DNA of 64,000 bases. Origin: Actinomycetospora succinea (GTDB lineage: Bacteria; Actinomycetota; Actinomycetes; Mycobacteriales; Pseudonocardiaceae). The position numbers and the translations under genes were made by a program. Location of the stretch: NCBI RefSeq assembly GCF_004363095.1, contig NZ_SNYO01000004.1, forward strand, positions 62,001 to 126,000, written 5' to 3'. Positions within the stretch are counted from its first letter, which is position 1; every line of letters begins with the position of its first letter. The notes under the pieces were generated by a model. The model was given only the letters and a program-made list of their open reading frames with translations. It was not told the DNA's origin and searched no databases. This document shows positions 1 through 64,000 of the stretch, piece after piece.

Positions 1-331
1 TCACGTAGGCGGCCTTGACCGTCTGCTGGAAGATCATGTCCGTCGCCTGCTGCGGGGTGTCGACGGGGACGAGCGTGAACTTCCCCGCCAGCGCCGGCGC
101 GGCCGACGCGATGAACGCCGCCGCTCCGGCGCCCACCACGGCCACCGGCAGGTCGTGCGGGACCGGCAGGTGCAGCGCGGTGATGTAGCAGAGCGGGAAC
201 ATGATCATGAAGAACAGGGGCAGCGTGAGCGCGAACCGCACGTTGCTGCGCTTCATCTCCGGGGACAGCTCGCCGGGGCCCGGGGCTGCCGGCCGGTCCT
301 GGTCCTGCTCCTGGTCCTGGTCGTCGCTCAT
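1..331 (-). CDS. N-terminal part of a DUF3533/YhgE-Pip-like membrane protein (cut by window edge)
   Basis: The frame opens at ATG 331 and runs off the left edge after 110 codons without a stop. The first 25 residues are acidic and Gln-rich. A hydrophobic segment follows at about residues 33-50, and then the stretch PHDLPVAVVG, which resembles the first extracytoplasmic part of YhgE/Pip or DUF3533 membrane proteins. These are often encoded next to a TetR gene, as here: the regulator ends 66 bases upstream on the same strand. Transport or efflux is a family inference only, and the C-terminal membrane domain is outside the window. Confidence 0.6.
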   Translation of the reverse strand, partial: MSDDQDQEQDQDRPAAPGPGELSPEMKRSNVRFALTLPLFFMIMFPLCYITALHLPVPHDLPVAVVGAGAAAFIASAAPALAGKFTLVPVDTPQQATDMIFQQTVKAAYV

Positions 332-397
332 GGCTCCCGTTCCTGGGCGCGGTGGTGGGCCGGCCCCCGCGGGTCGGCCGGGCGGTGCGGTCGCTCG

Positions 398-1012
398 TCA
401 GGGCGGCGGGGCGAGACCTGCGCGGACGAGGGCGACGACGCCGTCGAGGTGGTCGCGCGCGGCGGTCTCGGGCGACTCGGGGTGGTCGAGCCACAGGCCG
501 ACGGCGACGCGCAGGGCGGTCATCGCCGTCGCGGCGGTGGTGAGGACGTAGGGATCGGCGACCGTGCGGTCGGTGCGCCGGGCGATGCCCTCGGCGAGGG
601 CGGCCTCGGTGGCCTTGGTGGCGGCGTGCATCCGCCCGAGCAGCTCGGGGTGCTCGCGCAGCAGCAGGAGCTGCTGGTGCCAGACGCCCGAGCCGGTGGC
701 GGTGTCGAGGATGTCGGCGAGCACCCCGGCGGTCGCCGTGAGCGGGTCCTCGTCGGCGGGGCGGGCGACGACGGCGTCGGTGAGGTCGGTGGTGCCCTCG
801 GGACCGGCGCCGAAGAACGCGTCGTCCTTGCTGGTGAAGTGGTTGAAGAAGGTGCGCGGGGAGACGTCGACCTCGGCGCAGATGGCCTCGACGGTCACGG
901 CGTCCGGGCCGTGCTCCCGCCCGAGCCGGACGGCCACCTCGCGCAGCGCCGCGCGGGTCGCGGCCTTCTTGCGCTCACGCAGTCCGGGAGTCGGGGTGTC
1001 CCTCGCCGTCAC
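398..1012 (-). CDS. TetR/AcrR-family transcriptional regulator
   Basis: The protein has 204 residues, normal for TetR regulators. The N-terminal helix-turn-helix is clear: RERKKAATRAALREVA, then VTVEAICAEVDVSPRTFFNHF with the usual recognition-helix end. The rest is an alpha-helical ligand domain of unknown specificity. The start is GTG 1012, preceded by GGAGGACGCG. The gene is followed on the same strand by a DUF3533-like membrane protein, so it probably represses an export operon and itself. A 10-base palindrome 35 bases upstream is a possible operator. Confidence 0.92.
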   Translation of the reverse strand: MTARDTPTPGLRERKKAATRAALREVAVRLGREHGPDAVTVEAICAEVDVSPRTFFNHFTSKDDAFFGAGPEGTTDLTDAVVARPADEDPLTATAGVLADILDTATGSGVWHQQLLLLREHPELLGRMHAATKATEAALAEGIARRTDRTVADPYVLTTAATAMTALRVAVGLWLDHPESPETAARDHLDGVVALVRAGLAPPP

Positions 1013-1046
1013 CGCGTCCTCCCGTCACTCGCTGCGCCGACCGCAA

Positions 1047-1056
1047 GACTGCAGTC
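1047..1056. promoter_or_regulatory. Candidate TetR operator palindrome
   Basis: GACTGCAGTC is a perfect 10-base palindrome in the short AT-richer stretch just upstream of the TetR gene start at 1012. Its position fits autoregulation. The site is short, so chance is possible. Confidence 0.35.
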
Positions 1057-1118
1057 ACTGAATACATAGCTACGGTAACCATCTCGGCACCGGCGCATGC
1101 GCGGCTGTGAACGGGACC

Positions 1119-1760
1119 TCAGAGGGAGCTGACCCCGACCACGAAGAAGAAGAGCCAGAAGAGGATCCAGCCGACGATCGGGATGTAGCCGAGCACCAGG
1201 CCGGCGATCGTCATCCCGTGGCCGGTGTTCTGCCCGCTGCTCGTCTCGCGCCAGGCGAGGTGCCCGCAGATGACGGCGGCGATCGACGCGACGCCGGCGG
1301 TGAAGAACCCGAGGATCCCGCACACCAGCGCCGCCACCGCCAGCCCGGACACCGCGGGACCGGTGGGGTAGGAGCTGTACGAGGCCGGCGTGTAGGGGCC
1401 CTGGGGGTACGGCGTGTACGACGCGGCCGGGTAGGCGCTGTACGGATCCTGGGCGTAGGGCTGGGCGTAGGGCTGGGCGTACTGGCCCGAGCCGTACGGG
1501 TCCTGGGGGTACGGCTGCGCGTAGGGCTGCTGCTGCTGGTGCGCGCGGTCGGCGGCGTACGGGTCGGCGTAGGGCTCGAGCGCGTAGGGGCTCGGGCCGT
1601 AGGGGTCCGAGGAGTAGGGCTCGGAGGGCTGTCCGGTCGTCTGGCCCGCGTCCGGGGACGGGGTCGATGACGACGACGGGGTCCCTCCGGGCGGGACGAA
1701 GGGCGCCGGGGTGTCGTGCCCCTCCCGGCTGTCGCGCTGCGGTTCCCACGGCGAGCTCAC
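1119..1760 (-). CDS. DUF4190-type membrane protein with Tyr/Pro/Gly-rich N-terminus
   Basis: The first two thirds is low-complexity sequence with repeated YGxDPYG and YAQPYAQ units. The C-terminus has two hydrophobic segments, SGLAVAALVCGILGFFTAGV and MTIAGLVLGYIPIVGWILFW, separated by a short polar loop with HLAWRE. That is the DUF4190 pattern, a small two-helix membrane domain of unknown function. I chose GTG 1760 because TACGAT lies six bases upstream, which suggests a leaderless transcript. An in-frame ATG at 1871, with GAGAGG ten bases upstream, would add 37 residues. Confidence 0.75.
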   Translation of the reverse strand: MSSPWEPQRDSREGHDTPAPFVPPGGTPSSSSTPSPDAGQTTGQPSEPYSSDPYGPSPYALEPYADPYAADRAHQQQQPYAQPYPQDPYGSGQYAQPYAQPYAQDPYSAYPAASYTPYPQGPYTPASYSSYPTGPAVSGLAVAALVCGILGFFTAGVASIAAVICGHLAWRETSSGQNTGHGMTIAGLVLGYIPIVGWILFWLFFFVVGVSSL

Positions 1761-1766
1761 GCCCGG

Positions 1767-1772
1767 ATCGTA
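1767..1772 (-). promoter_or_regulatory. -10 element for a leaderless DUF4190 transcript
   Basis: On the minus strand TACGAT lies six bases before GTG 1760. With no Shine-Dalgarno sequence between them, transcription would start at or next to the start codon. Confidence 0.4.
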
Positions 1773-1828
1773 GGACGACGTCCCGATCTCCGGGGTGTGC
1801 GCGACACACCCAGGGCCCGGCGGACCGG

Positions 1829-1891
1829 CCGCGAGAGGCACCGTCGGCAGGCGCCGGGTCTCGTCGATCATGCGGAAGGTGCCTCTCGCGG
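1829..1891 (-). repeat. 14-base perfect inverted repeat with a 35-base loop
   Basis: CCGCGAGAGGCACC at 1829-1842 is exactly repeated in reverse complement at 1878-1891. The pair lies just after the stop of the repeat protein at 1896 and over the ATG 1871 alternative start of the DUF4190 gene. It could act as a long-loop terminator or as a paired operator. Confidence 0.55.
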
Positions 1892-1895
1892 GGAT

Positions 1896-2300
1896 TCAGA
1901 GCGCCGGGATGACGACGTCGGCGTAGGTGTCGCCGTCGGTGTCGGCGACCGCGACCGGGCCGTCCTCGCCGTACGGGGCGCCGTCGGTGATCGCGGCGTC
2001 GCCGTAGCCGTCGGCGTCGGTGTCGAGGACGACCTCGTCGACGCGGCCGTCGTGGTCGTGGTCGGAGACCGCGTACTCGTCGACGCCGTCGTGGTCGCGG
2101 TCCGCGGAGGCGGTCTCGGCGTAGCCGTCGCCGTCGGCGTCGGTGGCCGTCGACTCGTATTGGCCGTCGTGGTCGCCGTCGAACGACGTCATGGTCGGCG
2201 CACCGGCCGGGATCTGCAGGAGGCCGCCGTCGGCGCCGTAGGTGGTGCCGTCGCCGGTGGTGTACGTGCCGGAGGTGTCAGCAGTGCCGGGGTCGCTCAT
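1896..2300 (-). CDS. Acidic Asp-rich repeat protein (EF-hand/thrombospondin-3-like repeats)
   Basis: The 134-residue protein is built from repeats of the form DxDxDGxxE/D: DGDHDGQYE, DADGDGYAE, DRDHDGVDE, DHDHDGRVDE, DTDADGYGD and DTDGDTYAD. Spaced Asp residues of this kind usually bind Ca2+ in EF-hand, dockerin or thrombospondin type 3 repeats. No signal peptide or membrane segment is visible. The start at ATG 2300 follows GAGGAG with good spacing. The gene lies 80 bases beyond the stop of the FHA-ABC transporter on the same strand, so co-transcription is possible. Function is unknown. Confidence 0.8.
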   Translation of the reverse strand: MSDPGTADTSGTYTTGDGTTYGADGGLLQIPAGAPTMTSFDGDHDGQYESTATDADGDGYAETASADRDHDGVDEYAVSDHDHDGRVDEVVLDTDADGYGDAAITDGAPYGEDGPVAVADTDGDTYADVVIPAL

Positions 2301-2380
2301 CGTGGGCTCCTCGCCGAGGGGATGACGTGGTCGACCCTCTGACGCTCGGAGCGCCGCCGAATGTTTCTGAGGAATCCCTG

Positions 2381-4795
2381 TCAGCGGCGCCGGCCGCTGC
2401 GGATCGGCTCGATGCGGCGCAGCAGCACGGCCGTAAGCAGCGCGAACAGCACGGTGAGGCCGACCAGCGCGCCGAAGTCGAGCAGCCAGGTGGCGGCGTC
2501 GTGGTCCCACAGCGGGTCGTGCTCGCGGTACGGCGTGGGCAGGCCGGGGCCGCTGGGGATGCCGATGGTCGAGGCGCCCATCGCGAAGCCCCACCGCGCC
2601 GGCACCAGCCACGACAGCTGCGCGAGGACGGGGCTCGACTGAATCTGCAGCAGGGCGCTCGAGAGGATGAACTGCAGCATCGCGAGCAGCACCAGCAGCG
2701 GCATCCCGCGGTCGGCGTTGGTGATCGCCGCGGAGACCGCGAGGCCGAGGGCCATGCTCGCCACCGTCACGCCGAGCAGGGCGACGACGATCTCCACGGC
2801 ACCCGAGCCGAGCAGCACCGCCTCGTCCGGGGCCGGGCGCCCGATCATGCCGAGCACGCCGAGCAGGACCGCCTGGACGCCGGTGATCGCGAGCAGCACC
2901 GTCAGCTTCGACGCGAGGTAGGCGCCGCGGGACAGCCCGATCGCCCGTTCCCGGCGGTAGATCTCGCGTTCCTTGACGACCTCGCGGATCGCCGCCGCCG
3001 ACCCCATCAGCGCTGCCCCGACGACGAACACGAGTAGCAGGCTGTTCGGGTTGCCCGGCGTGCCGCGGGCCTGCGCGGCCTGCGAGAGACCGGTGTCGCC
3101 GGGCAGGGCGTGGGTGAGCGCGGCGAGCAGCAGCGGCAGGGCCGCCATGAAGATCGTGTATTGGCGGTCGGCGAGCACGACCGCGAGGTAGCGCCGGCAC
3201 AGCACCGCGAACTGCGTGAGCACGGGCTGCTGGCGCGGCGCGGGCGCGGTGGCGTGGACCCCGGGCCGCCGCTGCGCGTCGGGCGCGCCGACGTAGCGGG
3301 CCCACTGCGGCGAGCGCCGGTAGCGGTCGGCCCAGTCGACGTGCTTCTCGCGGTCGAGGAGCAGGAAGAGGTCGGCGAAGTCGGTGACACCGAAGTAGGT
3401 GAGCGCTTCCTGCGGGGGCCCGAAGTAGGCGACGGTGCCGCCGGGGGCGAGGAGGAGCAGGCGGTCGCAGACGTCGAGGTTGGCGACGTTGTGGGTGACG
3501 ACGACGACGGTGCGGCCGTCGTCGGCGAGTCCGCGCAGGGTGTGCATGACTGACTTGTCGAGGCCGGGGTCGAGCCCGCTCGTGGGTTCGTCGAGGAAGA
3601 GCAGCGAGGGGCGGGTGAGGAGCTCGAGCGCGACCGAGGTGCGCTTGCGCTGGCCGCCCGACAGGCAGTCGATGCGCTGGTCGGCCTGGCCGGTGAGCCC
3701 GAGCTCGCCGATGACCTCCTCGATCCGGCGGTCACGGTCGGCGGCCGCGACGTCGGTGGGGAAGCGCAGCCGCGCCGCGTACGCCAGCGCCCGCCGGACG
3801 GTCAGCTGCGGGTGCAGGATGTCGTCCTGCGGCACGAGCCCGATGCGCTGGCGCAGCTCGTCGTAGTCGGTGTAGAGATCGCGACCCGCGTACTCGACGA
3901 CACCCTCGTCGGCGGGACGGAAACCGGTCAGCGCGCGCAGCAGCGTCGACTTCCCGGCGCCCGACGGCCCGACCACCGCCAGCAGGCTCCGGCTGCCGAG
4001 CGAGAACCCGACGCCTGAGAGCAGCGTCTTGTCGCCCTCGCGGACGACGAGGCCGTCGGCGCGGAACCCGATGTCGCCCGTGTCCACGTGTTCGACGAGC
4101 CGGTCACCGTCCAGGTGGAACAGCGCGTGCCCGATCCCGACCACCGACGCCGGACCGACCGGCGCGCGCCGGACCCGGGCGCCGTCGACGAACGTGCCGT
4201 TGGGGCTGCCGAGGTCGACGATGTCCCAGCCGCCGTCGGGCCGTCGCACGAGGTCGGCGTGGTGGCGGGAGACGAGCAGGTCGTGGACGACGACGTCGTT
4301 GTCGTCGGCGCGCCCGATCCGCACGCGGGGGGTGACGGGCTCGGGGCCGCTGCGCGGCAGGTCGGCGGTGACGGCGAGGCGGTGCACCGCCGAGAGCCGG
4401 CCCTGCGCCGACGAGCGCGCCGCCGCGGGCACGGTGACGGTCGCCCGCTCCGGACCTGGTGGGGCCGGGCGCGGGGGCACCGCGACGGCGTGCAGCTCGG
4501 GTCCGGCGGCGTCGCCGAGCCGGACCGTCACGGGACCCGACACCGTGATCTCGCGGAACGGGCGGCCGCCGGCGAAGGAGCCGTTGCGGCTGCGGTCGAC
4601 GATCTGCCAGCCGGCGGGCGTGGACCGGATCAGCAGGTGCTCGCGGGACACCCGCGGGCCGACGAGCTGGAGGTCGGACGCCTCGTCGCGCCCGACCACG
4701 AGGCTCTCACCGGGGTGCAGCGTCCGGTGCCGCCCGCCGGCGCGGATCTCCAGGGACGACGCGACGGGCGCGGCGCGCACCGGGTCGAACGCCAT
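2381..4795 (-). CDS. ABC exporter with two N-terminal FHA domains (Rv1747-like), copy 1
   Basis: The 804-residue protein fuses two FHA domains, an ABC ATPase and a membrane domain. FHA1 is near residues 30-80 (VGRDEASD, SREH, RSRNGSF) and FHA2 near 158-206 (IGRADDND, SRHH, GSPNGTF). Walker A GPSGAGKST is at 276-284, followed by the signature LSGGQRKR and Walker B LLFLDEPTSGLD. The C-terminal 280 residues hold about six membrane helices and the loop EREIYRRERAIGL. Mycobacterium tuberculosis Rv1747 has the same order and is phosphorylated by the kinase PknF. FHA domains bind phosphothreonine, so control by the nearby kinases is likely. The substrate is unknown. A second copy lies at 10433-12967. 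Confidence 0.93.
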   Translation of the reverse strand: MAFDPVRAAPVASSLEIRAGGRHRTLHPGESLVVGRDEASDLQLVGPRVSREHLLIRSTPAGWQIVDRSRNGSFAGGRPFREITVSGPVTVRLGDAAGPELHAVAVPPRPAPPGPERATVTVPAAARSSAQGRLSAVHRLAVTADLPRSGPEPVTPRVRIGRADDNDVVVHDLLVSRHHADLVRRPDGGWDIVDLGSPNGTFVDGARVRRAPVGPASVVGIGHALFHLDGDRLVEHVDTGDIGFRADGLVVREGDKTLLSGVGFSLGSRSLLAVVGPSGAGKSTLLRALTGFRPADEGVVEYAGRDLYTDYDELRQRIGLVPQDDILHPQLTVRRALAYAARLRFPTDVAAADRDRRIEEVIGELGLTGQADQRIDCLSGGQRKRTSVALELLTRPSLLFLDEPTSGLDPGLDKSVMHTLRGLADDGRTVVVVTHNVANLDVCDRLLLLAPGGTVAYFGPPQEALTYFGVTDFADLFLLLDREKHVDWADRYRRSPQWARYVGAPDAQRRPGVHATAPAPRQQPVLTQFAVLCRRYLAVVLADRQYTIFMAALPLLLAALTHALPGDTGLSQAAQARGTPGNPNSLLLVFVVGAALMGSAAAIREVVKEREIYRRERAIGLSRGAYLASKLTVLLAITGVQAVLLGVLGMIGRPAPDEAVLLGSGAVEIVVALLGVTVASMALGLAVSAAITNADRGMPLLVLLAMLQFILSSALLQIQSSPVLAQLSWLVPARWGFAMGASTIGIPSGPGLPTPYREHDPLWDHDAATWLLDFGALVGLTVLFALLTAVLLRRIEPIRSGRRR

Positions 4796-4801
4796 GCGCG
4801 C

Positions 4802-4807
4802 AACCTA
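4802..4807 (-). promoter_or_regulatory. -10 element for a leaderless FHA-ABC transcript
   Basis: On the minus strand TAGGTT sits six bases before ATG 4795 and no Shine-Dalgarno sequence is present. The transporter may therefore have its own leaderless promoter inside the 27-base gap after the upstream gene. Confidence 0.45.
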
Positions 4808-4822
4808 GTGGGTGCGTGATCC

Positions 4823-5365
4823 TCAGGGGAGCCGGATGAACGCCATCCGGCCCTGGGCGTCGACGCCGACGAGGGCGCCGCCGGCGGCGGTGTAGCGGTA
4901 CAGACCCGCGCGGCGCTGTGGCGGCTCGCGCAGCGCGGCGAGGAGCGCGTCCCGGTTGGCGGGCTGGGAGAGCAGCGGCGCGACCTGCGACCACGGCGCG
5001 GCGTTGACGGCGGTCGACGGCTGGTAGCGCTGCTGGACGGCGGGGAGGTCGCCGGTCCCGATCGCGGTGTAGAGGCCCTGCACCCCGGTGGCCACGGCCG
5101 CGGGCAGGGCGCGCCCGGCGGTGTCGGTGACGGCGGGGGTGCCGGCCGGGACGGGTGCCGGGGTGGGCGCCGGCGCGGCGGCCGCGCTCGGGGCCGGGGC
5201 GGGCTGGGCCGGGGGTGCGGCCTCCGTCGTGCCCGCGGGGGAGATCGGCGTCGTGACGAGGGTGAGGACGGCCAGGGCCGCGGCGACGAGGATCGCGACG
5301 CCGAGGGCCGCGCTCGCGATCCAGGGCCCGCGTCCGGCGCCGACGCTCGCCGCGGGCGCGCTCAT
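4823..5365 (-). CDS. Single-pass membrane protein with Ala/Pro linker and small extracellular domain
   Basis: The protein has 180 residues. A transmembrane helix at about residues 12-37 is followed by a 50-residue Ala/Pro-rich linker and a C-terminal domain of about 100 residues that I do not recognise (GVQGLYTAIGTGDLPAVQQ, ending RMAFIRLP). The topology is a short inside end and a large outside domain. It lies directly upstream of FHA-ABC copy 1, in the position relative to a transporter that the sensor-like gene at 9537-10436 mirrors for copy 2. The start at ATG 5365 is a choice; no strong ribosome site is visible. Confidence 0.75.
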   Translation of the reverse strand: MSAPAASVGAGRGPWIASAALGVAILVAAALAVLTLVTTPISPAGTTEAAPPAQPAPAPSAAAAPAPTPAPVPAGTPAVTDTAGRALPAAVATGVQGLYTAIGTGDLPAVQQRYQPSTAVNAAPWSQVAPLLSQPANRDALLAALREPPQRRAGLYRYTAAGGALVGVDAQGRMAFIRLP

Positions 5366-5551
5366 CGCCACGACGCCGTGAGGTGCTCGGCGATCCCGGT
5401 GCTGCTCATGTGCCCTCCTCGATCCGTCCCGCCGCAGTATCGGGACGATCACCCACCCGTGTTACCGCTGGTCGGGCAGTCTGCGTCACTCGGTCGTGGT
5501 TCGTACAGCCCGGGGGGACGGAGCGCAGCGGAGCTCGACCGATCGACATCG

Positions 5552-7411
5552 TCACGGCGGTGGCAGACGGGGGACGGCGACGGCGGCGAGGGCGACGGCG
5601 TCCGCGCAGAGCGCGTCGACCGGTCGGGCGCCGAGGACCGAGACCTCGAGCAGCTCGACCCGCTCACCGCCGCCGGGGACGGTCGACGAGCGCTGGGCGA
5701 CCGCGGCGTCGCACGAGCTCGCGCGCGGCGTGACCGCGGCCGCGCGCCCGGCGATCTCCGTCGTCGGCGCGAACGCCCGCCGGCGCTCGACCCCGACGTC
5801 GACCACGGCGGATCCGGTGCCCCAGCGGCACGACCAGCCGCCGACGCCGGGGGCGACACGGGTCGCGTCGAGCCCGGGCACGGCACCGAGGTCGGCGGGG
5901 GAGAGCACGGCGCAGGTGTCGACCGTCGTGAGGGCGTTCGGCGGGTCGGCGACCGGGCGACGGGGCAGCGGCGTGCTGCGCTGGAGGGCGCGCACCGTCG
6001 TGTCGGTGGCGGCGTCGGCGGTCGCGCACGCGTCGGCGCGCGAGCCCGGGGCCACCAGGGCGTCGACCGCGACCTGGACGCCCTCGGTGGTCACCACCGT
6101 GCGCGTGCACAGCCCGGGCTGCGGGGGCGGGCGCCGGACGAGCAGGCCGCCGACCCGGTCCTCCGGGCCGGCGGTCACCGTGGTCGCGACGGGCTCGAGC
6201 GTGGCCACCACGGCGACGTCGCCGCCCGGCGCGCGGACGTCGACCGTGCACGACGCCGGGCTGCCGAGGTCGGGGACCACGCGCGCGGAGCCGGCGGGGG
6301 CCAGCGCGGCCGGGTCGACGAGGGAGCACGGCTCGACGGTGCCCGGGTCGCCGATCACCGCGGGCACGACGCGGTCGCCGGGCCCGGCCGCCGGCCCCGG
6401 GTCGCGGAGCAGCGCCACGCCCGCGACCGCCGCGACGAGCACGACCACCGCCGCGACGACCCCGGCGACGACGACCGACCGGCGGCGCGGGGAGCCGGGG
6501 CCGCCGGTGCTCGGGGGCGGGCCGACCGGGCGTGGGGGTGGAGGGAGCGGCGGTGTGGGGGCACCGGGCGGCCGCGACCCGGCGCGTGCCCCACCGGATC
6601 GGCGCGGTGCGGACGGGCGCGGCGGTGCCGGGAGCAGACCCACGGGCGCGGTCGGCCGGACGGCGTCCCCGGGCGGCTCGGTCACCGGGACCGTCGTGGC
6701 CCGGCTCGGCGACCACGCGTCGGCGGCCACCGGGGTCGTGATGACCTCGGTGAGGCGGGGGCCGGCGGGCTCGTCGTCGAGCGCGCGCAGGTCGCGCACG
6801 AACGCGGCGCCGAGCTCCCCGGGCGTCCCGCCGTGCTCGTGCGCCACGCGGGCGAGGAGCCTCCCGACGTCGCCGGCGTCCCCGTCGACCGGGACCGCGG
6901 CGAGGGTCGCGGCGAGCGCGCGGACGTCGTCGTCCTCGGCGGCGGGACGGTCGTCCGGGCGCCGGCCCGAGGGCGCGCCGAGCAGCCACACCCCCGCGGA
7001 CTCCCCGACGAGCACGACGTCCGCGCCGATCCGCCCGTGCACCAGGCGCGCCGCGTGCGCCGCGGCGAGCGCCTCGGCCAGGACCCGCGCGATCTCGCGC
7101 AGTCGGCGCGCCGGCACGGCACCGACGGCGCCGAGCCCCCGGGCGCCGGCGGGGACGTCGTGGACGAGCCACAGCGCCCGGTCCCGCCCGGCCGCGACGT
7201 CGCGGGCCGGCGCGAGACCGGGGTGCGGGTGCCCGTCGCCGCGCCGGACGTCGCGTGCGACGCGGGTCAGGGCACCCGTCCCCTCGCCGTCGAGGGCCAC
7301 GGCCACCACGTCGCGGTCGTCCCACTCGTCGTGCGCCGCGCGCACGGCCGCGGTGAGCGCGGCCCCGAGGCGGTAGTGGCCGCCCGAGAGCAGCTCACCG
7401 TCGTCGGTCAC
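5552..7411 (-). CDS. Pseudokinase membrane protein with two DUF3558-like extracellular domains
   Basis: The 619-residue protein begins like a Ser/Thr kinase but has lost the catalytic residues. The catalytic-loop HRD motif reads HGR at 125-127, the Asn is missing (GADVVLV), and the DFG position reads GAP near 145-147. No glycine-rich loop or VAVK lysine is recognisable. After a Pro-rich linker comes a membrane helix at about 305-330. Outside lie two DUF3558-like Cys-paired modules, EPCSLVDPAAL...ASCTVDV and DTCAVLSPADL...WSCRWG. It starts at GTG 7411, 30 bases after the stop of the kinase upstream, so the two are co-transcribed. A scaffold or phospho-sensor role is inferred. Confidence 0.8.
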   Translation of the reverse strand: MTDDGELLSGGHYRLGAALTAAVRAAHDEWDDRDVVAVALDGEGTGALTRVARDVRRGDGHPHPGLAPARDVAAGRDRALWLVHDVPAGARGLGAVGAVPARRLREIARVLAEALAAAHAARLVHGRIGADVVLVGESAGVWLLGAPSGRRPDDRPAAEDDDVRALAATLAAVPVDGDAGDVGRLLARVAHEHGGTPGELGAAFVRDLRALDDEPAGPRLTEVITTPVAADAWSPSRATTVPVTEPPGDAVRPTAPVGLLPAPPRPSAPRRSGGARAGSRPPGAPTPPLPPPPRPVGPPPSTGGPGSPRRRSVVVAGVVAAVVVLVAAVAGVALLRDPGPAAGPGDRVVPAVIGDPGTVEPCSLVDPAALAPAGSARVVPDLGSPASCTVDVRAPGGDVAVVATLEPVATTVTAGPEDRVGGLLVRRPPPQPGLCTRTVVTTEGVQVAVDALVAPGSRADACATADAATDTTVRALQRSTPLPRRPVADPPNALTTVDTCAVLSPADLGAVPGLDATRVAPGVGGWSCRWGTGSAVVDVGVERRRAFAPTTEIAGRAAAVTPRASSCDAAVAQRSSTVPGGGERVELLEVSVLGARPVDALCADAVALAAVAVPRLPPP

Positions 7412-7441
7412 GGTCGTCCGATCCGGTCCGCAGGGGCCGGG

Positions 7442-9382
7442 TCAGCCGCCGAAGGTGGACTTGGCGCGGAACTGCACGCGCTGGAACACGGCGTTCGACT
7501 GGTCGAGCGTGCTGGTGCGGATCTCCCAGCTGTAGTTCAGGCCCGAGTAGATGCCCGTGGAGTAGACGGTGCCGTCGCGCTCCGCGGTGTAGAGCGGGCC
7601 CTGCTCGACGCCGCCCGCCCGCCACACGTCGAAGTTCTCGATGCGCGGGCCGAGGTTGGCCGTGTCCTGGTACCAGGCCTGCGCCCCGGCGGCGTCGGGC
7701 CAGCGGGCGAAGATCACCCGAGCGCCGGGGGCGGCGCTGGAGAAGTCGCAGACGTAGGCCTCGGTCGGGTTCACGCCGGTGCTGGTGGTGAGCCGGTCCT
7801 GCGAGGTGGTCGGCCGGCAGGTGGACGCCGTGACGTCGGGGAAGACCTGCGCCATGGTCGCCTGGCCGGCCGGGGCGCTGGTGCCGTTGCCCCCCGGGGT
7901 GCCGCCGCCACCGGTGTTGTCCGGCGTCTGCGTCGGGGTGGTGACCGGCGGGGCGGCGGGCGTGGACGTGTTCTGGTTGAGCAGGACAACCGCGCCGACC
8001 ACGACGACCAGGAGCAGGACGGCGACGCCGGCGATGATCGCGACGACCTTGCCCTTGCCGCCCTTCGGGGGCGGCGGCTGGCCGTACCAGCCCTGCGGGC
8101 CGCTGCCGGGAGGCGGCGGGTACTGGCCGGTGCCGTAGCCCGGGCCGGTAGGGCCGTAGCCCTGCGGCGCGGTGCCGGGGTAGCCGGGCTGGCCGTAGCC
8201 CTGGGTGCCGCCGGGCTGGGTCGGTCCCCACGCGGCCGGCGCGGGCTGCGGGCCGGAGCCCTGCGGCGCGCCGAACGGCGACGGCCCCTGCGGCGCCTGC
8301 GGTGTCCAGGGCTGCGACTGCTGCGGGCCCGACGCCTGGCGCGGGCCGGGGACCTGGGTCGGGGTGGCGCTCTGCGGACCGGACGAACCCGCACCGGCGG
8401 CCGCGGCGCCCGCGACCGCGCCGGCCCCGAACGCACCGGCGCCCGCGGCGACGTTCCGGGCGGTGGCGTCGTCGGGGGAGCCGACGGGGGCGGTGCCCGA
8501 GACGCCGGGCTCGCCGCCGACCGCGCGCACGGCCGCGTCCGCGAAGTCGCCGGCGGTGGCGAAGCGCTGCGCCGGGTCCTTGGCCATCGCCTGCGCGAGC
8601 ACCGCGTCGAGCGCGGGCGGCGACCCCGGGGCGACCTCGGAGAGGCGCGGCGGGGTCTCGTTGAGGTGGTCGTACATGAGGCCCGGGCCCTCGGAGACGA
8701 ACGGCGGGCGGCCGGCGATCGCCTCGAACAGCAGGCAGCCCAGCGCGTAGACGTCGACGCGGCGGTCCATCTCGCGGCCCACGAACAGCTCGGGGGCCAT
8801 GTAGGCGAGCGTGCCGATCGCGGAGCCGGTGCCGGTGAGCGAGCTCTTGGTGTCGCCGCCCATCGCGCGGACGATGCCGAAGTCGACGAGGTACACGAAG
8901 TCGCGCCCGCGGTGCTGGGTGAGCAGGACGTTCGAGGGCTTGACGTCGCGGTGGATCAGGCCGTCGTCGTGGGCGGCGTCGAGCGCGTCGGCGGTCTGGC
9001 GGACGATCTCGACGGCGCGGCGGGGCTCGAGGCGGCCGCCGCGCTCGATCTCCTCGGCGAGGTCGACACCGGAGACCAGGCGCATGTCGATGTAGAGGCG
9101 CCCGTCGATGGTGCCGAAGTCGTGGATCGGGATGACGTGCGGCGACGACAGGCGCGCGGCGGTGCGGGACTCGCGGCGGAAGCGCTCCTGGTAGTCGCCG
9201 TCGTCGGCGAGCCCACCGTGGAGGCGCTTGACGGCGACGGTGCGCTGGCGCGACGTGTCGAACGCGCGGAACACCTCGCCCATCCCGCCGCGGCCGATGC
9301 GCTCCTCGAGGCGGTACGGACCGAACGTCTCCGCCGGCTCGCCCGACGACGGCGGCGTCTGGCCCGGGGCCTCGGTGCTCAT
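7442..9382 (-). CDS. Transmembrane Ser/Thr protein kinase (PknF/PknH class)
   Basis: The 646-residue protein has a complete Hanks-type kinase domain: glycine loop IGRGGMGEVF at 29-38, VAVKRL with Lys52, HRDVKPSN at 144-151, DFG at 167-169, and an activation loop with several Ser/Thr ahead of MAPE. A 200-residue Pro/Gly/Gln-rich linker leads to a membrane helix near residues 475-500. The extracellular C-terminal domain of about 140 residues recurs in the protein encoded at 9537-10436. The start at ATG 9382 follows AGGAGAG. It should phosphorylate Thr/Ser on targets such as the flanking FHA-ABC transporters; this is inferred from PknF-Rv1747. Confidence 0.95.
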   Translation of the reverse strand: MSTEAPGQTPPSSGEPAETFGPYRLEERIGRGGMGEVFRAFDTSRQRTVAVKRLHGGLADDGDYQERFRRESRTAARLSSPHVIPIHDFGTIDGRLYIDMRLVSGVDLAEEIERGGRLEPRRAVEIVRQTADALDAAHDDGLIHRDVKPSNVLLTQHRGRDFVYLVDFGIVRAMGGDTKSSLTGTGSAIGTLAYMAPELFVGREMDRRVDVYALGCLLFEAIAGRPPFVSEGPGLMYDHLNETPPRLSEVAPGSPPALDAVLAQAMAKDPAQRFATAGDFADAAVRAVGGEPGVSGTAPVGSPDDATARNVAAGAGAFGAGAVAGAAAAGAGSSGPQSATPTQVPGPRQASGPQQSQPWTPQAPQGPSPFGAPQGSGPQPAPAAWGPTQPGGTQGYGQPGYPGTAPQGYGPTGPGYGTGQYPPPPGSGPQGWYGQPPPPKGGKGKVVAIIAGVAVLLLVVVVGAVVLLNQNTSTPAAPPVTTPTQTPDNTGGGGTPGGNGTSAPAGQATMAQVFPDVTASTCRPTTSQDRLTTSTGVNPTEAYVCDFSSAAPGARVIFARWPDAAGAQAWYQDTANLGPRIENFDVWRAGGVEQGPLYTAERDGTVYSTGIYSGLNYSWEIRTSTLDQSNAVFQRVQFRAKSTFGG

Positions 9383-9488
9383 GCGGCGCTCTCCTGGATC
9401 GTGGCTCTGCGGGGGTGAACGTCGCCCCGGGTGAAAGTCACCGAGAGTATGCGCGATGGCCTCAGGGCAGGCCAGAGCCCTCACACAT

Positions 9489-9518
9489 TTCGTAGAGTTC
9501 CCTTACTCCATGTGACAA
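9489..9518 (-). promoter_or_regulatory. Sigma-70-type promoter of the kinase operon
   Basis: On the minus strand TTGTCA (9513-9518) is followed after 18 bases by TACGAA (9489-9494). The site is in the 154-base gap upstream of the kinase start at 9382. Confidence 0.5.
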
Positions 9519-9536
9519 CTCTGAGGCCCCGGACGG

Positions 9537-10436
9537 TCACCGACCGGCCGGGAGCCGGCTGCTGTCCAGCAGGTGCACGGCGGGGAACATCCGGTTCGAG
9601 TCATCCAGCGAACGGGTGACGATGTCGAACGTGTACGGCCGACCGGAGTAGGCGGCGGTGGCGTAGACGGTGCCGTCGGGCGCAGTGCGCCGGTGCAGCG
9701 GGCCCTGGCGCTGGTCGACGCCGTGGCCCCAGACCGTCATGCCGTCGAGGTTCGGACCCCAGCTGCGCTGGTCGTCGTGCCACTGCTGGGCGTCGGCGGC
9801 CGTCGACCACTCCGTGTAGTAGACGAATCCGCCGGGCACCGCCGCTCCGTAGTCGCACAGCACGACCGCGACGGGGCGTGCGCCGGTCGACGTGACGTAC
9901 TCGGCGGCACCCACGCGGTAGGGCGCGCAGCGGTCGCCGAGCGCGGTGACGTCGGGGAACGCCGCCGCGAGCGTGCCCGTCGGCACGGTGGCCGTGGGCC
10001 CGTCCGCGGCGACCGCGGACGCCGACGGGCCGGGGGCGGCGGGGTCGGGAGCGGTGGGCCAGCCGACGACGAGGAGCATCACCAGCACGCCGAGCAGCCC
10101 GACGGCCAGACCGCCGGCGGCCCAGAGGGTCAGGCTCCACGGCCGCGCGGGGGCGCCGGAGGGTGCGACAGCGGGCGCCACCGGGTGCGGGCCGGTCCCC
10201 GCGGGACGGGGACGGGGCGCCGGGCGCGGGCGGTCGACCCGGTCCTGCGGCGCCGGCCGCTGCGTGGGCACCGGGGTGGGGACGAAGGACTGGTCGACGG
10301 CGGGCTGCTCGCCGGGCTGCGCGTCCGGGACCGGGACGTAGCGCCCCGTCGCCGGGCCGGGCGAGAACACCGCGTGCTCGCCGGTGTCCGGGAGGGCGTG
10401 GGCGCCGCGGCGGCGGTCGGTCGAGGTGAGGGTCAT
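9537..10436 (-). CDS. Membrane protein sharing the kinase ectodomain, coupled to FHA-ABC copy 2
   Basis: The 299-residue protein has a cytoplasmic Pro-rich N-terminus with no kinase domain, a membrane helix at about residues 108-133, and an extracellular C-terminal domain matching the kinase at 7442-9382. Shared features in order are FPDVTA, a Cys, STG, a CD pair, W..A..AQ.W, QGPL, DGTVY.T..YSG and a Ser-Asn near the end. The start ATG 10434-10436 overlaps the transporter stop in an ATGA junction, so translation is coupled. I infer a kinase-less receptor, perhaps giving the transporter the same ligand input. Confidence 0.85.
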   Translation of the reverse strand: MTLTSTDRRRGAHALPDTGEHAVFSPGPATGRYVPVPDAQPGEQPAVDQSFVPTPVPTQRPAPQDRVDRPRPAPRPRPAGTGPHPVAPAVAPSGAPARPWSLTLWAAGGLAVGLLGVLVMLLVVGWPTAPDPAAPGPSASAVAADGPTATVPTGTLAAAFPDVTALGDRCAPYRVGAAEYVTSTGARPVAVVLCDYGAAVPGGFVYYTEWSTAADAQQWHDDQRSWGPNLDGMTVWGHGVDQRQGPLHRRTAPDGTVYATAAYSGRPYTFDIVTRSLDDSNRMFPAVHLLDSSRLPAGR

Positions 10437-12967
10437 CGTGTCCTCCCGGCTCGCGGGTCGAGGCGCCGCAGGAGCAGTGCGGTGACGACGACGAACAGCA
10501 CGGTGACGCCGGCGAGGGCGCCGAGGTCGAACAGCCACGTCCCGGCGGTGTGGTCCCACAGCGGCTCGGCCTCGGTGTAGGGCGGCGGCACCCCCGGCCC
10601 GCTGCGCACGCCGATCGTCGAGGCGCCCATCGCGAAGCCCCACCGCGCCGGCACGAACCACGACAGCTGGGCGAGGACGGGGCTGTCCTGGATCTGCAGC
10701 AGGGCGCTGGAGAGGATGAACTGCAGCATCGCGAGCAGCACGAGCAGCGGCATCCCGCGGTCGGCGTTGTCGATCCACGCCGACACCGCGAGGCCCACGG
10801 CCATGCTGGCGATCGTGATGCCGGCGATCGCGACGAGGATCTCCAGCTGCGCGTTGCCGAGCACGACCGCCTCGTCGGGGCCCGGCCGACCGATCTGGCC
10901 GAGGACGCCGAGCACGATGCCCTGCAGGCCGGTGACCAGCCCGAGGACGACGACCTTGGAGAGCAGGTAGGCGTTCCGGGCCAGGCCGATCGCCCGTTCC
11001 CGGCGGTAGATCTCGCGTTCCTTGACCAGCTCGCGGATCGAGGCGGCCGACCCCATCAGCGCCGCGCCCACCACGAACACCATGAGCAGGCTCTGCGGCG
11101 CGCCGGGCACCCCGCGCATCTGCTCGGCGAGCGAGAGCCCGGTGTCCACCGGCAGCGCGTGCGACAGCGCCGCCAGCAGCAGCGGGAGCGCGACCATGAA
11201 GATCGTGTACTGGCGGTCGGCGGCGATCACCGCGAGGTAGCGCCGGCACAGCACGGCGAACTGGGCGATCGCCGACTGCTGGCGCGGCGGCGGCGTGGTC
11301 GCGACCGGCGTGGCGGCGCGGTCGACGGGACGCGACGGCGGCGGGGTGCCGATGTAGCGCTCGCCCTGCGCGGAGTTCCGGAACCGCTCCGCCCACTCCG
11401 CCCCGGACGACCGCTCGAGCAGGAGGAAGAGGTCGGCGAAGTCGGTGACGCCGAAGTAGGTGAGGGCTTCCTGCGGGGGCCCGAAGTAGGCGACGGTGCC
11501 GCCGGGGGCGAGCAGGAGCAGCCGGTCGCAGACGTCGAGGTTGGCGACGTTGTGGGTGACCACGACGACCGTGCGCCCGTCGTCGGCGAGTCCGCGCAGG
11601 GTGTGCATGACTGACTTGTCGAGGCCGGGGTCGAGCCCGCTGGTGGGTTCGTCGAGGAAGAGCAGCGAGGGGCGGGTGAGGAGCTCGAGCGCGACCGAGG
11701 TGCGCTTGCGCTGGCCGCCCGACAGCGAGTCGATGCGCTGGTCGGCCTGGCCGACGAGGCCGAGCTCGCCGATGACCTCCTCGATGCGCCGGTCGCGCTC
11801 GGTCTCGGTGGTGTCCGACGGGAACCGCAGGCGCGCGGCGTACGCGAGGGCGCGCCGGACGGTCAGCTGCGGGTGCAGGATGTCGTCCTGCGGCACGAGC
11901 CCGATGCGCTGGCGCAGCTCGTCGTAGTCGGCGTACAGGTCGCGGTCGGCGTAGGTGACCGTGCCCTCGTCGGCGGGGCGGAAGCCGGTCAGCGCCCGCA
12001 GCAGCGTCGACTTCCCGGCGCCCGAGGGCCCGACGACCGCGAGCAGGCTGTTCTCCTCGAGGGCGAAGCCGACCCGGTCGAGCAGGGTCCGGCCCTTCGC
12101 GGTGCGCACCACGAGGTCCTGGGCGCGGAACGCGATCGCGCCGGCGTCCTCGCGCTCGACGAGCCTGTCACCGTCGAGATGGAACAGCGCGTGCCCGATC
12201 CCGACGAGCATCCCGGGGCGCAGCGGCGCGCGGCGGATGCGCCGCCCGTCGACGTAGGTGCCGTTCGGGCTGCCGAGGTCGACGAGCTCCCAGCCGCCCG
12301 CGCCGTCGGCGACCAGCTCGGCGTGGTGGCGCGAGACGAGCAGGTCGTGGACGACGACGTCGTTGTCGGTCTCGCGGCCGATGCGGATGCGGCCTGCCGC
12401 CGGGGTGGGGGCGGCTGGCGTCGGCGGGGACGGCAGGCGGTGGACCGCCGAGAGGCGTCCCTGGCGGCTCGGTCCGTCGGGGGCGGGCTCGGGCTCCGGG
12501 GCGGGCGGACGGGCCGCGCGGGGCGGACGGGCCGGACGGGCCGCCGGCGGGACGAGCGGGGCGAGCATCGGCACCGGCGGCGCGCCCGGGTCGGCGCTCA
12601 CCGCGCGCAGCGACAGCGTCACCTCGGGGCCGCCGACCCCGAGCGTGAGCGTCAGCCGGGGCGTCGCGCCGGGGGAGAGGCGCAGCTGCTGGAGGCGCTC
12701 GCCGGCGACGAACACCCCGTTCTGGCTGCGGTCGAGCAGCTCCCAGCCCGTCGGCAGCGGCCGCAGCTCGGCGTGCACCCGCGAGACCAGCGGGTGGACG
12801 ACCTGGAACCCGGCGGCCTCGTCGCGGCCGATCGTGACCGGCTGCCCGGGCGGCACCACGACGTGGCGATCACCGTGGGTGAGCTCGAGCTGCGGGGCCG
12901 TGAGCGGCCGGCCGCGCGCCGCACGTCGGCCGGCGACCGGCCGGGGCACGGGCTCCACGGGATGCAC
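10433..12967 (-). CDS. ABC exporter with two N-terminal FHA domains (Rv1747-like), copy 2
   Basis: The 844-residue paralogue of the 2381-4795 protein has the same architecture. FHA1 carries IGRDEAAG, SRVH and RSQNGVF; FHA2 carries IGRETDND, SRHH and GSPNGTY. The ATPase has GPSGAGKST, LSGGQRKR and LLFLDEPTSGLD, and about six C-terminal helices follow. The start is GTG 12967 because GGGAGGAA lies just upstream; an in-frame GTG at 13012 has its GGAGG too close. About 320 bases of the ATPase region are nearly identical to copy 1 even at silent sites, while other parts have diverged. The substrate is unknown. Confidence 0.92.
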   Translation of the reverse strand: MHPVEPVPRPVAGRRAARGRPLTAPQLELTHGDRHVVVPPGQPVTIGRDEAAGFQVVHPLVSRVHAELRPLPTGWELLDRSQNGVFVAGERLQQLRLSPGATPRLTLTLGVGGPEVTLSLRAVSADPGAPPVPMLAPLVPPAARPARPPRAARPPAPEPEPAPDGPSRQGRLSAVHRLPSPPTPAAPTPAAGRIRIGRETDNDVVVHDLLVSRHHAELVADGAGGWELVDLGSPNGTYVDGRRIRRAPLRPGMLVGIGHALFHLDGDRLVEREDAGAIAFRAQDLVVRTAKGRTLLDRVGFALEENSLLAVVGPSGAGKSTLLRALTGFRPADEGTVTYADRDLYADYDELRQRIGLVPQDDILHPQLTVRRALAYAARLRFPSDTTETERDRRIEEVIGELGLVGQADQRIDSLSGGQRKRTSVALELLTRPSLLFLDEPTSGLDPGLDKSVMHTLRGLADDGRTVVVVTHNVANLDVCDRLLLLAPGGTVAYFGPPQEALTYFGVTDFADLFLLLERSSGAEWAERFRNSAQGERYIGTPPPSRPVDRAATPVATTPPPRQQSAIAQFAVLCRRYLAVIAADRQYTIFMVALPLLLAALSHALPVDTGLSLAEQMRGVPGAPQSLLMVFVVGAALMGSAASIRELVKEREIYRRERAIGLARNAYLLSKVVVLGLVTGLQGIVLGVLGQIGRPGPDEAVVLGNAQLEILVAIAGITIASMAVGLAVSAWIDNADRGMPLLVLLAMLQFILSSALLQIQDSPVLAQLSWFVPARWGFAMGASTIGVRSGPGVPPPYTEAEPLWDHTAGTWLFDLGALAGVTVLFVVVTALLLRRLDPRAGRTR

Positions 12968-13080
12968 CGGGTTCCTCCCTCGCGGCCGGGCCCCGCGGCC
13001 CGGCGACGTCACCTCCCCCGGAGCGTGCGCCCGAAGTGGTGACAGTCTGTGTTCGCGAGGGGGGACTCATCCAGAGGGTT

Positions 13081-13093
13081 CGCGATAATCGCG
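13081..13093. promoter_or_regulatory. CGCGATAATCGCG palindrome upstream of FHA-ABC copy 2
   Basis: This perfect 6+1+6 palindrome lies 114 bases upstream of the transporter start in the gap before the small gene at 13143-13523. It could be a repressor site. No matching regulator is known here. Confidence 0.3.
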
Positions 13094-13142
13094 CCGATCT
13101 ATCACTCCTGGTGACCGGCGGCGGCCGACCGGGTGGCTCCGC

Positions 13143-13523
13143 TCACGCCGGACGGGGCAGCGGGGCCGTGACCGAACGACGCGCCGGGGCCTGCTCGTCG
13201 GCCGCACCGGGCAGCGGCGTGCCGAACGGCGCCGCGAACGGACGCGTCAGCGGGTCGCGGCGGGCGGTGTCGTTGTCGATGGCGTGCACGTGGCCCGTGA
13301 CCTGCACCGATCCGACCTCCGCGAGGCGGCGGTGCACCCGGTCCAGGCGGGCGCGCAGGGCCGCGGCGTCGTCGGCCTTGCGCTGGCGGGCGCGGCGGGT
13401 GTGGCGCGGGCCGACAACCGACGGCGTGCCCTCGGCGTCGGCGTCGGGGCCCTCGCCGGCGGGGGTCGCCAGGGCGAGCGCGGCGGGGCGGACGGAGCGG
13501 GTGGTGGTCGAGCGGCGGAACAT
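13143..13523 (-). CDS. Small basic hypothetical protein
   Basis: The 126-residue protein is unrecognised. It is rich in Arg and Ala and has a central charged helical stretch (RARQRKADDAAALRARLDRVHRRLAEVG) that may form a short coiled coil. The ends look disordered. There is no signal peptide or membrane helix. The start at ATG 13523 has a GAGGGA fourteen bases upstream, which is rather far. It sits between the PASTA kinase and FHA-ABC copy 2 on the same strand. Confidence 0.6.
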   Translation of the reverse strand: MFRRSTTTRSVRPAALALATPAGEGPDADAEGTPSVVGPRHTRRARQRKADDAAALRARLDRVHRRLAEVGSVQVTGHVHAIDNDTARRDPLTRPFAAPFGTPLPGAADEQAPARRSVTAPLPRPA

Positions 13524-13669
13524 CGTGGATCACGTCCCTCGGTGCGACGGGCCGTCGTGCGGTCACCCTCTGCATCGAGCGCCACGCGGCCGCTCTTGAT
13601 CGGCCGACCGGTGGACTACAGATCCGGGCCACGTCAACCGAAGGGACGCGTCACCTCCCGCGGAGATGA

Positions 13670-15598
13670 TCAGAAGAGGCCGTCGAAGAACCCGTCGTCG
13701 CCCGAGCCGTCGCCGGTGTCCCCGGTGTCGCTGCCGTCGCCGGTCCCGGACGTGCCCGCCGACCCGTCGCCGCCACCCTCGGTGGCCCCGCCCGAGCCGG
13801 AGCCGCCGTCACCCGAGCCGCTCGACGGCGCCCCCGAGGACGGTGACGAGCCCTCGCGGACGGCGGTCACGGTGACGGTGGTGCCGCGCGGGACCGCAGT
13901 GCCGACACCGGGCTGCACGGTGACGACGGTGCCGGGCGCGCCGCCGCTGTCGACCTCGCGGACCGAGACCTCCAGCCCGACGCCCTCGAGCGTGGCCTCG
14001 GCGGACGCCCGCGAGCGGCCGACGACGTCGGGCACCTGCAGCGTCGCGCGCCGCTGGCCGACGACGAGCTCGATCGCGTCGCCCGGGGGACGCAGCGAGC
14101 CGGGCACCGGGTCCTGGCCGATCACCTGGCCGACCTCGGTCGGGTCGCTGGTCTCGCGCAGGCGCGGCACGGGGGTGAGCACGAGGCCCGCGCCCTCCGC
14201 GGCGACCCGAGCGGCCTCCGGGCTGCGGCCGACGAGCAGCGGGACCTGCACGAGCCCCGGGCCGCGCCCGATCCGCAGGGTCACCGCCGACTCCTCGTCG
14301 ACGCGCTGCCCGACGTCCGGGCTCGACCCCACGACGCGGTCGACCTGGTCGGGCGGGGACGGGGTGGGCACGAGGATCGGGGCGAGGCCGGCGTCGGCGA
14401 GCGCGCGCACGGCCTCGTCGCGGCTCAGCCCCACGAGGCGGGGCACCTCGCTGTCCGACGGGCCGAGCAGCCACCACCCGCCGCCGAGCAGCACGGCGAG
14501 CACCACGCCGATCAGCGCGAGCTTGCGTCGCGGCCGCGCCGGCGCCGCCGCGGCGTGCGCGCCGGTGCGCCCGGCGTCCCCGGCCCGCCGGCTCCCGGAC
14601 CGCGCGATCTCCGGGGTCACGAGCGTCTCGACGGTGTCGCCGACGTCGTCCCGGCGCCGGCGGCGTCCCGGATCCGTCCACCGGCCGGTGTCCCAGCCCC
14701 GGCCGGTGTCGTCCCGGTCGGGCTCCCCGAGAACCGCGGGGGCGTCGGGACGCTCGCCGGCGAGCACGCGCAGCAGGTCGGCGCGCATGTCGGCGGCGGT
14801 GGGGTAGCGGTTGTCGGGGTTCTTGGCCATCGCGCGGCGCACGACGGCCTCGAGCTCGGAGGACACCACGACCCCGGGCGGCGTGAGCGTCGCGAGCAGC
14901 GGCGGGTCCTCCCGCACGTGCTGGTAGACGATCGCCACCGGGCTGTCGGCGGTGAACGGGGGCTCGCCGGTGAGCAGCTCGAAGAGCACGCAGCCCGCGG
15001 CGTAGACGTCGGCGCGGGCGTCGACCTCCTGGCCGAGCCCCTGCTCGGGCGACAGGTACTGGGCGGTGCCGATGACCATGTCGCCGGTCAGCGCCGGGCC
15101 GGTCTCGGTGAGCGCCCGGGCGATGCCGAAGTCCATCACCTTCACGACGTCGCCCGGCGTGATCATGATGTTGGCGGGCTTCACGTCGCGGTGCACGACG
15201 CCGCTGTCGTGGCTGTAGCCGAGCGCGGCGCAGACGTCGGCCATCACCGCGCAGGCGCGCTCCGGCGGCATCGGCCCGTGGACGCGCAGCAGGTCGCGCA
15301 GCGTCGACCCGCTGACGTACTCCATGACGATGAACGGCAGCCCGACGCCCTCGGCCGCCACCTCGCCGGTGTCGTAGACCGCGACGATCCCGGGGTGGTT
15401 GAGCCCGGCGACGTTCTGGGCCTCGCGCTCGAAGCGCAGCCGGAACGAGGGGTCGCGGGCGAGGTCGGAGCGCAGCACCTTGACCGCGACCTCACGACCC
15501 AGGCGCACGTCGAGCCCGGCGTGCACGTCGGCCATGCCGCCACGGCCCAGGCTCGGGCCGAGCTGGTACCGCCCGGCCACCAGCGTCGCCTGCGACAT
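13670..15598 (-). CDS. PASTA-domain Ser/Thr protein kinase (PknB type)
   Basis: The 642-residue protein has an intact kinase domain: LGRGGMADVH, Lys40 in VAVKVL, HRDVKPAN at 136-143, DFG at 156-158 and the activation loop GTAQYLSPEQ. A membrane helix (LALIGVVLAVLLGGGWWLL) precedes three PASTA repeats, beginning SDSEVPRLVGLSRDEA, LVQVPLLVGRSPEAA and TLQVPDVVGRSRASA. The last 60 residues are Gly/Ser-rich. PASTA repeats bind peptidoglycan fragments, so it likely links wall status to phosphorylation. The start at ATG 15598 follows GAGGAG. The usual pknB neighbours (pknA, pbpA, rodA, pstP) are absent, so this is an extra copy. Confidence 0.95.
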   Translation of the reverse strand: MSQATLVAGRYQLGPSLGRGGMADVHAGLDVRLGREVAVKVLRSDLARDPSFRLRFEREAQNVAGLNHPGIVAVYDTGEVAAEGVGLPFIVMEYVSGSTLRDLLRVHGPMPPERACAVMADVCAALGYSHDSGVVHRDVKPANIMITPGDVVKVMDFGIARALTETGPALTGDMVIGTAQYLSPEQGLGQEVDARADVYAAGCVLFELLTGEPPFTADSPVAIVYQHVREDPPLLATLTPPGVVVSSELEAVVRRAMAKNPDNRYPTAADMRADLLRVLAGERPDAPAVLGEPDRDDTGRGWDTGRWTDPGRRRRRDDVGDTVETLVTPEIARSGSRRAGDAGRTGAHAAAAPARPRRKLALIGVVLAVLLGGGWWLLGPSDSEVPRLVGLSRDEAVRALADAGLAPILVPTPSPPDQVDRVVGSSPDVGQRVDEESAVTLRIGRGPGLVQVPLLVGRSPEAARVAAEGAGLVLTPVPRLRETSDPTEVGQVIGQDPVPGSLRPPGDAIELVVGQRRATLQVPDVVGRSRASAEATLEGVGLEVSVREVDSGGAPGTVVTVQPGVGTAVPRGTTVTVTAVREGSSPSSGAPSSGSGDGGSGSGGATEGGGDGSAGTSGTGDGSDTGDTGDGSGDDGFFDGLF

Positions 15599-15756
15599 GC
15601 GCTCCTCGTGCCTCCGTTCACTGCTCGGTCTCGCCGGGTCCCGACGTCGGCGCCGCCCAGCATCACCCGGACGGGTCCAACGCCGCGGGAGCGGGTCGGC
15701 AACGGCGGGTCGCCGTTTCGGCGCGCGAGTTCCCCCGTTCGTCGGGGCCGATGCGG

Positions 15757-16893
15757 TCAGTCGCCGCAGCAGCACCCATCGCAACAGCAGCCGTCGCCCG
15801 AGCAGGCGTCGCAGCAGTCGCAGCCGCACGACGTGCAGTCACAGCAGCTCGCGCAGGGGTTGGGCCGCGGCTGCCCGCTCCACGGGCCGACGATCGGGTC
15901 GGTGCAGCAGAGCTGCCCGGTGCAGCACAGCCCGGCCGCCGCGGCACACCCGGCGAAGAACCCGCGGGGGTCCCGGGTCGGCCCGCCGTCGCCAGGATGC
16001 GGCGGCTGGTCGGTGGACGGCTGCTCCAGACGGACGCACGTGCGGTCGACCGCGCGCTCCGTCTCGTGGACCAGGAGACGGTGGGCGAGCCGGGCGTCGA
16101 GCGCGTGCTCCGACGGCAGCTCGACGACGGCCAGCGACGCGCCGAGGATCTCGACCTGGCGGCGGGCGAGGTCCCGGGTCGCCGCGACGCCCGCCCCGGT
16201 GGCGTCGACCGGGTTCCAGCGCCCGGCACGCCGGTCGTCGTCGAGGTCGTCGAGCGCGTCGAGCAGGTGCGCCAGCCGCCCGAAGGCCGCGCCGGCGGTC
16301 GCGAGCGGCGCCGCGTTGCCCGGGCGGCCGGCGAGCACGGCGGTGTGCGCGAAGGCGGCGGACACGGCGTCGGCGGTCGGGGCCGTGGCGTCGGAGAGGG
16401 TGACCGCGCCCGCCGCGTGCTCGACGGCGTGCTGGCGCGCCGGGACCGCGAGCAGCGCCGACGGGTCGAAGCCGCGGGGCGCGGTGGCGCGGGCGCGCGT
16501 GCTCCATCGCTCGGCGACCCGCCGCGTCAGCGCCGCCGCGGGTCGGTGGCGCAGGACGCCCTGGCCGTCGTCGACGTGGTCGGTGAGGTGCCCGGCGGCC
16601 AGGAGCAGCGCGGCGTGCGCTGCGAGCTGGGCGCCCTCGCCCGAGACCACGGTCGCCGTGCGCATCCCGCGCGCCGGGCAGGGGCCGGCGCGTCGGTCGG
16701 CGGCGTCGTCCCCGGCCGGGCTCTGGGCCGCGGTGAGCACCGAGACCAGCAGTGCGTCGACGTTGGTCGCCGTGCGGGCGAGCTGCCCGTGCCCGTCGCG
16801 CAGGGTCAGGCACGTCCCGCAGAGATGCGCCATCCATCGCCGGTGCAGCGCGGGGGAGAGGTGGTGGCGGCAGGGCCGCACGATGCCGAGCAC
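15757..16893 (-). CDS. DUF5685-family protein with Cys-rich C-terminal tail
   Basis: The N-terminus LGIVRPCRHHLSPALHRRWM and CGTCLTLRDGHGQLARTATN match DUF5685, an uncharacterised actinobacterial family. The middle is alpha-helical and Ala-rich. The C-terminal 60 residues are packed with Cys in clusters such as CCDCTSCGCDCCDAC and CCCDGCCC, which suggests metal binding. GTG 16893 is preferred because TACATT lies seven bases upstream, suiting a leaderless transcript, and family members start at this point. A GTG at 16914 would add seven residues. Function is unknown. Confidence 0.82.
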   Translation of the reverse strand: MLGIVRPCRHHLSPALHRRWMAHLCGTCLTLRDGHGQLARTATNVDALLVSVLTAAQSPAGDDAADRRAGPCPARGMRTATVVSGEGAQLAAHAALLLAAGHLTDHVDDGQGVLRHRPAAALTRRVAERWSTRARATAPRGFDPSALLAVPARQHAVEHAAGAVTLSDATAPTADAVSAAFAHTAVLAGRPGNAAPLATAGAAFGRLAHLLDALDDLDDDRRAGRWNPVDATGAGVAATRDLARRQVEILGASLAVVELPSEHALDARLAHRLLVHETERAVDRTCVRLEQPSTDQPPHPGDGGPTRDPRGFFAGCAAAAGLCCTGQLCCTDPIVGPWSGQPRPNPCASCCDCTSCGCDCCDACSGDGCCCDGCCCGD

Positions 16894-16900
16894 CGGCAGG

Positions 16901-16906
16901 AATGTA
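16901..16906 (-). promoter_or_regulatory. -10 element for a leaderless DUF5685 transcript
   Basis: On the minus strand TACATT lies seven bases before GTG 16893. No Shine-Dalgarno sequence is present. Confidence 0.4.
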
Positions 16907-17076
16907 GTGATCACGGCTGTCGATCACGACGGCCGTTCGGCAGGTTGTGCGCGGCCGTTCGTCGCAATCTCGTCCGGCATCTGTGTGTGCGCGTTCCGTG
17001 AGCAGGGAAGGGTTCCGGCGACCGCGTCGCGCGCCACGGGGGCCGCGCGACCGCGACGATTCGGAGGGGAAAGACC

Positions 17077-17595
17077 GTGATCTCCAGGAACAAGGCACGT
17101 CTGCTCGCGACGCCGGCGCTGGTCGGCGCGCTCGGTCTCGGTGTCCTCGCGGGCTGCTCGCAGGGGCAGGCGCCGGCGCCGCCGCAGGGCGCCGGGGCGC
17201 CGAGCGCCGCCGCGGGTCAGGGCGCTCCGGGGGCGCCGGGGGCGCCGGGTGCGCCGGGTGCTCCGGGTGCTCCGGGGGCGCCGGGTGCCGGCGCCGAGGG
17301 TCAGCCGGGCGCCGGCGGCGCGGCGGGTGCCGAGGGGCAGCCGGGCGCCGGGGGCACCGGCGCCGACGGTTCCGGTGCGGGTGGCTCGGGTGCCGACGGC
17401 TCCGGCAGCGGCTCGGGCTCGGGCAGCGGTTCCGGCGGCGGCGCGAGCCAGACCCCGTCGGGCGGCGTGGAGACCGGCGGCGGCTCGACGTCGGGAGTCG
17501 AGCACGCGGGCCTCATCGGCGCCGGCGCGCTCGCGCTGGCGGGTGCCGGCGCGCTGGGCGCCACGGCCGCGCGCCGTCGCCGCACCGACAGCTGA
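17077..17595 (+). CDS. Collagen-like repeat lipoprotein with C-terminal membrane anchor (candidate sortase substrate)
   Basis: The 172-residue protein has a lipoprotein signal peptide ending in the lipobox VLAGC (Cys27). It then has Gly-Ala-Pro triplets, a Gly/Ser-rich region, and a C-terminal helix (HAGLIGAGALALAGAGALGA) followed by ARRRR. The tail looks like a cell-wall sorting signal, but LPXTG is absent; TPSGGVETGGG is in its place. The next gene is a class F sortase, so this is probably its substrate. Having both a lipobox and a sorting-type tail is unusual. GTG 17077 follows GGAGGGGA. Confidence 0.85.
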   Translation: MISRNKARLLATPALVGALGLGVLAGCSQGQAPAPPQGAGAPSAAAGQGAPGAPGAPGAPGAPGAPGAPGAGAEGQPGAGGAAGAEGQPGAGGTGADGSGAGGSGADGSGSGSGSGSGSGGGASQTPSGGVETGGGSTSGVEHAGLIGAGALALAGAGALGATAARRRRTDS

Positions 17596-17606
17596 TCGAC
17601 TCCCGG

Positions 17607-17639
17607 CGACCCCGCACACCCGTCCGGTGTGCGGGGTCG
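17607..17639 (+). terminator. Strong hairpin after the collagen-like lipoprotein
   Basis: CGACCCCGCACACC pairs perfectly with GGTGTGCGGGGTCG across a five-base loop. It lies 11 bases after the stop codon. There is no T-tract, as is common in actinomycetes. Confidence 0.75.
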
Positions 17640-17696
17640 TCGTCTGTGCGGGTGCTGTACAGATGGCGGGGACCGGTGATCGGGAACGGAGCGGGC

Positions 17697-18449
17697 GTGG
17701 GCGCGGCGGACGACGGGGGAGCGAGGGACTCCCCGCCTGCCTCGGAGGCAGCGAGCGACGCCCTCGCTCCACCACCCGAGGAGCCGCCGCCGGCGCGCCG
17801 CGATCCCGTCCGCCGGTCGCTGGTCGCCGGGGCCGTGGTGCTCGCGGTGCTCGGAGTCGTGCTGCTCGGGTGGGCGGTCACGCACCAGTCCGGGCCGCCG
17901 CCTGCCCCGGTGTCCGCCGGCCCGCCGCCCCCGTCGTCGCTGGTCGCGGCGCCGCCTGGCCGGGAGGTCGAGGCCGCCGAGCCGCTCGGGACGTCGTCCC
18001 CGCCGGCGACGCTGCGGGTGCCCGCGATCCGGGTGGACTCGCCGGTCGACCAGGTCGGCCTCAACCCCGATCGCACCATGGAGGTGCCCGCCGAGGGGTC
18101 GCCCGGCTACGACCACGCCGCCTGGTTCCGCTACTCGGTGACCCCGGGGCTCCAGGGCCCGTCGGTGATCATCGGCCACGTCGACTCCGCGGAGGCCGGG
18201 CCGTCGGTGTTCTACGAGCTCGGGCGCCTGCGCCCCGGCGACCGCGCCGAGGTCGTGCGCGCCGACGGGGCCACGGTGACGTTCGAGGTCACCGAGGTCG
18301 CCGTCTACCCCAAGGACGCCTTCCCGACCGACCGCGTCTACGGCCCCACCGCGGGCCCCGAGCTGCGCCTGATCACCTGCGGCGGCAGCTTCGACCGCGG
18401 CGCGGGCTCGTACCGCGACAACACCGTGGTGTTCGCGCGCGAGGTCTAG
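17697..18449 (+). CDS. Class F sortase
   Basis: The 250-residue protein has a cytoplasmic acidic N-terminus, one membrane helix (LVAGAVVLAVLGVVLLGWAV) and a sortase barrel. Catalytic residues are visible: His in IIGHVDS, Cys in LITCGG, and Arg in SYRDNTVVF. Short length, the N-terminal anchor and LRVPAIRVDSPVD fit class F. It transfers surface proteins to the cell wall or processes them; the upstream lipoprotein is the obvious partner. GTG 17697 is preferred because GGAG lies five bases upstream; GTG 17676 is also in frame. The stop overlaps that of the convergent gene at 18446. Confidence 0.88.
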   Translation: MGAADDGGARDSPPASEAASDALAPPPEEPPPARRDPVRRSLVAGAVVLAVLGVVLLGWAVTHQSGPPPAPVSAGPPPPSSLVAAPPGREVEAAEPLGTSSPPATLRVPAIRVDSPVDQVGLNPDRTMEVPAEGSPGYDHAAWFRYSVTPGLQGPSVIIGHVDSAEAGPSVFYELGRLRPGDRAEVVRADGATVTFEVTEVAVYPKDAFPTDRVYGPTAGPELRLITCGGSFDRGAGSYRDNTVVFAREV

Positions 18450-19477
18450 ACCCCGATCCGCATCCGGAAGTGCATCGCGCGGTAGGGCCAGTTGTCGTTC
18501 GTGTGCCACTGGCTCACGACGAGGTGCATCTCGTCAGGCGTCGAGCCGGGCAGGATGTAGCCGCCGTAGCACTGCGCGACGCGACCGCAGCCGTGGTCCT
18601 CGTCGTCCCACCCGCAGCCGGCGATCACCGTGAGGCGCTCGGCGGTGGTGAGGTCGGTGGTCGGGCCCTGCGGCATCGGGATGAGGTCGACGCGGTAGTT
18701 GCCGGCGTCGAAGGCCGCGAGCCACCACGCGTCGCCGACGCGGCGCAGCGAGAGCTCGCCGAACGCCCCGGGCAGCACGGGCGTCGGGGCGTTGCCCCAG
18801 CCCCACGCACCGTCGGCGAAGCCCCAGCCCTCCCACGCCGCGGCGTCGAGCAGCCGGTCGGCGGGCACGCGGTGCAGCAGCAGGGGCTTGTCGCGCTGGA
18901 AGCCCGTGGTCAGCGCGTAGACGTAGCCGTCGGGGCCGAGCTCCCAGGTGAGCATCTGGAAGAGCCCGCCGAGGTGCCCGCCCGGCCAGCTCAGGCCCGT
19001 CGACTCCCACGTCTCGCCGTTGTCGCGGGAGCGGTGGATCTCGGTCCAGTGCACGTTCCCGAGGCCCTCGCAGGCCATGACGTGCAGGTACATCTGGTCG
19101 CCGATGGTGATCAGGTCGGTGGGGAGCTGGGTGGTGATCCGCGTGCCGCCGATCAGCCCGCCGAGGCGCCCGCCGATGCGCGCGTTGTGGCGGTAGGAGA
19201 CGACCTGCTCGGCGTAGGGGTGCGAGCCGCCCGCGGAGCCGGTCCACCGGACACCGTCGTTGCCCCGCACCGACGCCGGGTCGCCGAAGAGGACCACCGG
19301 CGAGCGCCACCCCCGGCCGCCCGCCTCCTTGCTCTCGAACGTGTCGCCGAAGACCGCGACGAGCCGGCCGTCCGGGGCGAGTGCCGCCGCGCCGAGGTCG
19401 GTCCCGCCGATGCCGAAGTCGTCGGTCTGCCCGGGCCCGGTCAGGTCCCGGAGCTTGGTGACCTCGAGGGTGCGCAT
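18446..19477 (-). CDS. DUF4185-domain protein, candidate endo-D-arabinanase (GH183-like)
   Basis: The 343-residue protein is a single DUF4185 domain, a five-bladed propeller type seen in mycobacteria. Visible features are VAVFGDTFESKE, SHPYAEQVVSYRHN and a C-terminal HLVVSQWHTNDNWPYR. Some mycobacterial DUF4185 proteins were shown to cut D-arabinan and define family GH183, so arabinogalactan or lipoarabinomannan remodelling is plausible. No signal peptide is visible at the chosen ATG 19477, so export is uncertain. The stop shares the CTAG bases with the convergent sortase stop. Confidence 0.82.
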   Translation of the reverse strand: MRTLEVTKLRDLTGPGQTDDFGIGGTDLGAAALAPDGRLVAVFGDTFESKEAGGRGWRSPVVLFGDPASVRGNDGVRWTGSAGGSHPYAEQVVSYRHNARIGGRLGGLIGGTRITTQLPTDLITIGDQMYLHVMACEGLGNVHWTEIHRSRDNGETWESTGLSWPGGHLGGLFQMLTWELGPDGYVYALTTGFQRDKPLLLHRVPADRLLDAAAWEGWGFADGAWGWGNAPTPVLPGAFGELSLRRVGDAWWLAAFDAGNYRVDLIPMPQGPTTDLTTAERLTVIAGCGWDDEDHGCGRVAQCYGGYILPGSTPDEMHLVVSQWHTNDNWPYRAMHFRMRIGV

Positions 19478-19511
19478 GCCGTGGTTGTACCGGACCGCAG
19501 GTGGGGCACCG

Positions 19512-19703
19512 TCAGGCCGGGATGCGCTCCGAGACGGGGGCGCGGCGCTGCGCGGGCACGACGGCGAGGCGCCGCGGCACGGGCGCGGTGCGCCACGCGG
19601 CGCGGGCGCGGTCGTCGACGGTGCCGTGGGCGACCATGGCCACCGTCGGCGCGGCCATCCACGCGGCGGCGAGGCCGCCGAGGGTGAGCGCGAGCGTCTT
19701 CAT
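19512..19703 (-). CDS. Small secreted or membrane-anchored peptide
   Basis: The 63-residue protein begins MKTLALTLGGLAAAWMAAPTVAMVAHG, a signal peptide or single helix, followed by a basic tail. The start at ATG 19703 has a G-run Shine-Dalgarno about eight bases upstream. It precedes the DUF4185 gene on the same strand with a 34-base gap, so the two may form an operon. I do not recognise it. Confidence 0.6.
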   Translation of the reverse strand: MKTLALTLGGLAAAWMAAPTVAMVAHGTVDDRARAAWRTAPVPRRLAVVPAQRRAPVSERIPA

Positions 19704-19894
19704 GCGAGTCCCCCCTGCCCCGACCGGAGTCGGGGTCGATCATCTGCTCCGACCAGTCGCCGGCGCCCTCGAACGGTAGAGCGGTGGTCGTGGGCTGCAC
19801 TGAGCCGTACGGGTGACGAATGCTCAGGTTGCTCTCAGAGATATGTGATCCAGGCCACTCTGCCGATCGTCCGGCACGGAGGCAGACTCCCGTA

Positions 19895-19912
19895 ACGGTC
19901 AGCGCTGACCGT
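19895..19912. promoter_or_regulatory. 18-base perfect palindrome upstream of the AtuA-like gene
   Basis: ACGGTCAGCGCTGACCGT is a perfect palindrome ending 29 bases before GTG 19942. With one mismatch the symmetry extends to 24 bases (19892-19915). The size and place fit a dimeric repressor operator. Confidence 0.65.
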
Positions 19913-19941
19913 CACGTGTCGCCCCGCTCCCGGGAGGTCGA

Positions 19942-21681
19942 GTGTCCGCACGCCCCGTCCGCATCGCCAACTGCGCCGGCTGGCTGTGGGACCGCTTCTC
20001 CGGGCTCCGGGACGCGCTCGCCGGACCGGTCGACGTCGTGACCGGCGACTACCTGGCCGAGCCGACCCTGCGCCAGCTCGCCCTGGAGCGCGCGAAGGAC
20101 CCGTCGCTGGGCTACGCGCAGAGCTTCCTCGCCCAGTTCACCGACGCCGTCGGGCTGCTCGCCGAGCGCGGCGCCCGCCTCGTCGTGGACGCGGGCGGGC
20201 TCAACCCCGCGGGCCTGGCCGACGAGGTCCGCCGCGTGATCGCCGACGCCGGCCTCGACCTGGTCGTCGCGCACGTCGAGGGCGACGACCTGTCCGCGCG
20301 CCTGGACACCCTCGGCGCGCTCGAGCACCTCGACACCGGCGTCCCGCTCGCCGACTCCGGACTGGAACCGACCACCGCCAACGCCTACCTCGGCGGGTGG
20401 GGCATCGCCGCGGCGCTCGCGGACGGCGCCGACGTCGTCCTCTGCCCGCGGGTCACCGACGCCTCCCTGACGGTCGGGGCGGCGGCCTGGTGGCACCGCT
20501 GGGGCACCGAGGACTGGGGCGCGCTGGCCGGCGCGGTCGCCGCCGCGCACGTCATCGAGTGCGGGCCCCAGGCCACCGGCGGCAACTTCTCCGGCTTCAC
20601 CGCGGTCCCGCGCGTCGACGACCTCGGCTACCCGATCGCCGAGATCGCCGCCGACGGCACCGCCGTGATCACCAAGCACGAGGTCGCGGGCGGCACCGTC
20701 ACCACCGACACCGTCACCGCGCAGCTGCTCTACGAGATCCAGGGCCCGACCTACCTCAACCCCGACGTCACCGTGCACCTCGACGACGTCGCGCTCACCC
20801 GGGTCGCCCCGGACCGCGTCGAGATCACCGGCGTCACCGGCTCCCCGCCGCCGAGCACCACCAAGCTCGCCATGACCGCCCCCGGCGGCTACGAGTCCAG
20901 CGTCGCCTTCTACGCCACCGGGCTCGACCTCGAGGCCAAGGTCGCGCTCCTGCGCACGCACGTCGAGCGGATCACCGCGGAGCTCGACCTGAGCCTGCTG
21001 CGCGTCGACCGCATCGGCACGCCCGTCGAGGACCCGCCCGACCAGTGGGCGGCCGCGCAGCAGATCCTCGTGACGGCGCAGGCACGGTCGAAGAGCCAGG
21101 TCGACGCGCGGCGGTTCGTCGCCCCGATGACCGGCCTGTTCCTGCCCGGCTACCCCGGGCTCTACGTCAACCCGCTGAAGGTCTGCGCGCCGGTGGTCGA
21201 GTACTGGCCGGCGCTGGTGCCCGTCGACGTGCTCGACCACGTCGTCGTCGGCGCCGACGGGACCCGCACCCCGGTGAAGGACACCCCGGTCCGCGTCGGC
21301 GCGGCCGGTCAGCGCCACTCGGACGAGGCGCCGCCGGTCCCGGACCTCGGCGCGACCCGCCGCGCCCCGCTCGGGCTCGTCGCGCACGGGCGGTGCGGGG
21401 ACAAGGGCGGCAACTCCAACATCGGGTTCTGGGCGCGGGAGGAGGCGTGGGACTGGCTGCGCGGGACGCTGTCGACCGAACGCCTGCGCGCGCTCTTCCC
21501 GGACGCCGCCGACGTCGTGGTCGAGCGCCACGAGTTCCCCGGCCTGCGCGCGGTGCACTTCGTCGTCCACGACGTGCTCGGCAAGGGCGCCTCGTCGAAC
21601 GGGCGGCCCGACATCGCCGGCAAGGCCGTCGCCGAGTTCCTGCGTGCCCGCTTCGTGGAGGTCCCCGAGTGTCTGCTCTGA
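19942..21681 (+). CDS. AtuA-like (DUF1446) protein, acyl-CoA or terpenoid catabolism
   Basis: The 579-residue protein has the DUF1446/AtuA core (RIANCAGWLWDR, GDYLAE, GGWGIAAAL, ATGGNFSGF) and a C-terminal AtuA-associated domain with VAHGRCGDKGGNSNIGFWAR. AtuA is required for acyclic terpene use in Pseudomonas; its exact reaction is not known. The start GTG 19942 follows GGGAGG. The stop overlaps the next gene, a type III CoA-transferase, so the pair forms an operon. Together they suggest breakdown of a branched or isoprenoid acid. An 18-base palindrome just upstream should control expression. Confidence 0.88.
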   Translation: MSARPVRIANCAGWLWDRFSGLRDALAGPVDVVTGDYLAEPTLRQLALERAKDPSLGYAQSFLAQFTDAVGLLAERGARLVVDAGGLNPAGLADEVRRVIADAGLDLVVAHVEGDDLSARLDTLGALEHLDTGVPLADSGLEPTTANAYLGGWGIAAALADGADVVLCPRVTDASLTVGAAAWWHRWGTEDWGALAGAVAAAHVIECGPQATGGNFSGFTAVPRVDDLGYPIAEIAADGTAVITKHEVAGGTVTTDTVTAQLLYEIQGPTYLNPDVTVHLDDVALTRVAPDRVEITGVTGSPPPSTTKLAMTAPGGYESSVAFYATGLDLEAKVALLRTHVERITAELDLSLLRVDRIGTPVEDPPDQWAAAQQILVTAQARSKSQVDARRFVAPMTGLFLPGYPGLYVNPLKVCAPVVEYWPALVPVDVLDHVVVGADGTRTPVKDTPVRVGAAGQRHSDEAPPVPDLGATRRAPLGLVAHGRCGDKGGNSNIGFWAREEAWDWLRGTLSTERLRALFPDAADVVVERHEFPGLRAVHFVVHDVLGKGASSNGRPDIAGKAVAEFLRARFVEVPECLL

Positions 21682-23156
21682 CCAGCCGCCTCGAGGAGGC
21701 CTGGGCCAACCCGGTCACCGACGACGACGCGTTCGATCCGCTCCGCGAGCTCGACGACGTGCTCGCCCCGCTCGGGCTGTCGTCGGGAGACGCGGGCGGC
21801 GCGGTGACGCTCGCCGGCCGCGACCCCGTCGTGCCCAGCCCCGTGCGCATCGGGGCGGCGGCGAGCATCGGGCTGCTGGCGAAGTCGGTGGCCGCCGCCG
21901 CCCTGCACCGCGACCGCGGCGGGCCCGGCCAGGACGTCCACGTCGACCTGCGCGCCGCCCCGCACCGGCTGTGCCCGTTCTACGACCGCACGTGGGAGCG
22001 GCTCGGCGGCTACCCCGTCGCGTCGAGCGTGGAGCAGGGCAACGCGATGGGGTTCAGCTTCTTCCGCTGCGCCGACGGCCGCTTCGTGATGCCGCAGAAC
22101 ATGTACCCCAACCTGCGGGAACGGGCGCAGGGGCTGCTCGGGGTCCCGCTGACGAAGCCCGCGGTCACCGAGGCGATCGGGCGCTGGAAGGCCGACGAGC
22201 TCGAGGAGGCGGCGTCGGCGGCGGGTGTCGTCATGCCGGTGGTGCGCACGCTGCCCGAGATGCTCGCCGAGCGGCAGTACACCGACGTGCTCGCCGACCT
22301 GCCCCTGGTCGAGGTCACGAGGATCGGCGACGGCGATCCCGAGCCGCTGCCCCCGGCCGGCGAGGCGCCGTTCTCGGGGCTGCGAGCGCTCGGGATGGGG
22401 CACGTGATCGCCGGTGCCGGGTTCGGGCGCGCGTTCGCGCTGCACGGCGCGGACGTCCTCAACCTCTGGCGCGTCGGCGAGACCGAGCACGAGACGACCT
22501 ACGCGTCCGCGAACGTCGGCATGCGCTCGTCGTGGCTCGACCCGCGCCGCGACCGCGCCGAGCTCTCCCGCCTGCTCGCCGGCGCCGACGTGTTCTTCCA
22601 CAACCGGCGCCTGCCGTTCCTCGACGAGATCGGGCTGCGGCCCGAGCAGCTCGCGGCCGAGCGGCCGGGGATCGTGGCGGTGACGGTCTCGCTGCACGGT
22701 CTCGACGGCCCGTGGGCCGGGCGGCCGGGCTTCGACCAGACCGCCGGGTCGGTCAGCGGGATGATGCTGCTCGAGGGCGGCGGGCAGACGCCGCGCCTGC
22801 CCCCGATCCTCGTCGTCAACGACTACATCGTCCCGTGGCTCGCGCAGGCCGGCGCCGTGGCGGCGCTGCGGCGGCGGGCGGTCGAGGGCGGCTCGTACCA
22901 CGTGCACGTGTCGCTGACCCGCGTCGCGCTGTGGATCCTCTCGCTCGGGCTCTTCGACCGGGAGTGGGCGCACGCGACGGCGAACAGCACCGAGGAGCAC
23001 CGCTACCTCGACCCCGAGACGTTCACCGCGGACACCGGGCTCGGCGCCTACCAGGGCGTCACCGACCAGGTCGCGATGTCGGCGACGCCCGGGCGCTACG
23101 ACCCGGTGCTCGTCGCCCGCGGGGCGTCGCCGCGGAGGTGGGCTCCGCCCAGGTGA
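21669..23156 (+). CDS. CaiB/BaiF-type III CoA-transferase
   Basis: The 495-residue protein is a family III CoA-transferase with a divergent N-terminal half. The second half has ALGMGHVIAGAGFGRAF, a domain-linking region, and the conserved RPGFDQTAGSVSGMM with the likely catalytic Asp. The ending has WLAQAGAVAALRRR. It moves CoA between an acyl-CoA donor and a carboxylic acid. The start GTG 21669 overlaps the AtuA-like gene by 13 bases. The protein is longer than the usual 400 residues, mostly at the N-terminus. Confidence 0.88.
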   Translation: MSALTSRLEEAWANPVTDDDAFDPLRELDDVLAPLGLSSGDAGGAVTLAGRDPVVPSPVRIGAAASIGLLAKSVAAAALHRDRGGPGQDVHVDLRAAPHRLCPFYDRTWERLGGYPVASSVEQGNAMGFSFFRCADGRFVMPQNMYPNLRERAQGLLGVPLTKPAVTEAIGRWKADELEEAASAAGVVMPVVRTLPEMLAERQYTDVLADLPLVEVTRIGDGDPEPLPPAGEAPFSGLRALGMGHVIAGAGFGRAFALHGADVLNLWRVGETEHETTYASANVGMRSSWLDPRRDRAELSRLLAGADVFFHNRRLPFLDEIGLRPEQLAAERPGIVAVTVSLHGLDGPWAGRPGFDQTAGSVSGMMLLEGGGQTPRLPPILVVNDYIVPWLAQAGAVAALRRRAVEGGSYHVHVSLTRVALWILSLGLFDREWAHATANSTEEHRYLDPETFTADTGLGAYQGVTDQVAMSATPGRYDPVLVARGASPRRWAPPR

Positions 23157-23195
23157 GCAGTGTGGACGGCGATAGCCGTCCGAAGTGCTCACCTG
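23150..23195 (+). terminator. Long terminator hairpin overlapping the CoA-transferase stop
   Basis: Two 21-base arms pair with only a few mismatches (CAGGTGAGCA and GGACGGC blocks are exact) around a GATA loop. The stop codon 23154-23156 is inside the left arm. Confidence 0.75.
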
Positions 23196-23216
23196 CGCGC
23201 AGCGCACACTGATCAC

Positions 23217-24002
23217 GTGCTGTACCGGGTGTTGATCGTCGGGACGCTGCTCGTGCTCGCCGGGTGCGGGTCGCCACCGCCCCCGCCGGCCCCGGCCCCG
23301 ACTGCCGTGCCGATGGCCCGGGAGGCACCCCGGGAAGCGCCACGCGCCGCCGCGCCGGCCCCCGTCGTCGTCCTCGACCCCGGGCACAACGGCGGCAACG
23401 CCGACGCCACGGACGAGATCGCGCGCGAGGTCCCCGACGGCCGCGGCGGGACGAAGCCGTGCAACACCACCGGCACGGCCACCGCGGACGGGTACGCCGA
23501 GCACGCGTTCACGTGGGACGTTACGGCGCGGGTGACGCGGCTGCTCGCGGCGCGGGGGGTCGAGGTGCGCTCCACGCGTCCCGACGACACGGGTGTCGGG
23601 CCGTGCGTGGACCGGCGTGCGGAGATCGCCAACGAGGCCGGAGCCGCGCTCACGGTCTCGATCCACGCCGACGGCGCCGCGCGGGACGGGCGCGGGTTCC
23701 ACGTCGCGCTCTCGGACCCGCCGCTCGCCGCATCGCAGCGCGAGCCGTCGGCGGCGCTGGGCCGGGCGCTCGTGGCGGGGCTGGAGGAGCAGGGGTTCAC
23801 GCCCTCGACCTACCGCGGGGAGGGCGGGATCGACCGGCGCGCCGACCTCGCGGGGCTCAGCCTCGCGCGGGTGCCGTCGGCGCTGGTGGAGTGCGCGAAC
23901 ATGGCGAACCCGGCGGAGGCGCGCGTCGTCGCCGACCCGGCGGGGCGCCAGCGCTACGCCGAGGGGATCGCGGCGGGGATCCTGGTGACGCTGGGCCGGT
24001 GA
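23217..24002 (+). CDS. N-acetylmuramoyl-L-alanine amidase lipoprotein (Rv3717-like, Amidase_3)
   Basis: The 261-residue protein has a lipoprotein signal ending VLAGC and a Pro-rich linker, then an Amidase_3 domain. Zinc ligands and catalytic residues are visible: LDPGHNGG, a Glu in YAEHAFTWD, SIHADG, and VECANMANPAEA with the catalytic Glu. It cleaves the amide between MurNAc and L-Ala in peptidoglycan. The Cys-containing insert KPCNTTG and the later GPCVDRR may form a disulfide, as in the mycobacterial enzyme. GTG 23217 is chosen for the signal peptide. It is convergent with the next gene; a short GAGTCA/TGACTC hairpin spans both stops. Confidence 0.9.
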   Translation: MLYRVLIVGTLLVLAGCGSPPPPPAPAPTAVPMAREAPREAPRAAAPAPVVVLDPGHNGGNADATDEIAREVPDGRGGTKPCNTTGTATADGYAEHAFTWDVTARVTRLLAARGVEVRSTRPDDTGVGPCVDRRAEIANEAGAALTVSIHADGAARDGRGFHVALSDPPLAASQREPSAALGRALVAGLEEQGFTPSTYRGEGGIDRRADLAGLSLARVPSALVECANMANPAEARVVADPAGRQRYAEGIAAGILVTLGR

Positions 24003-24018
24003 GTCAGGCGGTGGTGAC

Positions 24019-24402
24019 TCAGGCGGCGGTGTCGCCCGTGCGGTCCTGGTGCCAGCGCACGACCCGGACGACGACGTCGTCGAGGCCCTCGCGGTCGAGC
24101 GTGATGCGCATGTCGTCGGCGATCTCGACGGCGTCGAGGCCGGGGAACGGGCCGTGCGCGTCGACCTCGCCGGTCTGCGGGTCGACGGCGAGCACGACGT
24201 AGCCGTCGCACCGGTCGAGCTCGGTCTGCGCCTCGATCCAGTCGATCCGCGCGAGGTCCTCGATCTGCTCCGCGTGCCCGAGGGCGAGCCCGACGTCCTC
24301 GGGCGACACCGGCGCCGACCCACCGGGGGTCGCCGTCAGGGGGTCGGTCGCCGACGCCTCGGCCGGGTCGACACGTGCGCAGCACGGGGGATCGTGGTCC
24401 AT
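24019..24402 (-). CDS. Small acidic hypothetical protein
   Basis: The 127-residue protein begins MDHDPPCCARVDPAEA, is strongly acidic, and ends in a beta/alpha part (DGYVVLAVDPQTGEVDAHGP, DDVVVRVVRWHQ). There is no membrane segment. ATG 24402 follows GGAGGAACCG, which decides the start over an upstream in-frame ATG at 24471. I do not recognise the family. Confidence 0.65.
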   Translation of the reverse strand: MDHDPPCCARVDPAEASATDPLTATPGGSAPVSPEDVGLALGHAEQIEDLARIDWIEAQTELDRCDGYVVLAVDPQTGEVDAHGPFPGLDAVEIADDMRITLDREGLDDVVVRVVRWHQDRTGDTAA

Positions 24403-24759
24403 CGGTTCCTCCTCCACGTCCGGCGCTGGGGTACCGCGCGCCGTCCCGGTCACCCACCGCGAGAACGACACCGTCGAGTGACGACGGGAGCGCCGCGGCG
24501 GGTTGCTGTCACGAGTGGTGACGCGAGGGTGCCCACACTCTGACTCAAGCTTTCAACTATTCACCCGTGCGGGTGTGCCGCTCGGCGACGGGCGCCACGG
24601 CGTGCGGTCGAGTTCGACGGGCCGTGTCGGTGTGCTCACTGCGTGTCGCCACCGGACGGGCCGGATCCGCGACCGGACCTCTCCGGTCCGGTGGTTCCCG
24701 GGGCGCGGTCCCGGTGCCTAGGGTCACCTCGACGCCCAGACCGCCACGGGAGGACGGCC
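24403..24759. other. Divergent intergenic region with a hairpin and a promoter
   Basis: It separates the acidic protein gene from the aldehyde dehydrogenase. A perfect hairpin ACCGGACC/GGTCCGGT lies at 24672-24692. A -10-like TAGGGT at 24719-24724, with TTCCCG 18 bases earlier, probably drives the dehydrogenase. No gene is supported here. Confidence 0.5.
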
Positions 24760-26349
24760 ATGAGCGACGACTCCACCCTGCACGTACCCGAGAGCCTCAC
24801 CTGGTCCGCCGTGACCGGTCGTGTGCGCGACCTGGTCGGCGAGGCCTTCACCGAGGACGGGCCCGCGAACCTCATCGACGGCGAGTGGCGGGCGGTCGGC
24901 ACGCCCTCCGAGCAGATCAGCCCCAACGACGGGTCGTCGCTGGGCACGATGCTCAAGCTGGACGCGGCGACGGCCACCGACGCGGTGCAGCGCGCCGCGC
25001 AGACCCACCGCGGCTGGGCGGGCACCGAGCTCGACGAGCGCCGCCGCAAGGTCTCCGCCTCGCTCGAGGCCATCGAGGGGGCCCGCGACGACCTCGCGCT
25101 GCTCCTGTCCTGGGAGATCGGCAAGCCCTGGAAGGCGGCGTGCTCCGACGTCGACCGCGCGATCTCCGGCGTGCGCTGGTACGTCGACGAGATCGAGGGG
25201 ATGCTCGCGCGCGACGTCGAGGGCGCGCCGGCCAAGCGGGTGCCGCTCGAGGGCCCCGTCTCGAACATCGCGAGCTGGAACTACCCCATGAGCGTGCAGG
25301 TGCACGCCGAGCTCGTGCAGTTGCTCGCCGGCAACGGCGTCGTCGCCAAGACCCCCACCCAGGGCGGCTGGATGACGCTGACCGTCGCGCACGCCCTCAT
25401 GGCGCGCGAGGGCCTGCCGGTGACGCTCGTGTCCGGCGACGGCTCGGAGCTCTCCGACGCCCTCATCCGCTCGCCCGAGATCGGCGCGCTCGCGTTCGTC
25501 GGCGGGCGCTCCAACGGCGGCAAGGTCGCCGCGCAGCTCGCCGACACCGGCAAGCGCCACATGCTCGAGCAGGAGGGCCTCAACACCTGGGGCATCTGGG
25601 AGTTCTCCGACTGGGAGTCGTTCTCGGAGATCCTCAAGAAGGGCTTCGAGTACGCCAAGCAGCGCTGCACCGCGTACCCGCGCTTCGTCGTGCAGCGCAA
25701 GCTCGTCGACCAGTTCCTGGCGACGTACCTGCCCGTGCTCGACGGGGTGCGCTTCGGGCACCCGCTGGCGGTGCCGCAGGGCTCGTCCGGGAGCACCGAC
25801 GACCTCCCGGCGCTCGACTTCGGCCCGCTGATCTCGGCGTCGAAGGCCCAGGAGCTCGACGACAGCGTCGCCGAGGCCCTGCGTCACGGCGCGGTGCCGC
25901 TCTACCGCGGGAGCAAGGACCACGGCACCTTCCTGCCCGGCCAGGACACCTCGGCCTACCACGCGCCGGTGTCGATGCTCGCCCCGCCGGGGGCGTCGCG
26001 GCTGATGCACGAGGAGCCGTTCGGGCCCGTCGACTCGATCGTCGTCGTCGACACGGAGGCCGAGCTCCTCGCGCACATGAACGCCTCCAACGGCGCGCTC
26101 GTCGCGAGCATCGCCTCCGACGACACCGCCCACGCCGAGCGGCTCGCCGAGCAGGTGCAGGCGTTCAAGGTCGGGATCAACAAGCTGCGCTCCCGCGGCG
26201 ACAAGGACGAGGCGTTCGGCGGGCGCGGCGAGTCGTGGAAGGGCGCGTTCGTCGGCGGCGAGTACCTCGTGCAGGCCGTCACCGAGGGCCCGCCCGGGGA
26301 GAACCTCTACGGCAACTTCCCCGGCTACCACCGGTACCCGGCGACCTGA
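24760..26349 (+). CDS. Divergent aldehyde dehydrogenase
   Basis: The 529-residue protein has the aldehyde dehydrogenase fold: VSNIASWNYPM, AFVGGRSNGGKVAAQ at the cofactor turn, LEQEGLN with the general-base Glu, QRCTAYPRFVVQ with the catalytic Cys, and HEEPFGPVDSI. The usual ELGGK is altered to EQEGL and GQ before RC is changed, so substrate or cofactor use may differ from the standard enzyme. ATG 24760 follows GGGAGGACGG. It oxidises an aldehyde to an acid with NAD(P)+; the substrate is unknown. Confidence 0.88.
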   Translation: MSDDSTLHVPESLTWSAVTGRVRDLVGEAFTEDGPANLIDGEWRAVGTPSEQISPNDGSSLGTMLKLDAATATDAVQRAAQTHRGWAGTELDERRRKVSASLEAIEGARDDLALLLSWEIGKPWKAACSDVDRAISGVRWYVDEIEGMLARDVEGAPAKRVPLEGPVSNIASWNYPMSVQVHAELVQLLAGNGVVAKTPTQGGWMTLTVAHALMAREGLPVTLVSGDGSELSDALIRSPEIGALAFVGGRSNGGKVAAQLADTGKRHMLEQEGLNTWGIWEFSDWESFSEILKKGFEYAKQRCTAYPRFVVQRKLVDQFLATYLPVLDGVRFGHPLAVPQGSSGSTDDLPALDFGPLISASKAQELDDSVAEALRHGAVPLYRGSKDHGTFLPGQDTSAYHAPVSMLAPPGASRLMHEEPFGPVDSIVVVDTEAELLAHMNASNGALVASIASDDTAHAERLAEQVQAFKVGINKLRSRGDKDEAFGGRGESWKGAFVGGEYLVQAVTEGPPGENLYGNFPGYHRYPAT

Positions 26350-26425
26350 CCGTCCGCGCGGGTAACCTCCCCCCGGCGCGGCAGCGGGCCCGCCGAGTCG
26401 TCACGTCGGTGGGGAGGGCCCGGGC

Positions 26426-27487
26426 ATGGTCCTGCGGAGCCGGGTGTCGCGCGACGTCCCGGGGGGCCCGGCGGCCGGGGCCACGGTCTTCATGCCGGAG
26501 GGCCGTGTCGGGCCGGTCGTCGCGCTGCTGCGGCGCCTGTTCCTCGCGCTCGGGGCGCTGACCGCCGCCGCGCTGATCGTCTACTTCCAGCGCGACGGCT
26601 ACATCGACAACAACAACGACGACGGCATCGGCCTGATCGACGCGTTCTACTACGCGACGGTCTCGCTCTCGACCACCGGCTACGGCGACGTCGTGCCGGT
26701 GACCGAGTCGGCGCGGCTCTGGACGATCCTCGTCATCACGCCGCTGCGCCTGCTGTTCCTCATCGTCCTGGTCGGCACCACGGTCGAGCTGCTCACCGAA
26801 CGGTCCCGCCAGGCGTTCCGCATCCGACGGTGGAGGTCGCGCGTGCGCAACCACGTGGTGGTCGTGGGCTACGGGACGAAGGGCCAGGCCGCGGTGACCA
26901 CGCTGCGCGGGGACGGCCACGACGTCGAGCACATCGTCGTCGTCGACACCGACCGCGGGCGCCTCGACGCGGCGTCGGCGCTCGGGCTGGTCACGGTGCG
27001 CGGCGACGCCACCCAGTCGTCGGTGCTGCGCACCGCGGGCCTGCCGCACGCGACGGCGCTGGTCGTCGCCACCAACCGGGACGACACGGCCGTGATGGTC
27101 ACGCTGACCGCCCGCGAGATGGCCCCGAAGATCACGATCACGGCGGCCGTGCGCGAGGCGGAGAACGTGCACCTGCTGCGCCAGTCCGGCGCCGACTCGG
27201 TCGTCGTGTCCGCGGAGACGGCGGGGCGCCTGCTCGGCATGGCGACCACGACGCCGGCCGTCGTCTCGGTCGTCGAGGACCTCATCTCGCCCGAGGCGGG
27301 CATGAGCATCGGCGAGCGCGTGGTCACCGAGGCCGAGGTCGGCGGGTCGCCGCGCCACCTGCGCGACATCGTCCTCGGCGTCGTGCGCGACGGGCACGTG
27401 CACGCGATCGACGCGCCCGAGGTCGACGCCCTCGAGCGCGGCGACCGCCTGCTCTGCGTGCGCCGGGCCGGCCCCGACGAGGGCTGA
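26426..27487 (+). CDS. Potassium channel with TrkA-N (RCK) domain
   Basis: The 353-residue protein has two membrane helices around a pore loop. The selectivity filter is TTGYGD in TVSLSTTGYGDVVPVT. After the second helix comes an RCK domain with the Rossmann GYGTKGQAAVTTL and VDTDRGRLDAASALG, then a TrkA-C-like end. It is a two-helix K+ channel gated by ligand binding to RCK. ATG 26426 follows GGGAGG. Upstream is aldehyde dehydrogenase with a 76-base gap. Confidence 0.92.
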   Translation: MVLRSRVSRDVPGGPAAGATVFMPEGRVGPVVALLRRLFLALGALTAAALIVYFQRDGYIDNNNDDGIGLIDAFYYATVSLSTTGYGDVVPVTESARLWTILVITPLRLLFLIVLVGTTVELLTERSRQAFRIRRWRSRVRNHVVVVGYGTKGQAAVTTLRGDGHDVEHIVVVDTDRGRLDAASALGLVTVRGDATQSSVLRTAGLPHATALVVATNRDDTAVMVTLTAREMAPKITITAAVREAENVHLLRQSGADSVVVSAETAGRLLGMATTTPAVVSVVEDLISPEAGMSIGERVVTEAEVGGSPRHLRDIVLGVVRDGHVHAIDAPEVDALERGDRLLCVRRAGPDEG

Positions 27488-27488
27488 C

Positions 27489-28400
27489 CTACGTGCGGGC
27501 TTCCAGGAGCCGGGCGGCGCCGTAGATCTGGGCGAGATCGGGGTCGAGCGGGCGACCGTAGTCCTCGGCGAGGTCGCTCGCGGTGCGCCCCGTGACGCTC
27601 CAGCCGAGATCATCGAGGCGCTCGGCGGCGTCGGGGCGGTCGTCGGCGAAGAACAGCTCGCGCACGTCGATCCCGAAGCGGCGCGACAGCGACGCGAGCC
27701 GGGAGTCCTCCTGGTCGAGGTGCGCGACGATGTCGCCGAAGTGCTCGACGGCGAGGTGGCTGCCCGGCGCCGAGAGCTCGGTGACGCGGTCGAAGAGGTC
27801 GATCTCGGCCTGCGCGGGCAGGTAGGGCAGCAGGCCCTCGGCGAGCCAGGCGGTCGGCGCCTGCGGATCGAAGCCGGCGTCGCGCAGCGCGCCCGGCCAG
27901 TCGTGGCGCAGGTCGACCCGCACCACGACGCGCCGGGCGCCGCCGCCGGCCTCGACGGCCTGCTGCCGGGCCAGCACGTCGTCCTTGAAGTCGAGCACGC
28001 CGTGCTGGTCGACCTCGAAGACGGTGGTGCCCGCGGGCCAGTCGAGACGCTGGGCGCGGGTGTCGAGGCCCGCGGCGAGCAGCACGACCTGGCGCACGCC
28101 GGCGTCGGCCGCGGCGGTCAGGGCGTCGTCGAAGAAGCGCGAGCGCACGCCGATGTACGCCGACTGCTCCTGCCAGTCGGCCTCGGTCGCGCCGCCGTCC
28201 TCGCCGCCGAGGTCCTTCGCGTCCTGCGGCCCGGCCGGCAGCCGGACCTCGTCGGCCGCGGCCTCGACGAACGCCTCCGCGTACGGGTCGTCCACCAGCC
28301 CGTCGGGGCGGTGGGTCTCCATCGCCCGCCCGCTGGCCACGCCCAGGGCGGTGACGCCCACGCTCTCGGTGATGCCCCACTGGTCGTTCTCGGTGCGCAT
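27489..28400 (-). CDS. SAM-dependent methyltransferase (TIGR00027/LCM-like)
   Basis: The 303-residue protein has ALGVASGRAME, VRSRFFDDAL, the SAM site VVLLAAGLDTRAQRLDW, and DQHGVLDFK. This is the large actinobacterial family of leucine carboxyl methyltransferase-like enzymes. In mycobacteria many paralogues exist with unknown substrates. It is convergent with the K+ channel with a one-base gap. The start at ATG 28400 is assumed; no good ribosome site is visible. Confidence 0.9.
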   Translation of the reverse strand: MRTENDQWGITESVGVTALGVASGRAMETHRPDGLVDDPYAEAFVEAAADEVRLPAGPQDAKDLGGEDGGATEADWQEQSAYIGVRSRFFDDALTAAADAGVRQVVLLAAGLDTRAQRLDWPAGTTVFEVDQHGVLDFKDDVLARQQAVEAGGGARRVVVRVDLRHDWPGALRDAGFDPQAPTAWLAEGLLPYLPAQAEIDLFDRVTELSAPGSHLAVEHFGDIVAHLDQEDSRLASLSRRFGIDVRELFFADDRPDAAERLDDLGWSVTGRTASDLAEDYGRPLDPDLAQIYGAARLLEART

Positions 28401-28447
28401 GCCGACCGGGTTCCCCGATCGTTGCGCAAGCTAACGAAAAACAGTTC

Positions 28448-28798
28448 TCAGCGGTGGACGGACATGCGGCACCCGGGGCAGTCCGCCTGCTCCGCGCGGA
28501 GGCCGGGCACCACCTGCTCGACCGCCGCGCCGCAGCGGGCGCGCAGACCCGCCGGGTCGCCGAGCTCGCCGGTGGTGACGTCGACGACGTGCCTCCTGCG
28601 GTCGTCGCGGCCGGCGGCGACGAGGGTGAGCGTGCCGTCGGGGGACGGGTCGCCGGGCGTCGGCCGCGGCGGCTCGCCGGGGTCGGGTCGCGTGTCACCG
28701 AACGGTGGCGGCGGCACCGAGGAGGGCATCGGGTCGAGCCCGCTCGCCGGGCGTCCGCCGGGCCGCGCGTCGGGGTGGCCGGGATCGGGGACGGTCAT
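28448..28798 (-). CDS. Pro-rich hypothetical protein with C-terminal Cys pairs
   Basis: The 116-residue protein has a Pro/Gly/Asp-rich first half. The second half has LTLVAAGRDDRRRHVVDVTTGE and a Cys before AAVEQVV, then CPGC near the end, which could form half of a zinc ribbon. ATG 28798 follows GGAGGCGAGCG. It is unrecognised. It lies upstream of the methyltransferase on the same strand with a 47-base gap. Confidence 0.6.
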   Translation of the reverse strand: MTVPDPGHPDARPGGRPASGLDPMPSSVPPPPFGDTRPDPGEPPRPTPGDPSPDGTLTLVAAGRDDRRRHVVDVTTGELGDPAGLRARCGAAVEQVVPGLRAEQADCPGCRMSVHR

Positions 28799-28974
28799 CG
28801 CTCGCCTCCTGGTGGGCGTCGTTCGAGCGATGCGGCATCGCTGGCGTGTGAAGCCAGGATCGCCACATCCTCGCTCGCGCGATACGCCGGGACGTGCGCG
28901 CGGCTCCACGGTAGGTCGCGCGCGCCGCGCTGTCGGCCCGGGCGGCGTTCACCGCGCGCGAACGGGCGGCTGCC

Positions 28975-29262
28975 GGAGATCACGGGCGTCGCCACGCACC
29001 CAGATCTCGCGCGGAGGTGCACGCCGTCGCCCCTGATCACGGGGCGAGGGCGGGCGTCGCCGACCGTGGCGCGGCCGGCGGAGATCACGGGCGACGCGAC
29101 GCACCTCGATGTCGCGCAGAGGTGCACACCGTCGCCCCTGATCACGGGGCGGGGGGCGGGCGTCGCCGACCGTGGCGCGGCCGGCGGAGGTCACGGGCGA
29201 CGCCAGGCACCCGGACGGCCCGCGGAGGTGCACGCGGTCGCCCCTGATCACGGGGCGAGGGC
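28975..29262. repeat. Three tandem copies of a 105-base palindromic (REP-like) repeat
   Basis: Copies begin at 28975, 29080 and 29186. Each contains an imperfect hairpin: a left arm like GATCACGGGCGACG...GCACC and a right arm like GAGGTGC...CGTCGCCCCTGATC. A linker GGGCGTCGCCGACCGTGGCGCG joins copies 1 and 2, and 2 and 3. A fourth, diverged copy follows mfd at 49590-49656. The 476-base gap 28799-29275 holds nothing else supported. Confidence 0.85.
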
Positions 29263-29275
29263 GATCCGGCTGGGC

Positions 29276-29482
29276 TCAGGAACGCCGGCGCGGCAGCGGC
29301 ATCGCGGGCGCGTCGCCGGTGGCGGCGGCGCGCCGCCCGGGACGCTCGGCGGGGAGGTCGCGCAGGCCGTCGAGCACGCGGGCGAGGACCTCCGGGCGCG
29401 GGGCGGGGACGTCGCCGACGGCGACCGCGGCGGCCTCGGTCACGACGTCGCTCGCAACCTCGTCGGCCCCCGGAGCGTCCAT
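29276..29482 (-). CDS. Small hypothetical protein
   Basis: The 68-residue frame begins MDAPGADEVASDVV and has a helical middle (RPEVLARVLDGLRDLP) and a basic end (LPRRRS). The composition fits coding sequence, but no homologue is recognised. ATG 29482 is a choice; GTG or ATG codons a little upstream are also in frame. It ends next to the palindromic repeat array. Confidence 0.4.
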   Translation of the reverse strand: MDAPGADEVASDVVTEAAAVAVGDVPAPRPEVLARVLDGLRDLPAERPGRRAAATGDAPAMPLPRRRS

Positions 29483-29746
29483 CACCGTGTCTCGATCGGG
29501 CGTCACCCGTCCGAGGCTAGGGCGGGACACACGTCCGAGGGGTCGTACGCCGGCCGACGGGCGGGGGACGGCAGGCTGGGCGCGACGACCGCGTGAGAAC
29601 GAGGTGTGGGCGAGCTGTCACTCTGGGTCGACCAGAACGGGCTCACACCGCGCGGCGCGTAACGACCGCCGCTCGTCGTCCGAGACAACGCGAGTGAGGA
29701 GCCGGCCAGCGGAGGCCGGTCCCGCGGGAGCAGGGGTGGTCGGGGA

Positions 29747-30817
29747 ATGAGCGTCGGCGGGATGATCGACCAGGACGGTCGGGGGCCGGACCCGGACGAG
29801 GAGCGCGGCCGGAAGCGTCGTGGCGTGCGGGCCCTCGTCTACGGGCTCATCGCGCTGCTGGTGCTCGTGCTGCTCGCCGCGGCCGGCGTCGTGATCGTCA
29901 CCCAGCAGCTGGGCTCGCAGGTCGGCCGCTACCCGTCGGTGTTCGCGCCGATCGACCCGTCGTCGCGCCCCGCCGACTCGGGCGGGCAGACGTTCCTGCT
30001 GATCGGCACCGACTCCCGCTCGCCCGACCCCACCACCGGCACCGACGCCGCGCCCGACGCCGTCTTCGGCTCGCAGCGCAGTGACGTGATCATGGTGGCG
30101 ACCATCGCCGAGGACGGGCAGAGCGCGAGCGTCGTCTCGATCCCGCGCGACTCCTACGTCGACATCCCCGGCCGCGGCAAGAACAAGGTCAACGCGGCGC
30201 TGGCGTTCGGCGGCCCGCCCCTGCTGATCCAGACCGTGGAGCAGCTCACGGCCGTGCACATCGACCACTACGCGGTCATCGACTTCGCGGGCTTCGCGCA
30301 GATGACCGACGCCGTCGGCGGCATCGACGTCAACGTCGGCCAGGAGTCCGAGCGCGACGGCGTCGTCGTCCCGGCCGGCGAGCAGCACCTCAACGGCGAG
30401 CAGGCCCTGGTCTACGTCCGCGAGCGCAAGAGCCTGCCCGGCGGCGACCTCGACCGCGTGCGGCGCCAGCAGGCCGCCCTGCGCGCGTTCCTGGAGAAGG
30501 CGCTCTCGTCCGGGACGCTGTCCAGCCCGACCGGCGCGTACTCGCTCGTCGACACCGTCACCCGCCACGTCGGCGTGGACGACTCGCTGTCGAACACCGG
30601 CCTCGCGCAGCTCGCGGTGAGCATGCGCGACCTACGGAACTCGAACGTCTCGTTCCTGACCGTGCCCGTCACCGGGACCGGGATGGAGGGCGACCAGTCG
30701 GTCGTCTACCTCAACCAGACCGCCGGGCGGGACCTGTGGTTCGCCGTCAACACCGACGCGGTGCCGCAGTACGTCGCCACCCGGCCGCAGGAGCAGCTGT
30801 CCGACACCCCGCGCTGA
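29747..30817 (+). CDS. LCP-family (LytR-CpsA-Psr) cell-wall glycopolymer ligase
   Basis: The 356-residue protein has a short charged N-terminus, one membrane helix (ALVYGLIALLVLVLLAAAGVVIV) and an LCP domain. Conserved points are TFLLIGTDSRS, SDVIMVATI, VVSIPRDSYVDIPG, the Asp/Arg-rich YVRERKSLPGGDLDRVRRQQ, and NKVNAAL. LCP enzymes join polyprenyl-linked polymers such as arabinogalactan to peptidoglycan. The C-terminal LytR domain is absent, so it is the short form. ATG 29747 follows a weak GGGG. Confidence 0.92.
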   Translation: MSVGGMIDQDGRGPDPDEERGRKRRGVRALVYGLIALLVLVLLAAAGVVIVTQQLGSQVGRYPSVFAPIDPSSRPADSGGQTFLLIGTDSRSPDPTTGTDAAPDAVFGSQRSDVIMVATIAEDGQSASVVSIPRDSYVDIPGRGKNKVNAALAFGGPPLLIQTVEQLTAVHIDHYAVIDFAGFAQMTDAVGGIDVNVGQESERDGVVVPAGEQHLNGEQALVYVRERKSLPGGDLDRVRRQQAALRAFLEKALSSGTLSSPTGAYSLVDTVTRHVGVDDSLSNTGLAQLAVSMRDLRNSNVSFLTVPVTGTGMEGDQSVVYLNQTAGRDLWFAVNTDAVPQYVATRPQEQLSDTPR

Positions 30818-30836
30818 GAGCGGGTATGCCGGTCCC

Positions 30837-32327
30837 ATGAGCTGGGACGTCGTCGTCGTCGGAGGGGGCTCGGCCGGCTGCGCGCTGGCCGGGCGCCTCT
30901 CCGAGGACCCGGGCCGGCGGGTCCTGCTGCTCGAGGCCGGGTCGGCGGTCACCGAGCCCGGCGCGTTCCCCACCGACGTCCGTGACGTCGCGTCCCTCGG
31001 CGCCTGCGACCCCGACGGCCCGCACACGTGGGACGTCGGGGTCGAGCTCACCCCGGGGCACCGCACGCGCGTCGGGCGGGGACGGCTGCTCGGCGGGTCG
31101 AGCGCGGTCAACGGCGCCAACCACATCCGCCCCACCCGCGCCGACCTCGACTCCTGGCCGGGCTGGTCGTTCGACGAGACGCTGCCGTACTACGTGCGCG
31201 GCGAGCGCGACCTCGACATGACCGGTCCGCTGCACGGCGACGCCGGGCCGGTGCCCGTGGTGCGCCCGGCGGGCGAGCTGCGCGCCGCGGTGACCGAGCG
31301 CTTCCTCGAGGCCGCCGTGCGGGTGGGGGTGCCCCTCGAGATCGACAAGAACGGCGACCAGCCGCCCGGGGCGGGCCTCATGCCGGCCAACGTGCGGCGC
31401 GGGGTGCGCGTGAACGCCGCGATCGCCTACGTCCTGCCGCACCTCGACCGCCCGAACCTCACGGTGCGGGGCGACGTGACGGTCGCCCGCGTGCTGCTCG
31501 ACGGCGACCGCGCGGTGGGCGTAGAGGGGATCGACGGCGAGCGCATCGAGGCGGGCGAGGTCGTGCTGGCCGCCGGGTCGGTGTGCACGCCGCAGCTGCT
31601 GGCGCTCTCCGGGATCGGCCCGCCCGACGACCTGCGCGCCGCGGGGCTGCCCGTGCACCACGAGCGGCCCGGCGTCGGACGCGGCTACACCGACCACCCG
31701 AGCGTCTACCTGTCCTTCCCCGACACCTCGGGCGACGCCGTGCACCCCGAGGCACCGGGCGCGCAGGCCGCCGTCCACCTCGACGCCGGCGACGACCCCG
31801 CCGGCGACCTGGAGATCCTGCTGTTCGCGCGCCCGTTCGCGCCGGGCGGGTCGTGCCACCTCATGTGCGCGCTGCAGGCGCCCGAGAGCCGCGGGGTGAT
31901 GACGTTCGCGGCGGACCCGCGCACGCCGCCGCGCCTCGAGCACCGCTACCTCGCCTCCGGCCACGACCGCGCCCGGATGCGCCAGGTCGTGCGCCGCGCG
32001 GGGGAGCTGCTCGCGGCGGGCGGGATGGCGCTCGAGCCGACGGGGACCCCGGACGGCAGGACCCTCGACGACCGGGCGCTCGACGCCTGGATCGCCGCGC
32101 ACCTCGGGACGTCGGCGCACCTGTGCGGCAGCGCCCGGCTCGGCACGGCCGACGACCCCGACGCCGTCGTCGACCCCGAGCTGCGCGTGCACGGGCTGCG
32201 CGGGCTACGCGTCGTGGACACCTCGGTGCTGCCGACCGTGCCTCGCCGCGGGCCCGCGGCGACGGCGCTGATGCTGGGGGAGCGGGCCGCGGACCTCATC
32301 GCCGGACGGGTCGCCGCCCCGCTGTGA
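30837..32327 (+). CDS. GMC-family FAD oxidoreductase (MftG-like)
   Basis: The 496-residue protein has the N-terminal FAD motif VVVGGGSAGCALAGRLSE, the GMC signature GGSSAVNGANHIRPT, and the second signature AGSVCTPQLLALSGIG. The C-terminal active site is in HLCGSARLG and VDTSVLPTVPRRGP. The short size resembles MftG and other mycofactocin-linked GMC enzymes, but no other mycofactocin gene is in the window, so the name is tentative. It likely oxidises an alcohol. It starts 19 bases after the LCP gene stop. Confidence 0.88.
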   Translation: MSWDVVVVGGGSAGCALAGRLSEDPGRRVLLLEAGSAVTEPGAFPTDVRDVASLGACDPDGPHTWDVGVELTPGHRTRVGRGRLLGGSSAVNGANHIRPTRADLDSWPGWSFDETLPYYVRGERDLDMTGPLHGDAGPVPVVRPAGELRAAVTERFLEAAVRVGVPLEIDKNGDQPPGAGLMPANVRRGVRVNAAIAYVLPHLDRPNLTVRGDVTVARVLLDGDRAVGVEGIDGERIEAGEVVLAAGSVCTPQLLALSGIGPPDDLRAAGLPVHHERPGVGRGYTDHPSVYLSFPDTSGDAVHPEAPGAQAAVHLDAGDDPAGDLEILLFARPFAPGGSCHLMCALQAPESRGVMTFAADPRTPPRLEHRYLASGHDRARMRQVVRRAGELLAAGGMALEPTGTPDGRTLDDRALDAWIAAHLGTSAHLCGSARLGTADDPDAVVDPELRVHGLRGLRVVDTSVLPTVPRRGPAATALMLGERAADLIAGRVAAPL

Positions 32328-32367
32328 CCTGCTGCGACGTCCGTTTCGTCCCCCTTGGTGGCGCAGC

Positions 32368-32388
32368 GTCCGGTCGCCGTCACCGGAC
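32368..32388 (+). terminator. Hairpin after the GMC oxidoreductase gene
   Basis: GTCCGGT pairs perfectly with ACCGGAC across a seven-base loop, 41 bases after the stop codon. Confidence 0.45.
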
Positions 32389-32489
32389 ACGGTCACAGCT
32401 ACGACACGATGGTGTGGATCGAGGTCACGTCCACGGTGATCGCGACGACACTCCTCGCGAGACCCGCTCGAGGTGATCGAGGAGAACCG

Positions 32490-32759
32490 ATGTCGTTCCT
32501 GCGCCGCCGTGCCGACGCGCCCGTTGTCGCCGAGCCCGGCCGCACGCCCGACATGCCCGCGGAGGACGCCGTCGAGGACGCCGGGCCCCCGCGCCGCCTG
32601 ACCCGTTCGGAGCGCAAGGCCCTCAAGGCCGAGCAGGCCGCCGCCGCCGAGCTCGCCGCCCGCGTCGCGCGGGCCCAGCGCCGCCTCGCCCAGGCCACCG
32701 GCCCGCTGCCCGTCGTGCCCCAGCGCCGCTCGTCGGAGAACGTCGTCCCGACGGAGTGA
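32490..32759 (+). CDS. Small basic helical protein
   Basis: The 89-residue protein begins MSFLRRRADAPVVAEPG and has a charged Ala/Lys/Arg helix (LTRSERKALKAEQAAAAELAA) likely to form a coiled coil. There is no signal peptide. ATG 32490 follows GAGGAGAACCG. It is unrecognised and may act by binding nucleic acid or a membrane surface; this is only a guess from its charge. Confidence 0.65.
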   Translation: MSFLRRRADAPVVAEPGRTPDMPAEDAVEDAGPPRRLTRSERKALKAEQAAAAELAARVARAQRRLAQATGPLPVVPQRRSSENVVPTE

Positions 32760-32787
32760 CCGCGGCGCGCATGGAATCCTGCGCGGC

Positions 32788-34035
32788 GTGCCTGCCCGTC
32801 TGGTCGCCGTCGTCACGGCGATCACCGCCCTGCTGCTCGCTGCCTGCGGCGGGTCCCCCACCGGCGCTGCGCCGCCGCCGTCGTACGACCCGCCGACCGG
32901 CTTCGGCGCACCCACCGGCAACCTCTTCGGCGGCTCCGGGACGCGGGTGTTCGGGCGCGACGCGGCGTCGCTGCCCGCCGCGCTGATCGGGACCGCGATC
33001 TGGGGCACCGACGGCGGGCGCGTGCTGCGCACCGACTCCACCGGCGCCGAGGTGCCCGGCCCCGCCGCCCCGGCGGGCCGCTACGCCGCAGGCAAGCCGG
33101 TGGCGACGCCCGACGGCGCCGTGCTGGTGGGGGCGTCGAGCGTCGTGCCCGGCTCCGGCACCACCCCGCCCGGCCTGGCCGTCGACCTCCTCGCGTTCGA
33201 CGCGCAGACCGGCGCCCTGCGCTGGAACGCCCCGACCCAGCTCCCGTGGGCCGACCGCCCGCCGGCGGTGGCGATGAAGGTCGCCGGCGTCGTCGCCGGG
33301 GTCGCCGTGCTGACCGCGAGCACCGACGCGCAGCGCACCGCGATCGGCGTCGACCTGACCTCGGGGCGCGTGCTGTGGACCGCGGACGGGGTCGCGGTCG
33401 ACGCGGTGCTCGCCGACGGGCCCGCGGGCGGGACCGCGCTCGGTGTCGCGACCGCCCCCGGCGAGAGCCGCGCCTACGCCGACTCGACGATCGTCGGCCT
33501 CGACGCCGTCACCGGGCTGCGCCGGTCCGCGCCGCCCGACGTGCTGCGCGCCCCGCAGATCACGCCCGCGGGCCCGGGCCTCGCGGTGGTCAGCGGCCGG
33601 ACGGGCGCGACGACCCTCGCCGCGCCGTCGGCGTCGCTGCGCTTCGTGGACGCGCGCGGCGCGACCGTGCGCACCGTCGACGTCGGGAACACCTACTCGC
33701 CCCCGCGCTGCGTCTGGGACGAGGCGGCCACGACGGTCTGCGGTGGCGACACCCGCGTCTTCGCGGTCGACGCGGGGACTGCGGCGCCGCTCTGGGAGCT
33801 CCCCGACCCGCGGGCCAACCGTGTCGCGCCGCGGATGACGACGGCGTGGCACGGCGCGGTCTACGGCACGACGGTCAACGGCCCCCTCGTCCTCGACGCC
33901 CGCACCGGCGCCGACCGCGAGACGCGGCCGGGCGCCGCTCCGGTGCTGGTCAACGCCTACCTCGGGCTCGGGGCGGAGACCTCCGGGGTGGCCGGGTTCG
34001 GCGGGGGCGCGACGATCACGCCGGCGGTCCGCTGA
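32788..34035 (+). CDS. PQQ-like beta-propeller lipoprotein
   Basis: The 415-residue protein has a lipoprotein signal ending LLLAACGG. After it come propeller repeats of the PQQ type: LLAFDAQTGALRWNAP, GVDLTSGRVLWTADG, VGLDAVTGLRR, FAVDAGTAAPLWELPD and LVLDARTGADRE. No enzyme residues are evident, so it may be a ligand-binding or scaffold protein on the outer membrane face. GTG 32788 gives the full signal peptide. Confidence 0.85.
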   Translation: MPARLVAVVTAITALLLAACGGSPTGAAPPPSYDPPTGFGAPTGNLFGGSGTRVFGRDAASLPAALIGTAIWGTDGGRVLRTDSTGAEVPGPAAPAGRYAAGKPVATPDGAVLVGASSVVPGSGTTPPGLAVDLLAFDAQTGALRWNAPTQLPWADRPPAVAMKVAGVVAGVAVLTASTDAQRTAIGVDLTSGRVLWTADGVAVDAVLADGPAGGTALGVATAPGESRAYADSTIVGLDAVTGLRRSAPPDVLRAPQITPAGPGLAVVSGRTGATTLAAPSASLRFVDARGATVRTVDVGNTYSPPRCVWDEAATTVCGGDTRVFAVDAGTAAPLWELPDPRANRVAPRMTTAWHGAVYGTTVNGPLVLDARTGADRETRPGAAPVLVNAYLGLGAETSGVAGFGGGATITPAVR

Positions 34036-34063
34036 GACCGGCGGACCCGGGGTAGCCCCGGGC

Positions 34064-34471
34064 ATGGGTGACTACGAGCACACGACCGATGTCCGCCGCC
34101 CGCCGGAGGAGGTCTTCGCCTACCTCGCCGACGTCGAGCACCTGCCCGAGTACTTCAGCGGGCTGGAGAAGGCGTGGAGCAACGGCGGCGAGGAGGTCGG
34201 CGTCGTCGCGAACGTCGAGGGGGAGCGCTACGAGGGCACGGCGTGGATGCACGCCGACCCGGACGCCAAGAGCCTGCGGTGGGGCGCGGAGCGCTCGAGC
34301 GGCTACCACGGCGAGCTGTTCGTGACGGGGATCGGCGACGAGGACTCGCGCGTCACCGTCACCCTGCACACCGAGCGCGCCGACGGCCCCGGCATCCGCG
34401 CCGGCCTCGAGCAGACGCTGGCCGACCTCAAGCGGATCCTCGACGGGTCGGGCACCGAGCGGGTCGGCTGA
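34064..34471 (+). CDS. SRPBCC-family (START-like) protein
   Basis: The 135-residue protein starts with the family pattern EHTTDVRRPPEEVFAYLADVEHLPEYF, and ends with a long C-terminal helix (AGLEQTLADLKRILDG). This helix-grip fold binds lipids or small hydrophobic ligands. No ligand can be named. A short CCGGGG/CCCCGG hairpin lies just before ATG 34064. It follows the propeller lipoprotein by 28 bases. Confidence 0.88.
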   Translation: MGDYEHTTDVRRPPEEVFAYLADVEHLPEYFSGLEKAWSNGGEEVGVVANVEGERYEGTAWMHADPDAKSLRWGAERSSGYHGELFVTGIGDEDSRVTVTLHTERADGPGIRAGLEQTLADLKRILDGSGTERVG

Positions 34472-34493
34472 TCCGGTGGGCTGAGCGGGTCGA

Positions 34494-34547
34494 GTGATCG
34501 CGGCGGCCGAACAGGGCGACTGAATCGTTCGACGTGGCGGCGATCAC
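34494..34547. promoter_or_regulatory. GTGATCGC...GCGATCAC inverted repeat
   Basis: The two 8-base arms (34494-34501, 34540-34547) are perfect and 38 bases apart, in the gap before the gene at 34598. They could be two operator half-sites. Confidence 0.3.
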
Positions 34548-34597
34548 GTCGCTCTGGCATCGTGAGTGATTCGGACAGCCCACTGGACGGAGAATCC

Positions 34598-35470
34598 GTG
34601 CGCCTCCCGTTCGGCCGCCGCCGTTCCACCACCAGCAGTGCGGCCGGCGGCGCCACCGCGCCGCCACGGGCCACCACCACGGCTCGCCACGTGCCCGGTC
34701 CCGACGTCATGGTCGGCATGGAGTACCTCGACCTGCCCGCCCGCGAGCCGGTCCGCATCCCCGCCCCGGAGGTCGCCGTCTGCGGCATCGACCCGCAGGT
34801 CCCCGGCACGCCGGCGGTGCCGCGCCTGCACGTCGTCGTCGGTGACGACGGCCCGCGCCCCGACTCGGTCTCCGAGCTGCTCGAACGGGCCGGCGGGGCG
34901 GGCGGCGTCCGGGTCCGCCGGCTGACCGTCGACGTCCGCGGCCTGCGCGACGTGCTCGAGAGCCGCGGCGGCTGGAACCTGCTCGCCGCGCTCGTGCGCG
35001 AGCCGTCCGACCGGGTCACCAACGCGGTGTTCCGCGCGACGATGGCGGGCCCCGCGCCCGACGGCCCCGGGCCGGTCGGCGCGGTGCTCGAGGACGGCGA
35101 CGTCGACGTCGAGGTCTGCGTGGTCGGCGAGGGCGACACGGTCGCCGGGCGCTGCCGGCGCGAGCTCGGTCGCGGGCGCCTGTCGCTGACGACCTTCCTC
35201 GCCGAGTCCGAGCGCCTCACGCGCCGGCTCGCCGAGGCCCTCGCTCGCCCGCGCGACCGCGGCACGCGGCGCTCGTTCGAGCAGGCGCTGGGTGACGTGC
35301 TCGCCGACGCGCCGCTGTCCGAGCTGCTCGGACGCCACCGCGAGGCGCCCTACTGCTCGGTGCCCGGCACGTGGGCGACGCCCCCGACGCCGGCCACCCC
35401 GGCGCCCCGGCGCAGCGACCTGTCCGAGCAGGTCGAGGCGTCGGCGACGCTCGAAGAGGCGGCCCGGTAG
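34598..35470 (+). CDS. Hypothetical protein with disordered N-terminus and mixed alpha/beta core
   Basis: The 290-residue protein is unrecognised. Residues 1-35 are Ser/Thr/Ala-rich. The centre has beta strands typical of a folded domain (RLHVVVGDDGPRPDSVSELLE, VRVRRLTVDVRGLRDVLE, DVDVEVCVVGEGDTVAG). The C-terminus is helical and ends EASATLEEAAR. GTG 34598 follows GGACGGAGAATCC, which is better than GTG 34562. It is convergent with the universal stress protein gene with a two-base gap. Confidence 0.7.
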   Translation: MRLPFGRRRSTTSSAAGGATAPPRATTTARHVPGPDVMVGMEYLDLPAREPVRIPAPEVAVCGIDPQVPGTPAVPRLHVVVGDDGPRPDSVSELLERAGGAGGVRVRRLTVDVRGLRDVLESRGGWNLLAALVREPSDRVTNAVFRATMAGPAPDGPGPVGAVLEDGDVDVEVCVVGEGDTVAGRCRRELGRGRLSLTTFLAESERLTRRLAEALARPRDRGTRRSFEQALGDVLADAPLSELLGRHREAPYCSVPGTWATPPTPATPAPRRSDLSEQVEASATLEEAAR

Positions 35471-35472
35471 TC

Positions 35473-35931
35473 CTAGGTCGTGTGGACGATCAGCACGTCG
35501 GTCGGCGAGCGGCGCGAGACCTCCGCGGGCACCGAGCCGAGCAGGCGCCCGGCGAAGCTCGCGAGGCCCTTGTTGCCCACGACGACGAGGTCGGCGTGGT
35601 GCAGCTCGACCTTGTCGCAGATCGCCTGCACCGGCTCGCCCTCGACGGCGACGGTGTTGACCTCGTCGACGCCGGCGCGGCGGGCGACGTCACGGGCGTC
35701 GCGCAGCTTCTCCTCGGCCGGGTTCGACCCGATGATCTTGTACGCCTCGTCGCCCAGCGCGCGCTCCGCCTCGGCCCGGTCGCGGGTGTCGCTGCGGCCG
35801 CCGCGCTCGTACGCGCAGATGATGAGGAGCTTCGCCCCCGCGTCCGCGGCGATCGCCGCGGCCCGCGTGACGGCCGCGGTGGCCGAGGAGGAGCCGTCCG
35901 TGCCCACCGCCACCAGCTTGTAGTCGCTCAC
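35473..35931 (-). CDS. Universal stress protein, UspA family
   Basis: The 152-residue protein has the Usp start VAVGTDGSSSATAAVTRAA and the ATP-binding end VVVGNKGLASFAGRLLGSVPAEVSRRSPTDVLIV, with G-2X-G-9X-G(S). It probably binds ATP and acts in stress survival. GTG 35931 has TAGGGT six bases upstream and no ribosome site, so the transcript is likely leaderless. Confidence 0.93.
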   Translation of the reverse strand: MSDYKLVAVGTDGSSSATAAVTRAAAIAADAGAKLLIICAYERGGRSDTRDRAEAERALGDEAYKIIGSNPAEEKLRDARDVARRAGVDEVNTVAVEGEPVQAICDKVELHHADLVVVGNKGLASFAGRLLGSVPAEVSRRSPTDVLIVHTT

Positions 35932-35937
35932 GGCGGC

Positions 35938-35943
35938 ACCCTA
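35938..35943 (-). promoter_or_regulatory. -10 element for a leaderless universal stress protein transcript
   Basis: On the minus strand TAGGGT lies six bases before GTG 35931. Confidence 0.4.
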
Positions 35944-36116
35944 GGTGGAGCCGCCGCGCCACGACGGTGTGGGGGCTCACCGGTGACCCGGGGTCGCCGC
36001 GCGGGGGGAGATCGGACAGACTGTGCGCGAGCGCCCGACCGGGCGGTGCCGTCGCGCTGCCGGTCCGCGGTGCCCGCGACGCAGGACGACGACCCGAACA
36101 GGCGGTGCAGCCGGCG

Positions 36117-36620
36117 ATGACCCTGGCGAGTGGCTACTTCGTGCTCACCCCGATCTGGCACGAGATCGTGATCGGGCTGATCGCGTTCGGCGCGCTCTTC
36201 TTCGTCCTCTCCAAGGTCCTGCTGCCGCGTCTGGAGAAGGTCTACGCCGAGCGCCACGACCGGATCGAGGGTGGCTTCGAGCGTGCCGAGCAGGCCCGCG
36301 CCGAGGCCAAGCGCGTCCAGACGGAGTACCGCACCCGCATCGGCGAGGCCCGCGACGAGGCCGCGCGCATCCGCGACGCCGCCCGCGAGGAGGGTCAGCG
36401 CCGCCACGACGAGGTGCTGGCGAACGCCCGCGAGGAGTCGGCGGGCATGGTCAGCCAGGGCCGCGAGGAGCTGGCGACCCAGCGCTCCTCGGTCGCCTCG
36501 GACCTGCAGCCCGACGTCGCCCGCCTCTCGCGCCGGCTCGCCGGCCGGATGCTGGGCCGCGAGATCGGTGACGACGAGTACCGCCAGGTCGTCGACGAGT
36601 ACCAGACGCAGCGGGTCTAG
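36117..36620 (+). CDS. Orphan ATP synthase F0 subunit b-like protein
   Basis: The 167-residue protein has an N-terminal membrane helix (HEIVIGLIAFGALFFVLSKVLLP) and LEKVYAERHDRIEGGFERAEQARAEA, a close match to the b-subunit stalk. A long coiled coil of charged residues and a C-terminal part LSRRLAGRMLGREIGDDEYRQVVDEY follow. No other ATP synthase gene is nearby, so this is a lone paralogue. It may have been recruited as a membrane coiled-coil protein. ATG 36117 has only a weak ribosome site. Confidence 0.85.
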   Translation: MTLASGYFVLTPIWHEIVIGLIAFGALFFVLSKVLLPRLEKVYAERHDRIEGGFERAEQARAEAKRVQTEYRTRIGEARDEAARIRDAAREEGQRRHDEVLANAREESAGMVSQGREELATQRSSVASDLQPDVARLSRRLAGRMLGREIGDDEYRQVVDEYQTQRV

Positions 36621-36782
36621 TCCCCGCCGCGAGAACCGGACTCCGCGGACATCACGTCCGCGTGAGGTCACGGCCAGATCACGATTGCTGCGTGTCGCGC
36701 ACGACGAGGCCTCGCGTCGGTAACGACCTCGCCCGATTCCCGATGAGTGCCCGAGAACACACCGGGCGAACGGGGCAGGCGC

Positions 36783-37193
36783 ATGGGCGAGCGGGCGGAT
36801 GGGAGCGGCACGGCGAGCACGGTGCGTGGTCGCGGTGGGACCCGGCTCGTCGGCCGTCTCCTCGTGGTCGCGGCCCTCGCGGTCGGCGGCCTCCTCGGCA
36901 GCGCCGAGCTGCCCGACCCCGGTCCCGCCCTCGCCGCAGACCCGGTGCCGGCCCCGGCGCCCGTCCCCTACGGCGGGGCGCTGGACAACCCCGACCCGGG
37001 CGGCTCGTTCGACGACTCGCAGGTCCTCGAGGTCGCGATGCTCGGCCTCGGGGCGCTGAACGGCCTGGCGTTCGCCGCCGTCGTCATCGTCAGCCGGTTC
37101 CGCGGCAGCTCGGCCGCCGAGACCCGGCGCGCGCTCATGACGCGGACCACCGCCGGCGTGCCGTCCGGCCCGCGCCGCCGAGGCGCCCACTGA
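36783..37193 (+). CDS. Small membrane protein with signal-type N-terminus and C-terminal helix
   Basis: The 136-residue protein has a basic start, a hydrophobic segment (LVGRLLVVAALAVGGLLGS) with a possible signal-peptidase site near ALAADP, a Pro-rich outside stretch, and a second helix (VAMLGLGALNGLAFAAVVIVSRF) with a basic tail. It is unrecognised. ATG 36783 follows GGGGCAGGCGC. Confidence 0.65.
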   Translation: MGERADGSGTASTVRGRGGTRLVGRLLVVAALAVGGLLGSAELPDPGPALAADPVPAPAPVPYGGALDNPDPGGSFDDSQVLEVAMLGLGALNGLAFAAVVIVSRFRGSSAAETRRALMTRTTAGVPSGPRRRGAH

Positions 37194-37460
37194 CCGTCGG
37201 TCAGCGGCGCACCGACCACGTCCGTACCCTGCGTACCGCGCCGTCTACGTCCAGGCGGCCGATCCGGTGGCGCTCATCGGCGCTGATTCCTGCTGGTAAC
37301 CGGCCTACCGGGTGAAGGAGATCCCCCGAACGGGCTGTTCCGTGAGCCGTCTGCAACGCGTCACGCTGGCAGGGACGATCCACCGGGTGACCCTGTGTCG
37401 CCGTTCCGACGCCCTCGGCGTCCCCGGTGGCGTCACGCCCCCGCCCGTGAAGGAGCGCCG

Positions 37461-38315
37461 TTGTCGACCGACGCCGCGACCCCCGAGACACCCGTGCCAC
37501 CCGATCCCGACGGGGTGACCGACGGGTCAGCGGTCGACGGCTCCCCGTCGGACGACGCGCCGTCCGACGAGACCGCGACCAGCACCACCACGCCGGCCGG
37601 CACTCCCGCCACCCCGGCCGCACCGTCCGTGGAGGACGAGGAGAGCGCCGGGGACGCCGCCGAGGACGAGACCGACGCCGCCGACGACCCGGCCGCCGGC
37701 GACCCGGCCGACGACGACCCGGCCGCCGAGGAGCCCGAGCCTCCCGTCGTCGCGCACGTCCCGGCCCAGGCCGCGCCCGTGCACGAGACGACGCGCGGCA
37801 CCGCCGGGCCCGGTCCCGTGCCCGACGACGCCGGCGGCCGGCTCACCGCCCGCCTGCGCGAGGCGCGTGCCCGGCTCCAGCCGGAGCAGACCGTGATCCC
37901 GGCGCCGCGCACGCCCGAGGGCGTCGTGCCGCCGGCCCCGTTCCGCCGGGCGGGACCGCCGCCGGCCGACCTCCTGCGCGCCGTCGACGAGCTCGCGGCG
38001 CAGCTCGTCGAGGTCGAGGACGCGGGCGGGCAGGACGCGTCCCCCGAGCGCCGGGCCCTGCTGCGCGCGCTCGACCGGTCCGCGGCCGGCGTGCCCGACG
38101 GCGGGTGGTCGGGCGAGGACCGTGTCGACGCCGAGGCGCTGGCCGGCGCGTCCGACCTCGCGGTGACCCTGCACGACGCGGCGGCCTCGCTGGTCGAGCG
38201 GCTCGACGCCGAGGAGCGCACCGGCTCCGCGGTCGAGGTGGACGCCGTGGCCACGGCGCTGCAGGTCGCGCGCATGGTGCTCGACCTGGAGGGGTTCGCC
38301 CGGCACGGCCGCTGA
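37461..38315 (+). CDS. Hypothetical acidic protein with helical C-terminus (TTG start)
   Basis: The 284-residue protein has a 120-residue acidic, Pro/Thr/Ala-rich disordered start, a Pro-rich middle, and a helical C-terminal region (LRAVDELAAQLVEVEDAG, LAVTLHDAAASLVERLDAEE, ALQVARMVLDLEGFARHG). There is no membrane segment. TTG 37461 is chosen because AAGGAG lies six bases upstream and no ATG or GTG in frame is as well placed. Function is unknown. Confidence 0.65.
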   Translation: MSTDAATPETPVPPDPDGVTDGSAVDGSPSDDAPSDETATSTTTPAGTPATPAAPSVEDEESAGDAAEDETDAADDPAAGDPADDDPAAEEPEPPVVAHVPAQAAPVHETTRGTAGPGPVPDDAGGRLTARLREARARLQPEQTVIPAPRTPEGVVPPAPFRRAGPPPADLLRAVDELAAQLVEVEDAGGQDASPERRALLRALDRSAAGVPDGGWSGEDRVDAEALAGASDLAVTLHDAAASLVERLDAEERTGSAVEVDAVATALQVARMVLDLEGFARHGR

Positions 38316-38341
38316 TCCGCCGCGGTGCGAGCATCGCCGCC

Positions 38342-39271
38342 GTGGCGAGCGTCGCGGTGGTGGGTGCAGGGGCGATCGGGGGCGTGCTCGCGGCCCTGGC
38401 GGCCGACCGGGGCCACGAGGTCACGGTGTGCGTGCGCACGCCGTTCGACGTCCTGACGGTCACCACCGACGGCGTCGAGCGCACGGTGCCCGTCACCGTC
38501 GCCACCGACCCGGCCGGGGTGGCGCCCGCCGACTGGGTGCTGCTGGCCACGAAGGCGCAGGACACGGCGTCGGCGGCGGGGTGGCTGCGCGCGCTGACGG
38601 ACCCGGGGGAGACGCCGCGGAGCGGAGCCCGACGTGTCGGGGGCAGCGTCGTCGTGGTGGCCCAGAACGGCATCGACCACGCCGCGCGCGTCGAGGGCCT
38701 CGTCGACCCGGCGGCGACGGTGCTCCCGGCGTCGGTGCGGCTCGGGGCGGAGGCAGTCGCGCCGGGGCGGATCGTGCACCACAGCTTCGCCCAGCTCACG
38801 GTCCCGGCCGGCGACGCGGCACGGGGCCTCGCGGACCTCTACGCGGACAGCGGCCTCGCCGTCGTCGCCGTCGACGACTTCACGACCGTGCTGTGGCGCA
38901 AGCTGCTGAGCAACGCCGTCGCCAACCCGATCACCGCGCTGACGGGCCGGCGCAACGCCGTGCTCGCGGAGCCGGCGACCCGCGCGCTGGTCGTCGACCT
39001 GGCGCGCGAGGTGACGGCCGTCGGGCGCTCGGTGGGCGCCGCGCTGACCGACGAGGACGTCGACGGCCTCGTCGCGCTCTACGACGGCATGGTCCCGGAC
39101 CTCGGCACCTCGATGCTCTACGACCGCCTCGCCGGACGCCCGCTCGAGCACGAGTACCTCACCGGCGCGGTCGTCGCGACGGGGCGGCGCACCGGCGTGC
39201 CGACCCCCCTGAACGGCGCCGTCCTCGCCCTCCTTCGGGGGGTCCGCGGGCCGAACGAGCAGGTCACATGA
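38342..39271 (+). CDS. 2-dehydropantoate 2-reductase-like oxidoreductase (PanE/ApbA family)
   Basis: The 309-residue protein has the NADP site VAVVGAGAIGGVLAALAADRGHEV, the central VLLATKAQDTASA, the catalytic Lys in LWRKLLSNAVANPITALTG, and Asn/Ser/Glu in the C-terminal PLEHEYLTGAVVATGRR. PanE reduces ketopantoate for pantothenate synthesis, but many actinobacterial paralogues act on other keto acids. GTG 38342 begins the Rossmann strand. It follows the acidic hypothetical gene by 26 bases. Confidence 0.9.
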   Translation: MASVAVVGAGAIGGVLAALAADRGHEVTVCVRTPFDVLTVTTDGVERTVPVTVATDPAGVAPADWVLLATKAQDTASAAGWLRALTDPGETPRSGARRVGGSVVVVAQNGIDHAARVEGLVDPAATVLPASVRLGAEAVAPGRIVHHSFAQLTVPAGDAARGLADLYADSGLAVVAVDDFTTVLWRKLLSNAVANPITALTGRRNAVLAEPATRALVVDLAREVTAVGRSVGAALTDEDVDGLVALYDGMVPDLGTSMLYDRLAGRPLEHEYLTGAVVATGRRTGVPTPLNGAVLALLRGVRGPNEQVT

Positions 39272-39316
39272 TCTGACGGCTCGCGGAGACGGCCGCCGAC
39301 TGCGACGATCGGCCGT

Positions 39317-40438
39317 ATGAACGGTCGGGGAGACGGGGCTCCGCGGCGCTTCCGGCTCCTGTTCGTCTGCACCGGGAACATCTGCCGGTCGCCGTTCGCG
39401 CGGTTCCACGCCCGCGCGCTGCTCGAGATGCGGCTCGGGCCGCGGTGGGCGTCGTGGTTCGACGTGGCCAGCGGCGGCACCGGCGCGGTCGTCGGCGCGG
39501 AGATGCACCCGCTGTCCCGCGCGCAGCTCGGCCCGCTGGCCGGCCACCCCGACGTGGCCGCGTTCCGGGCCCGCCAGCTCCCCGCCCGCGACGTCGAGCT
39601 CGCCGACCTCGTGCTCACCGTCAGCCGCTCGCACCGCTCGGCCGTGCTCGAGCTGGAGCCGCGCGCGCTGCGCAGCACGTTCACGATGCGCGAGTTCGCG
39701 CGCCTGCTCGAGGGTGTCGACCACGCCGCCCTGCCCGCCGACCCGCGGGAACGCGCGCACGCCCTCGTCGCCGCCGCCCTCGCCGAGCGAGGTCAGGGCG
39801 CGCCGGTGGAGGCGGAGGACGACGCCATCCCCGACCCCGTGCAGGGCGAGGTCGACGCCCATGTCGAGGCCGCCCAGAAGATGCACGCGGCGATCCGGCC
39901 GCTGGTCGACGCGATCGGCGCGGCGGTGCCGTGGCCGTCGCGGGCCCCTCGCCGGCCCGGGCCCCTGCCCGGACCGCCCGGACCGCGACCCGGGTTCCCG
40001 CCGCACGGGATGCCCCCGCACGGGATGCCCCCGCACGGCATGCCCGCGCGGGGCCCGGCGCCCGTCGGCGGCCCGCCGATGCCCCCGCCGCCCGGCGCGC
40101 CGCCCGGGCCCCCACCCGGACCGCCGTTCGGGCCCCCGATGCCGCCGGCGGGTCCTCCGGGACCGCCGCACGGCGCGCACCCCGCGGGACCCCCGCCGGG
40201 CGCCGCGCCCGGGGCGGCGCCGCTGCCCGCGCAGACCGGCGCGCGCCGCCCGTCGATCACCGCCGACCCGCTCTCGCCGCCGACCCCGGACGAGCGCGAC
40301 GGGCTCGAGGCGCCCGCCGACGCCGAGCGGGACGGGACCCCGTCGCACGGCAACGGCAACGGGAACGGCCGGCGGCACGCGCGTCACGACGACGAGCTCC
40401 CGGACCGGGAACCGTCGGTGCCGCGCGCGGGGCGCTGA
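39317..40438 (+). CDS. Low-molecular-weight phosphatase-like protein with long Pro-rich tail
   Basis: The first 190 residues form a low-molecular-weight protein tyrosine phosphatase or Wzb-type domain. The P-loop FVCTGNICRSPFAR carries the nucleophilic Cys and Arg, and DDAIPDPVQG supplies the general-acid Asp. A 150-residue tail is made of Pro/Gly-rich units, among them three PPHGM repeats, and ends in a basic stretch. Such phosphatases usually have about 150 residues, so the tail is an addition. It may dephosphorylate Tyr-phosphorylated proteins. No partner Tyr kinase is in the window. Confidence 0.87.
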   Translation: MNGRGDGAPRRFRLLFVCTGNICRSPFARFHARALLEMRLGPRWASWFDVASGGTGAVVGAEMHPLSRAQLGPLAGHPDVAAFRARQLPARDVELADLVLTVSRSHRSAVLELEPRALRSTFTMREFARLLEGVDHAALPADPRERAHALVAAALAERGQGAPVEAEDDAIPDPVQGEVDAHVEAAQKMHAAIRPLVDAIGAAVPWPSRAPRRPGPLPGPPGPRPGFPPHGMPPHGMPPHGMPARGPAPVGGPPMPPPPGAPPGPPPGPPFGPPMPPAGPPGPPHGAHPAGPPPGAAPGAAPLPAQTGARRPSITADPLSPPTPDERDGLEAPADAERDGTPSHGNGNGNGRRHARHDDELPDREPSVPRAGR

Positions 40439-40447
40439 GCGGGAGTC

Positions 40448-40963
40448 CTAGTCCGACCAACCCGCCGCGTGCCGCGCGAGCGCGCGGCGCACCCGGGCGC
40501 CGGGGCGCGTGCCCGTGCCCTGGCCGGGAGCGAGCAGGGGCCGCCACACGGTCCAGGAGTCCATCTCGCCGGAGGTGACCGGCCGGCCGGCCGCGGCGCG
40601 CTCGACGAGGTCGCCGCACGGCGCGACGGCTCCGGAGGGCCGGACCACGCACACGCGGAGACGTTCGCCGCCCGCGGTGAGGCGCAGGCCCGAACGCGAC
40701 GAGCGCGGGGCGTCGAGGTCCAGCTCGGCCGGCGTCCCCACGAACAGCACGCCGCGCGTGGACTCGAAGCTGAGCCGCCCGTCGTGCAGGCGCAGCACGC
40801 CCGGCACGTGGGTGATCTCGCGGACGATCCACGCGAGACCGGCGACGTCGGCGCCCGGGGCGTCGACGAGCGTGGTGCCGTGTGCGGTGGACGGAGAGCC
40901 TGTCGCGGCCCGTGGGGCGGGCACGGCGGCGATCGACGACGAGGTGGTCGGTGACAGAGCCAT
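40448..40963 (-). CDS. Hypothetical protein with beta-rich core
   Basis: The 171-residue protein has a flexible Ser/Ala start. A beta-rich core (VPGVLRLHDGRLSFESTRGVLFVGTPAELDLDAP, LRLTAGGERLRVCVV) resembles a PH-like or lipid-binding barrel, and a basic C-terminus follows. The PH-like reading is a guess from strand spacing. ATG 40963 follows GGGAGGAGG. It is convergent with the phosphatase gene with a nine-base gap. Confidence 0.65.
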   Translation of the reverse strand: MALSPTTSSSIAAVPAPRAATGSPSTAHGTTLVDAPGADVAGLAWIVREITHVPGVLRLHDGRLSFESTRGVLFVGTPAELDLDAPRSSRSGLRLTAGGERLRVCVVRPSGAVAPCGDLVERAAAGRPVTSGEMDSWTVWRPLLAPGQGTGTRPGARVRRALARHAAGWSD

Positions 40964-41340
40964 CGTGACCTCCTCCCGGATGTTGCGGTGTCGTGACCTG
41001 ACCTACACCCAACGCGCGAGGTCCCTCGGGTGTCATGCTCCGGCCGGGCGAGGCACGGTGGGCAAAGGGGTGATCCCGCGCTCCCGGCGCTCCGACGGCG
41101 GAGCGTGCACGCGCCCATCGCTCCGACCGGGCGACGAGATCCCCCGGACGGCCGCCCGGAAGTGCCCCGCGTGACCGATCGCTGGCATGCTGCGCCGCGT
41201 CGGGCGCAGCGCCGCGGTCCACGGACGGATGGCGCTCGCCCGATGACCGTCCGGGCCACCTCTCCGCGCCGGTCGACCACTACCGTGTGCAGCCATCGGG
41301 GAGCGGAACGCTCTCGTCGACGACTTCGAAGGAACAGAGC
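40964..41340. other. Divergent intergenic region with competing hairpins
   Basis: No gene is supported. The segment 41088-41125 contains CGCTCCG, CGGAGCG and CGCTCCG in order, so the middle element can pair with either neighbour. The rest shows no clear motif apart from ribosome sites at each end. Confidence 0.5.
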
Positions 41341-42168
41341 GTGAGCAACCCCGACGGATACCAGCAGCAGTCAGGTTTCGGACCGACGCCGGGCGGTTAT
41401 CAGCAGCAGTCCGGCTACGGGGAGCAGGCGGGCCCCCAGGGCCAGCAGCCCTACGGGCAGCAGCCGTACGGCCAGCCGGGCTACGGGCAGCAGCCGGGGT
41501 ACGGCCAGCAGCCCGGCCACGGCCAGCCCTTCGCCCAGCCCGACGCCGGTTACGCCCAGCCCGGCCAGCAGCAGTACGGACAGCCCGGCCACGGCCAGCA
41601 GCCCGGCTACGGCCAGCAGTACGGGCAGCCGTACGGCCAGCCCGGCTACGGCCAGCAGTACGGGCAGCAGTACGGCCAGCAGCCCGGGTACGGGCAGCAG
41701 CCCGGCTACGGCGCGCCCGGCGGCGACTCCACCGACGTCGTCGGCTCCCGGGTCGGCCAATACATCCTCGACGCCCTGCTGACGACGGTGCCCGCGCTGG
41801 TCCTGCTGTTCGTCGTGATCGGGATCGGGAGCGCCGCCGCGTCGAGCAGCCCCGACACCGCCTTCACGATCATCGGGATCGGCTACTTCCTCATGCTGAT
41901 CGTCTCGCTCGGCGGCGGGTTCTTCGTCTACGCGTACTGGCCATCGACGCACCAGGGGCAGACGCCCGGGATGGGCTGGCTGAACCTGCGGATCATCCGC
42001 GAGGAGGACGGCGGCGTCCCGACCCTCGGGCAGTGCGTCGTGCGCTGGCTGCTCTTCGTCGTCGACGGCATCTTCGCCGGCATCGTCGGCCTCATCGTCA
42101 TGTCGACCTCGGCCCGTCACCAGCGCGTCGGTGACATGGCGGCGAAGACCCTCGTCGTCCGCGCGTGA
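41341..42168 (+). CDS. RDD-family membrane protein with Gln/Gly/Tyr-rich N-terminus
   Basis: The 275-residue protein opens with about 125 residues of [10 protein letters not shown]-type repeats. The RDD domain follows: [21 protein letters not shown] has the Arg-Asp pair of helix 1, then a second helix, [19 protein letters not shown], and a third helix. RDD proteins may be ion exchangers or accessory membrane proteins. GTG 41341 follows AAGGAA. The repeat region is probably disordered and cytoplasmic. Confidence 0.9.
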
Positions 42169-42443
42169 GGCGCTTTCGCGGAGCGGACAACGACGTCGGT
42201 CCCCGTGTGGATCGTGCGGTCGTCGTCACTCCTCCGTGACCGCCGACTGGGCCGCACGAGCGAACCTGAACTCTTCTGGCCGTTCGGCGAAACGGACTCC
42301 GACCGCCGAGCGACTTCCGGGCCGTACCCCGGGTGCACCGATGCGCCCGACCACACGGACGACACGGCCGGCCCGGCCGGCACGTGGAAGAAGGCGGTTC
42401 GAACTGTGAGCACAGCATTCCTGCCCGACCAGGGGGGCCGGCG

Positions 42444-42926
42444 GTGAGCGCGCCGGCACGCGGCGGCTACGCGGCGTGGGTCAGTTGGCTGGAGGCGTTC
42501 CGCCGGGGCGAGGACCCGTCGACGGAGGGTCTGGGCCCGGTGCGGGGCGGGTTCGGCTCGTACGTGGAGGCACGGCTGCTCGAGCGGCTCTCGACGGCGT
42601 TCGCGGAGCGTGTGCGCCAGTGGCAGGCGGCGCTCGGCGACCGCATCGTCGCGCAGCCGCCCGACGGCCCGGTCGCGGCCGCGGCGCTCTTCCAGGACGC
42701 GGTGGTGCGCCTGGAGCCCCTGAGCAGGCTGGCCGACTCACCGCTGCTGCCCCGGGCGCTCGCGGTGTCGATGCACGACATGCTGCGCACGGTCCGCGAG
42801 GGCGCCCGCAGCGCGCTCGACGAGGCCTGGCGCCGCGGCCTGGAGGACGTGCACGCCCCGGGCATGCCGGCGCAGCGGCGCGTGGACCCGATGGTCCGCA
42901 GGCCCGGGGTCGTCACGGGTCGCTAG
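42444..42926 (+). CDS. Hypothetical helical protein
   Basis: The 160-residue protein is unrecognised. It is almost all alpha-helix (GYAAWVSWLEAFRRGED, VEARLLERLSTAFAERVRQW, ALFQDAVVRLEPLSRLAD), with no signal or membrane helix. GTG 42444 follows a G-run. A 13-codon frame (42406-42447) just upstream ends in TGA overlapping this GTG, so a coupled leader is possible. It is convergent with the EEP-family gene. Confidence 0.65.
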   Translation: MSAPARGGYAAWVSWLEAFRRGEDPSTEGLGPVRGGFGSYVEARLLERLSTAFAERVRQWQAALGDRIVAQPPDGPVAAAALFQDAVVRLEPLSRLADSPLLPRALAVSMHDMLRTVREGARSALDEAWRRGLEDVHAPGMPAQRRVDPMVRRPGVVTGR

Positions 42927-44227
42927 CCCCCGGGACCCAGCCCGATGCGCGCGAGGACGCCGCGGTGGTCGCTGCCCGGCACGTCGACGACGTCGACCTG
43001 CCGGGCGGCCGGCCCGCCGGAGACGAGCACGTGGTCGATCTGGACGCCGAACAGGCGCGGCGCCGCCGACGGCCAGGTGCCCACGAGGCCCTCGCCCACG
43101 TCGCTCGCGGCGTCCGTGCAGCCCGCGGTGGCGGCGCGGAGCTCGGCGTGGTCGAGGGTGGCGTTGAGGTCGCCCGCGACGACCGTCGGGCGGTCGCCCG
43201 TGCACCAGCGCGACAGCGCGGCGACGTCGCGGCGCCAGGCGTTGGTGTCGCCGGGCCGGGGCGACTGGGGGTGCGTCGCGACCACCCGCACGGCCTGCCC
43301 GTCGACGTCGGGCAGGTCGACGATCAGGGACGGGAACTCGGTGTCCCGGTCCGGCGTCACGGCCGGGCGCCCCACGCTGCGGCGGACGAACACGGTCATC
43401 GGGCTGTCGTCGCGCCGCGCGTCGGCGGCGAAGACGCGGTAGCCGCTCTGGCCCGCCTCGCCGCCCGACTCGTCGACGAGGGCCTGCTGGAGGCGGTCGC
43501 GCAGCGTGCCGCGGGCCTCGGGCAGCACGACGACGTCCGGGGTGCGGCTGGTGATCAGCGACGCGAGGGCCTCGGGGTCGGCGCGGCTGAGGTAGGCGCT
43601 GGCGGTGAGCACGGTCAGCTCGGGCCCGCCGGTGGCGCCGGTCTCCGACGAGCCGACCGCGCGCGGCAGCACCATCGCGAGGCCCAGGACCCCGACCAGC
43701 CCGAGGGCCAGCGCGGTCGGCCAGGCGCGCCGCGCGAGCAGCAGGACCAGCATCCCGAGCACGAGCAGCCCGGCCGCGAGCTGGGGCCGGAAGGCGATCG
43801 TCTGCACGAACGGCGTGCGGTCGTCGATGCCGAGCAGGTCGGAGAACGTCACGATCGCCGCGGGGAGCCCGAGCACGACCGCGGCCGCGATGGCGCCCGC
43901 TCCGGGGGCACGGAAGCGGGAGCGCAGCGACCGGCCCGTTGACTGGCGCGGTCGGCTCGGCGGCGGGTCCCGGCGCGGCACCGCTTCCGTGCGCTCCCCG
44001 GGCGGGGGCAGGTGACGCGTGGGAGGACCGGCCGGCGGGGCGGGACGCGACCAGCCACCCGGCGGTCCCGGCGGACCCGGCGGCCCGGGCGGCCCGGGCG
44101 GTCCCGGCGGCCGTGCCGAGCGGCCCGGCGGGCCCTGCGGTGGACCGGGCCGCCCGCCCGGGGTCCCGGGCGGGCGCGGGCGGTACCCGCCGGGCGTGTA
44201 CCGCTCGGGCCCGGGCCGGTCGGTCAC
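42923..44227 (-). CDS. Membrane protein with endonuclease/exonuclease/phosphatase domain
   Basis: The 434-residue protein has a 100-residue Pro/Gly-rich cytoplasmic N-terminus with PPGPPGPPG repeats, three membrane helices, and an outside EEP domain. EEP motifs are visible: TPDVVVLPEA, VVAGDLNATLDH, QIDHVLVSG and PGSDHRGVLA. Family members cut phosphodiesters or phosphomonoesters in DNA, RNA or lipids; the substrate here is unknown. GTG 44227 overlaps the stop of the dehydrogenase gene (GTGA), so translation is coupled. Confidence 0.88.
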   Translation of the reverse strand: MTDRPGPERYTPGGYRPRPPGTPGGRPGPPQGPPGRSARPPGPPGPPGPPGPPGPPGGWSRPAPPAGPPTRHLPPPGERTEAVPRRDPPPSRPRQSTGRSLRSRFRAPGAGAIAAAVVLGLPAAIVTFSDLLGIDDRTPFVQTIAFRPQLAAGLLVLGMLVLLLARRAWPTALALGLVGVLGLAMVLPRAVGSSETGATGGPELTVLTASAYLSRADPEALASLITSRTPDVVVLPEARGTLRDRLQQALVDESGGEAGQSGYRVFAADARRDDSPMTVFVRRSVGRPAVTPDRDTEFPSLIVDLPDVDGQAVRVVATHPQSPRPGDTNAWRRDVAALSRWCTGDRPTVVAGDLNATLDHAELRAATAGCTDAASDVGEGLVGTWPSAAPRLFGVQIDHVLVSGGPAARQVDVVDVPGSDHRGVLARIGLGPGG

Positions 44228-45489
44228 CCGCGGGTCACGCGCAGGATCGAGTCATCCGACCCGTTGTCGGTCGTGAGGTAGAGCGCGCCGTCGGGACCGA
44301 GGCGCGCGCCGCGCAGGCGCCCGAACTCGCCGTCGAGCTCGCGCGGCACCGTGACCTCGACGATCCGGTCCTCGTCGGCGCCCTGTCCCGGACGCATGAG
44401 GAAGAGCTTCTCGCCCTTCTGCGCAGACACCGCGAGCATCCCGGCCATGTCGCCCCACGCCGGGCCGTCGAGGAACGCGGCACCGCTGATCGCCTCGGTC
44501 GGGTCGCCGGAGCTCCAGGCCGCGGGGACGGCGTCGGGGTAGCGCCGCAGGTCGGTCATCGGCACGTCCTCGTCGTACCCGCCGGGCGACTCGCCGCCCT
44601 GCGCCGGGTCCCACCCGTAGTTGCGGCCGGGGATGACGACGTTGACCTCGTCGTCGATGTCCGGGCCGTGCTCGGCGCTCCAGGCGCGGCCGGTGCCGGG
44701 CTGGATCGCGACGGCCTGGACGTTGCGGTGCCCGTAGCCCGAGACCAGGCGCTCCGCCGCGCTGCCCGAGGAGGCGAAGGGGTTGCCGTCGGCGGGTCCG
44801 CCGGTGGCCGGGTCGACCCGCAGCACCTTGCCGCCGAGCGAGTTGCGGTCCTGCGGGATGGTCGCGCGGGCCGTGTCGCCGGTGCCGACGAGCAGCGTGC
44901 CGTCGGGGGCGAAGGTCGGCCGGCAGCCGGAGTGGCGGCCGGACGGGTTGATGGGCAGGCCGCCGACGAGGGGGTCGCGCACCCGCTCGGCGCTCGCGCC
45001 GTCGGGGGACAGGCGCCACGACACCACGCGGACGTCGACCGGCCGGCCGCCCTCCTGGTGGGTCTGGCAGGTGACGAACGAGCCGGAGGTCGCGACGTCC
45101 GGCGCCGGCGCGATCCCCATGAGCCCGCCCTCGCCGCGGGCGTAGACGTCGGCGAGGTCGGCGGTCACGGGCGTGGTCCGCGCGCCGGGTCCGAGGCCCG
45201 TGACCAGCGACAACGACCCGTCGCGCTGGGTGACGAGCAGGCGGTCGCCGCCGACGAACGCGACGTCCCAGGGGTTGGCGAAGCCGCCCGCGACCGTCTC
45301 GACGCGCAGGGCGGTGCCGGCGGGCGCGGTCGTGGTCGGCACGGACGGCGCCGCCGCGCCGGCGCCGCCGCCCTCGGACGGGGCCGCGGACGTCTGCGAG
45401 GTGCCCTCGCCGCACGCGGTGAGGGCCAGGGCCAGGAGCGCGGAGAGAGCGAGGAGCGCGCGCGCCGGGCGTGATCGGCTCGGGGTCAC
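44224..45489 (-). CDS. Glucose/sorbosone dehydrogenase-type beta-propeller lipoprotein
   Basis: The 421-residue protein has a lipoprotein signal ending LALTACGEG. The GSDH/PQQ domain follows: AGGFANPWDVAFVGGDRLLVTQRDG, EGGLMGIA, SGCRPTFAPDGTLLVGTGD, YGHRNVQAVAIQ, EHGPDIDDEVNVV and NYGWD. These are the conserved PQQ and Ca positions of soluble aldose dehydrogenases. The activity is sugar oxidation on the outer face if PQQ is supplied. GTG 45489 is the start giving a clean signal peptide. Confidence 0.88.
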   Translation of the reverse strand: MTPSRSRPARALLALSALLALALTACGEGTSQTSAAPSEGGGAGAAAPSVPTTTAPAGTALRVETVAGGFANPWDVAFVGGDRLLVTQRDGSLSLVTGLGPGARTTPVTADLADVYARGEGGLMGIAPAPDVATSGSFVTCQTHQEGGRPVDVRVVSWRLSPDGASAERVRDPLVGGLPINPSGRHSGCRPTFAPDGTLLVGTGDTARATIPQDRNSLGGKVLRVDPATGGPADGNPFASSGSAAERLVSGYGHRNVQAVAIQPGTGRAWSAEHGPDIDDEVNVVIPGRNYGWDPAQGGESPGGYDEDVPMTDLRRYPDAVPAAWSSGDPTEAISGAAFLDGPAWGDMAGMLAVSAQKGEKLFLMRPGQGADEDRIVEVTVPRELDGEFGRLRGARLGPDGALYLTTDNGSDDSILRVTRG

Positions 45490-45794
45490 GGCGACGATGA
45501 TGCCGCGTGCCCTGTCCGATCTCCGTGGGGCCCTCGTCGGGATCGGCCGATATGCAGGGATTCTCGCCCGGTGGTCCGGGTCCCGGACCTGGTGTTGTCG
45601 ATGAACGGACCGCACGGTACTTTTTCTGCGGCGCCGAGAGAGCCCGTGCGGATGACCGGGGGGCACGCACGGTCGTCGCGGGGCCCGGGGGCGCCGGCGG
45701 TCCGCCACCGGCGCTCCCGACCCCCGCGACCCCGTCGATCCTCGCGCGAGACGCAGGGCACCGGAGCCGCGGCCCCGCTGTCGGGGTGCGCACG

Positions 45795-45800
45795 TACCCT
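45795..45800 (+). promoter_or_regulatory. Possible -10 element of mfd
   Basis: TACCCT lies 63 bases before the chosen TTG start of mfd, in the gap after the divergent dehydrogenase gene. No clear -35 is visible. Confidence 0.3.
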
Positions 45801-45863
45801 GGAGGCATCCCCCCGCGCGACTCCCCGTCGCGCCCCGACGGTCCGTCGAAGGGTCCCTCCGCG

Positions 45864-48800
45864 TTGTCGCCCGCTGCGTCGCTCGCTGCTCCCGCTCCCG
45901 CTCCTGCCGCCGCACCCCTGGCGCCCCTGCTGCCCCCGGTGCTGGCCGACCCCGGCCTCCGCGAGATCGTCGCCGCCGCCGGGCGCGACGTGGCGGTCGA
46001 GGGGCCGACGGGCCTGCGTCCCTTCGTCTCCGCCGCGCTCGCGGCGCAGGACGACGCGGGCGGCGCCGGCGTCCCGCTGCTCGTGGTCACGGCCACCGAG
46101 CGGGAGGCCGAGGAGCTGGCGGGGGCGATCGGCGAGCTGCTGGGGTCCGACACCGTCGCCTTCCTCCCGAGCTGGGAGACGCTGCCCCACGAGCGGCTCT
46201 CCCCGCGTGCCGACACCGTCGGGCGCCGGGTCACGGTGTTCCGTCGGCTCGCCCACCCCGAGGCCGAGGACACCCCGGACGTCCCGCTGCGGGTGGTGGT
46301 CACGGCGACGCGCAGCCTCATCCAGCCCGTCGTGCCCGGGCTCGGCGACCTCGAGCCGGTGCGCCTCGCCGAGGGCACCGAGTACGAGCTCGAGGCGCTC
46401 ACCGCCCGGCTGGTCGACCTCGCGTACGCGCGCGTGGAGATGGTCGAGAAGCGCGGCGAGTTCGCGGTGCGCGGCGGCATCGTCGACCTCTTCCCGCCGA
46501 CGGCCCAGGCGCCGGTGCGCGTGGAGTTCTGGGGCGACGAGGTCTCGGAGCTGCGCTGCTTCTCCGTCGCCGACCAGCGCTCCCTGCCCGGCGACGGCCC
46601 CGACTCCCGGCCGGCGGAGGTCGTCGCGCCGCCGTGTCGCGAGCTGCTGCTCACCGAGCCGGTGCGCGCCCGCGCCGCCGAGCTCGCCGCCGAGCACACC
46701 GGCCAGAAGGCGCTGGGCGAGCTGCTCAGCCGCGTCGCCGAGGGCATCCCGTCCGAGGGCATGGAGTCGCTGATCCCGGCGCTGCTCGGCGCCGGGGGTG
46801 AGACCCCGGAGCTCGCGCTGCTGCCCGAGCTGCTGCCGGCCGGCGGGCACGTGCTCGTCTGCCACCCCGAGCGCGTGCTCACCCGCGCCGCCGACCTCGT
46901 GCGCACCGGCCAGGAGTTCCTCGAGGCCTCGTGGCTCGCGGCGGCCGACGGCGCCGACGGGCGTGCCCCGATCGACCTGGGCGCCTCCGCGTACCGCGAC
47001 CTCGGCGACGTGCGCGCCGTCGCGGCCAAGGCCGGTCGCCCCTGGTGGACGCTCTCCTCGCTGGCGACGGACCCCGACGTCGAGGACGACTCGCACACCC
47101 GCGACGGGGCGCGCGTGCTGCGCCCGGGCTTCACGGCCGTCGAGGCCTACCGCGGCGACATCCCCCGCGCCGCCGCCGATCTGCGCGCCCTGGCCGCGGC
47201 CGGCGGCACCGGTGTCCTCGTCGTGCCCGCCGCGGGCACCGCCCAGCGCGCCGCGGAGCAGCTGCGCGAGCACGAGGTCCCCGTGCAGCTCGCCGACGAG
47301 GGCCTGGTCGCGGCGCCGGAGCCCGGCGTCGTCACGATCACCCGCGGCGGGCTCGCGGACGGCGTCACCGCGGGCGCGACGGCCCTGGTGATCGTCACCG
47401 AGGCCGACCTCACCGGCACCCGCCCGGGCACCGAGGGCACCGTCAAGCGCGCCCCGGTCAAGCGGCGCAACGCCGTCGACCCGCTGACGCTGCAGCCCGG
47501 CGACTTCGTCGTCCACGCCCAGCACGGCATCGGCAAGTTCGTCGAGATGACCCAGCGGACCACCGGCACCGGCAAGGCCGCGACCACTCGCGAGTACCTG
47601 GTGCTCGAGTACTCGTCGTCGAAGCGCGGCCAGGCCTCCGACCGGCTGTTCGTGCCGACCGACCAGCTCGACCAGGTCAGCCGCTACGTCGGCGGCGAGC
47701 TGCCGACGCTGAACAAGCTCGGCGGCTCCGACTGGTCGAAGACCAAGTCGAAGGCGCGCAAGGCGGTCCGCGACATCGCGGCCTCGCTGGTGCAGCTCTA
47801 CGCCGCGCGCCAGTCCGCGCCCGGGCACGCGTTCGCCCAGGACACCCCGTGGCAGCGCGAGATGGAGGACGCGTTCCCCTACACCGAGACGCCCGACCAG
47901 GCGTCGGCGATCGACGAGGTCAAGGCCGACATGGAGAAGGCGGTCCCGATGGACCGCGTCATCTCCGGCGACGTCGGCTACGGCAAGACCGAGATCGCGG
48001 TGCGGGCGGCGTTCAAGGCCGTGCAGGACGGCAAGCAGGTCGCGGTGCTGGTGCCGACGACGCTGCTCGCCCAGCAGCACCTGCAGACGTTCACCGACCG
48101 CATGCACAACTTCCCGATCACGGTGAAGGGCCTGTCGCGCTTCACCTCGCCGAAGGAGGCCGACAGGACCATCCGCGGCCTCGCTGACGGGAGCGTCGAC
48201 GTCGTCGTCGGCACCCACCGCCTGCTCCAGACCGGCGTGTCGTGGAAGGACCTCGGTCTGGTGATCATCGACGAGGAGCAGCGCTTCGGCGTCGAGCACA
48301 AGGAGCACATCACCGGGCTGCGCGCCCACGTCGACATGCTGTCGATGTCGGCGACGCCGATCCCGCGCACGCTGGAGATGAGCCTCGCCGGCATCCGCGA
48401 GATGTCGACGATCCTCACCCCGCCCGAGGAGCGGCACCCGACGCTGACCTACGTCGGCGCCTACGAGGAGAAGCAGGTCGCCGCCGCGATCCGGCGCGAG
48501 CTGCTGCGCGACGGCCAGGTCTTCTACATCCACAACCGCGTGCAGTCGATCGACGACGCGGCCGCCCGGCTGCGCAGGCTGGTGCCCGAGGCGCGCATCG
48601 CCACCGCCCATGGGCAGATGGCCGAGGAGCGCCTCGAGCGCACGGTCAACGAGTTCTGGGAGCGCGAGCACGACGTGCTCGTGTGCACGACGATCGTCGA
48701 GAACGGCCTGGACATCTCCAACGCCAACACCCTGATCGTCGAGCGCGCCGACACCCTCGGGCTCTCCCAGCTCCACCAGCTGCGCGGGCGCGTCGGACGC

Positions 48801-49577
48801 GGGCGCGAGCGGGGCTACGCGTACTTCCTCTACCCGGCCGACCAGCCGCTCACCGAGACCGCGCACGACCGCCTCGCCACCGTCGCCCAGCACTCCGAGC
48901 TCGGCGCGGGCACGGCCGTGGCGATGAAGGACCTCGAGATCCGCGGCGCGGGCAACATCCTCGGCGCCGAGCAGTCCGGCCACATCGCGGGCGTCGGCTT
49001 CGACCTCTACGTCCGCCTCGTCGGCGAGGCCGTCGAGGCGTTCAAGGCGCACACCGACGCCGGCGGCGGCGACGAGCCGCTCGCCGAGGTGCGCGTCGAC
49101 CTCCCGATCGACGCCCACGTGCCGCACGACTACGTCGACACCGAGCGCCTGCGCCTCGACGTCTACCGCAAGATCGCCGAGGCGGGCGACGCCGCGGCGA
49201 TCGACGCGGTGCGCGAGGAGCTCGTCGACCGCTACGGCGAGCCGCCGACACCCGTGACCAACCTGCTCGCCGTCGCCGCGTTCCGGCAGGCGTGCCGGCG
49301 CCACGGGATCACCGAGGTCGCGGGCCAGGGCAACCTCATCCGCTTCGCGCCGGTGGACCTGCCGGAGTCGATGCAGATGCGGCTCAAGCGCCTGCACCCG
49401 CGCGCGCAGTACAAGGCGGCGTCCCGGACGCTGTCGCTGCCCCGGCCCGTCGAGGGTTCCGACGGGAAGGGCCCGGTGCGGATGGGCGCGGCGCCCCTGC
49501 GCGACCTGGCGCTCCTGGCGTGGTGCGAGCAACTGTTCGGGCAGCTCTTCCCGGAACCGGCGGCCGCGACCACCTGA
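45864..49577 (+). CDS. mfd: Transcription-repair coupling factor Mfd
   Basis: The 1237-residue protein has the full Mfd layout. The UvrB-like N-terminal part includes [14 protein letters not shown] and [15 protein letters not shown]. The RNA-polymerase interaction domain contains [16 protein letters not shown]. The translocase has Walker [10 protein letters not shown], Walker [18 protein letters not shown], and QLRGRVGRG. The C-terminal TRCF domain follows. Mfd removes stalled RNA polymerase at lesions and recruits UvrA. TTG 45864 is chosen by family length; GAAGGG is ten bases upstream, so the exact start is uncertain. Confidence 0.97.
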
Positions 49578-49589
49578 TCGCCCCTCCCC

Positions 49590-49656
49590 GGTGATCGGGG
49601 GCGTCCTCGTGCACCTGGTGACGCCCGCGAGGTGCGTGACGTCGCCCCTGATCACC
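49590..49656. repeat. Palindromic repeat after mfd, related to the 28975-29262 array
   Basis: GGTGATCGGGGGCG...GCACCT pairs with AGGTGC...CGCCCCTGATCACC over about 27 bases per arm with a few mismatches. It shares the GATCAGGGGCGACG and GCACCTC blocks with the tandem array. It begins 12 bases after the mfd stop and may also terminate transcription. Confidence 0.8.
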
Positions 49657-49711
49657 GCATTTGCCCCGGGCGGCGTGCGGGCGCGCACGGCGCAGGTGAG
49701 AAGGTGACGAC

Positions 49712-50704
49712 GTGCGTCGCCTGTTGCCGCTGGTCGCCACGGTCGTCGTGGGTCTCCTCGTCCTCGCCGGGTGCGGCACGGGCCCGCAGCGGGCGGGCGC
49801 GGCCGCGATCGTCGGGAACACCGTCATCCCGATCGACGAGATCCAGAACAATCTCAGGACCGCCGTCCCCGACCTGCGCATCGCCGTCGACCAGCAGGCC
49901 GCGCAGCAGGGCATCGCGCCCGGGGCGCCGATCCCGCCGCAGCTGCTCGCGCAGGAGTCGCGGCGCCTGGTCACGGTCCGGGTGCTGCACGAGCTGATCG
50001 CCGAGCAGTCGCGCCGCGACGGGATCGTCGTCGCGCCGCAGCGGGTCGACGCCGCGCTGGCCCGGGCCGGCGGGGCCGAGGCCGCCGCGGCGGGCAGCGG
50101 GTTCGACCCGGCGACGATCCGCGGGCTCGTCGCCGACCAGCTCGCCGCCGGCGACATCGGCCGGGAGGTCTTCGACCGCCTCTCGGTCACCATCGACTAC
50201 GCCACCGCCCCCGACCGCGCGTCGGCCGAGGCGCTCGCCCGGCAGGTGGCGGCCGACCCGTCACGCGCGTCCCAGCTGTTCGGCCAGGGCCGGCAGGGCG
50301 CCAACGGGCTGACGCTGCGCCCGGGCCAGGACCAGGGCGGGGGCATCCGCTCGTCGGCGTCGTCGCTGCTGTTCGGCCTGCCCGCCGGCACTGTGACGAT
50401 CACGCCGGGTGGGTCCTCGCAGGCCGGCGGCGGGCAGGACCCGGCGGCGGGCCCGTGGTCGGTGATCCACGTCCGCGAGCGCACCCTGGACGCGCCGCCG
50501 CCCGGGCCGGGCATCACGCCGGCGTCCGCGGTCGACGACGACACCATGTTCGGCTTCGGCCTGCGCCAGCTCCAGCCGCTGGCGCTCGAGCAGGGCGTGA
50601 CGGTCAGCCCGCGCTACGGCGCGTGGGACCCGACCCAGCTCGACGTGGTCGACAACCCGGGGGCGGTCGGCGTCGTCACCCCGGTGCGCACCCCGGCCCC
50701 GTGA
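49712..50704 (+). CDS. SurA N-terminal-like lipoprotein
   Basis: The 330-residue protein has a lipoprotein signal ending LVLAGCG and a SurA/PrsA-like chaperone domain (AAIVGNTVIPIDEIQNNL, RRLVTVRVLHELIAEQSRRDGI). The C-terminal half lies where a parvulin isomerase would be but lacks a clear parvulin motif, and it has Gly/Gln-rich inserts. It may help folding of exported proteins. GTG 49712 follows AAGG. Its stop overlaps the start of mazG (GTGA), so the two are coupled. Confidence 0.85.
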   Translation: MRRLLPLVATVVVGLLVLAGCGTGPQRAGAAAIVGNTVIPIDEIQNNLRTAVPDLRIAVDQQAAQQGIAPGAPIPPQLLAQESRRLVTVRVLHELIAEQSRRDGIVVAPQRVDAALARAGGAEAAAAGSGFDPATIRGLVADQLAAGDIGREVFDRLSVTIDYATAPDRASAEALARQVAADPSRASQLFGQGRQGANGLTLRPGQDQGGGIRSSASSLLFGLPAGTVTITPGGSSQAGGGQDPAAGPWSVIHVRERTLDAPPPGPGITPASAVDDDTMFGFGLRQLQPLALEQGVTVSPRYGAWDPTQLDVVDNPGAVGVVTPVRTPAP

Positions 50705-51591
50705 GCGACCGGGAGACGATCGCCGTCGACCCCCGCCTCGGCGCGGTGCTGCCCGCCGGCGCGGTCCGCGCGGTCGCGGCGGCCGACCAGGTCCGGCTGC
50801 ACCCCGACCTCCCTGCCGACGTCGCCGACGCCTTCGCGCGCGAGCTGGGGGCGGTCGGCCCGGAGACCCCCGAGGTCGACGGCACCGTCGTCGAGCTCGT
50901 CCCCGGCGGGCACGGTCCGCCCGGCGCCGAGCTCCTCGAGGCCGTGCGGGTGATGGACCGCCTGCGCTCGCCCGGCGGCTGCCCGTGGGACGCCGCGCAG
51001 ACGCCGGCCTCGCTGCTGCGCTACCTCGTCGAGGAGACCTACGAGCTCTACGACGCCGTCGCCGACGACGACCGGGTCGCGGTGCGCGAGGAGCTCGGCG
51101 ACGTCCTGCTCCAGGTGCTCTTCCACGCCCGGATCGCCGAGGAGGACACGGGAGACCCGTTCGGGATCGACGCCGTGGCGGGCGAGCTCGTCGCCAAGCT
51201 CGTCAGCCGCCACCCGCACGTGTTCGGCGACGGCGAGACGATCACCGGCGCGGCCGAGCAGCAGGTCCGCTGGGAGGAGCTCAAGGCCGTCGAGAAGCGC
51301 CGTGACTCGGCGCTCGACGGCGTCGCGCAGGCCCAGCCGGGGGCGGCGCTCGTCGCGAAGTACCTCTCGCGGTCCCGCCGCGCCGGGGTGCCCGACGACC
51401 TCCTCGCCGCCGCGTCCGCCGACCCGCTGTACGCGGCGGCGGCGCAGCACCCCGACCCCGAGGGCGACCTCCGGGCGGCCGCGTCCGAGCTGGCGAAGCG
51501 GGTGCGCGGGGCCGAGGCGGCCGCCCGCGCGGCGGGCGCCGACCCGACGTCCCTCGACGCCGAGGGATGGCGTCGGCACTGGCCGGCGTGA
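50701..51591 (+). CDS. mazG: Nucleoside triphosphate pyrophosphohydrolase MazG
   Basis: The 296-residue protein has one clear MazG domain: DRLRSPGGCPWDAAQTPASL, VEETYELYDAV, and EELGDVLLQVLFHARIAEE with the EExxE...ExxD metal ligands. The N-terminal 80 residues and the helical C-terminal part match the mycobacterial MazG layout. It hydrolyses NTPs to NMPs and removes damaged nucleotides. GTG 50701 overlaps the stop of the SurA-like gene. Confidence 0.95.
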   Translation: MSDRETIAVDPRLGAVLPAGAVRAVAAADQVRLHPDLPADVADAFARELGAVGPETPEVDGTVVELVPGGHGPPGAELLEAVRVMDRLRSPGGCPWDAAQTPASLLRYLVEETYELYDAVADDDRVAVREELGDVLLQVLFHARIAEEDTGDPFGIDAVAGELVAKLVSRHPHVFGDGETITGAAEQQVRWEELKAVEKRRDSALDGVAQAQPGAALVAKYLSRSRRAGVPDDLLAAASADPLYAAAAQHPDPEGDLRAAASELAKRVRGAEAAARAAGADPTSLDAEGWRRHWPA

Positions 51592-51666
51592 GGTCCGCGT
51601 CAGGAAACGGACATTTCGGTCACCTTCTGTGACCGCGCTTTCGGTGTCTTCCCTCGTCCGACGCAG

Positions 51667-51705
51667 CCAGGCTAGCCTCACCTCACTGCAGGTGAGCATC
51701 ACCTG
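51667..51705 (+). promoter_or_regulatory. Two IdeR/DtxR-like iron boxes in front of efeUOB
   Basis: Box 1 at 51667-51685 (CCAGGCTAGCCTCACCTCA) matches the IdeR consensus TTAGGTTAGSCTAACCTAA at 14 of 19 positions by hand count. Box 2 at 51689-51705 is a perfect palindrome, CAGGTGA-GCA-TCACCTG, that also resembles the core. They end 19 bases before ATG 51725. Iron-loaded IdeR would block the operon. Confidence 0.7.
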
Positions 51706-51724
51706 ACGAGGCCGAGAGGACGCC

Positions 51725-52591
51725 ATGCTGGGGAACGCCCTGATCGGGCTGCGCGAGGGGCTGGAGGCCTCCCTCGTCGTCAGCATCCTCGTGGCGTTCC
51801 TGGTCCGGACCGACCGGCGGCGCGAGCTGCCGAAGGTCTGGTTCGGCGTCGGCGTGGCGATCGCGGTGAGCGTCGGCGTCACCCTCGCCCTGACGCTGTC
51901 CCAGCAGGCGCTGACGTTCGAGGCCCAGGAGGCGCTCGGCGGCTCGCTCTCGATCATCGCGGTCGGCTTCGTCACCTGGATGATCTTCTGGATGCGCCGG
52001 GTCGGGCGCACCATCGCCACCGAGCTCGAGGGCGGCCTGGAGAAGGCGATCGCGATGGGATCCGTCGCCGTCGTCGTCATGGCCGCCCTGGCCGTCGGGC
52101 GTGAGGGCCTCGAGACGGCGGTGTTCTTCTTCGCGGCGGCGCAGGCCGCGGGGGAGACCACGGGCCCGCTGATCGGCTTCCTGCTCGGCATCGCCGTGGC
52201 CGTCGTGCTCGCGTACCTGATCTACCGCGGCGCGGTGAAGCTGAACCTCGGGAAGTTCTTCACGGTCACCGGCATCCTGCTGATCTTCGTCGCGGCGGGC
52301 ATCCTCGCCTACGGCGTCCACGACCTGCAGGAGGCCGGCATCCTGCCCGGCCTGAACACGCTCGCGTTCGACGTCAGCGCCGTGATCCCGGCCGACTCCT
52401 GGTACGGGACGCTGCTCAAGGGCGTCTTCAACTTCTCCCCGCAGACCACGGTCCTCGAGGCCGTGGTGTGGGTGCTCTACGTGGCGATCGTGCTGACGCT
52501 GTTCGTACGCAAGCCGCGACGCCGCGAGGCGCCGTCCCCGGGCGGCAGCGCCACCGGCAGCTCCACCGACGCCGCCGACACGAGGGCCTGA
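51725..52591 (+). CDS. efeU: Ferrous iron permease EfeU (FTR1 family)
   Basis: The 288-residue protein has about seven membrane helices. The two REGLE motifs that bind iron are present: LREGLEASLVV in helix 1 and VGREGLETAVFF in helix 4. It carries iron across the membrane. Next come EfeO and EfeB, completing an EfeUOB system. ATG 51725 follows GAGAGGACGCC. Iron-box-like sites lie just upstream. Confidence 0.95.
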   Translation: MLGNALIGLREGLEASLVVSILVAFLVRTDRRRELPKVWFGVGVAIAVSVGVTLALTLSQQALTFEAQEALGGSLSIIAVGFVTWMIFWMRRVGRTIATELEGGLEKAIAMGSVAVVVMAALAVGREGLETAVFFFAAAQAAGETTGPLIGFLLGIAVAVVLAYLIYRGAVKLNLGKFFTVTGILLIFVAAGILAYGVHDLQEAGILPGLNTLAFDVSAVIPADSWYGTLLKGVFNFSPQTTVLEAVVWVLYVAIVLTLFVRKPRRREAPSPGGSATGSSTDAADTRA

Positions 52592-52669
52592 ACCCGCCGT
52601 CCCCCGACGGTCCCCGAGATCCGAGAAGAAGCCGGCGTGCACCGCCGCGCGCCCCCCTGGAGGAGAACG

Positions 52670-53845
52670 ATGGCCCGCAGGATCCTCGCCGCCCGAGACG
52701 GAGCGAAGCGCAGCTCGACCGTCGTGCTCGGAGCGGCCCTGGCGATGCTCGCGCTCGCCGCGTGCACGAGCACCGCACCACCGCCCCCGGGCGCGGGCGG
52801 TCAGGGCGGGCCCATCCAGGTCCAGGCCTCCGACACTGCCTGCCAGGTCTCGGCGACCGAGGCGCCCGCCGGCAACATCTCGTTCGCCGTGCAGAACACC
52901 GGCACCAAGGTGACCGAGTTCTACGTCTACGGCGCCGGCGACCGGATCGTCGGCGAGGTCGAGAACATCGGCCCCGGCCTGTCGCGCCAGCTGATCGTCG
53001 AGGTCCCGCAGGGCGGCCAGTACACGACGGCCTGCAAGCCCGGCATGGTCGGCGACGGCATCCGCGCGCCGTTCACCGTCACCGGCAACACCGCGGGCTC
53101 GACCTCGCAGGACGCGCTGCTCGCCTCGGCCGTCGCGGGCTACCAGCGATACACCAACTCCCAGATCGAGGCCGGCATCGCGCGGACCCAGGAGTTCGTC
53201 GATGCGGTCAAGGCCGGGAACGTCGAGCAGGCCAAGGCGCTCTTCCCCGTCTCGCGCACCTACTGGGAGCGCGTCGAGCCGGTGGCCGAGTCGTTCGGCG
53301 ACATCGACCCGCGCGTCGACGGCCGCGAGGACGACGAGCGCGACCCGGGCGTGGCGTGGACCGGCTACCACCGCCTGGAGAAGGACCTGTGGGTCACGGG
53401 CCTGCAGCCCGACTCGGCCGCGATCGGCGACCAGCTGATGGCCGACCTGCGCGACCTGCAGACGCGCGCCGCCACCGTCCAGCTCACCCCAGTGCAGCTG
53501 GCCAACGGCGCCAAGGAGCTGCTCGACGAGGTCGCCACCGGCAAGATCACCGGTGAGGAGGACCGCTACTCGCACACCGACCTGTGGGACTTCCGCGCCA
53601 ACGTCGACGGCTCGCAGGCGGCGGTCGCGGCGCTGCGCCCCGCCATCGACCAGCGCGACCCGGCGCTGGGCCCGACACTGGACCAGCGCTTCGCGGACGT
53701 CGACGCCGTGCTCGAGCAGTACCGATCGGGCGACGGGTACGTCCTCTACACCCAACTGACCGAGCAGGACAAGCAGCGCATGACCCAGGCCGTCGACGCC
53801 CTCGGCGAGCCCGTCAGCCAGGTCGCCGGCCTGGTGGCCGCATGA
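52670..53845 (+). CDS. efeO: Iron uptake lipoprotein EfeO with cupredoxin and peptidase-M75 domains
   Basis: The 391-residue protein has a lipoprotein signal ending LALAACTS and an N-terminal cupredoxin-like domain (VQASDTACQVS, TNTGTKVTEF-type strand). The helical M75/imelysin-like domain has the metal site GYHRLEKDLW (HxxE). EfeO binds iron outside the membrane and passes it to EfeU. ATG 52670 follows GGAGGAGAACG. The gap to efeU is 78 bases. Confidence 0.95.
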   Translation: MARRILAARDGAKRSSTVVLGAALAMLALAACTSTAPPPPGAGGQGGPIQVQASDTACQVSATEAPAGNISFAVQNTGTKVTEFYVYGAGDRIVGEVENIGPGLSRQLIVEVPQGGQYTTACKPGMVGDGIRAPFTVTGNTAGSTSQDALLASAVAGYQRYTNSQIEAGIARTQEFVDAVKAGNVEQAKALFPVSRTYWERVEPVAESFGDIDPRVDGREDDERDPGVAWTGYHRLEKDLWVTGLQPDSAAIGDQLMADLRDLQTRAATVQLTPVQLANGAKELLDEVATGKITGEEDRYSHTDLWDFRANVDGSQAAVAALRPAIDQRDPALGPTLDQRFADVDAVLEQYRSGDGYVLYTQLTEQDKQRMTQAVDALGEPVSQVAGLVAA

Positions 53846-53858
53846 CGAGAAGGACCGC

Positions 53859-55097
53859 ATGACCCGCTCCGGACTGCGTGGTGTGTCCCGGCGCCGGCTC
53901 CTCGGATGGACCGGCGCCGGGGCCGCCCTGGCCGGGGCCGGCGCGGTCGCCGGCTTCGCCGCCGGCGAGTCGGCCGTGGACGCGCCACCCGACCCCTCGG
54001 GCGGCGTCGTCCCGTTCCGCGGCCCGCACCAGGCCGGGATCGTCACCCCGGCCCAGGACCGGCTGCACTTCGTCGCCCTGGACCTGACGACGACCGACCG
54101 CCGGGCCGTGACCAGCCTCCTGCAGCGGTGGACGACCGCCGCGGAACGGATGGCCGCCGGCGCCGAGGCGGCGCCCGGCGGGGCGGTCAACCGCAACCCG
54201 GAGGCCCCGCCGAGCGACACGGGCGAGGCGCTGGGCCTGCCCGCGTCGGCGCTGACGATCACGTTCGGGGTCGGCGGGAGCCTGCTCGACAAGCTCGGCA
54301 TCCCGCGCCCGCCCGAGCTCGCCGACCTGCCCCCGTTCCAGCAGGACCAGCTCGACCCCGCGTTCTCCGGCGGCGACCTGTGCCTGCAGGCGTGCGCCAA
54401 CGACCCCCAGGTCGCGGTGCACGCCGTCCGCAACCTCGTCCGCATGGGATTCGGGACGACGTCGGTGCGCTGGTCGCAGCTCGGGTTCGGGCGGACGTCG
54501 TCGACGTCGACCGCCCAGCAGACCCACCGCAACCTCTTCGGCTTCAAGGACGGCACCAACAACCTCAAGGCCGAGGAGGGCGCGCTGCTCGACGAGCACG
54601 TCTGGGTGCCGCCGCAGCAGGGTCCGGCGTGGCTGACGGGCGGCACGTACCTCGTGGCGCGCCGGATCTCGATGCACGTGGAGACCTGGGACCGCACGTC
54701 GCTGGCCGAGCAGGAGTCGCTGACCGGGCGCACGAAGGGCGAGGGCGCGCCGATCGGGCAGGCGCAGGAGTTCGACCTCCCGAACCTGGGGCCGGGCTCG
54801 CCGATCGGGGCCGACGCGCACATCCGCCTCGCGTCGGCGCAGAACAACGGCGGCGCGAAGATCCTGCGTCGCGGCTACAACTTCGTCGACGGCTCCGACG
54901 GGCTCGGGCACCTCAACGCCGGCCTGTTCTTCGTCGCCTTCATGCGCGACCCGCACCGGCAGTTCGTGCCCATGCAGAGCCAGCTGGCCCGCTACGACAA
55001 GATGATGGAGTACATCGACCACACGGGGTCGGCGGTGTTCGCGGTCCCGCCGGGGCTCGCCGACGGCGCCTTCTGGGGGCAGTCGCTGCTGGGGTGA
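53859..55097 (+). CDS. efeB: Dye-decolourising peroxidase EfeB (deferrochelatase)
   Basis: The 412-residue protein has a twin-arginine signal (SRRRLLGWTGAGAALAGAGA), so it is exported folded with haem. The DyP domain has the GxxDG motif FGFKDGTNN with the catalytic Asp, and a proximal His region near VARRISMHVETW. EfeB oxidises or extracts iron from haem for the EfeUO system. ATG 53859 is 13 bases after efeO. Confidence 0.95.
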   Translation: MTRSGLRGVSRRRLLGWTGAGAALAGAGAVAGFAAGESAVDAPPDPSGGVVPFRGPHQAGIVTPAQDRLHFVALDLTTTDRRAVTSLLQRWTTAAERMAAGAEAAPGGAVNRNPEAPPSDTGEALGLPASALTITFGVGGSLLDKLGIPRPPELADLPPFQQDQLDPAFSGGDLCLQACANDPQVAVHAVRNLVRMGFGTTSVRWSQLGFGRTSSTSTAQQTHRNLFGFKDGTNNLKAEEGALLDEHVWVPPQQGPAWLTGGTYLVARRISMHVETWDRTSLAEQESLTGRTKGEGAPIGQAQEFDLPNLGPGSPIGADAHIRLASAQNNGGAKILRRGYNFVDGSDGLGHLNAGLFFVAFMRDPHRQFVPMQSQLARYDKMMEYIDHTGSAVFAVPPGLADGAFWGQSLLG

Positions 55098-55129
55098 CGA
55101 CCCTGGCGAGGGCGGGATCCACCGCCCCG

Positions 55130-55135
55130 TAATCT
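55130..55135 (+). promoter_or_regulatory. -10 element for a leaderless lpqU-like transcript
   Basis: TAATCT ends eight bases before ATG 55144 and no ribosome site is present. Confidence 0.45.
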
Positions 55136-55143
55136 CCCTCTCG

Positions 55144-56055
55144 ATGAGCGCGCCCACCGATCGGGACCCGGGTTCCCGCGACCGCCTGCCGTCGCCGCGC
55201 CGGTCGACGGTGCGCAGCGGCACCGAGGGGGAGCAGGCCCCGCCCCCGCGGCGCCGGCTCGCGGTGCTGGGCCGCCTCGGGCTCGTCGTCGTCCTGCTCC
55301 TCGCGGTGGTCGCGACGGTCGTGCTGGTCAACCACCAGGGCGAGTTCGGGCGCGAGGACGCGGGCGCCGAGGAGATCCCCGCACTCGAGGTCGAGCCGGC
55401 GCCCGTCGCGCTGGGCACCGTCGCCCAGCCGGGCGCGCTGGCCGTGCCGACGCTCGGGGGCGGCGCCGCGACCGGGGCCGCGCCGACGAGCGGCTCGCTC
55501 GCGAGCTGGTCGGAGGGCATCGCGAGCCGCGCCGACGTCCCCGCCCGCGCGCTGCGGGCCTACGGCGCCGCCGACCAGGCCGTGAAGCGCGAGGAGCCCG
55601 ACTGCAACCTGTCGTGGGTCACGATCGCCGGCCTCGCGCGCATCGAGTCCAACCACGGCCGGTACCGGGGCGCCTCGATCGCCGACAACGGTGACGTCAC
55701 CCCGCGGGTGATCGGCGTCCCCCTCGACGGCACGGGCGGCAACCGGACCATCGGCGACACCGACCGCGGCGTCCTCGACGGCGACGCGACGCTCGACCGC
55801 GCCGTCGGCCCGCTGCAGTTCATCCCGTCGACGTGGGCGAAGTGGCGCTCGGACGGCAACGGCGACGGCGTCGCCGACCCGAACAACATCGACGACGCGG
55901 CCCTCGCGGCCGGGCGCTACCTCTGCGCGGGCGGGCGCGACCTCGCGACCGGCCCGGGCTGGCGCTCCGCGGTGCTGTCGTACAACAACTCCGACGAGTA
56001 CGGCCGCCGCGTCTACGCCGCCGCCGACCAGTACGCCCGCGCCAGCCAGGGGTAG
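55144..56055 (+). CDS. LpqU-like lytic transglycosylase
   Basis: The 303-residue protein has a charged N-terminus, one membrane helix (RLGLVVVLLLAVVATVVLV) and a soluble-lytic-transglycosylase domain. The catalytic Glu is in ARIESNHGRYRG, with AVGPLQFIPSTWAKW and AVLSYNNSDEYGRRV following. It should cut peptidoglycan strands outside the membrane. Gene order matches LpqU, but here it is anchored by a helix with no lipobox. The start is probably leaderless. Confidence 0.9.
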   Translation: MSAPTDRDPGSRDRLPSPRRSTVRSGTEGEQAPPPRRRLAVLGRLGLVVVLLLAVVATVVLVNHQGEFGREDAGAEEIPALEVEPAPVALGTVAQPGALAVPTLGGGAATGAAPTSGSLASWSEGIASRADVPARALRAYGAADQAVKREEPDCNLSWVTIAGLARIESNHGRYRGASIADNGDVTPRVIGVPLDGTGGNRTIGDTDRGVLDGDATLDRAVGPLQFIPSTWAKWRSDGNGDGVADPNNIDDAALAAGRYLCAGGRDLATGPGWRSAVLSYNNSDEYGRRVYAAADQYARASQG

Positions 56056-56056
56056 G

Positions 56057-56506
56057 TCACGCTCCGCGGTCCGCGCGCACGGCGATGTTGGCGCTGACCT
56101 CGCCCAGCGCCTCCTGGTACTCCGGGCGCGGGTCCATCGCCGCCGCCATCCGCAGCTGCGTGCGCGCCTCGACCAGCCGGCTCTGGCGCTGCAGCGTGCG
56201 GCCCAGCGCGAAGCGCGCGTAGTGGTCGGACGGGTCGAGCTCCAGCACGCGCAGGAAGCCCTCCTCGGCGCGCCGGAACTGCGCCGACGCGAGGTAGGCG
56301 CGCGCGGCGAGCAGGTGCACGGACGCGGCGGCCTGCTCGGTCTCCAGCAGCGGCGCGAGGGCCTTCAGCGCGTCGAGCGGGCGCCGGCGTTCGAGGAGAT
56401 CCTCGGCGCGACGGAACTCGGCCACTGCCCCCCTCGGGTCCAGCTCCGCTCCGCTCCGTGTTCCGGGGCTGTCCGATTCGGCGGGGTCGTGCTGCGCGGC
56501 GGACAT
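56057..56506 (-). CDS. Tetratricopeptide-repeat protein
   Basis: The 149-residue protein has three or more TPR-type helix pairs (AVAEFRRAEDLLERRRPLDALKAL, VHLLAARAYLASAQFRRAEEGFLRVLELDPSD, ARFALGRTLQRQSRLVEARTQLRMAAAMDP). TPRs bind other proteins. It is alone on the minus strand within the plus-strand core cluster, convergent with the lpqU-like gene. ATG 56506 is the first plausible start. Confidence 0.88.
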   Translation of the reverse strand: MSAAQHDPAESDSPGTRSGAELDPRGAVAEFRRAEDLLERRRPLDALKALAPLLETEQAAASVHLLAARAYLASAQFRRAEEGFLRVLELDPSDHYARFALGRTLQRQSRLVEARTQLRMAAAMDPRPEYQEALGEVSANIAVRADRGA

Positions 56507-56520
56507 CTAGGTCACCGTAG

Positions 56521-57981
<1,461 letters not shown>

Positions 57982-57986
57982 GCGGC

Positions 57987-58652
57987 GTGCCCGCCGACCG
58001 CAGCACCTCCGACGGCGAGGGCCCGGCCGACCGTTCGTCGGGTCGGTCCGGGACGTCGCGCGGACGCGGTCGGCGGGGCGCGACGCCGGCGAAGCGCACC
58101 ACGGGCGCGTCGTCGCCGACGCGCTCGCGCACCCGCGCCCGCCAGGGACCCCGGCGCGACCCGCAGCGCGTCGTGCGGCGGCGTCCGCTGCGCGTCCCCA
58201 CCGGCACGGCCGCCGCGGCCGCGCGCGCCCGTCGCGCCGCCCAGGCCACCGGGGGCGCGCTCGGGCTCTCGACGGCACGCCGCGCCGCGGTGCTCGCCGT
58301 CGTCGTGTGCGCGGTGGCGCTGACGGTCGCGGTGCCGCTGCGCAACTACGTCACCCAGCGCCACGAGCTGGCCGCCGTCGCCGCCGAGCAGGAGCGCCTC
58401 GCCGGCGACGTCCGCACGCTGACCGACGAGCGCGCCGCCCTGCGCGACCCCGCCCACGTCGAGGCCCTGGCCCGCGAGCGCCTCGGCTACGCGCGGCCGG
58501 GCGAGGTCCCGTACCGCGTGCAGCTGCCGGGCGACGCCGGCCGGCCCCGCGACCCCCGCGACACCGACCCACGTGCCGGGCTCCCGCCCGCCGAGGCCGA
58601 GCTGCCCTGGTACGCCCGCGTCGCGCGGACGACCCTGGGCACCACCCCGTGA
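57987..58652 (+). CDS. Septum formation initiator family protein (DivIC/FtsB-like)
   Basis: The 221-residue protein has a long Arg-rich cytoplasmic N-terminus, one membrane helix (AAVLAVVVCAVALTVAVPL), and an outside coiled coil (HELAAVAAEQERLAGDVRTL) followed by ARERLGYARPGEVPYRV, the DivIC signature. It takes part in the division complex with FtsL and FtsQ. GTG 57987 is five bases after eno. The stop overlaps the next gene. Confidence 0.92.
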   Translation: MPADRSTSDGEGPADRSSGRSGTSRGRGRRGATPAKRTTGASSPTRSRTRARQGPRRDPQRVVRRRPLRVPTGTAAAAARARRAAQATGGALGLSTARRAAVLAVVVCAVALTVAVPLRNYVTQRHELAAVAAEQERLAGDVRTLTDERAALRDPAHVEALARERLGYARPGEVPYRVQLPGDAGRPRDPRDTDPRAGLPPAEAELPWYARVARTTLGTTP

Positions 58653-59179
58653 GCGAGCCGGGCGACCTGCCGACCGACGCCGACCGCGACGCCGTCGCCG
58701 CGCAGATCGGCCGGCGTCCCCGCGGGCTGCGCCGCGTCGCGCACCGCTGTCCGTGCGGGCTGCCCGACGTCGTCGAGACCGCGCCGCGCCTCGAGGACGG
58801 CACCCCGTTCCCGACGCTCTACTACGCGACGTGCCCGCGCCTGACCTCGCGGATCGGCACGCTCGAGGCCGACGGGCTCATGCGCGAGCAGACCGAGCGG
58901 CTCGCCACCGACGCCGACTTCGCCGCCCGCTACGCGAAGGCGCACGCCGACTACCTCGCCGAGCGCGACGCGATCGAGTCGCTGGGCACCGACGTCAGCG
59001 CCGGCGGCATGCCCGAGCGGGTGAAGTGCCTGCACGTCCACGTCGCCCACACGCTGGCCCGCGGTTCCGGCGTGAACCCCGCGGGCGACGAGGCGCTCGA
59101 CGCGCTCGACGCCTGGTGGCAGGCCGGGCCGTGCGTCGGCCCCGGATCCGACGCAGCACGCGCCGACCCCTCGGGCTGA
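58649..59179 (+). CDS. DUF501-family protein
   Basis: The 176-residue protein has the DUF501 pattern: QIGRRPRGLRRVAHRCPCGLPDVVETAPRLEDGTPFPTLYY and the C-terminal MPERVKCLHVHVAHTLARG. Conserved Cys and His residues suggest a metal site. The function is unknown, but the family is fixed between divIC-like and ppx in many actinomycetes. GTG 58649 overlaps the upstream stop in GTGA. Confidence 0.93.
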   Translation: MSEPGDLPTDADRDAVAAQIGRRPRGLRRVAHRCPCGLPDVVETAPRLEDGTPFPTLYYATCPRLTSRIGTLEADGLMREQTERLATDADFAARYAKAHADYLAERDAIESLGTDVSAGGMPERVKCLHVHVAHTLARGSGVNPAGDEALDALDAWWQAGPCVGPGSDAARADPSG

Positions 59180-59228
59180 CGTCCGCAGCCCCACACGGCG
59201 ACGCCGGGGCCGGGGCGGGAGGCACGCA

Positions 59229-59248
59229 CCGTGGCGAGCGCGCCACGG
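59229..59248 (+). terminator. Perfect hairpin after the DUF501 gene
   Basis: CCGTGGCG and CGCCACGG pair fully around AGCG, 49 bases after the DUF501 stop. Confidence 0.55.
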
Positions 59249-59440
59249 AACGGTGGCGCTGCCCCCTGGCCCGGTCACGACCCCCGTCCCAGATTGATCG
59301 TGGCCGTCCGGCAGACCAGACTGGAGGAGCCGGTTCCCCCGACCGGCGCAGCGTGACGGTGCGGACGGCCCGCCGCGCGACCGGGCGACGACCCGCCGCA
59401 TGGCGCCCTCTCGAGGCTGCCCGACGGGTGGTTCGCCCGC

Positions 59441-59491
59441 GGACCGGTCGCCGGACGGCCCCTCCCGCCGGGGGCGTCCGGCGACCGGTCC
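59441..59491. repeat. 51-base near-perfect hairpin upstream of ppx
   Basis: GGACCGGTCGCCGGACG and its exact reverse complement form a 17-base stem. After one G-G mismatch four more C-G pairs close a seven-base loop. It ends 109 bases before the ppx start. Confidence 0.75.
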
Positions 59492-59600
59492 GACACGCCG
59501 CGTCACCGGGTGCCCCCCGCGCACGGCACGGACCCGGGGACGTCAGTAGCGTCGTCTCCAGCCCGGTCCACCGGGGAGGCGTCTGGTGCAGGGAGCGCCC

Positions 59601-60575
59601 ATGCCACGGGTCGCGGCCGTCGACTGCGGGACCAACTCGATCCGCCTGCTGGTGGCCGACGTGACGGTCCGCGAGGACGGCTCGGCATGGTTGCGCGACG
59701 TCCACCGGGAGATGCGCATCAACCGCCTCGGCCAGGGCGTCGACGCCACCGGCCGCCTCGCCCCGGAGTCGCTCGCACGGACGCGCGAGGCCATGAACGC
59801 GTACGCCGAGATGCTGCGCCGCCACGGCGTCGCGGTCGGCCCCGACACGGTGCGGGTCTGCGCGACCTCGGCGACGCGCGACGCGGAGAACCGCGAGGAG
59901 TTCTTCGGCGCGGTCCGGGAGGTGATCGGGGTCGACGCCGAGGTGATCACCGGTGACGAGGAGGCGCGGCTGTCGTTCGCCGGCGCCGTCGCCGACCTCG
60001 ACCCCGACGAGGGCCCGTTCGTCGTCGCCGACGTCGGCGGCGGCTCCACCGAGCTCGTCACCGGGACCTGGGACGCCGTGAACGCCGAGATCACCGGGGC
60101 CCGCTCCACCGACGTGGGCTGCGTGCGGCTGACCGAGAAGTTCCTGCACGACGACCCGCCGAGCGCCGCACAGACCGCCGAGGCCGAGGAGTTCACGCGC
60201 GCCACGCTCGCGCCGGCGTTCACCGAGGTCGCGGTCGGCGACGTCCAGACCTGGGTGGCCGTCGCGGGCACGGCGACCACGCTCGCCGCCGTCGCGATGG
60301 ACCTGCGCACCTACGACCCCGAGCGCATCCACCTCTCGCGCCTCGGCCTCGACGACGTGCGGGCCACCGCCCGGCGCCTCGAGGGGATGCCGCGCGACGA
60401 GCGGGCCGCGCTCGGGCCGATGCACCCGGGCCGCGTCGACGTCATCGGCGGCGGGTCGCTGGTGATGCGGGTGCTCGCCGACGAGCTGGCCGAGCGCGCC
60501 GACATCACGGAGCTGGTGATCTCCGAGCACGACATCCTCGACGGGATCGCGCGGGCGCTCGCCGCCCGCTGGTGA
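59601..60575 (+). CDS. Ppx/GppA-family exopolyphosphatase
   Basis: The 324-residue protein has the sugar kinase/actin fold of Ppx/GppA: VAAVDCGTNSIRLLVADV, ATSATRDAENREEF, VVADVGGGSTELV, and VAGTATTLAAVAM. Only the two N-terminal domains are present, as in the short mycobacterial Ppx2-type proteins. It cleaves phosphate from polyphosphate or pppGpp. ATG 59601 follows GGGAGCGCCC; an in-frame GTG at 59586 is less likely. Confidence 0.93.
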   Translation: MPRVAAVDCGTNSIRLLVADVTVREDGSAWLRDVHREMRINRLGQGVDATGRLAPESLARTREAMNAYAEMLRRHGVAVGPDTVRVCATSATRDAENREEFFGAVREVIGVDAEVITGDEEARLSFAGAVADLDPDEGPFVVADVGGGSTELVTGTWDAVNAEITGARSTDVGCVRLTEKFLHDDPPSAAQTAEAEEFTRATLAPAFTEVAVGDVQTWVAVAGTATTLAAVAMDLRTYDPERIHLSRLGLDDVRATARRLEGMPRDERAALGPMHPGRVDVIGGGSLVMRVLADELAERADITELVISEHDILDGIARALAARW

Positions 60576-60582
60576 CGGCCTG

Positions 60583-61221
60583 ATGACGGCCCAGCCCGCG
60601 TACCCGCCCGGGGCGGGGGTGCTGCCGCTCGCGGCGCTGGTGCTGGCCCGGCGCGTGCGGGCGCTGGTGGCCGTCACCGTCGTCAACACGACGGTCCTGG
60701 CGGTCGCCGCCTGGCTGATCGGGAACGGTCCGACGCTGCCGAGCGTGGCCGCCTTCGCCGCGCACCTCGCGATCTCGCTCGGCGCCGCGCTGCCGGTGCG
60801 CTGGCAGTTCGCGGGCGACCCGGCGCGCCGCGAGCACCGCGCCGTGCGCGCGATGACCGTGTCGTTCGTGATCCTCGCGGTGTACAGCGCGGTCGACGCC
60901 GTCGTGGACGCGCTCGCGCCGGCCCGGCCGGGGGAGACGCTCGTCGGCGGCGTCCTCGGCCTCCTCGCGGCCGTCGCGCTGCCGGTGCTGGTGGCGCTGG
61001 ACGCGCGGACCTCGCGCGCGGAGGGCGCGGACCGCGACCCGAGGGTCCGCCCCGCCGCCCCGCCGGTGCTGGTGGTGGCGCTGTGCGCGGTCCTGGTCGC
61101 GGCCTCCGGCGTCGACCTGCTCGCGAGCACCGTCGTCGCCCCGTCGATCGCGGCGCCCGCGGTGTCGGCGGTCGTGGCGGTGCTCGCCGCACGGGAGGCC
61201 TGGGGTGCCTGGTACCGCTGA
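60583..61221 (+). CDS. Membrane protein, possible degenerate cation-efflux (CDF-like) domain
   Basis: The 212-residue protein has about six hydrophobic helices. The helix pattern and the closing segment ([21 protein letters not shown]) resemble the membrane domain of CDF cation transporters, which often end in VREGREAW. The metal-binding HxxxD and DxxxD sites of CDF proteins are not seen, so transport is doubtful. ATG 60583 is seven bases after ppx, so they share an operon. The stop overlaps the next start. Confidence 0.7.
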
Positions 61222-61996
61222 CACCGACCCGGCCACCGTGCCCGACCTGGCCGCCCTCGACACCGCCGTCGCCGACTGCCGCGCCTGCCCGCGGCTCGTC
61301 GCGTGGCGCGAGGAGGTCGCGGCGACCAAGCGCGCCGCGTTCCGCGACGAGACCTACTGGGGTCGCCCGGTGCCGGGCTTCGGCGCGACCGACGCCCGGC
61401 TGCTGATCGTGGGCCTGGCGCCGGCGGCGCACGGGGCGAACCGGACCGGGCGGATGTTCACCGGCGACCGCAGCGGCGACGTCCTCTACGCGGCCCTGCA
61501 CGCGGTGGGGCTGGCGTCGCAGCCGACGTCGGTCGCGATCGGCGACGGCCTGGAGCTCTTCGGGACCCGCATCACCGCCCCGGTGCGCTGCGCCCCGCCC
61601 GAGAACAAGCCGACGCCCGCCGAGCGCGACACCTGCCGGCCGTGGCTCGCCCGCGAGCTCGCGCTGCTGCGCGACACCGTGCGCGCCGTCGTCGTGCTCG
61701 GCGGCTTCGGGTGGCAGGCCCTGCTGCCCGTGCTGGCGACGCCGGACCCGGCGGGCGGGCACCCCGGCTGGGTGGTCCCCAGGCCGCGCCCGGCCTTCGG
61801 CCACGCCGCGCACGTGACGCTCGCGCCGGCCGACCCGGCGGCCGCGGCCCCGCTCGAGCTCTTCGGCTGCTACCACGTGAGCCAGCAGAACACCTTCACC
61901 GGACGCCTCACCCCGGCGATGCTCGAGGACGTCCTCGCGGCCGCCGCCACGTCCGCCGGCCTGGATCCCCGCCCTCCCCGAGACGACCACAGCTAG
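61205..61996 (+). CDS. Family-5 uracil-DNA glycosylase (UdgB type)
   Basis: The 263-residue protein has [15 protein letters not shown] with Cys ligands for an Fe-S cluster, the motif [31 protein letters not shown], and [17 protein letters not shown]. This is the UdgB pattern, which removes uracil and other deaminated bases from DNA and lacks the polar Asp/Asn of motif 1. GTG 61205 overlaps the previous gene by 17 bases. Confidence 0.93.
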
Positions 61997-62114
61997 GCTG
62001 CCCAGCGGTTCCGGCAGCCGCCACGGTGTCGGGACCACTGGACGCGGCGCCGCAGGCCTGCAGGTCGGGCGACGAAGGAGTCCGAGCTGCCGGTTCGGCT
62101 TGCCGCGACTCCTG

Positions 62115-62188
62115 GCCCCTGTAGCCCAATCGGCAGAGGCAGGCGACTTAAAATCGCCGCAGTGTGGGTTCGAACCCCACCGGGGGCA
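62115..62188 (+). tRNA. tRNA with anticodon UAA (Leu codon UUA), short variable arm
   Basis: The 74-base gene has acceptor arms GCCCCTG/CGGGGGC, D arm around AATCGGCAGA, anticodon stem GGCGA/TCGCC with loop CTTAAAA, variable GCAGT, and T arm GTGGG-TTCGAAC-CCCAC. Anticodon UAA reads the Leu codon UUA. Leu tRNAs normally have a long variable arm, which is missing. The 3' CCA is not encoded. Confidence 0.85.
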
Positions 62189-63037
62189 CTGGTCGTCGCC
62201 GGTCAGCGGCCGGCTGCCGGCGGCGGGCGAGGAGCAGGATCTCGCGTGCGCCCATGGCGAGGGCGAAGCCGGCGAACGCGACGCCGAGGACGACGCCGTC
62301 GAGCGCCAGGGCGAGGAGTGCTCCGCCGGCGGCTCCGGGGACGGCTCCGAGGCCGACGTAGCCGCTGATGCGCGGTGAAGCGGTGCCCCGGCGTAGGTGG
62401 ACGACGGCTCCGACGACCGAGTTGGGGACGAACAGCAGCAGGGACGTCCCGGCGGCGGTGTGCAGGTCGGCGCCGAAGAGCACGACGAGCGCGGGGACGG
62501 CGAGCAGTCCGCCGCCGAGACCGAGAGCCGCGGCCCAGGCCCCGATGACGATCCCGGCGACCACGGTGACCGGGACGACGAACCAGAGGCTCGCCAGCAG
62601 CGCGGGAGAGACCGCGGCCCGGCCGGCGAGCGGGTCGAGGCCGGCGGCGTCGAGGGAGAGCTTGGCCGCGGTCACGAGGACGACGACGATGAACAGCAGC
62701 CGCAGGACGCGATCGGGCAATCGGGAGACGATGTCGGCGCCGAAGAACCCGCCGATGATGCCACCGATGATCAGCCCGGTTCCGGCTCGGAGGTCGACCG
62801 CCCCGCCGGCGAGGGCGTAGACCGCGGCTCCGATCACGCAGACGGCGATGTTGGCGGTGGTCGCGGTGCCGTGCGCCACCGCGCGGGGTAGGCGCGCGAA
62901 GCGGTCGAGGCGGGGACGAAGAGCACGCCGCTGCCTCCGCCGAACAGTCCACTGACCGCACCGCCGACGAGTCCGATGCTCGCGGCCCCCACGGTTCCCA
63001 GGGGGCTGTCGGTGGCGTGCTCGCCGCTGGCGTCCAT
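62148..63037 (-). pseudogene. Frameshifted TauE/SafE-family sulfite exporter-like gene
   Basis: The N-terminal frame starts at ATG 63037 with SIGLVGGAVSGLFGGGSGVLFVPA and then turns to nonsense. The rest of the transporter continues in another frame from about 62908: DRFARLPRAVAHGTATTANIAVCVIGAAVYA and several later helices. Adding one C in the run near 62908-62912 restores the usual VPALDRFARLP. The C-terminus overlaps the tRNA on the other strand. It is either a real recent mutation or a base-calling error. The full protein would be a TauE/SafE anion exporter. ATG 63037 follows GAGGAGGACCC. Confidence 0.85.
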
Positions 63038-63055
63038 GGGTCCTCCTCGCCGACT

Positions 63056-63124
63056 CTGTAACCATCACCCGCGTTGTCGAGATTACACAGCTGGTAACCT
63101 GCCCGCAGCTCGGGCCGGTTACAG
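63056..63124. promoter_or_regulatory. Shared operator/promoter region of TauE/SafE and CGNR genes
   Basis: CTGTAACC (63056-63063) and GGTTACAG (63117-63124) form a perfect inverted repeat, and related GATTACAC and GGTAACC lie between. Each end covers a -10: TACAGA for the minus gene and TACAGT (63120-63125) for the plus gene. A bound regulator would close both promoters. Confidence 0.6.
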
Positions 63125-63132
63125 TGGGACCC

Positions 63133-63645
63133 GTGACCGCCGTGCCTCATGTGCCCACCTCCTGGCTGGTGGAGCTGGTGAACGGGTACGGCAGCCGGCC
63201 CCGTGCGGCCGCCGCCAGGACCGACGAGCCGTATCCCGACCTCGGCCCCCTGGTCGACCTGCCCGGGGCGACCACGCTCGGCGAGCGGGGGCTGGTCGAC
63301 CTCGCCGACCGCCTGTGGCTCCTCTTCGCCTCGACGGACCCGTCCGAGAGGGCGACGGTCATGAACGACCTCCTGGTCCGTTCGCGACTCACCCCGTACC
63401 TCGATCACGAGGCCCGGACCTGCTGGTCGACATCAGTGACCGCGCCCGACGAGCTCCTGGCCGCCGGCTGCGCGACGACCCTGATGGAGGTCCTCGCCCA
63501 CGGGGGCTGGCGCCGTCTCGGGACCTGTGAGGGCGAGGACTGCCAGGACGCCCACCTCGACCTGCCCGGACGCAGCCGCCGGTACTGCTCCACCACGTGT
63601 CTCAACCGCGCCCGCGTCCGCGCCTACCGGGCACGCCGGCGCTGA
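63133..63645 (+). CDS. CGNR zinc-finger (ABATE domain) transcriptional regulator
   Basis: The 170-residue protein has an N-terminal ABATE-type domain (SWLVELVNGYGSRP, LVDLADRLWLLF) and a C-terminal zinc finger: GTCEGEDCQDAHLDLPGRSRRYCSTTCLNRARVRAYRAR. The usual CGNR tetrad reads CLNR here. The finger binds DNA. GTG 63133 has TACAGT seven bases upstream, fitting a leaderless transcript; GTG 63124 is also in frame. It likely controls the divergent TauE/SafE gene and itself. Confidence 0.9.
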   Translation: MTAVPHVPTSWLVELVNGYGSRPRAAAARTDEPYPDLGPLVDLPGATTLGERGLVDLADRLWLLFASTDPSERATVMNDLLVRSRLTPYLDHEARTCWSTSVTAPDELLAAGCATTLMEVLAHGGWRRLGTCEGEDCQDAHLDLPGRSRRYCSTTCLNRARVRAYRARRR

Positions 63646-63973
63646 GGCGGACCCGACCTCTCTGGCCACCTCGCGCCGGAGCCCGCGCGACGGGGCTACG
63701 CACCCCGCCGGAGCAACACCGCGCGCGAGGTCCCCCGTCCACCCCGGGTGGTCGTCGCAGAGTCACCGTCGGCACACCGGCAGGACGCCCCTTCGTCACC
63801 CGCCCGTCGCAGTGGTCGTGCGGAGAACGGTTCCCCACGCGGGCCGGGACGGAGCTCCGCCGGGAGTCCTGACCGCTCGGGCACCCCGGACGGACCGCTC
63901 GACGCCGACCCCGCGGAGCTGCTCCGAACGGGCGAGAAGATCAGCGACACTTTCCTCGAGGGAGGTGAGCGTC
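63646..63973. other. Intergenic region, possible small gene
   Basis: The only frame of note is plus strand 63748-63981, 77 codons. Its last part (PLDADPAELLRTGEKISDTFLEGGERRG) reads like protein, but its first part does not. It would overlap the next gene by eight bases. I cannot support it as a gene. Confidence 0.35.
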
Positions 63974-64000
63974 GTGGCTGACCAGGTGGACCTGTCGGGT
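63974..64000 (+). CDS. Start of a gene cut by the right edge
   Basis: GTG 63974 follows GGAGGTGAGCGTC. Nine codons are present (VADQVDLSG) before the edge. Identity cannot be judged. Confidence 0.5.

Follow-up and report, generated by a model that had tools for sequence, protein, structure and literature searches.

In the open-access literature surveyed, control of FHA-ABC exporters by Ser/Thr kinases is known from one mycobacterial pair. The exporter Rv1747 of Mycobacterium tuberculosis has two N-terminal FHA domains, a disordered linker, an NBD and a TMD in one chain (PMC9312465) and is phosphorylated in vitro by the kinase PknF (PMC3908365, PMC9312465); phosphorylation by PknF promotes condensation of the FHA-linker-FHA part, and the phosphatase PstP reverses it (PMC9312465). 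A second precedent is the pseudokinase MviN, whose C-terminal tail, once PknB has phosphorylated it, recruits the FHA domain of FhaA; pseudokinases of this ActPs3 group have completely lost the catalytic motifs and carry a deletion in the activation loop (PMC12599244). Nothing like a gene block with a pseudokinase and an FHA-ABC exporter was found in the open-access literature, in the partial form surveyed, which is weak evidence of absence.

Genes of the block and their occurrence

The window (the whole stretch of DNA analysed) comprises 64,000 nt of Actinomycetospora succinea, positions 62,001–126,000 of the forward strand of contig NZ_SNYO01000004.1. A preliminary description had placed two FHA-ABC exporters on either side of a Ser/Thr kinase, a pseudokinase and two single-pass proteins, and this arrangement was confirmed: the reading frames of all six genes keep their positions and lie on the minus strand throughout, both exporters match two FHA domains, ABC_tran and ABC2_membrane in Pfam, and Pfam also recognises Pkinase in STK. 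A second PASTA kinase and the protein ACID are members of the same conserved block and lie beyond the coordinates originally given. The features are as follows.

13670–15829, minus strand: second PASTA Ser/Thr kinase (PknB paralogue), Pkinase and three PASTA stretches (Pfam), upstream part of the conserved block
10433–12967, minus strand: ABC_B, 844 aa, FHA1-linker-FHA2-NBD-TMD exporter (Pfam; clade B in the trees)
12623–12883, 12182–12418 and 11426–12106, minus strand: FHA1, FHA2 and NBD of ABC_B (profile boundaries)
9537–10436, minus strand: REC, 299 aa, kinase-less single-pass receptor, ectodomain at 9558–9971
7442–9382, minus strand: STK, 646 aa, transmembrane Ser/Thr receptor kinase (Pkinase, E 5.9e-45), ectodomain at 7457–7855
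5552–7411, minus strand: PSK, 619 aa, pseudokinase domain (6749–7402), Thr-bearing tail, TM and two-part ectodomain
6734–6757, minus strand: PSK tail motif R-x-T-[ED]-V-I-x-T, residues 219–226, candidate phospho-Thr/FHA site
6641–6658, minus strand: second PSK tail motif R-x-T-x-x-V, residues 252–257, candidate phospho-Thr/FHA site
4823–5365, minus strand: SP1, single-pass protein with a small extracellular domain, matching no known family
2381–4795, minus strand: ABC_A, 804 aa, FHA1-linker-FHA2-NBD-TMD exporter, paralogue of ABC_B (Pfam; clade A in the FHA2-NBD-TMD tree)
4496–4747, 4118–4351 and 3365–4045, minus strand: FHA1, FHA2 and NBD of ABC_A (profile boundaries)
1896–2300, minus strand: ACID, 134-aa Asp-rich repeat protein downstream of ABC_A

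The ATG of REC overlaps the stop codon of ABC_B, and SP1, whose single-pass topology was read by eye, might alternatively start at a GTG at position 5452. No Pfam family was found for PSK, SP1 or REC at E up to 0.1. ACID has 33 acidic and 2 basic residues. A scan of positions 1500–14000 for promoters and terminators was empty, a result that says little at a G+C content of 0.73–0.79 (first 16 kb).

The ectodomains of REC and STK were found in 10 of 18 genomes of the genus, called module genomes below, and the second PASTA kinase is present in the same ten, with scores of 937–1251 bits against 397–579 for other PASTA kinase matches; neither was found in the remaining eight, one of which (G011) is only 59% complete. 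These ten genomes may simply be one clade. PSK is found in nine of them and is absent in G004, and there is one weak match of 31 bits in a non-module genome (G009). SP1 is present in all eight readable module loci, ACID in all nine loci that cover the downstream side (in G004 as two weak pieces), and a small gene at 13143–13523 is matched in eight module loci. FHA-ABC exporters, at E up to 1e-90, occur in 15 of the 18 genomes; the five that have them without the module (G002, G005, G009, G010 and G014) are of a solo type, with two exporters in G005, and no genus genome has both solo and module exporter types, judged by tree or best match.

Outside the genus the picture is different for the exporters and for the rest of the block. 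In a family sample of 40 genomes, one per genus and with the window's own genome included, FHA-ABC exporters at E up to 1e-100 were found in three, and the REC/STK ectodomain in none of the 39 other genera, the own genome being the only positive one. A scan of named genomes gave at least 80 loci; among the 80 listed, 34 have FHA beside the ATPase, and a kinase domain lies in the available flank of the FHA-ABC gene in at least 14 of these 34, several of the contigs being short. Among the same listed matches PSK, the receptor ectodomain and SP1 passed the thresholds in none of the 34 loci; with the filters switched off and a limit of E 1, the profile of the PSK domain weakly matches ordinary kinases in two loci (L049 and L050), and the ectodomain profiles gave a few matches at E 0.1 to 0.9 that were taken for chance. 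In the samples examined, no such block turned up beyond the genus. FHA-ABC genes near a kinase are widespread, and the block looks, from these sequence comparisons, like a genus-level elaboration of the PknF-Rv1747 plan.

The two exporters

Both ABC_A and ABC_B have two FHA domains, NBD and TMD in one polypeptide, as expected of a PknF-Rv1747-type system, and inspection by eye shows Walker, signature and FHA residues that look intact in both. Of the 64 matches to ABC_A in the window's genome, only those at these two genes span the FHA part through the ATPase and the membrane domain. The two exporters of the same genome (three genomes with both intact) are 37–43% identical in FHA1, 38–46% in the linker, 70–73% in FHA2, 89–91% in the NBD and 73–75% in the TMD, and FHA1 orthologues are 73–90% identical (nine orthologue pairs listed). 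The linker, by profile boundaries, has 44–53 residues in ABC_A (four rows) and 68–106 in ABC_B (six rows). ABC_A and ABC_B have a transport engine in common and have diverged in FHA1 and linker. Gene conversion between the two genes was considered and rejected, because their identities between genomes (37–43% in FHA1, 86–90% in the NBD and 72–75% in the TMD) resemble those within genomes, which are not clearly higher.

In the FHA2-NBD-TMD tree (21 rows) ABC_A and ABC_B form two clades, with support of 100/99 and 100/100, which group together (100/99) next to the solo FHA-ABC genes from other species of the genus. In the tree of FHA1 (17 rows), ABC_B is a long-branched clade (100/99) and clade A does not resolve.

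Eight loci can be read from ABC_B to ACID (G000, G001, G003, G004, G007, G008, G013 and G016), and both exporters are intact in three of them, G000, G007 and G013. ABC_A was not found in G003 and G008, and a remnant of it is left in G016 and in G001, broken in the latter; in G004 ABC_B is truncated to its first 133 residues, and in G016 a frame change, either real or a sequencing error, separates FHA1 of ABC_B from the remainder. Two more loci are fragmented, G012 having pieces of both exporters and G015 ABC_A only. Assembly collapse may lie behind the missing ABC_A, but a cross-over between ABC_A and ABC_B would remove the intervening genes, and these are present. The twin exporters are not conserved across the module loci. 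The single module of the preliminary description thus stands in part: kinase, pseudokinase, kinase-less receptor and FHA-ABC exporter do form a block, with the STK/REC ectodomains and the PASTA kinase all-or-none and PSK nearly always with them, but not all of its six genes are conserved.

The kinases, the pseudokinase and the kinase-less receptor

STK alone among the three receptor-like genes keeps its catalytic motifs, which are intact in 10 of 10 homologues; a Ser/Thr kinase with complete motifs is thus located in the same gene block as the exporters, as in a PknF-Rv1747-type system, with REC in between on the ABC_B side and PSK and SP1 on the ABC_A side. The kinase at 13670–15829 scores 532 bits with NCBIfam PknB_PASTA, above the curated cut-off of 450, and is of the PknB type, with a stronger PknB match on another contig of the window's genome. 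The possibility that the module is the canonical pknA-pknB-FHA cluster was rejected, as that cluster is on another contig.

PSK is derived from a kinase. In the PDB, the profile built from nine PSK sequences matches the PknE kinase at E 2.7e-5, and the other 25 matches (E up to 5) are not significant on their own, with E of 0.44 or more, 24 of them being kinases; the profile of the PSK domain also picks up true kinases in other loci (E 1.4e-6 to 0.005). The beta3 Lys, HRD (replaced by HGR or HGG) and DFG are lost in 8 of 8 aligned rows. By eye, the DFG region reads LGA and the activation-loop stretch is shortened, with 15 residues from LGA to D-V-R-A-L in the PSK of the window against 40 from DFG to D-V-Y-A-L in STK, so that both the motif loss and the loop deletion of the ActPs3 (MviN-type) pseudokinases are found. 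A TM is present in five of the seven sequences that read through; the PSKs of G007 and G016 end without TM or ectodomain and keep the T-[ED]-V-I tail along with the pseudokinase domain, the two being therefore the part common to all. In the tail, R219, T221, V223, I224 and T226, and likewise R252, T254 and V257, are invariant in the seven sequences counted (two of the nine aligned are too short), in a linker with a mean identity of 63% over 56 filled columns. In both tail motifs a Thr has I or V at +3, a pattern that would fit recognition by FHA domains, and they are candidate sites. AlphaFold models PSK poorly (mean pLDDT 59), and a fold comparison of this model with the PDB gave nothing at E ≤ 1e-3. 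The ectodomains had been called DUF3558-like, an identity that was rejected since none of nine PSK members matches DUF3558 in Pfam at E up to 1, a scan in which the HMMER filters drop most matches above about 0.1; the sole match was DUF7472 in one member (E 0.032).

The ectodomains of REC and STK are 37% identical in the window, and their two Cys are invariant over 22 sequences. Eight REC genes are readable (G000, G001, G003, G007, G008, G012, G013 and G016; G004 and G015 were left out), and all eight have a tail motif R-Y-V. In three of them (G013, G001 and G003) REC has an in-frame N-terminal kinase domain, recognised by Pfam in both cases tested (G013 and G001), from which the catalytic Asp is missing in all three. 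The other five (G000, G007, G008, G012 and G016) have no kinase domain, and a short N-terminal leader runs to R-Y-V. The leader of G000 resembles G013, with HALPDT in common, and that of G012 resembles G001 and G003, with TLPPR in common, indicating that the kinase domain has apparently been excised at least twice. The change would be a loss and not a gain, as STK has both kinase and ectodomain; in the REC tree the deep forks are weak (60/62). The name kinase-less receptor, used in the preliminary description, was therefore apt in a stronger sense than was intended, as REC shares the ectodomain of STK and has kinase-bearing homologues. The model of REC has a mean pLDDT of 84, with block means of 87–98 over residues 81–220, and contains the TM helix, and its ectodomain has no match in the PDB at E ≤ 1e-3. 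The ectodomain of PknH (4esq) was at rank 19 with E 0.35 and was not counted, and the sequence profile of the ectodomain gave nothing meaningful against the PDB (best E 1.1).

Constraint was estimated as omega from Nei-Gojobori counts in three close pairs (G000–G008, G001–G003 and G007–G016, in this order below), values that are rough at this G+C content and come without significance test. The kinase domain of STK gives 0.03, 0.02 and 0.10 and its ectodomain 0.42, 0.18 and 0.19; SP1 gives 0.38, 0.20 and 0.18. The pseudokinase domain of PSK gives 0.36, 0.36 and 0.27 against 0.66, 0.91 and 0.76 for the PSK linker, and with its catalytic motifs gone it looks constrained but non-catalytic. The ectodomain of REC gives 0.26, 0.59 and 0.26 against 0.62, 0.82 and 0.68 for the REC tail, and that of PSK 0.22 and 0.56 in the two pairs having it; with values up to 0.59 for REC, and 0.56 in one pair for PSK, constraint on these two ectodomains is modest.

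Possible control of export and comparison with known systems

The domain content, the loss of catalytic motifs, the co-occurrence, the pattern of divergence, the low omega and the presence of REC with and without kinase domain might together be explained by a receptor-kinase array that controls ABC export and is built on the PknF-Rv1747 plan, a tentative reading to which a probability of roughly 0.45 is given. Its sensing, phosphorylation, binding and transport steps are inferred. STK would probably sense an extracellular cue through its two-cysteine ectodomain of about 130 residues, and REC would most likely pair with STK and tune it as a catalytically empty partner, the basis for this being the ectodomain they have in common. 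By analogy, STK would most likely phosphorylate the threonine tail of PSK at R-x-T-[ED]-V-I-x-T and R-x-T-x-x-V, and the phosphorylated tail would most likely bind the FHA domains of ABC_A and ABC_B and hold the exporters at the receptor, as MviN recruits FhaA. With a common engine and different FHA1 and linker, the two exporters probably answer different phospho-sites. What the exporters carry is probably a component of the envelope, and linkage to the second PASTA kinase suggests that the system is tied to cell-wall state. Given the PknF-Rv1747 and MviN-FhaA precedents, a PSK scaffold with phospho-reading by the exporters would be the most economical reading. Against the array, few parts are indispensable, as PSK has been lost in G004 and one exporter in several species.

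The same losses might also be explained by duplication followed by decay, where only the pair of STK and an exporter works, as PknF-Rv1747 does, and the rest (PSK, REC, the second exporter) would be left over as relics. ABC_A is missing or a remnant in four species (G003 and G008, and G001 and G016) and ABC_B is cut in G004, the ectodomain of PSK is gone from G007 and G016 and the whole of PSK from G004, and in all eight readable genes the kinase domain of REC either lacks the catalytic Asp or is absent. Against decay, the pseudokinase domain and the REC ectodomain both have a lower omega, in all three pairs, than the linker or tail in the gene concerned, the REC ectodomain is kept in 10 of 10 module genomes, and the tail motifs of PSK and REC are invariant; decay is regarded as somewhat unlikely.

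Independent envelope genes on a rarely rearranged stretch of chromosome, without a common circuit, would also give a conserved neighbourhood. An upstream sortase gene and a DUF4185 gene are syntenic in the four module loci where both were matched, so gene order alone is weak evidence of a circuit and the linkage may reflect ancestry, and kinases bearing the REC/STK ectodomain also stand alone elsewhere in G000 and G007. In all six non-module genomes where DUF4185 was matched, this gene and the best PASTA kinase match are about 8 kb apart, and a second kinase adjoins the PASTA kinase in both of these genomes examined (G005 and G006); in the window's genome the DUF4185 gene is next to the module and did not turn up in 30 kb around the canonical pknA-pknB-FHA cluster. 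A mere neighbourhood is nevertheless unlikely, as the STK/REC ectodomains and the PASTA paralogue are all-or-none within the genus and the association of FHA-ABC with a kinase-domain gene recurs elsewhere, in the 14 or more of 34 loci among the matches listed. Two parallel circuits, REC-STK driving ABC_B and PSK-SP1 driving ABC_A, would agree with the gene order, in which ABC_B adjoins REC-STK and ABC_A adjoins SP1-PSK, but are highly improbable since the four genomes with ABC_A lost or broken (G001, G003, G008 and G016, the last with PSK lacking its ectodomain) all retain PSK and SP1, and G004 has lost PSK though its ABC_A survives and its ABC_B is cut.

The receptor-kinase array can be drawn more narrowly as a receptor complex of one catalytic and two empty subunits, the PSK scaffold and the receptor whose kinase domain was excised repeatedly, that controls two exporters with the same engine reading different phospho-sites. 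In this specific form it is doubtful; if true, bacteria would have an equivalent of the eukaryotic receptor pairs of kinase and pseudokinase, and a single genus would preserve several stages of kinase loss next to one another. The block offers natural variants of one plan: its exporters have similar engines but different phospho-readers, its pseudokinase occurs with and without membrane part, and its receptor with and without kinase domain. Such series make the roles of FHA1, of a pseudokinase scaffold and of a kinase-less receptor testable outside a pathogen.

The FHA-ABC exporters of the solo loci in five other species of the genus are about 66–68% identical to ABC_A, and like the module the solo loci have a kinase domain 1.7–2.2 kb away in five of six cases. 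Unlike the module they have one exporter each, the one kinase scanned (in L034) has a DUF4333 ectodomain, and their genomes are without the REC/STK ectodomain and the PASTA paralogue, with PSK only as the weak match in G009 and no SP1 in the DNA examined. A locus in Mycobacterium asiaticum (L063) has a tandem triplet of FHA-ABC genes, and so like the module more than one in the same place, but no kinase or receptor genes of the module type were matched in the 12.4 kb examined. With the MviN/Rv3910-type (ActPs3) pseudokinases PSK shares the absence of catalytic motifs, the activation-loop deletion, a TM after the kinase domain in most species and a Thr-bearing tail; it differs in having no visible carbohydrate-binding or MurJ part, in its own two-part ectodomain, and in the two species without TM. 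Like PknF-Rv1747 of M. tuberculosis, the block combines chains of two N-terminal FHA domains, disordered linker, NBD and TMD with a membrane Ser/Thr kinase in the same gene block. Unlike that pair, its kinase and exporters are not directly adjacent, and it has a second exporter, the two having diverged in FHA1 and linker, a pseudokinase, SP1, a second PASTA kinase, and a kinase-less receptor with the ectodomain of the kinase.

Genes flanking the exporter and kinase block

Three genes lie beside the minus-strand block of kinases, receptors and FHA-ABC exporters.

1896–2300, small Asp-rich protein, downstream of the exporter gene ABC_A
13670–15829, second PASTA kinase, present in addition to a better PknB match
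18446–19477, DUF4185 gene, adjoining the block in this genome

The small protein contains repeated acidic D-G motifs with no signal peptide seen by eye, is retained even in loci that have lost ABC_A, and may be a calcium-binding partner or cargo. The second PASTA kinase is present in 10 of the 18 genomes sampled from the genus, the same 10 that carry the block, and may link the block to peptidoglycan state. In genomes without the block, the PASTA kinase of the canonical pknA-pknB-FHA cluster is located about 8 kb from the DUF4185 gene (L140 and L141).

Related kinases and FHA-ABC genes at other loci

Stand-alone kinases with the ectodomain common to the receptor kinase and the kinase-less receptor are encoded at other loci of genomes G000 and G007 (L131, 9981–11744; L132, 5578–7464), and no FHA-ABC match was found near them in the DNA of these loci.

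Mycobacterium asiaticum has a tandem run of three FHA-ABC genes (L063, 137–6276). At another locus a solo FHA-ABC gene is directly followed by a protein that by eye appears to be degenerate and FHA-like, with no match to FHA profiles (L038, 11319–12353). MAG contigs of Eubacterium and Blautia (L074 and L078) contain clustered FHA domains, kinase domains and an FHA-ABC gene, and are perhaps the same theme elaborated independently.
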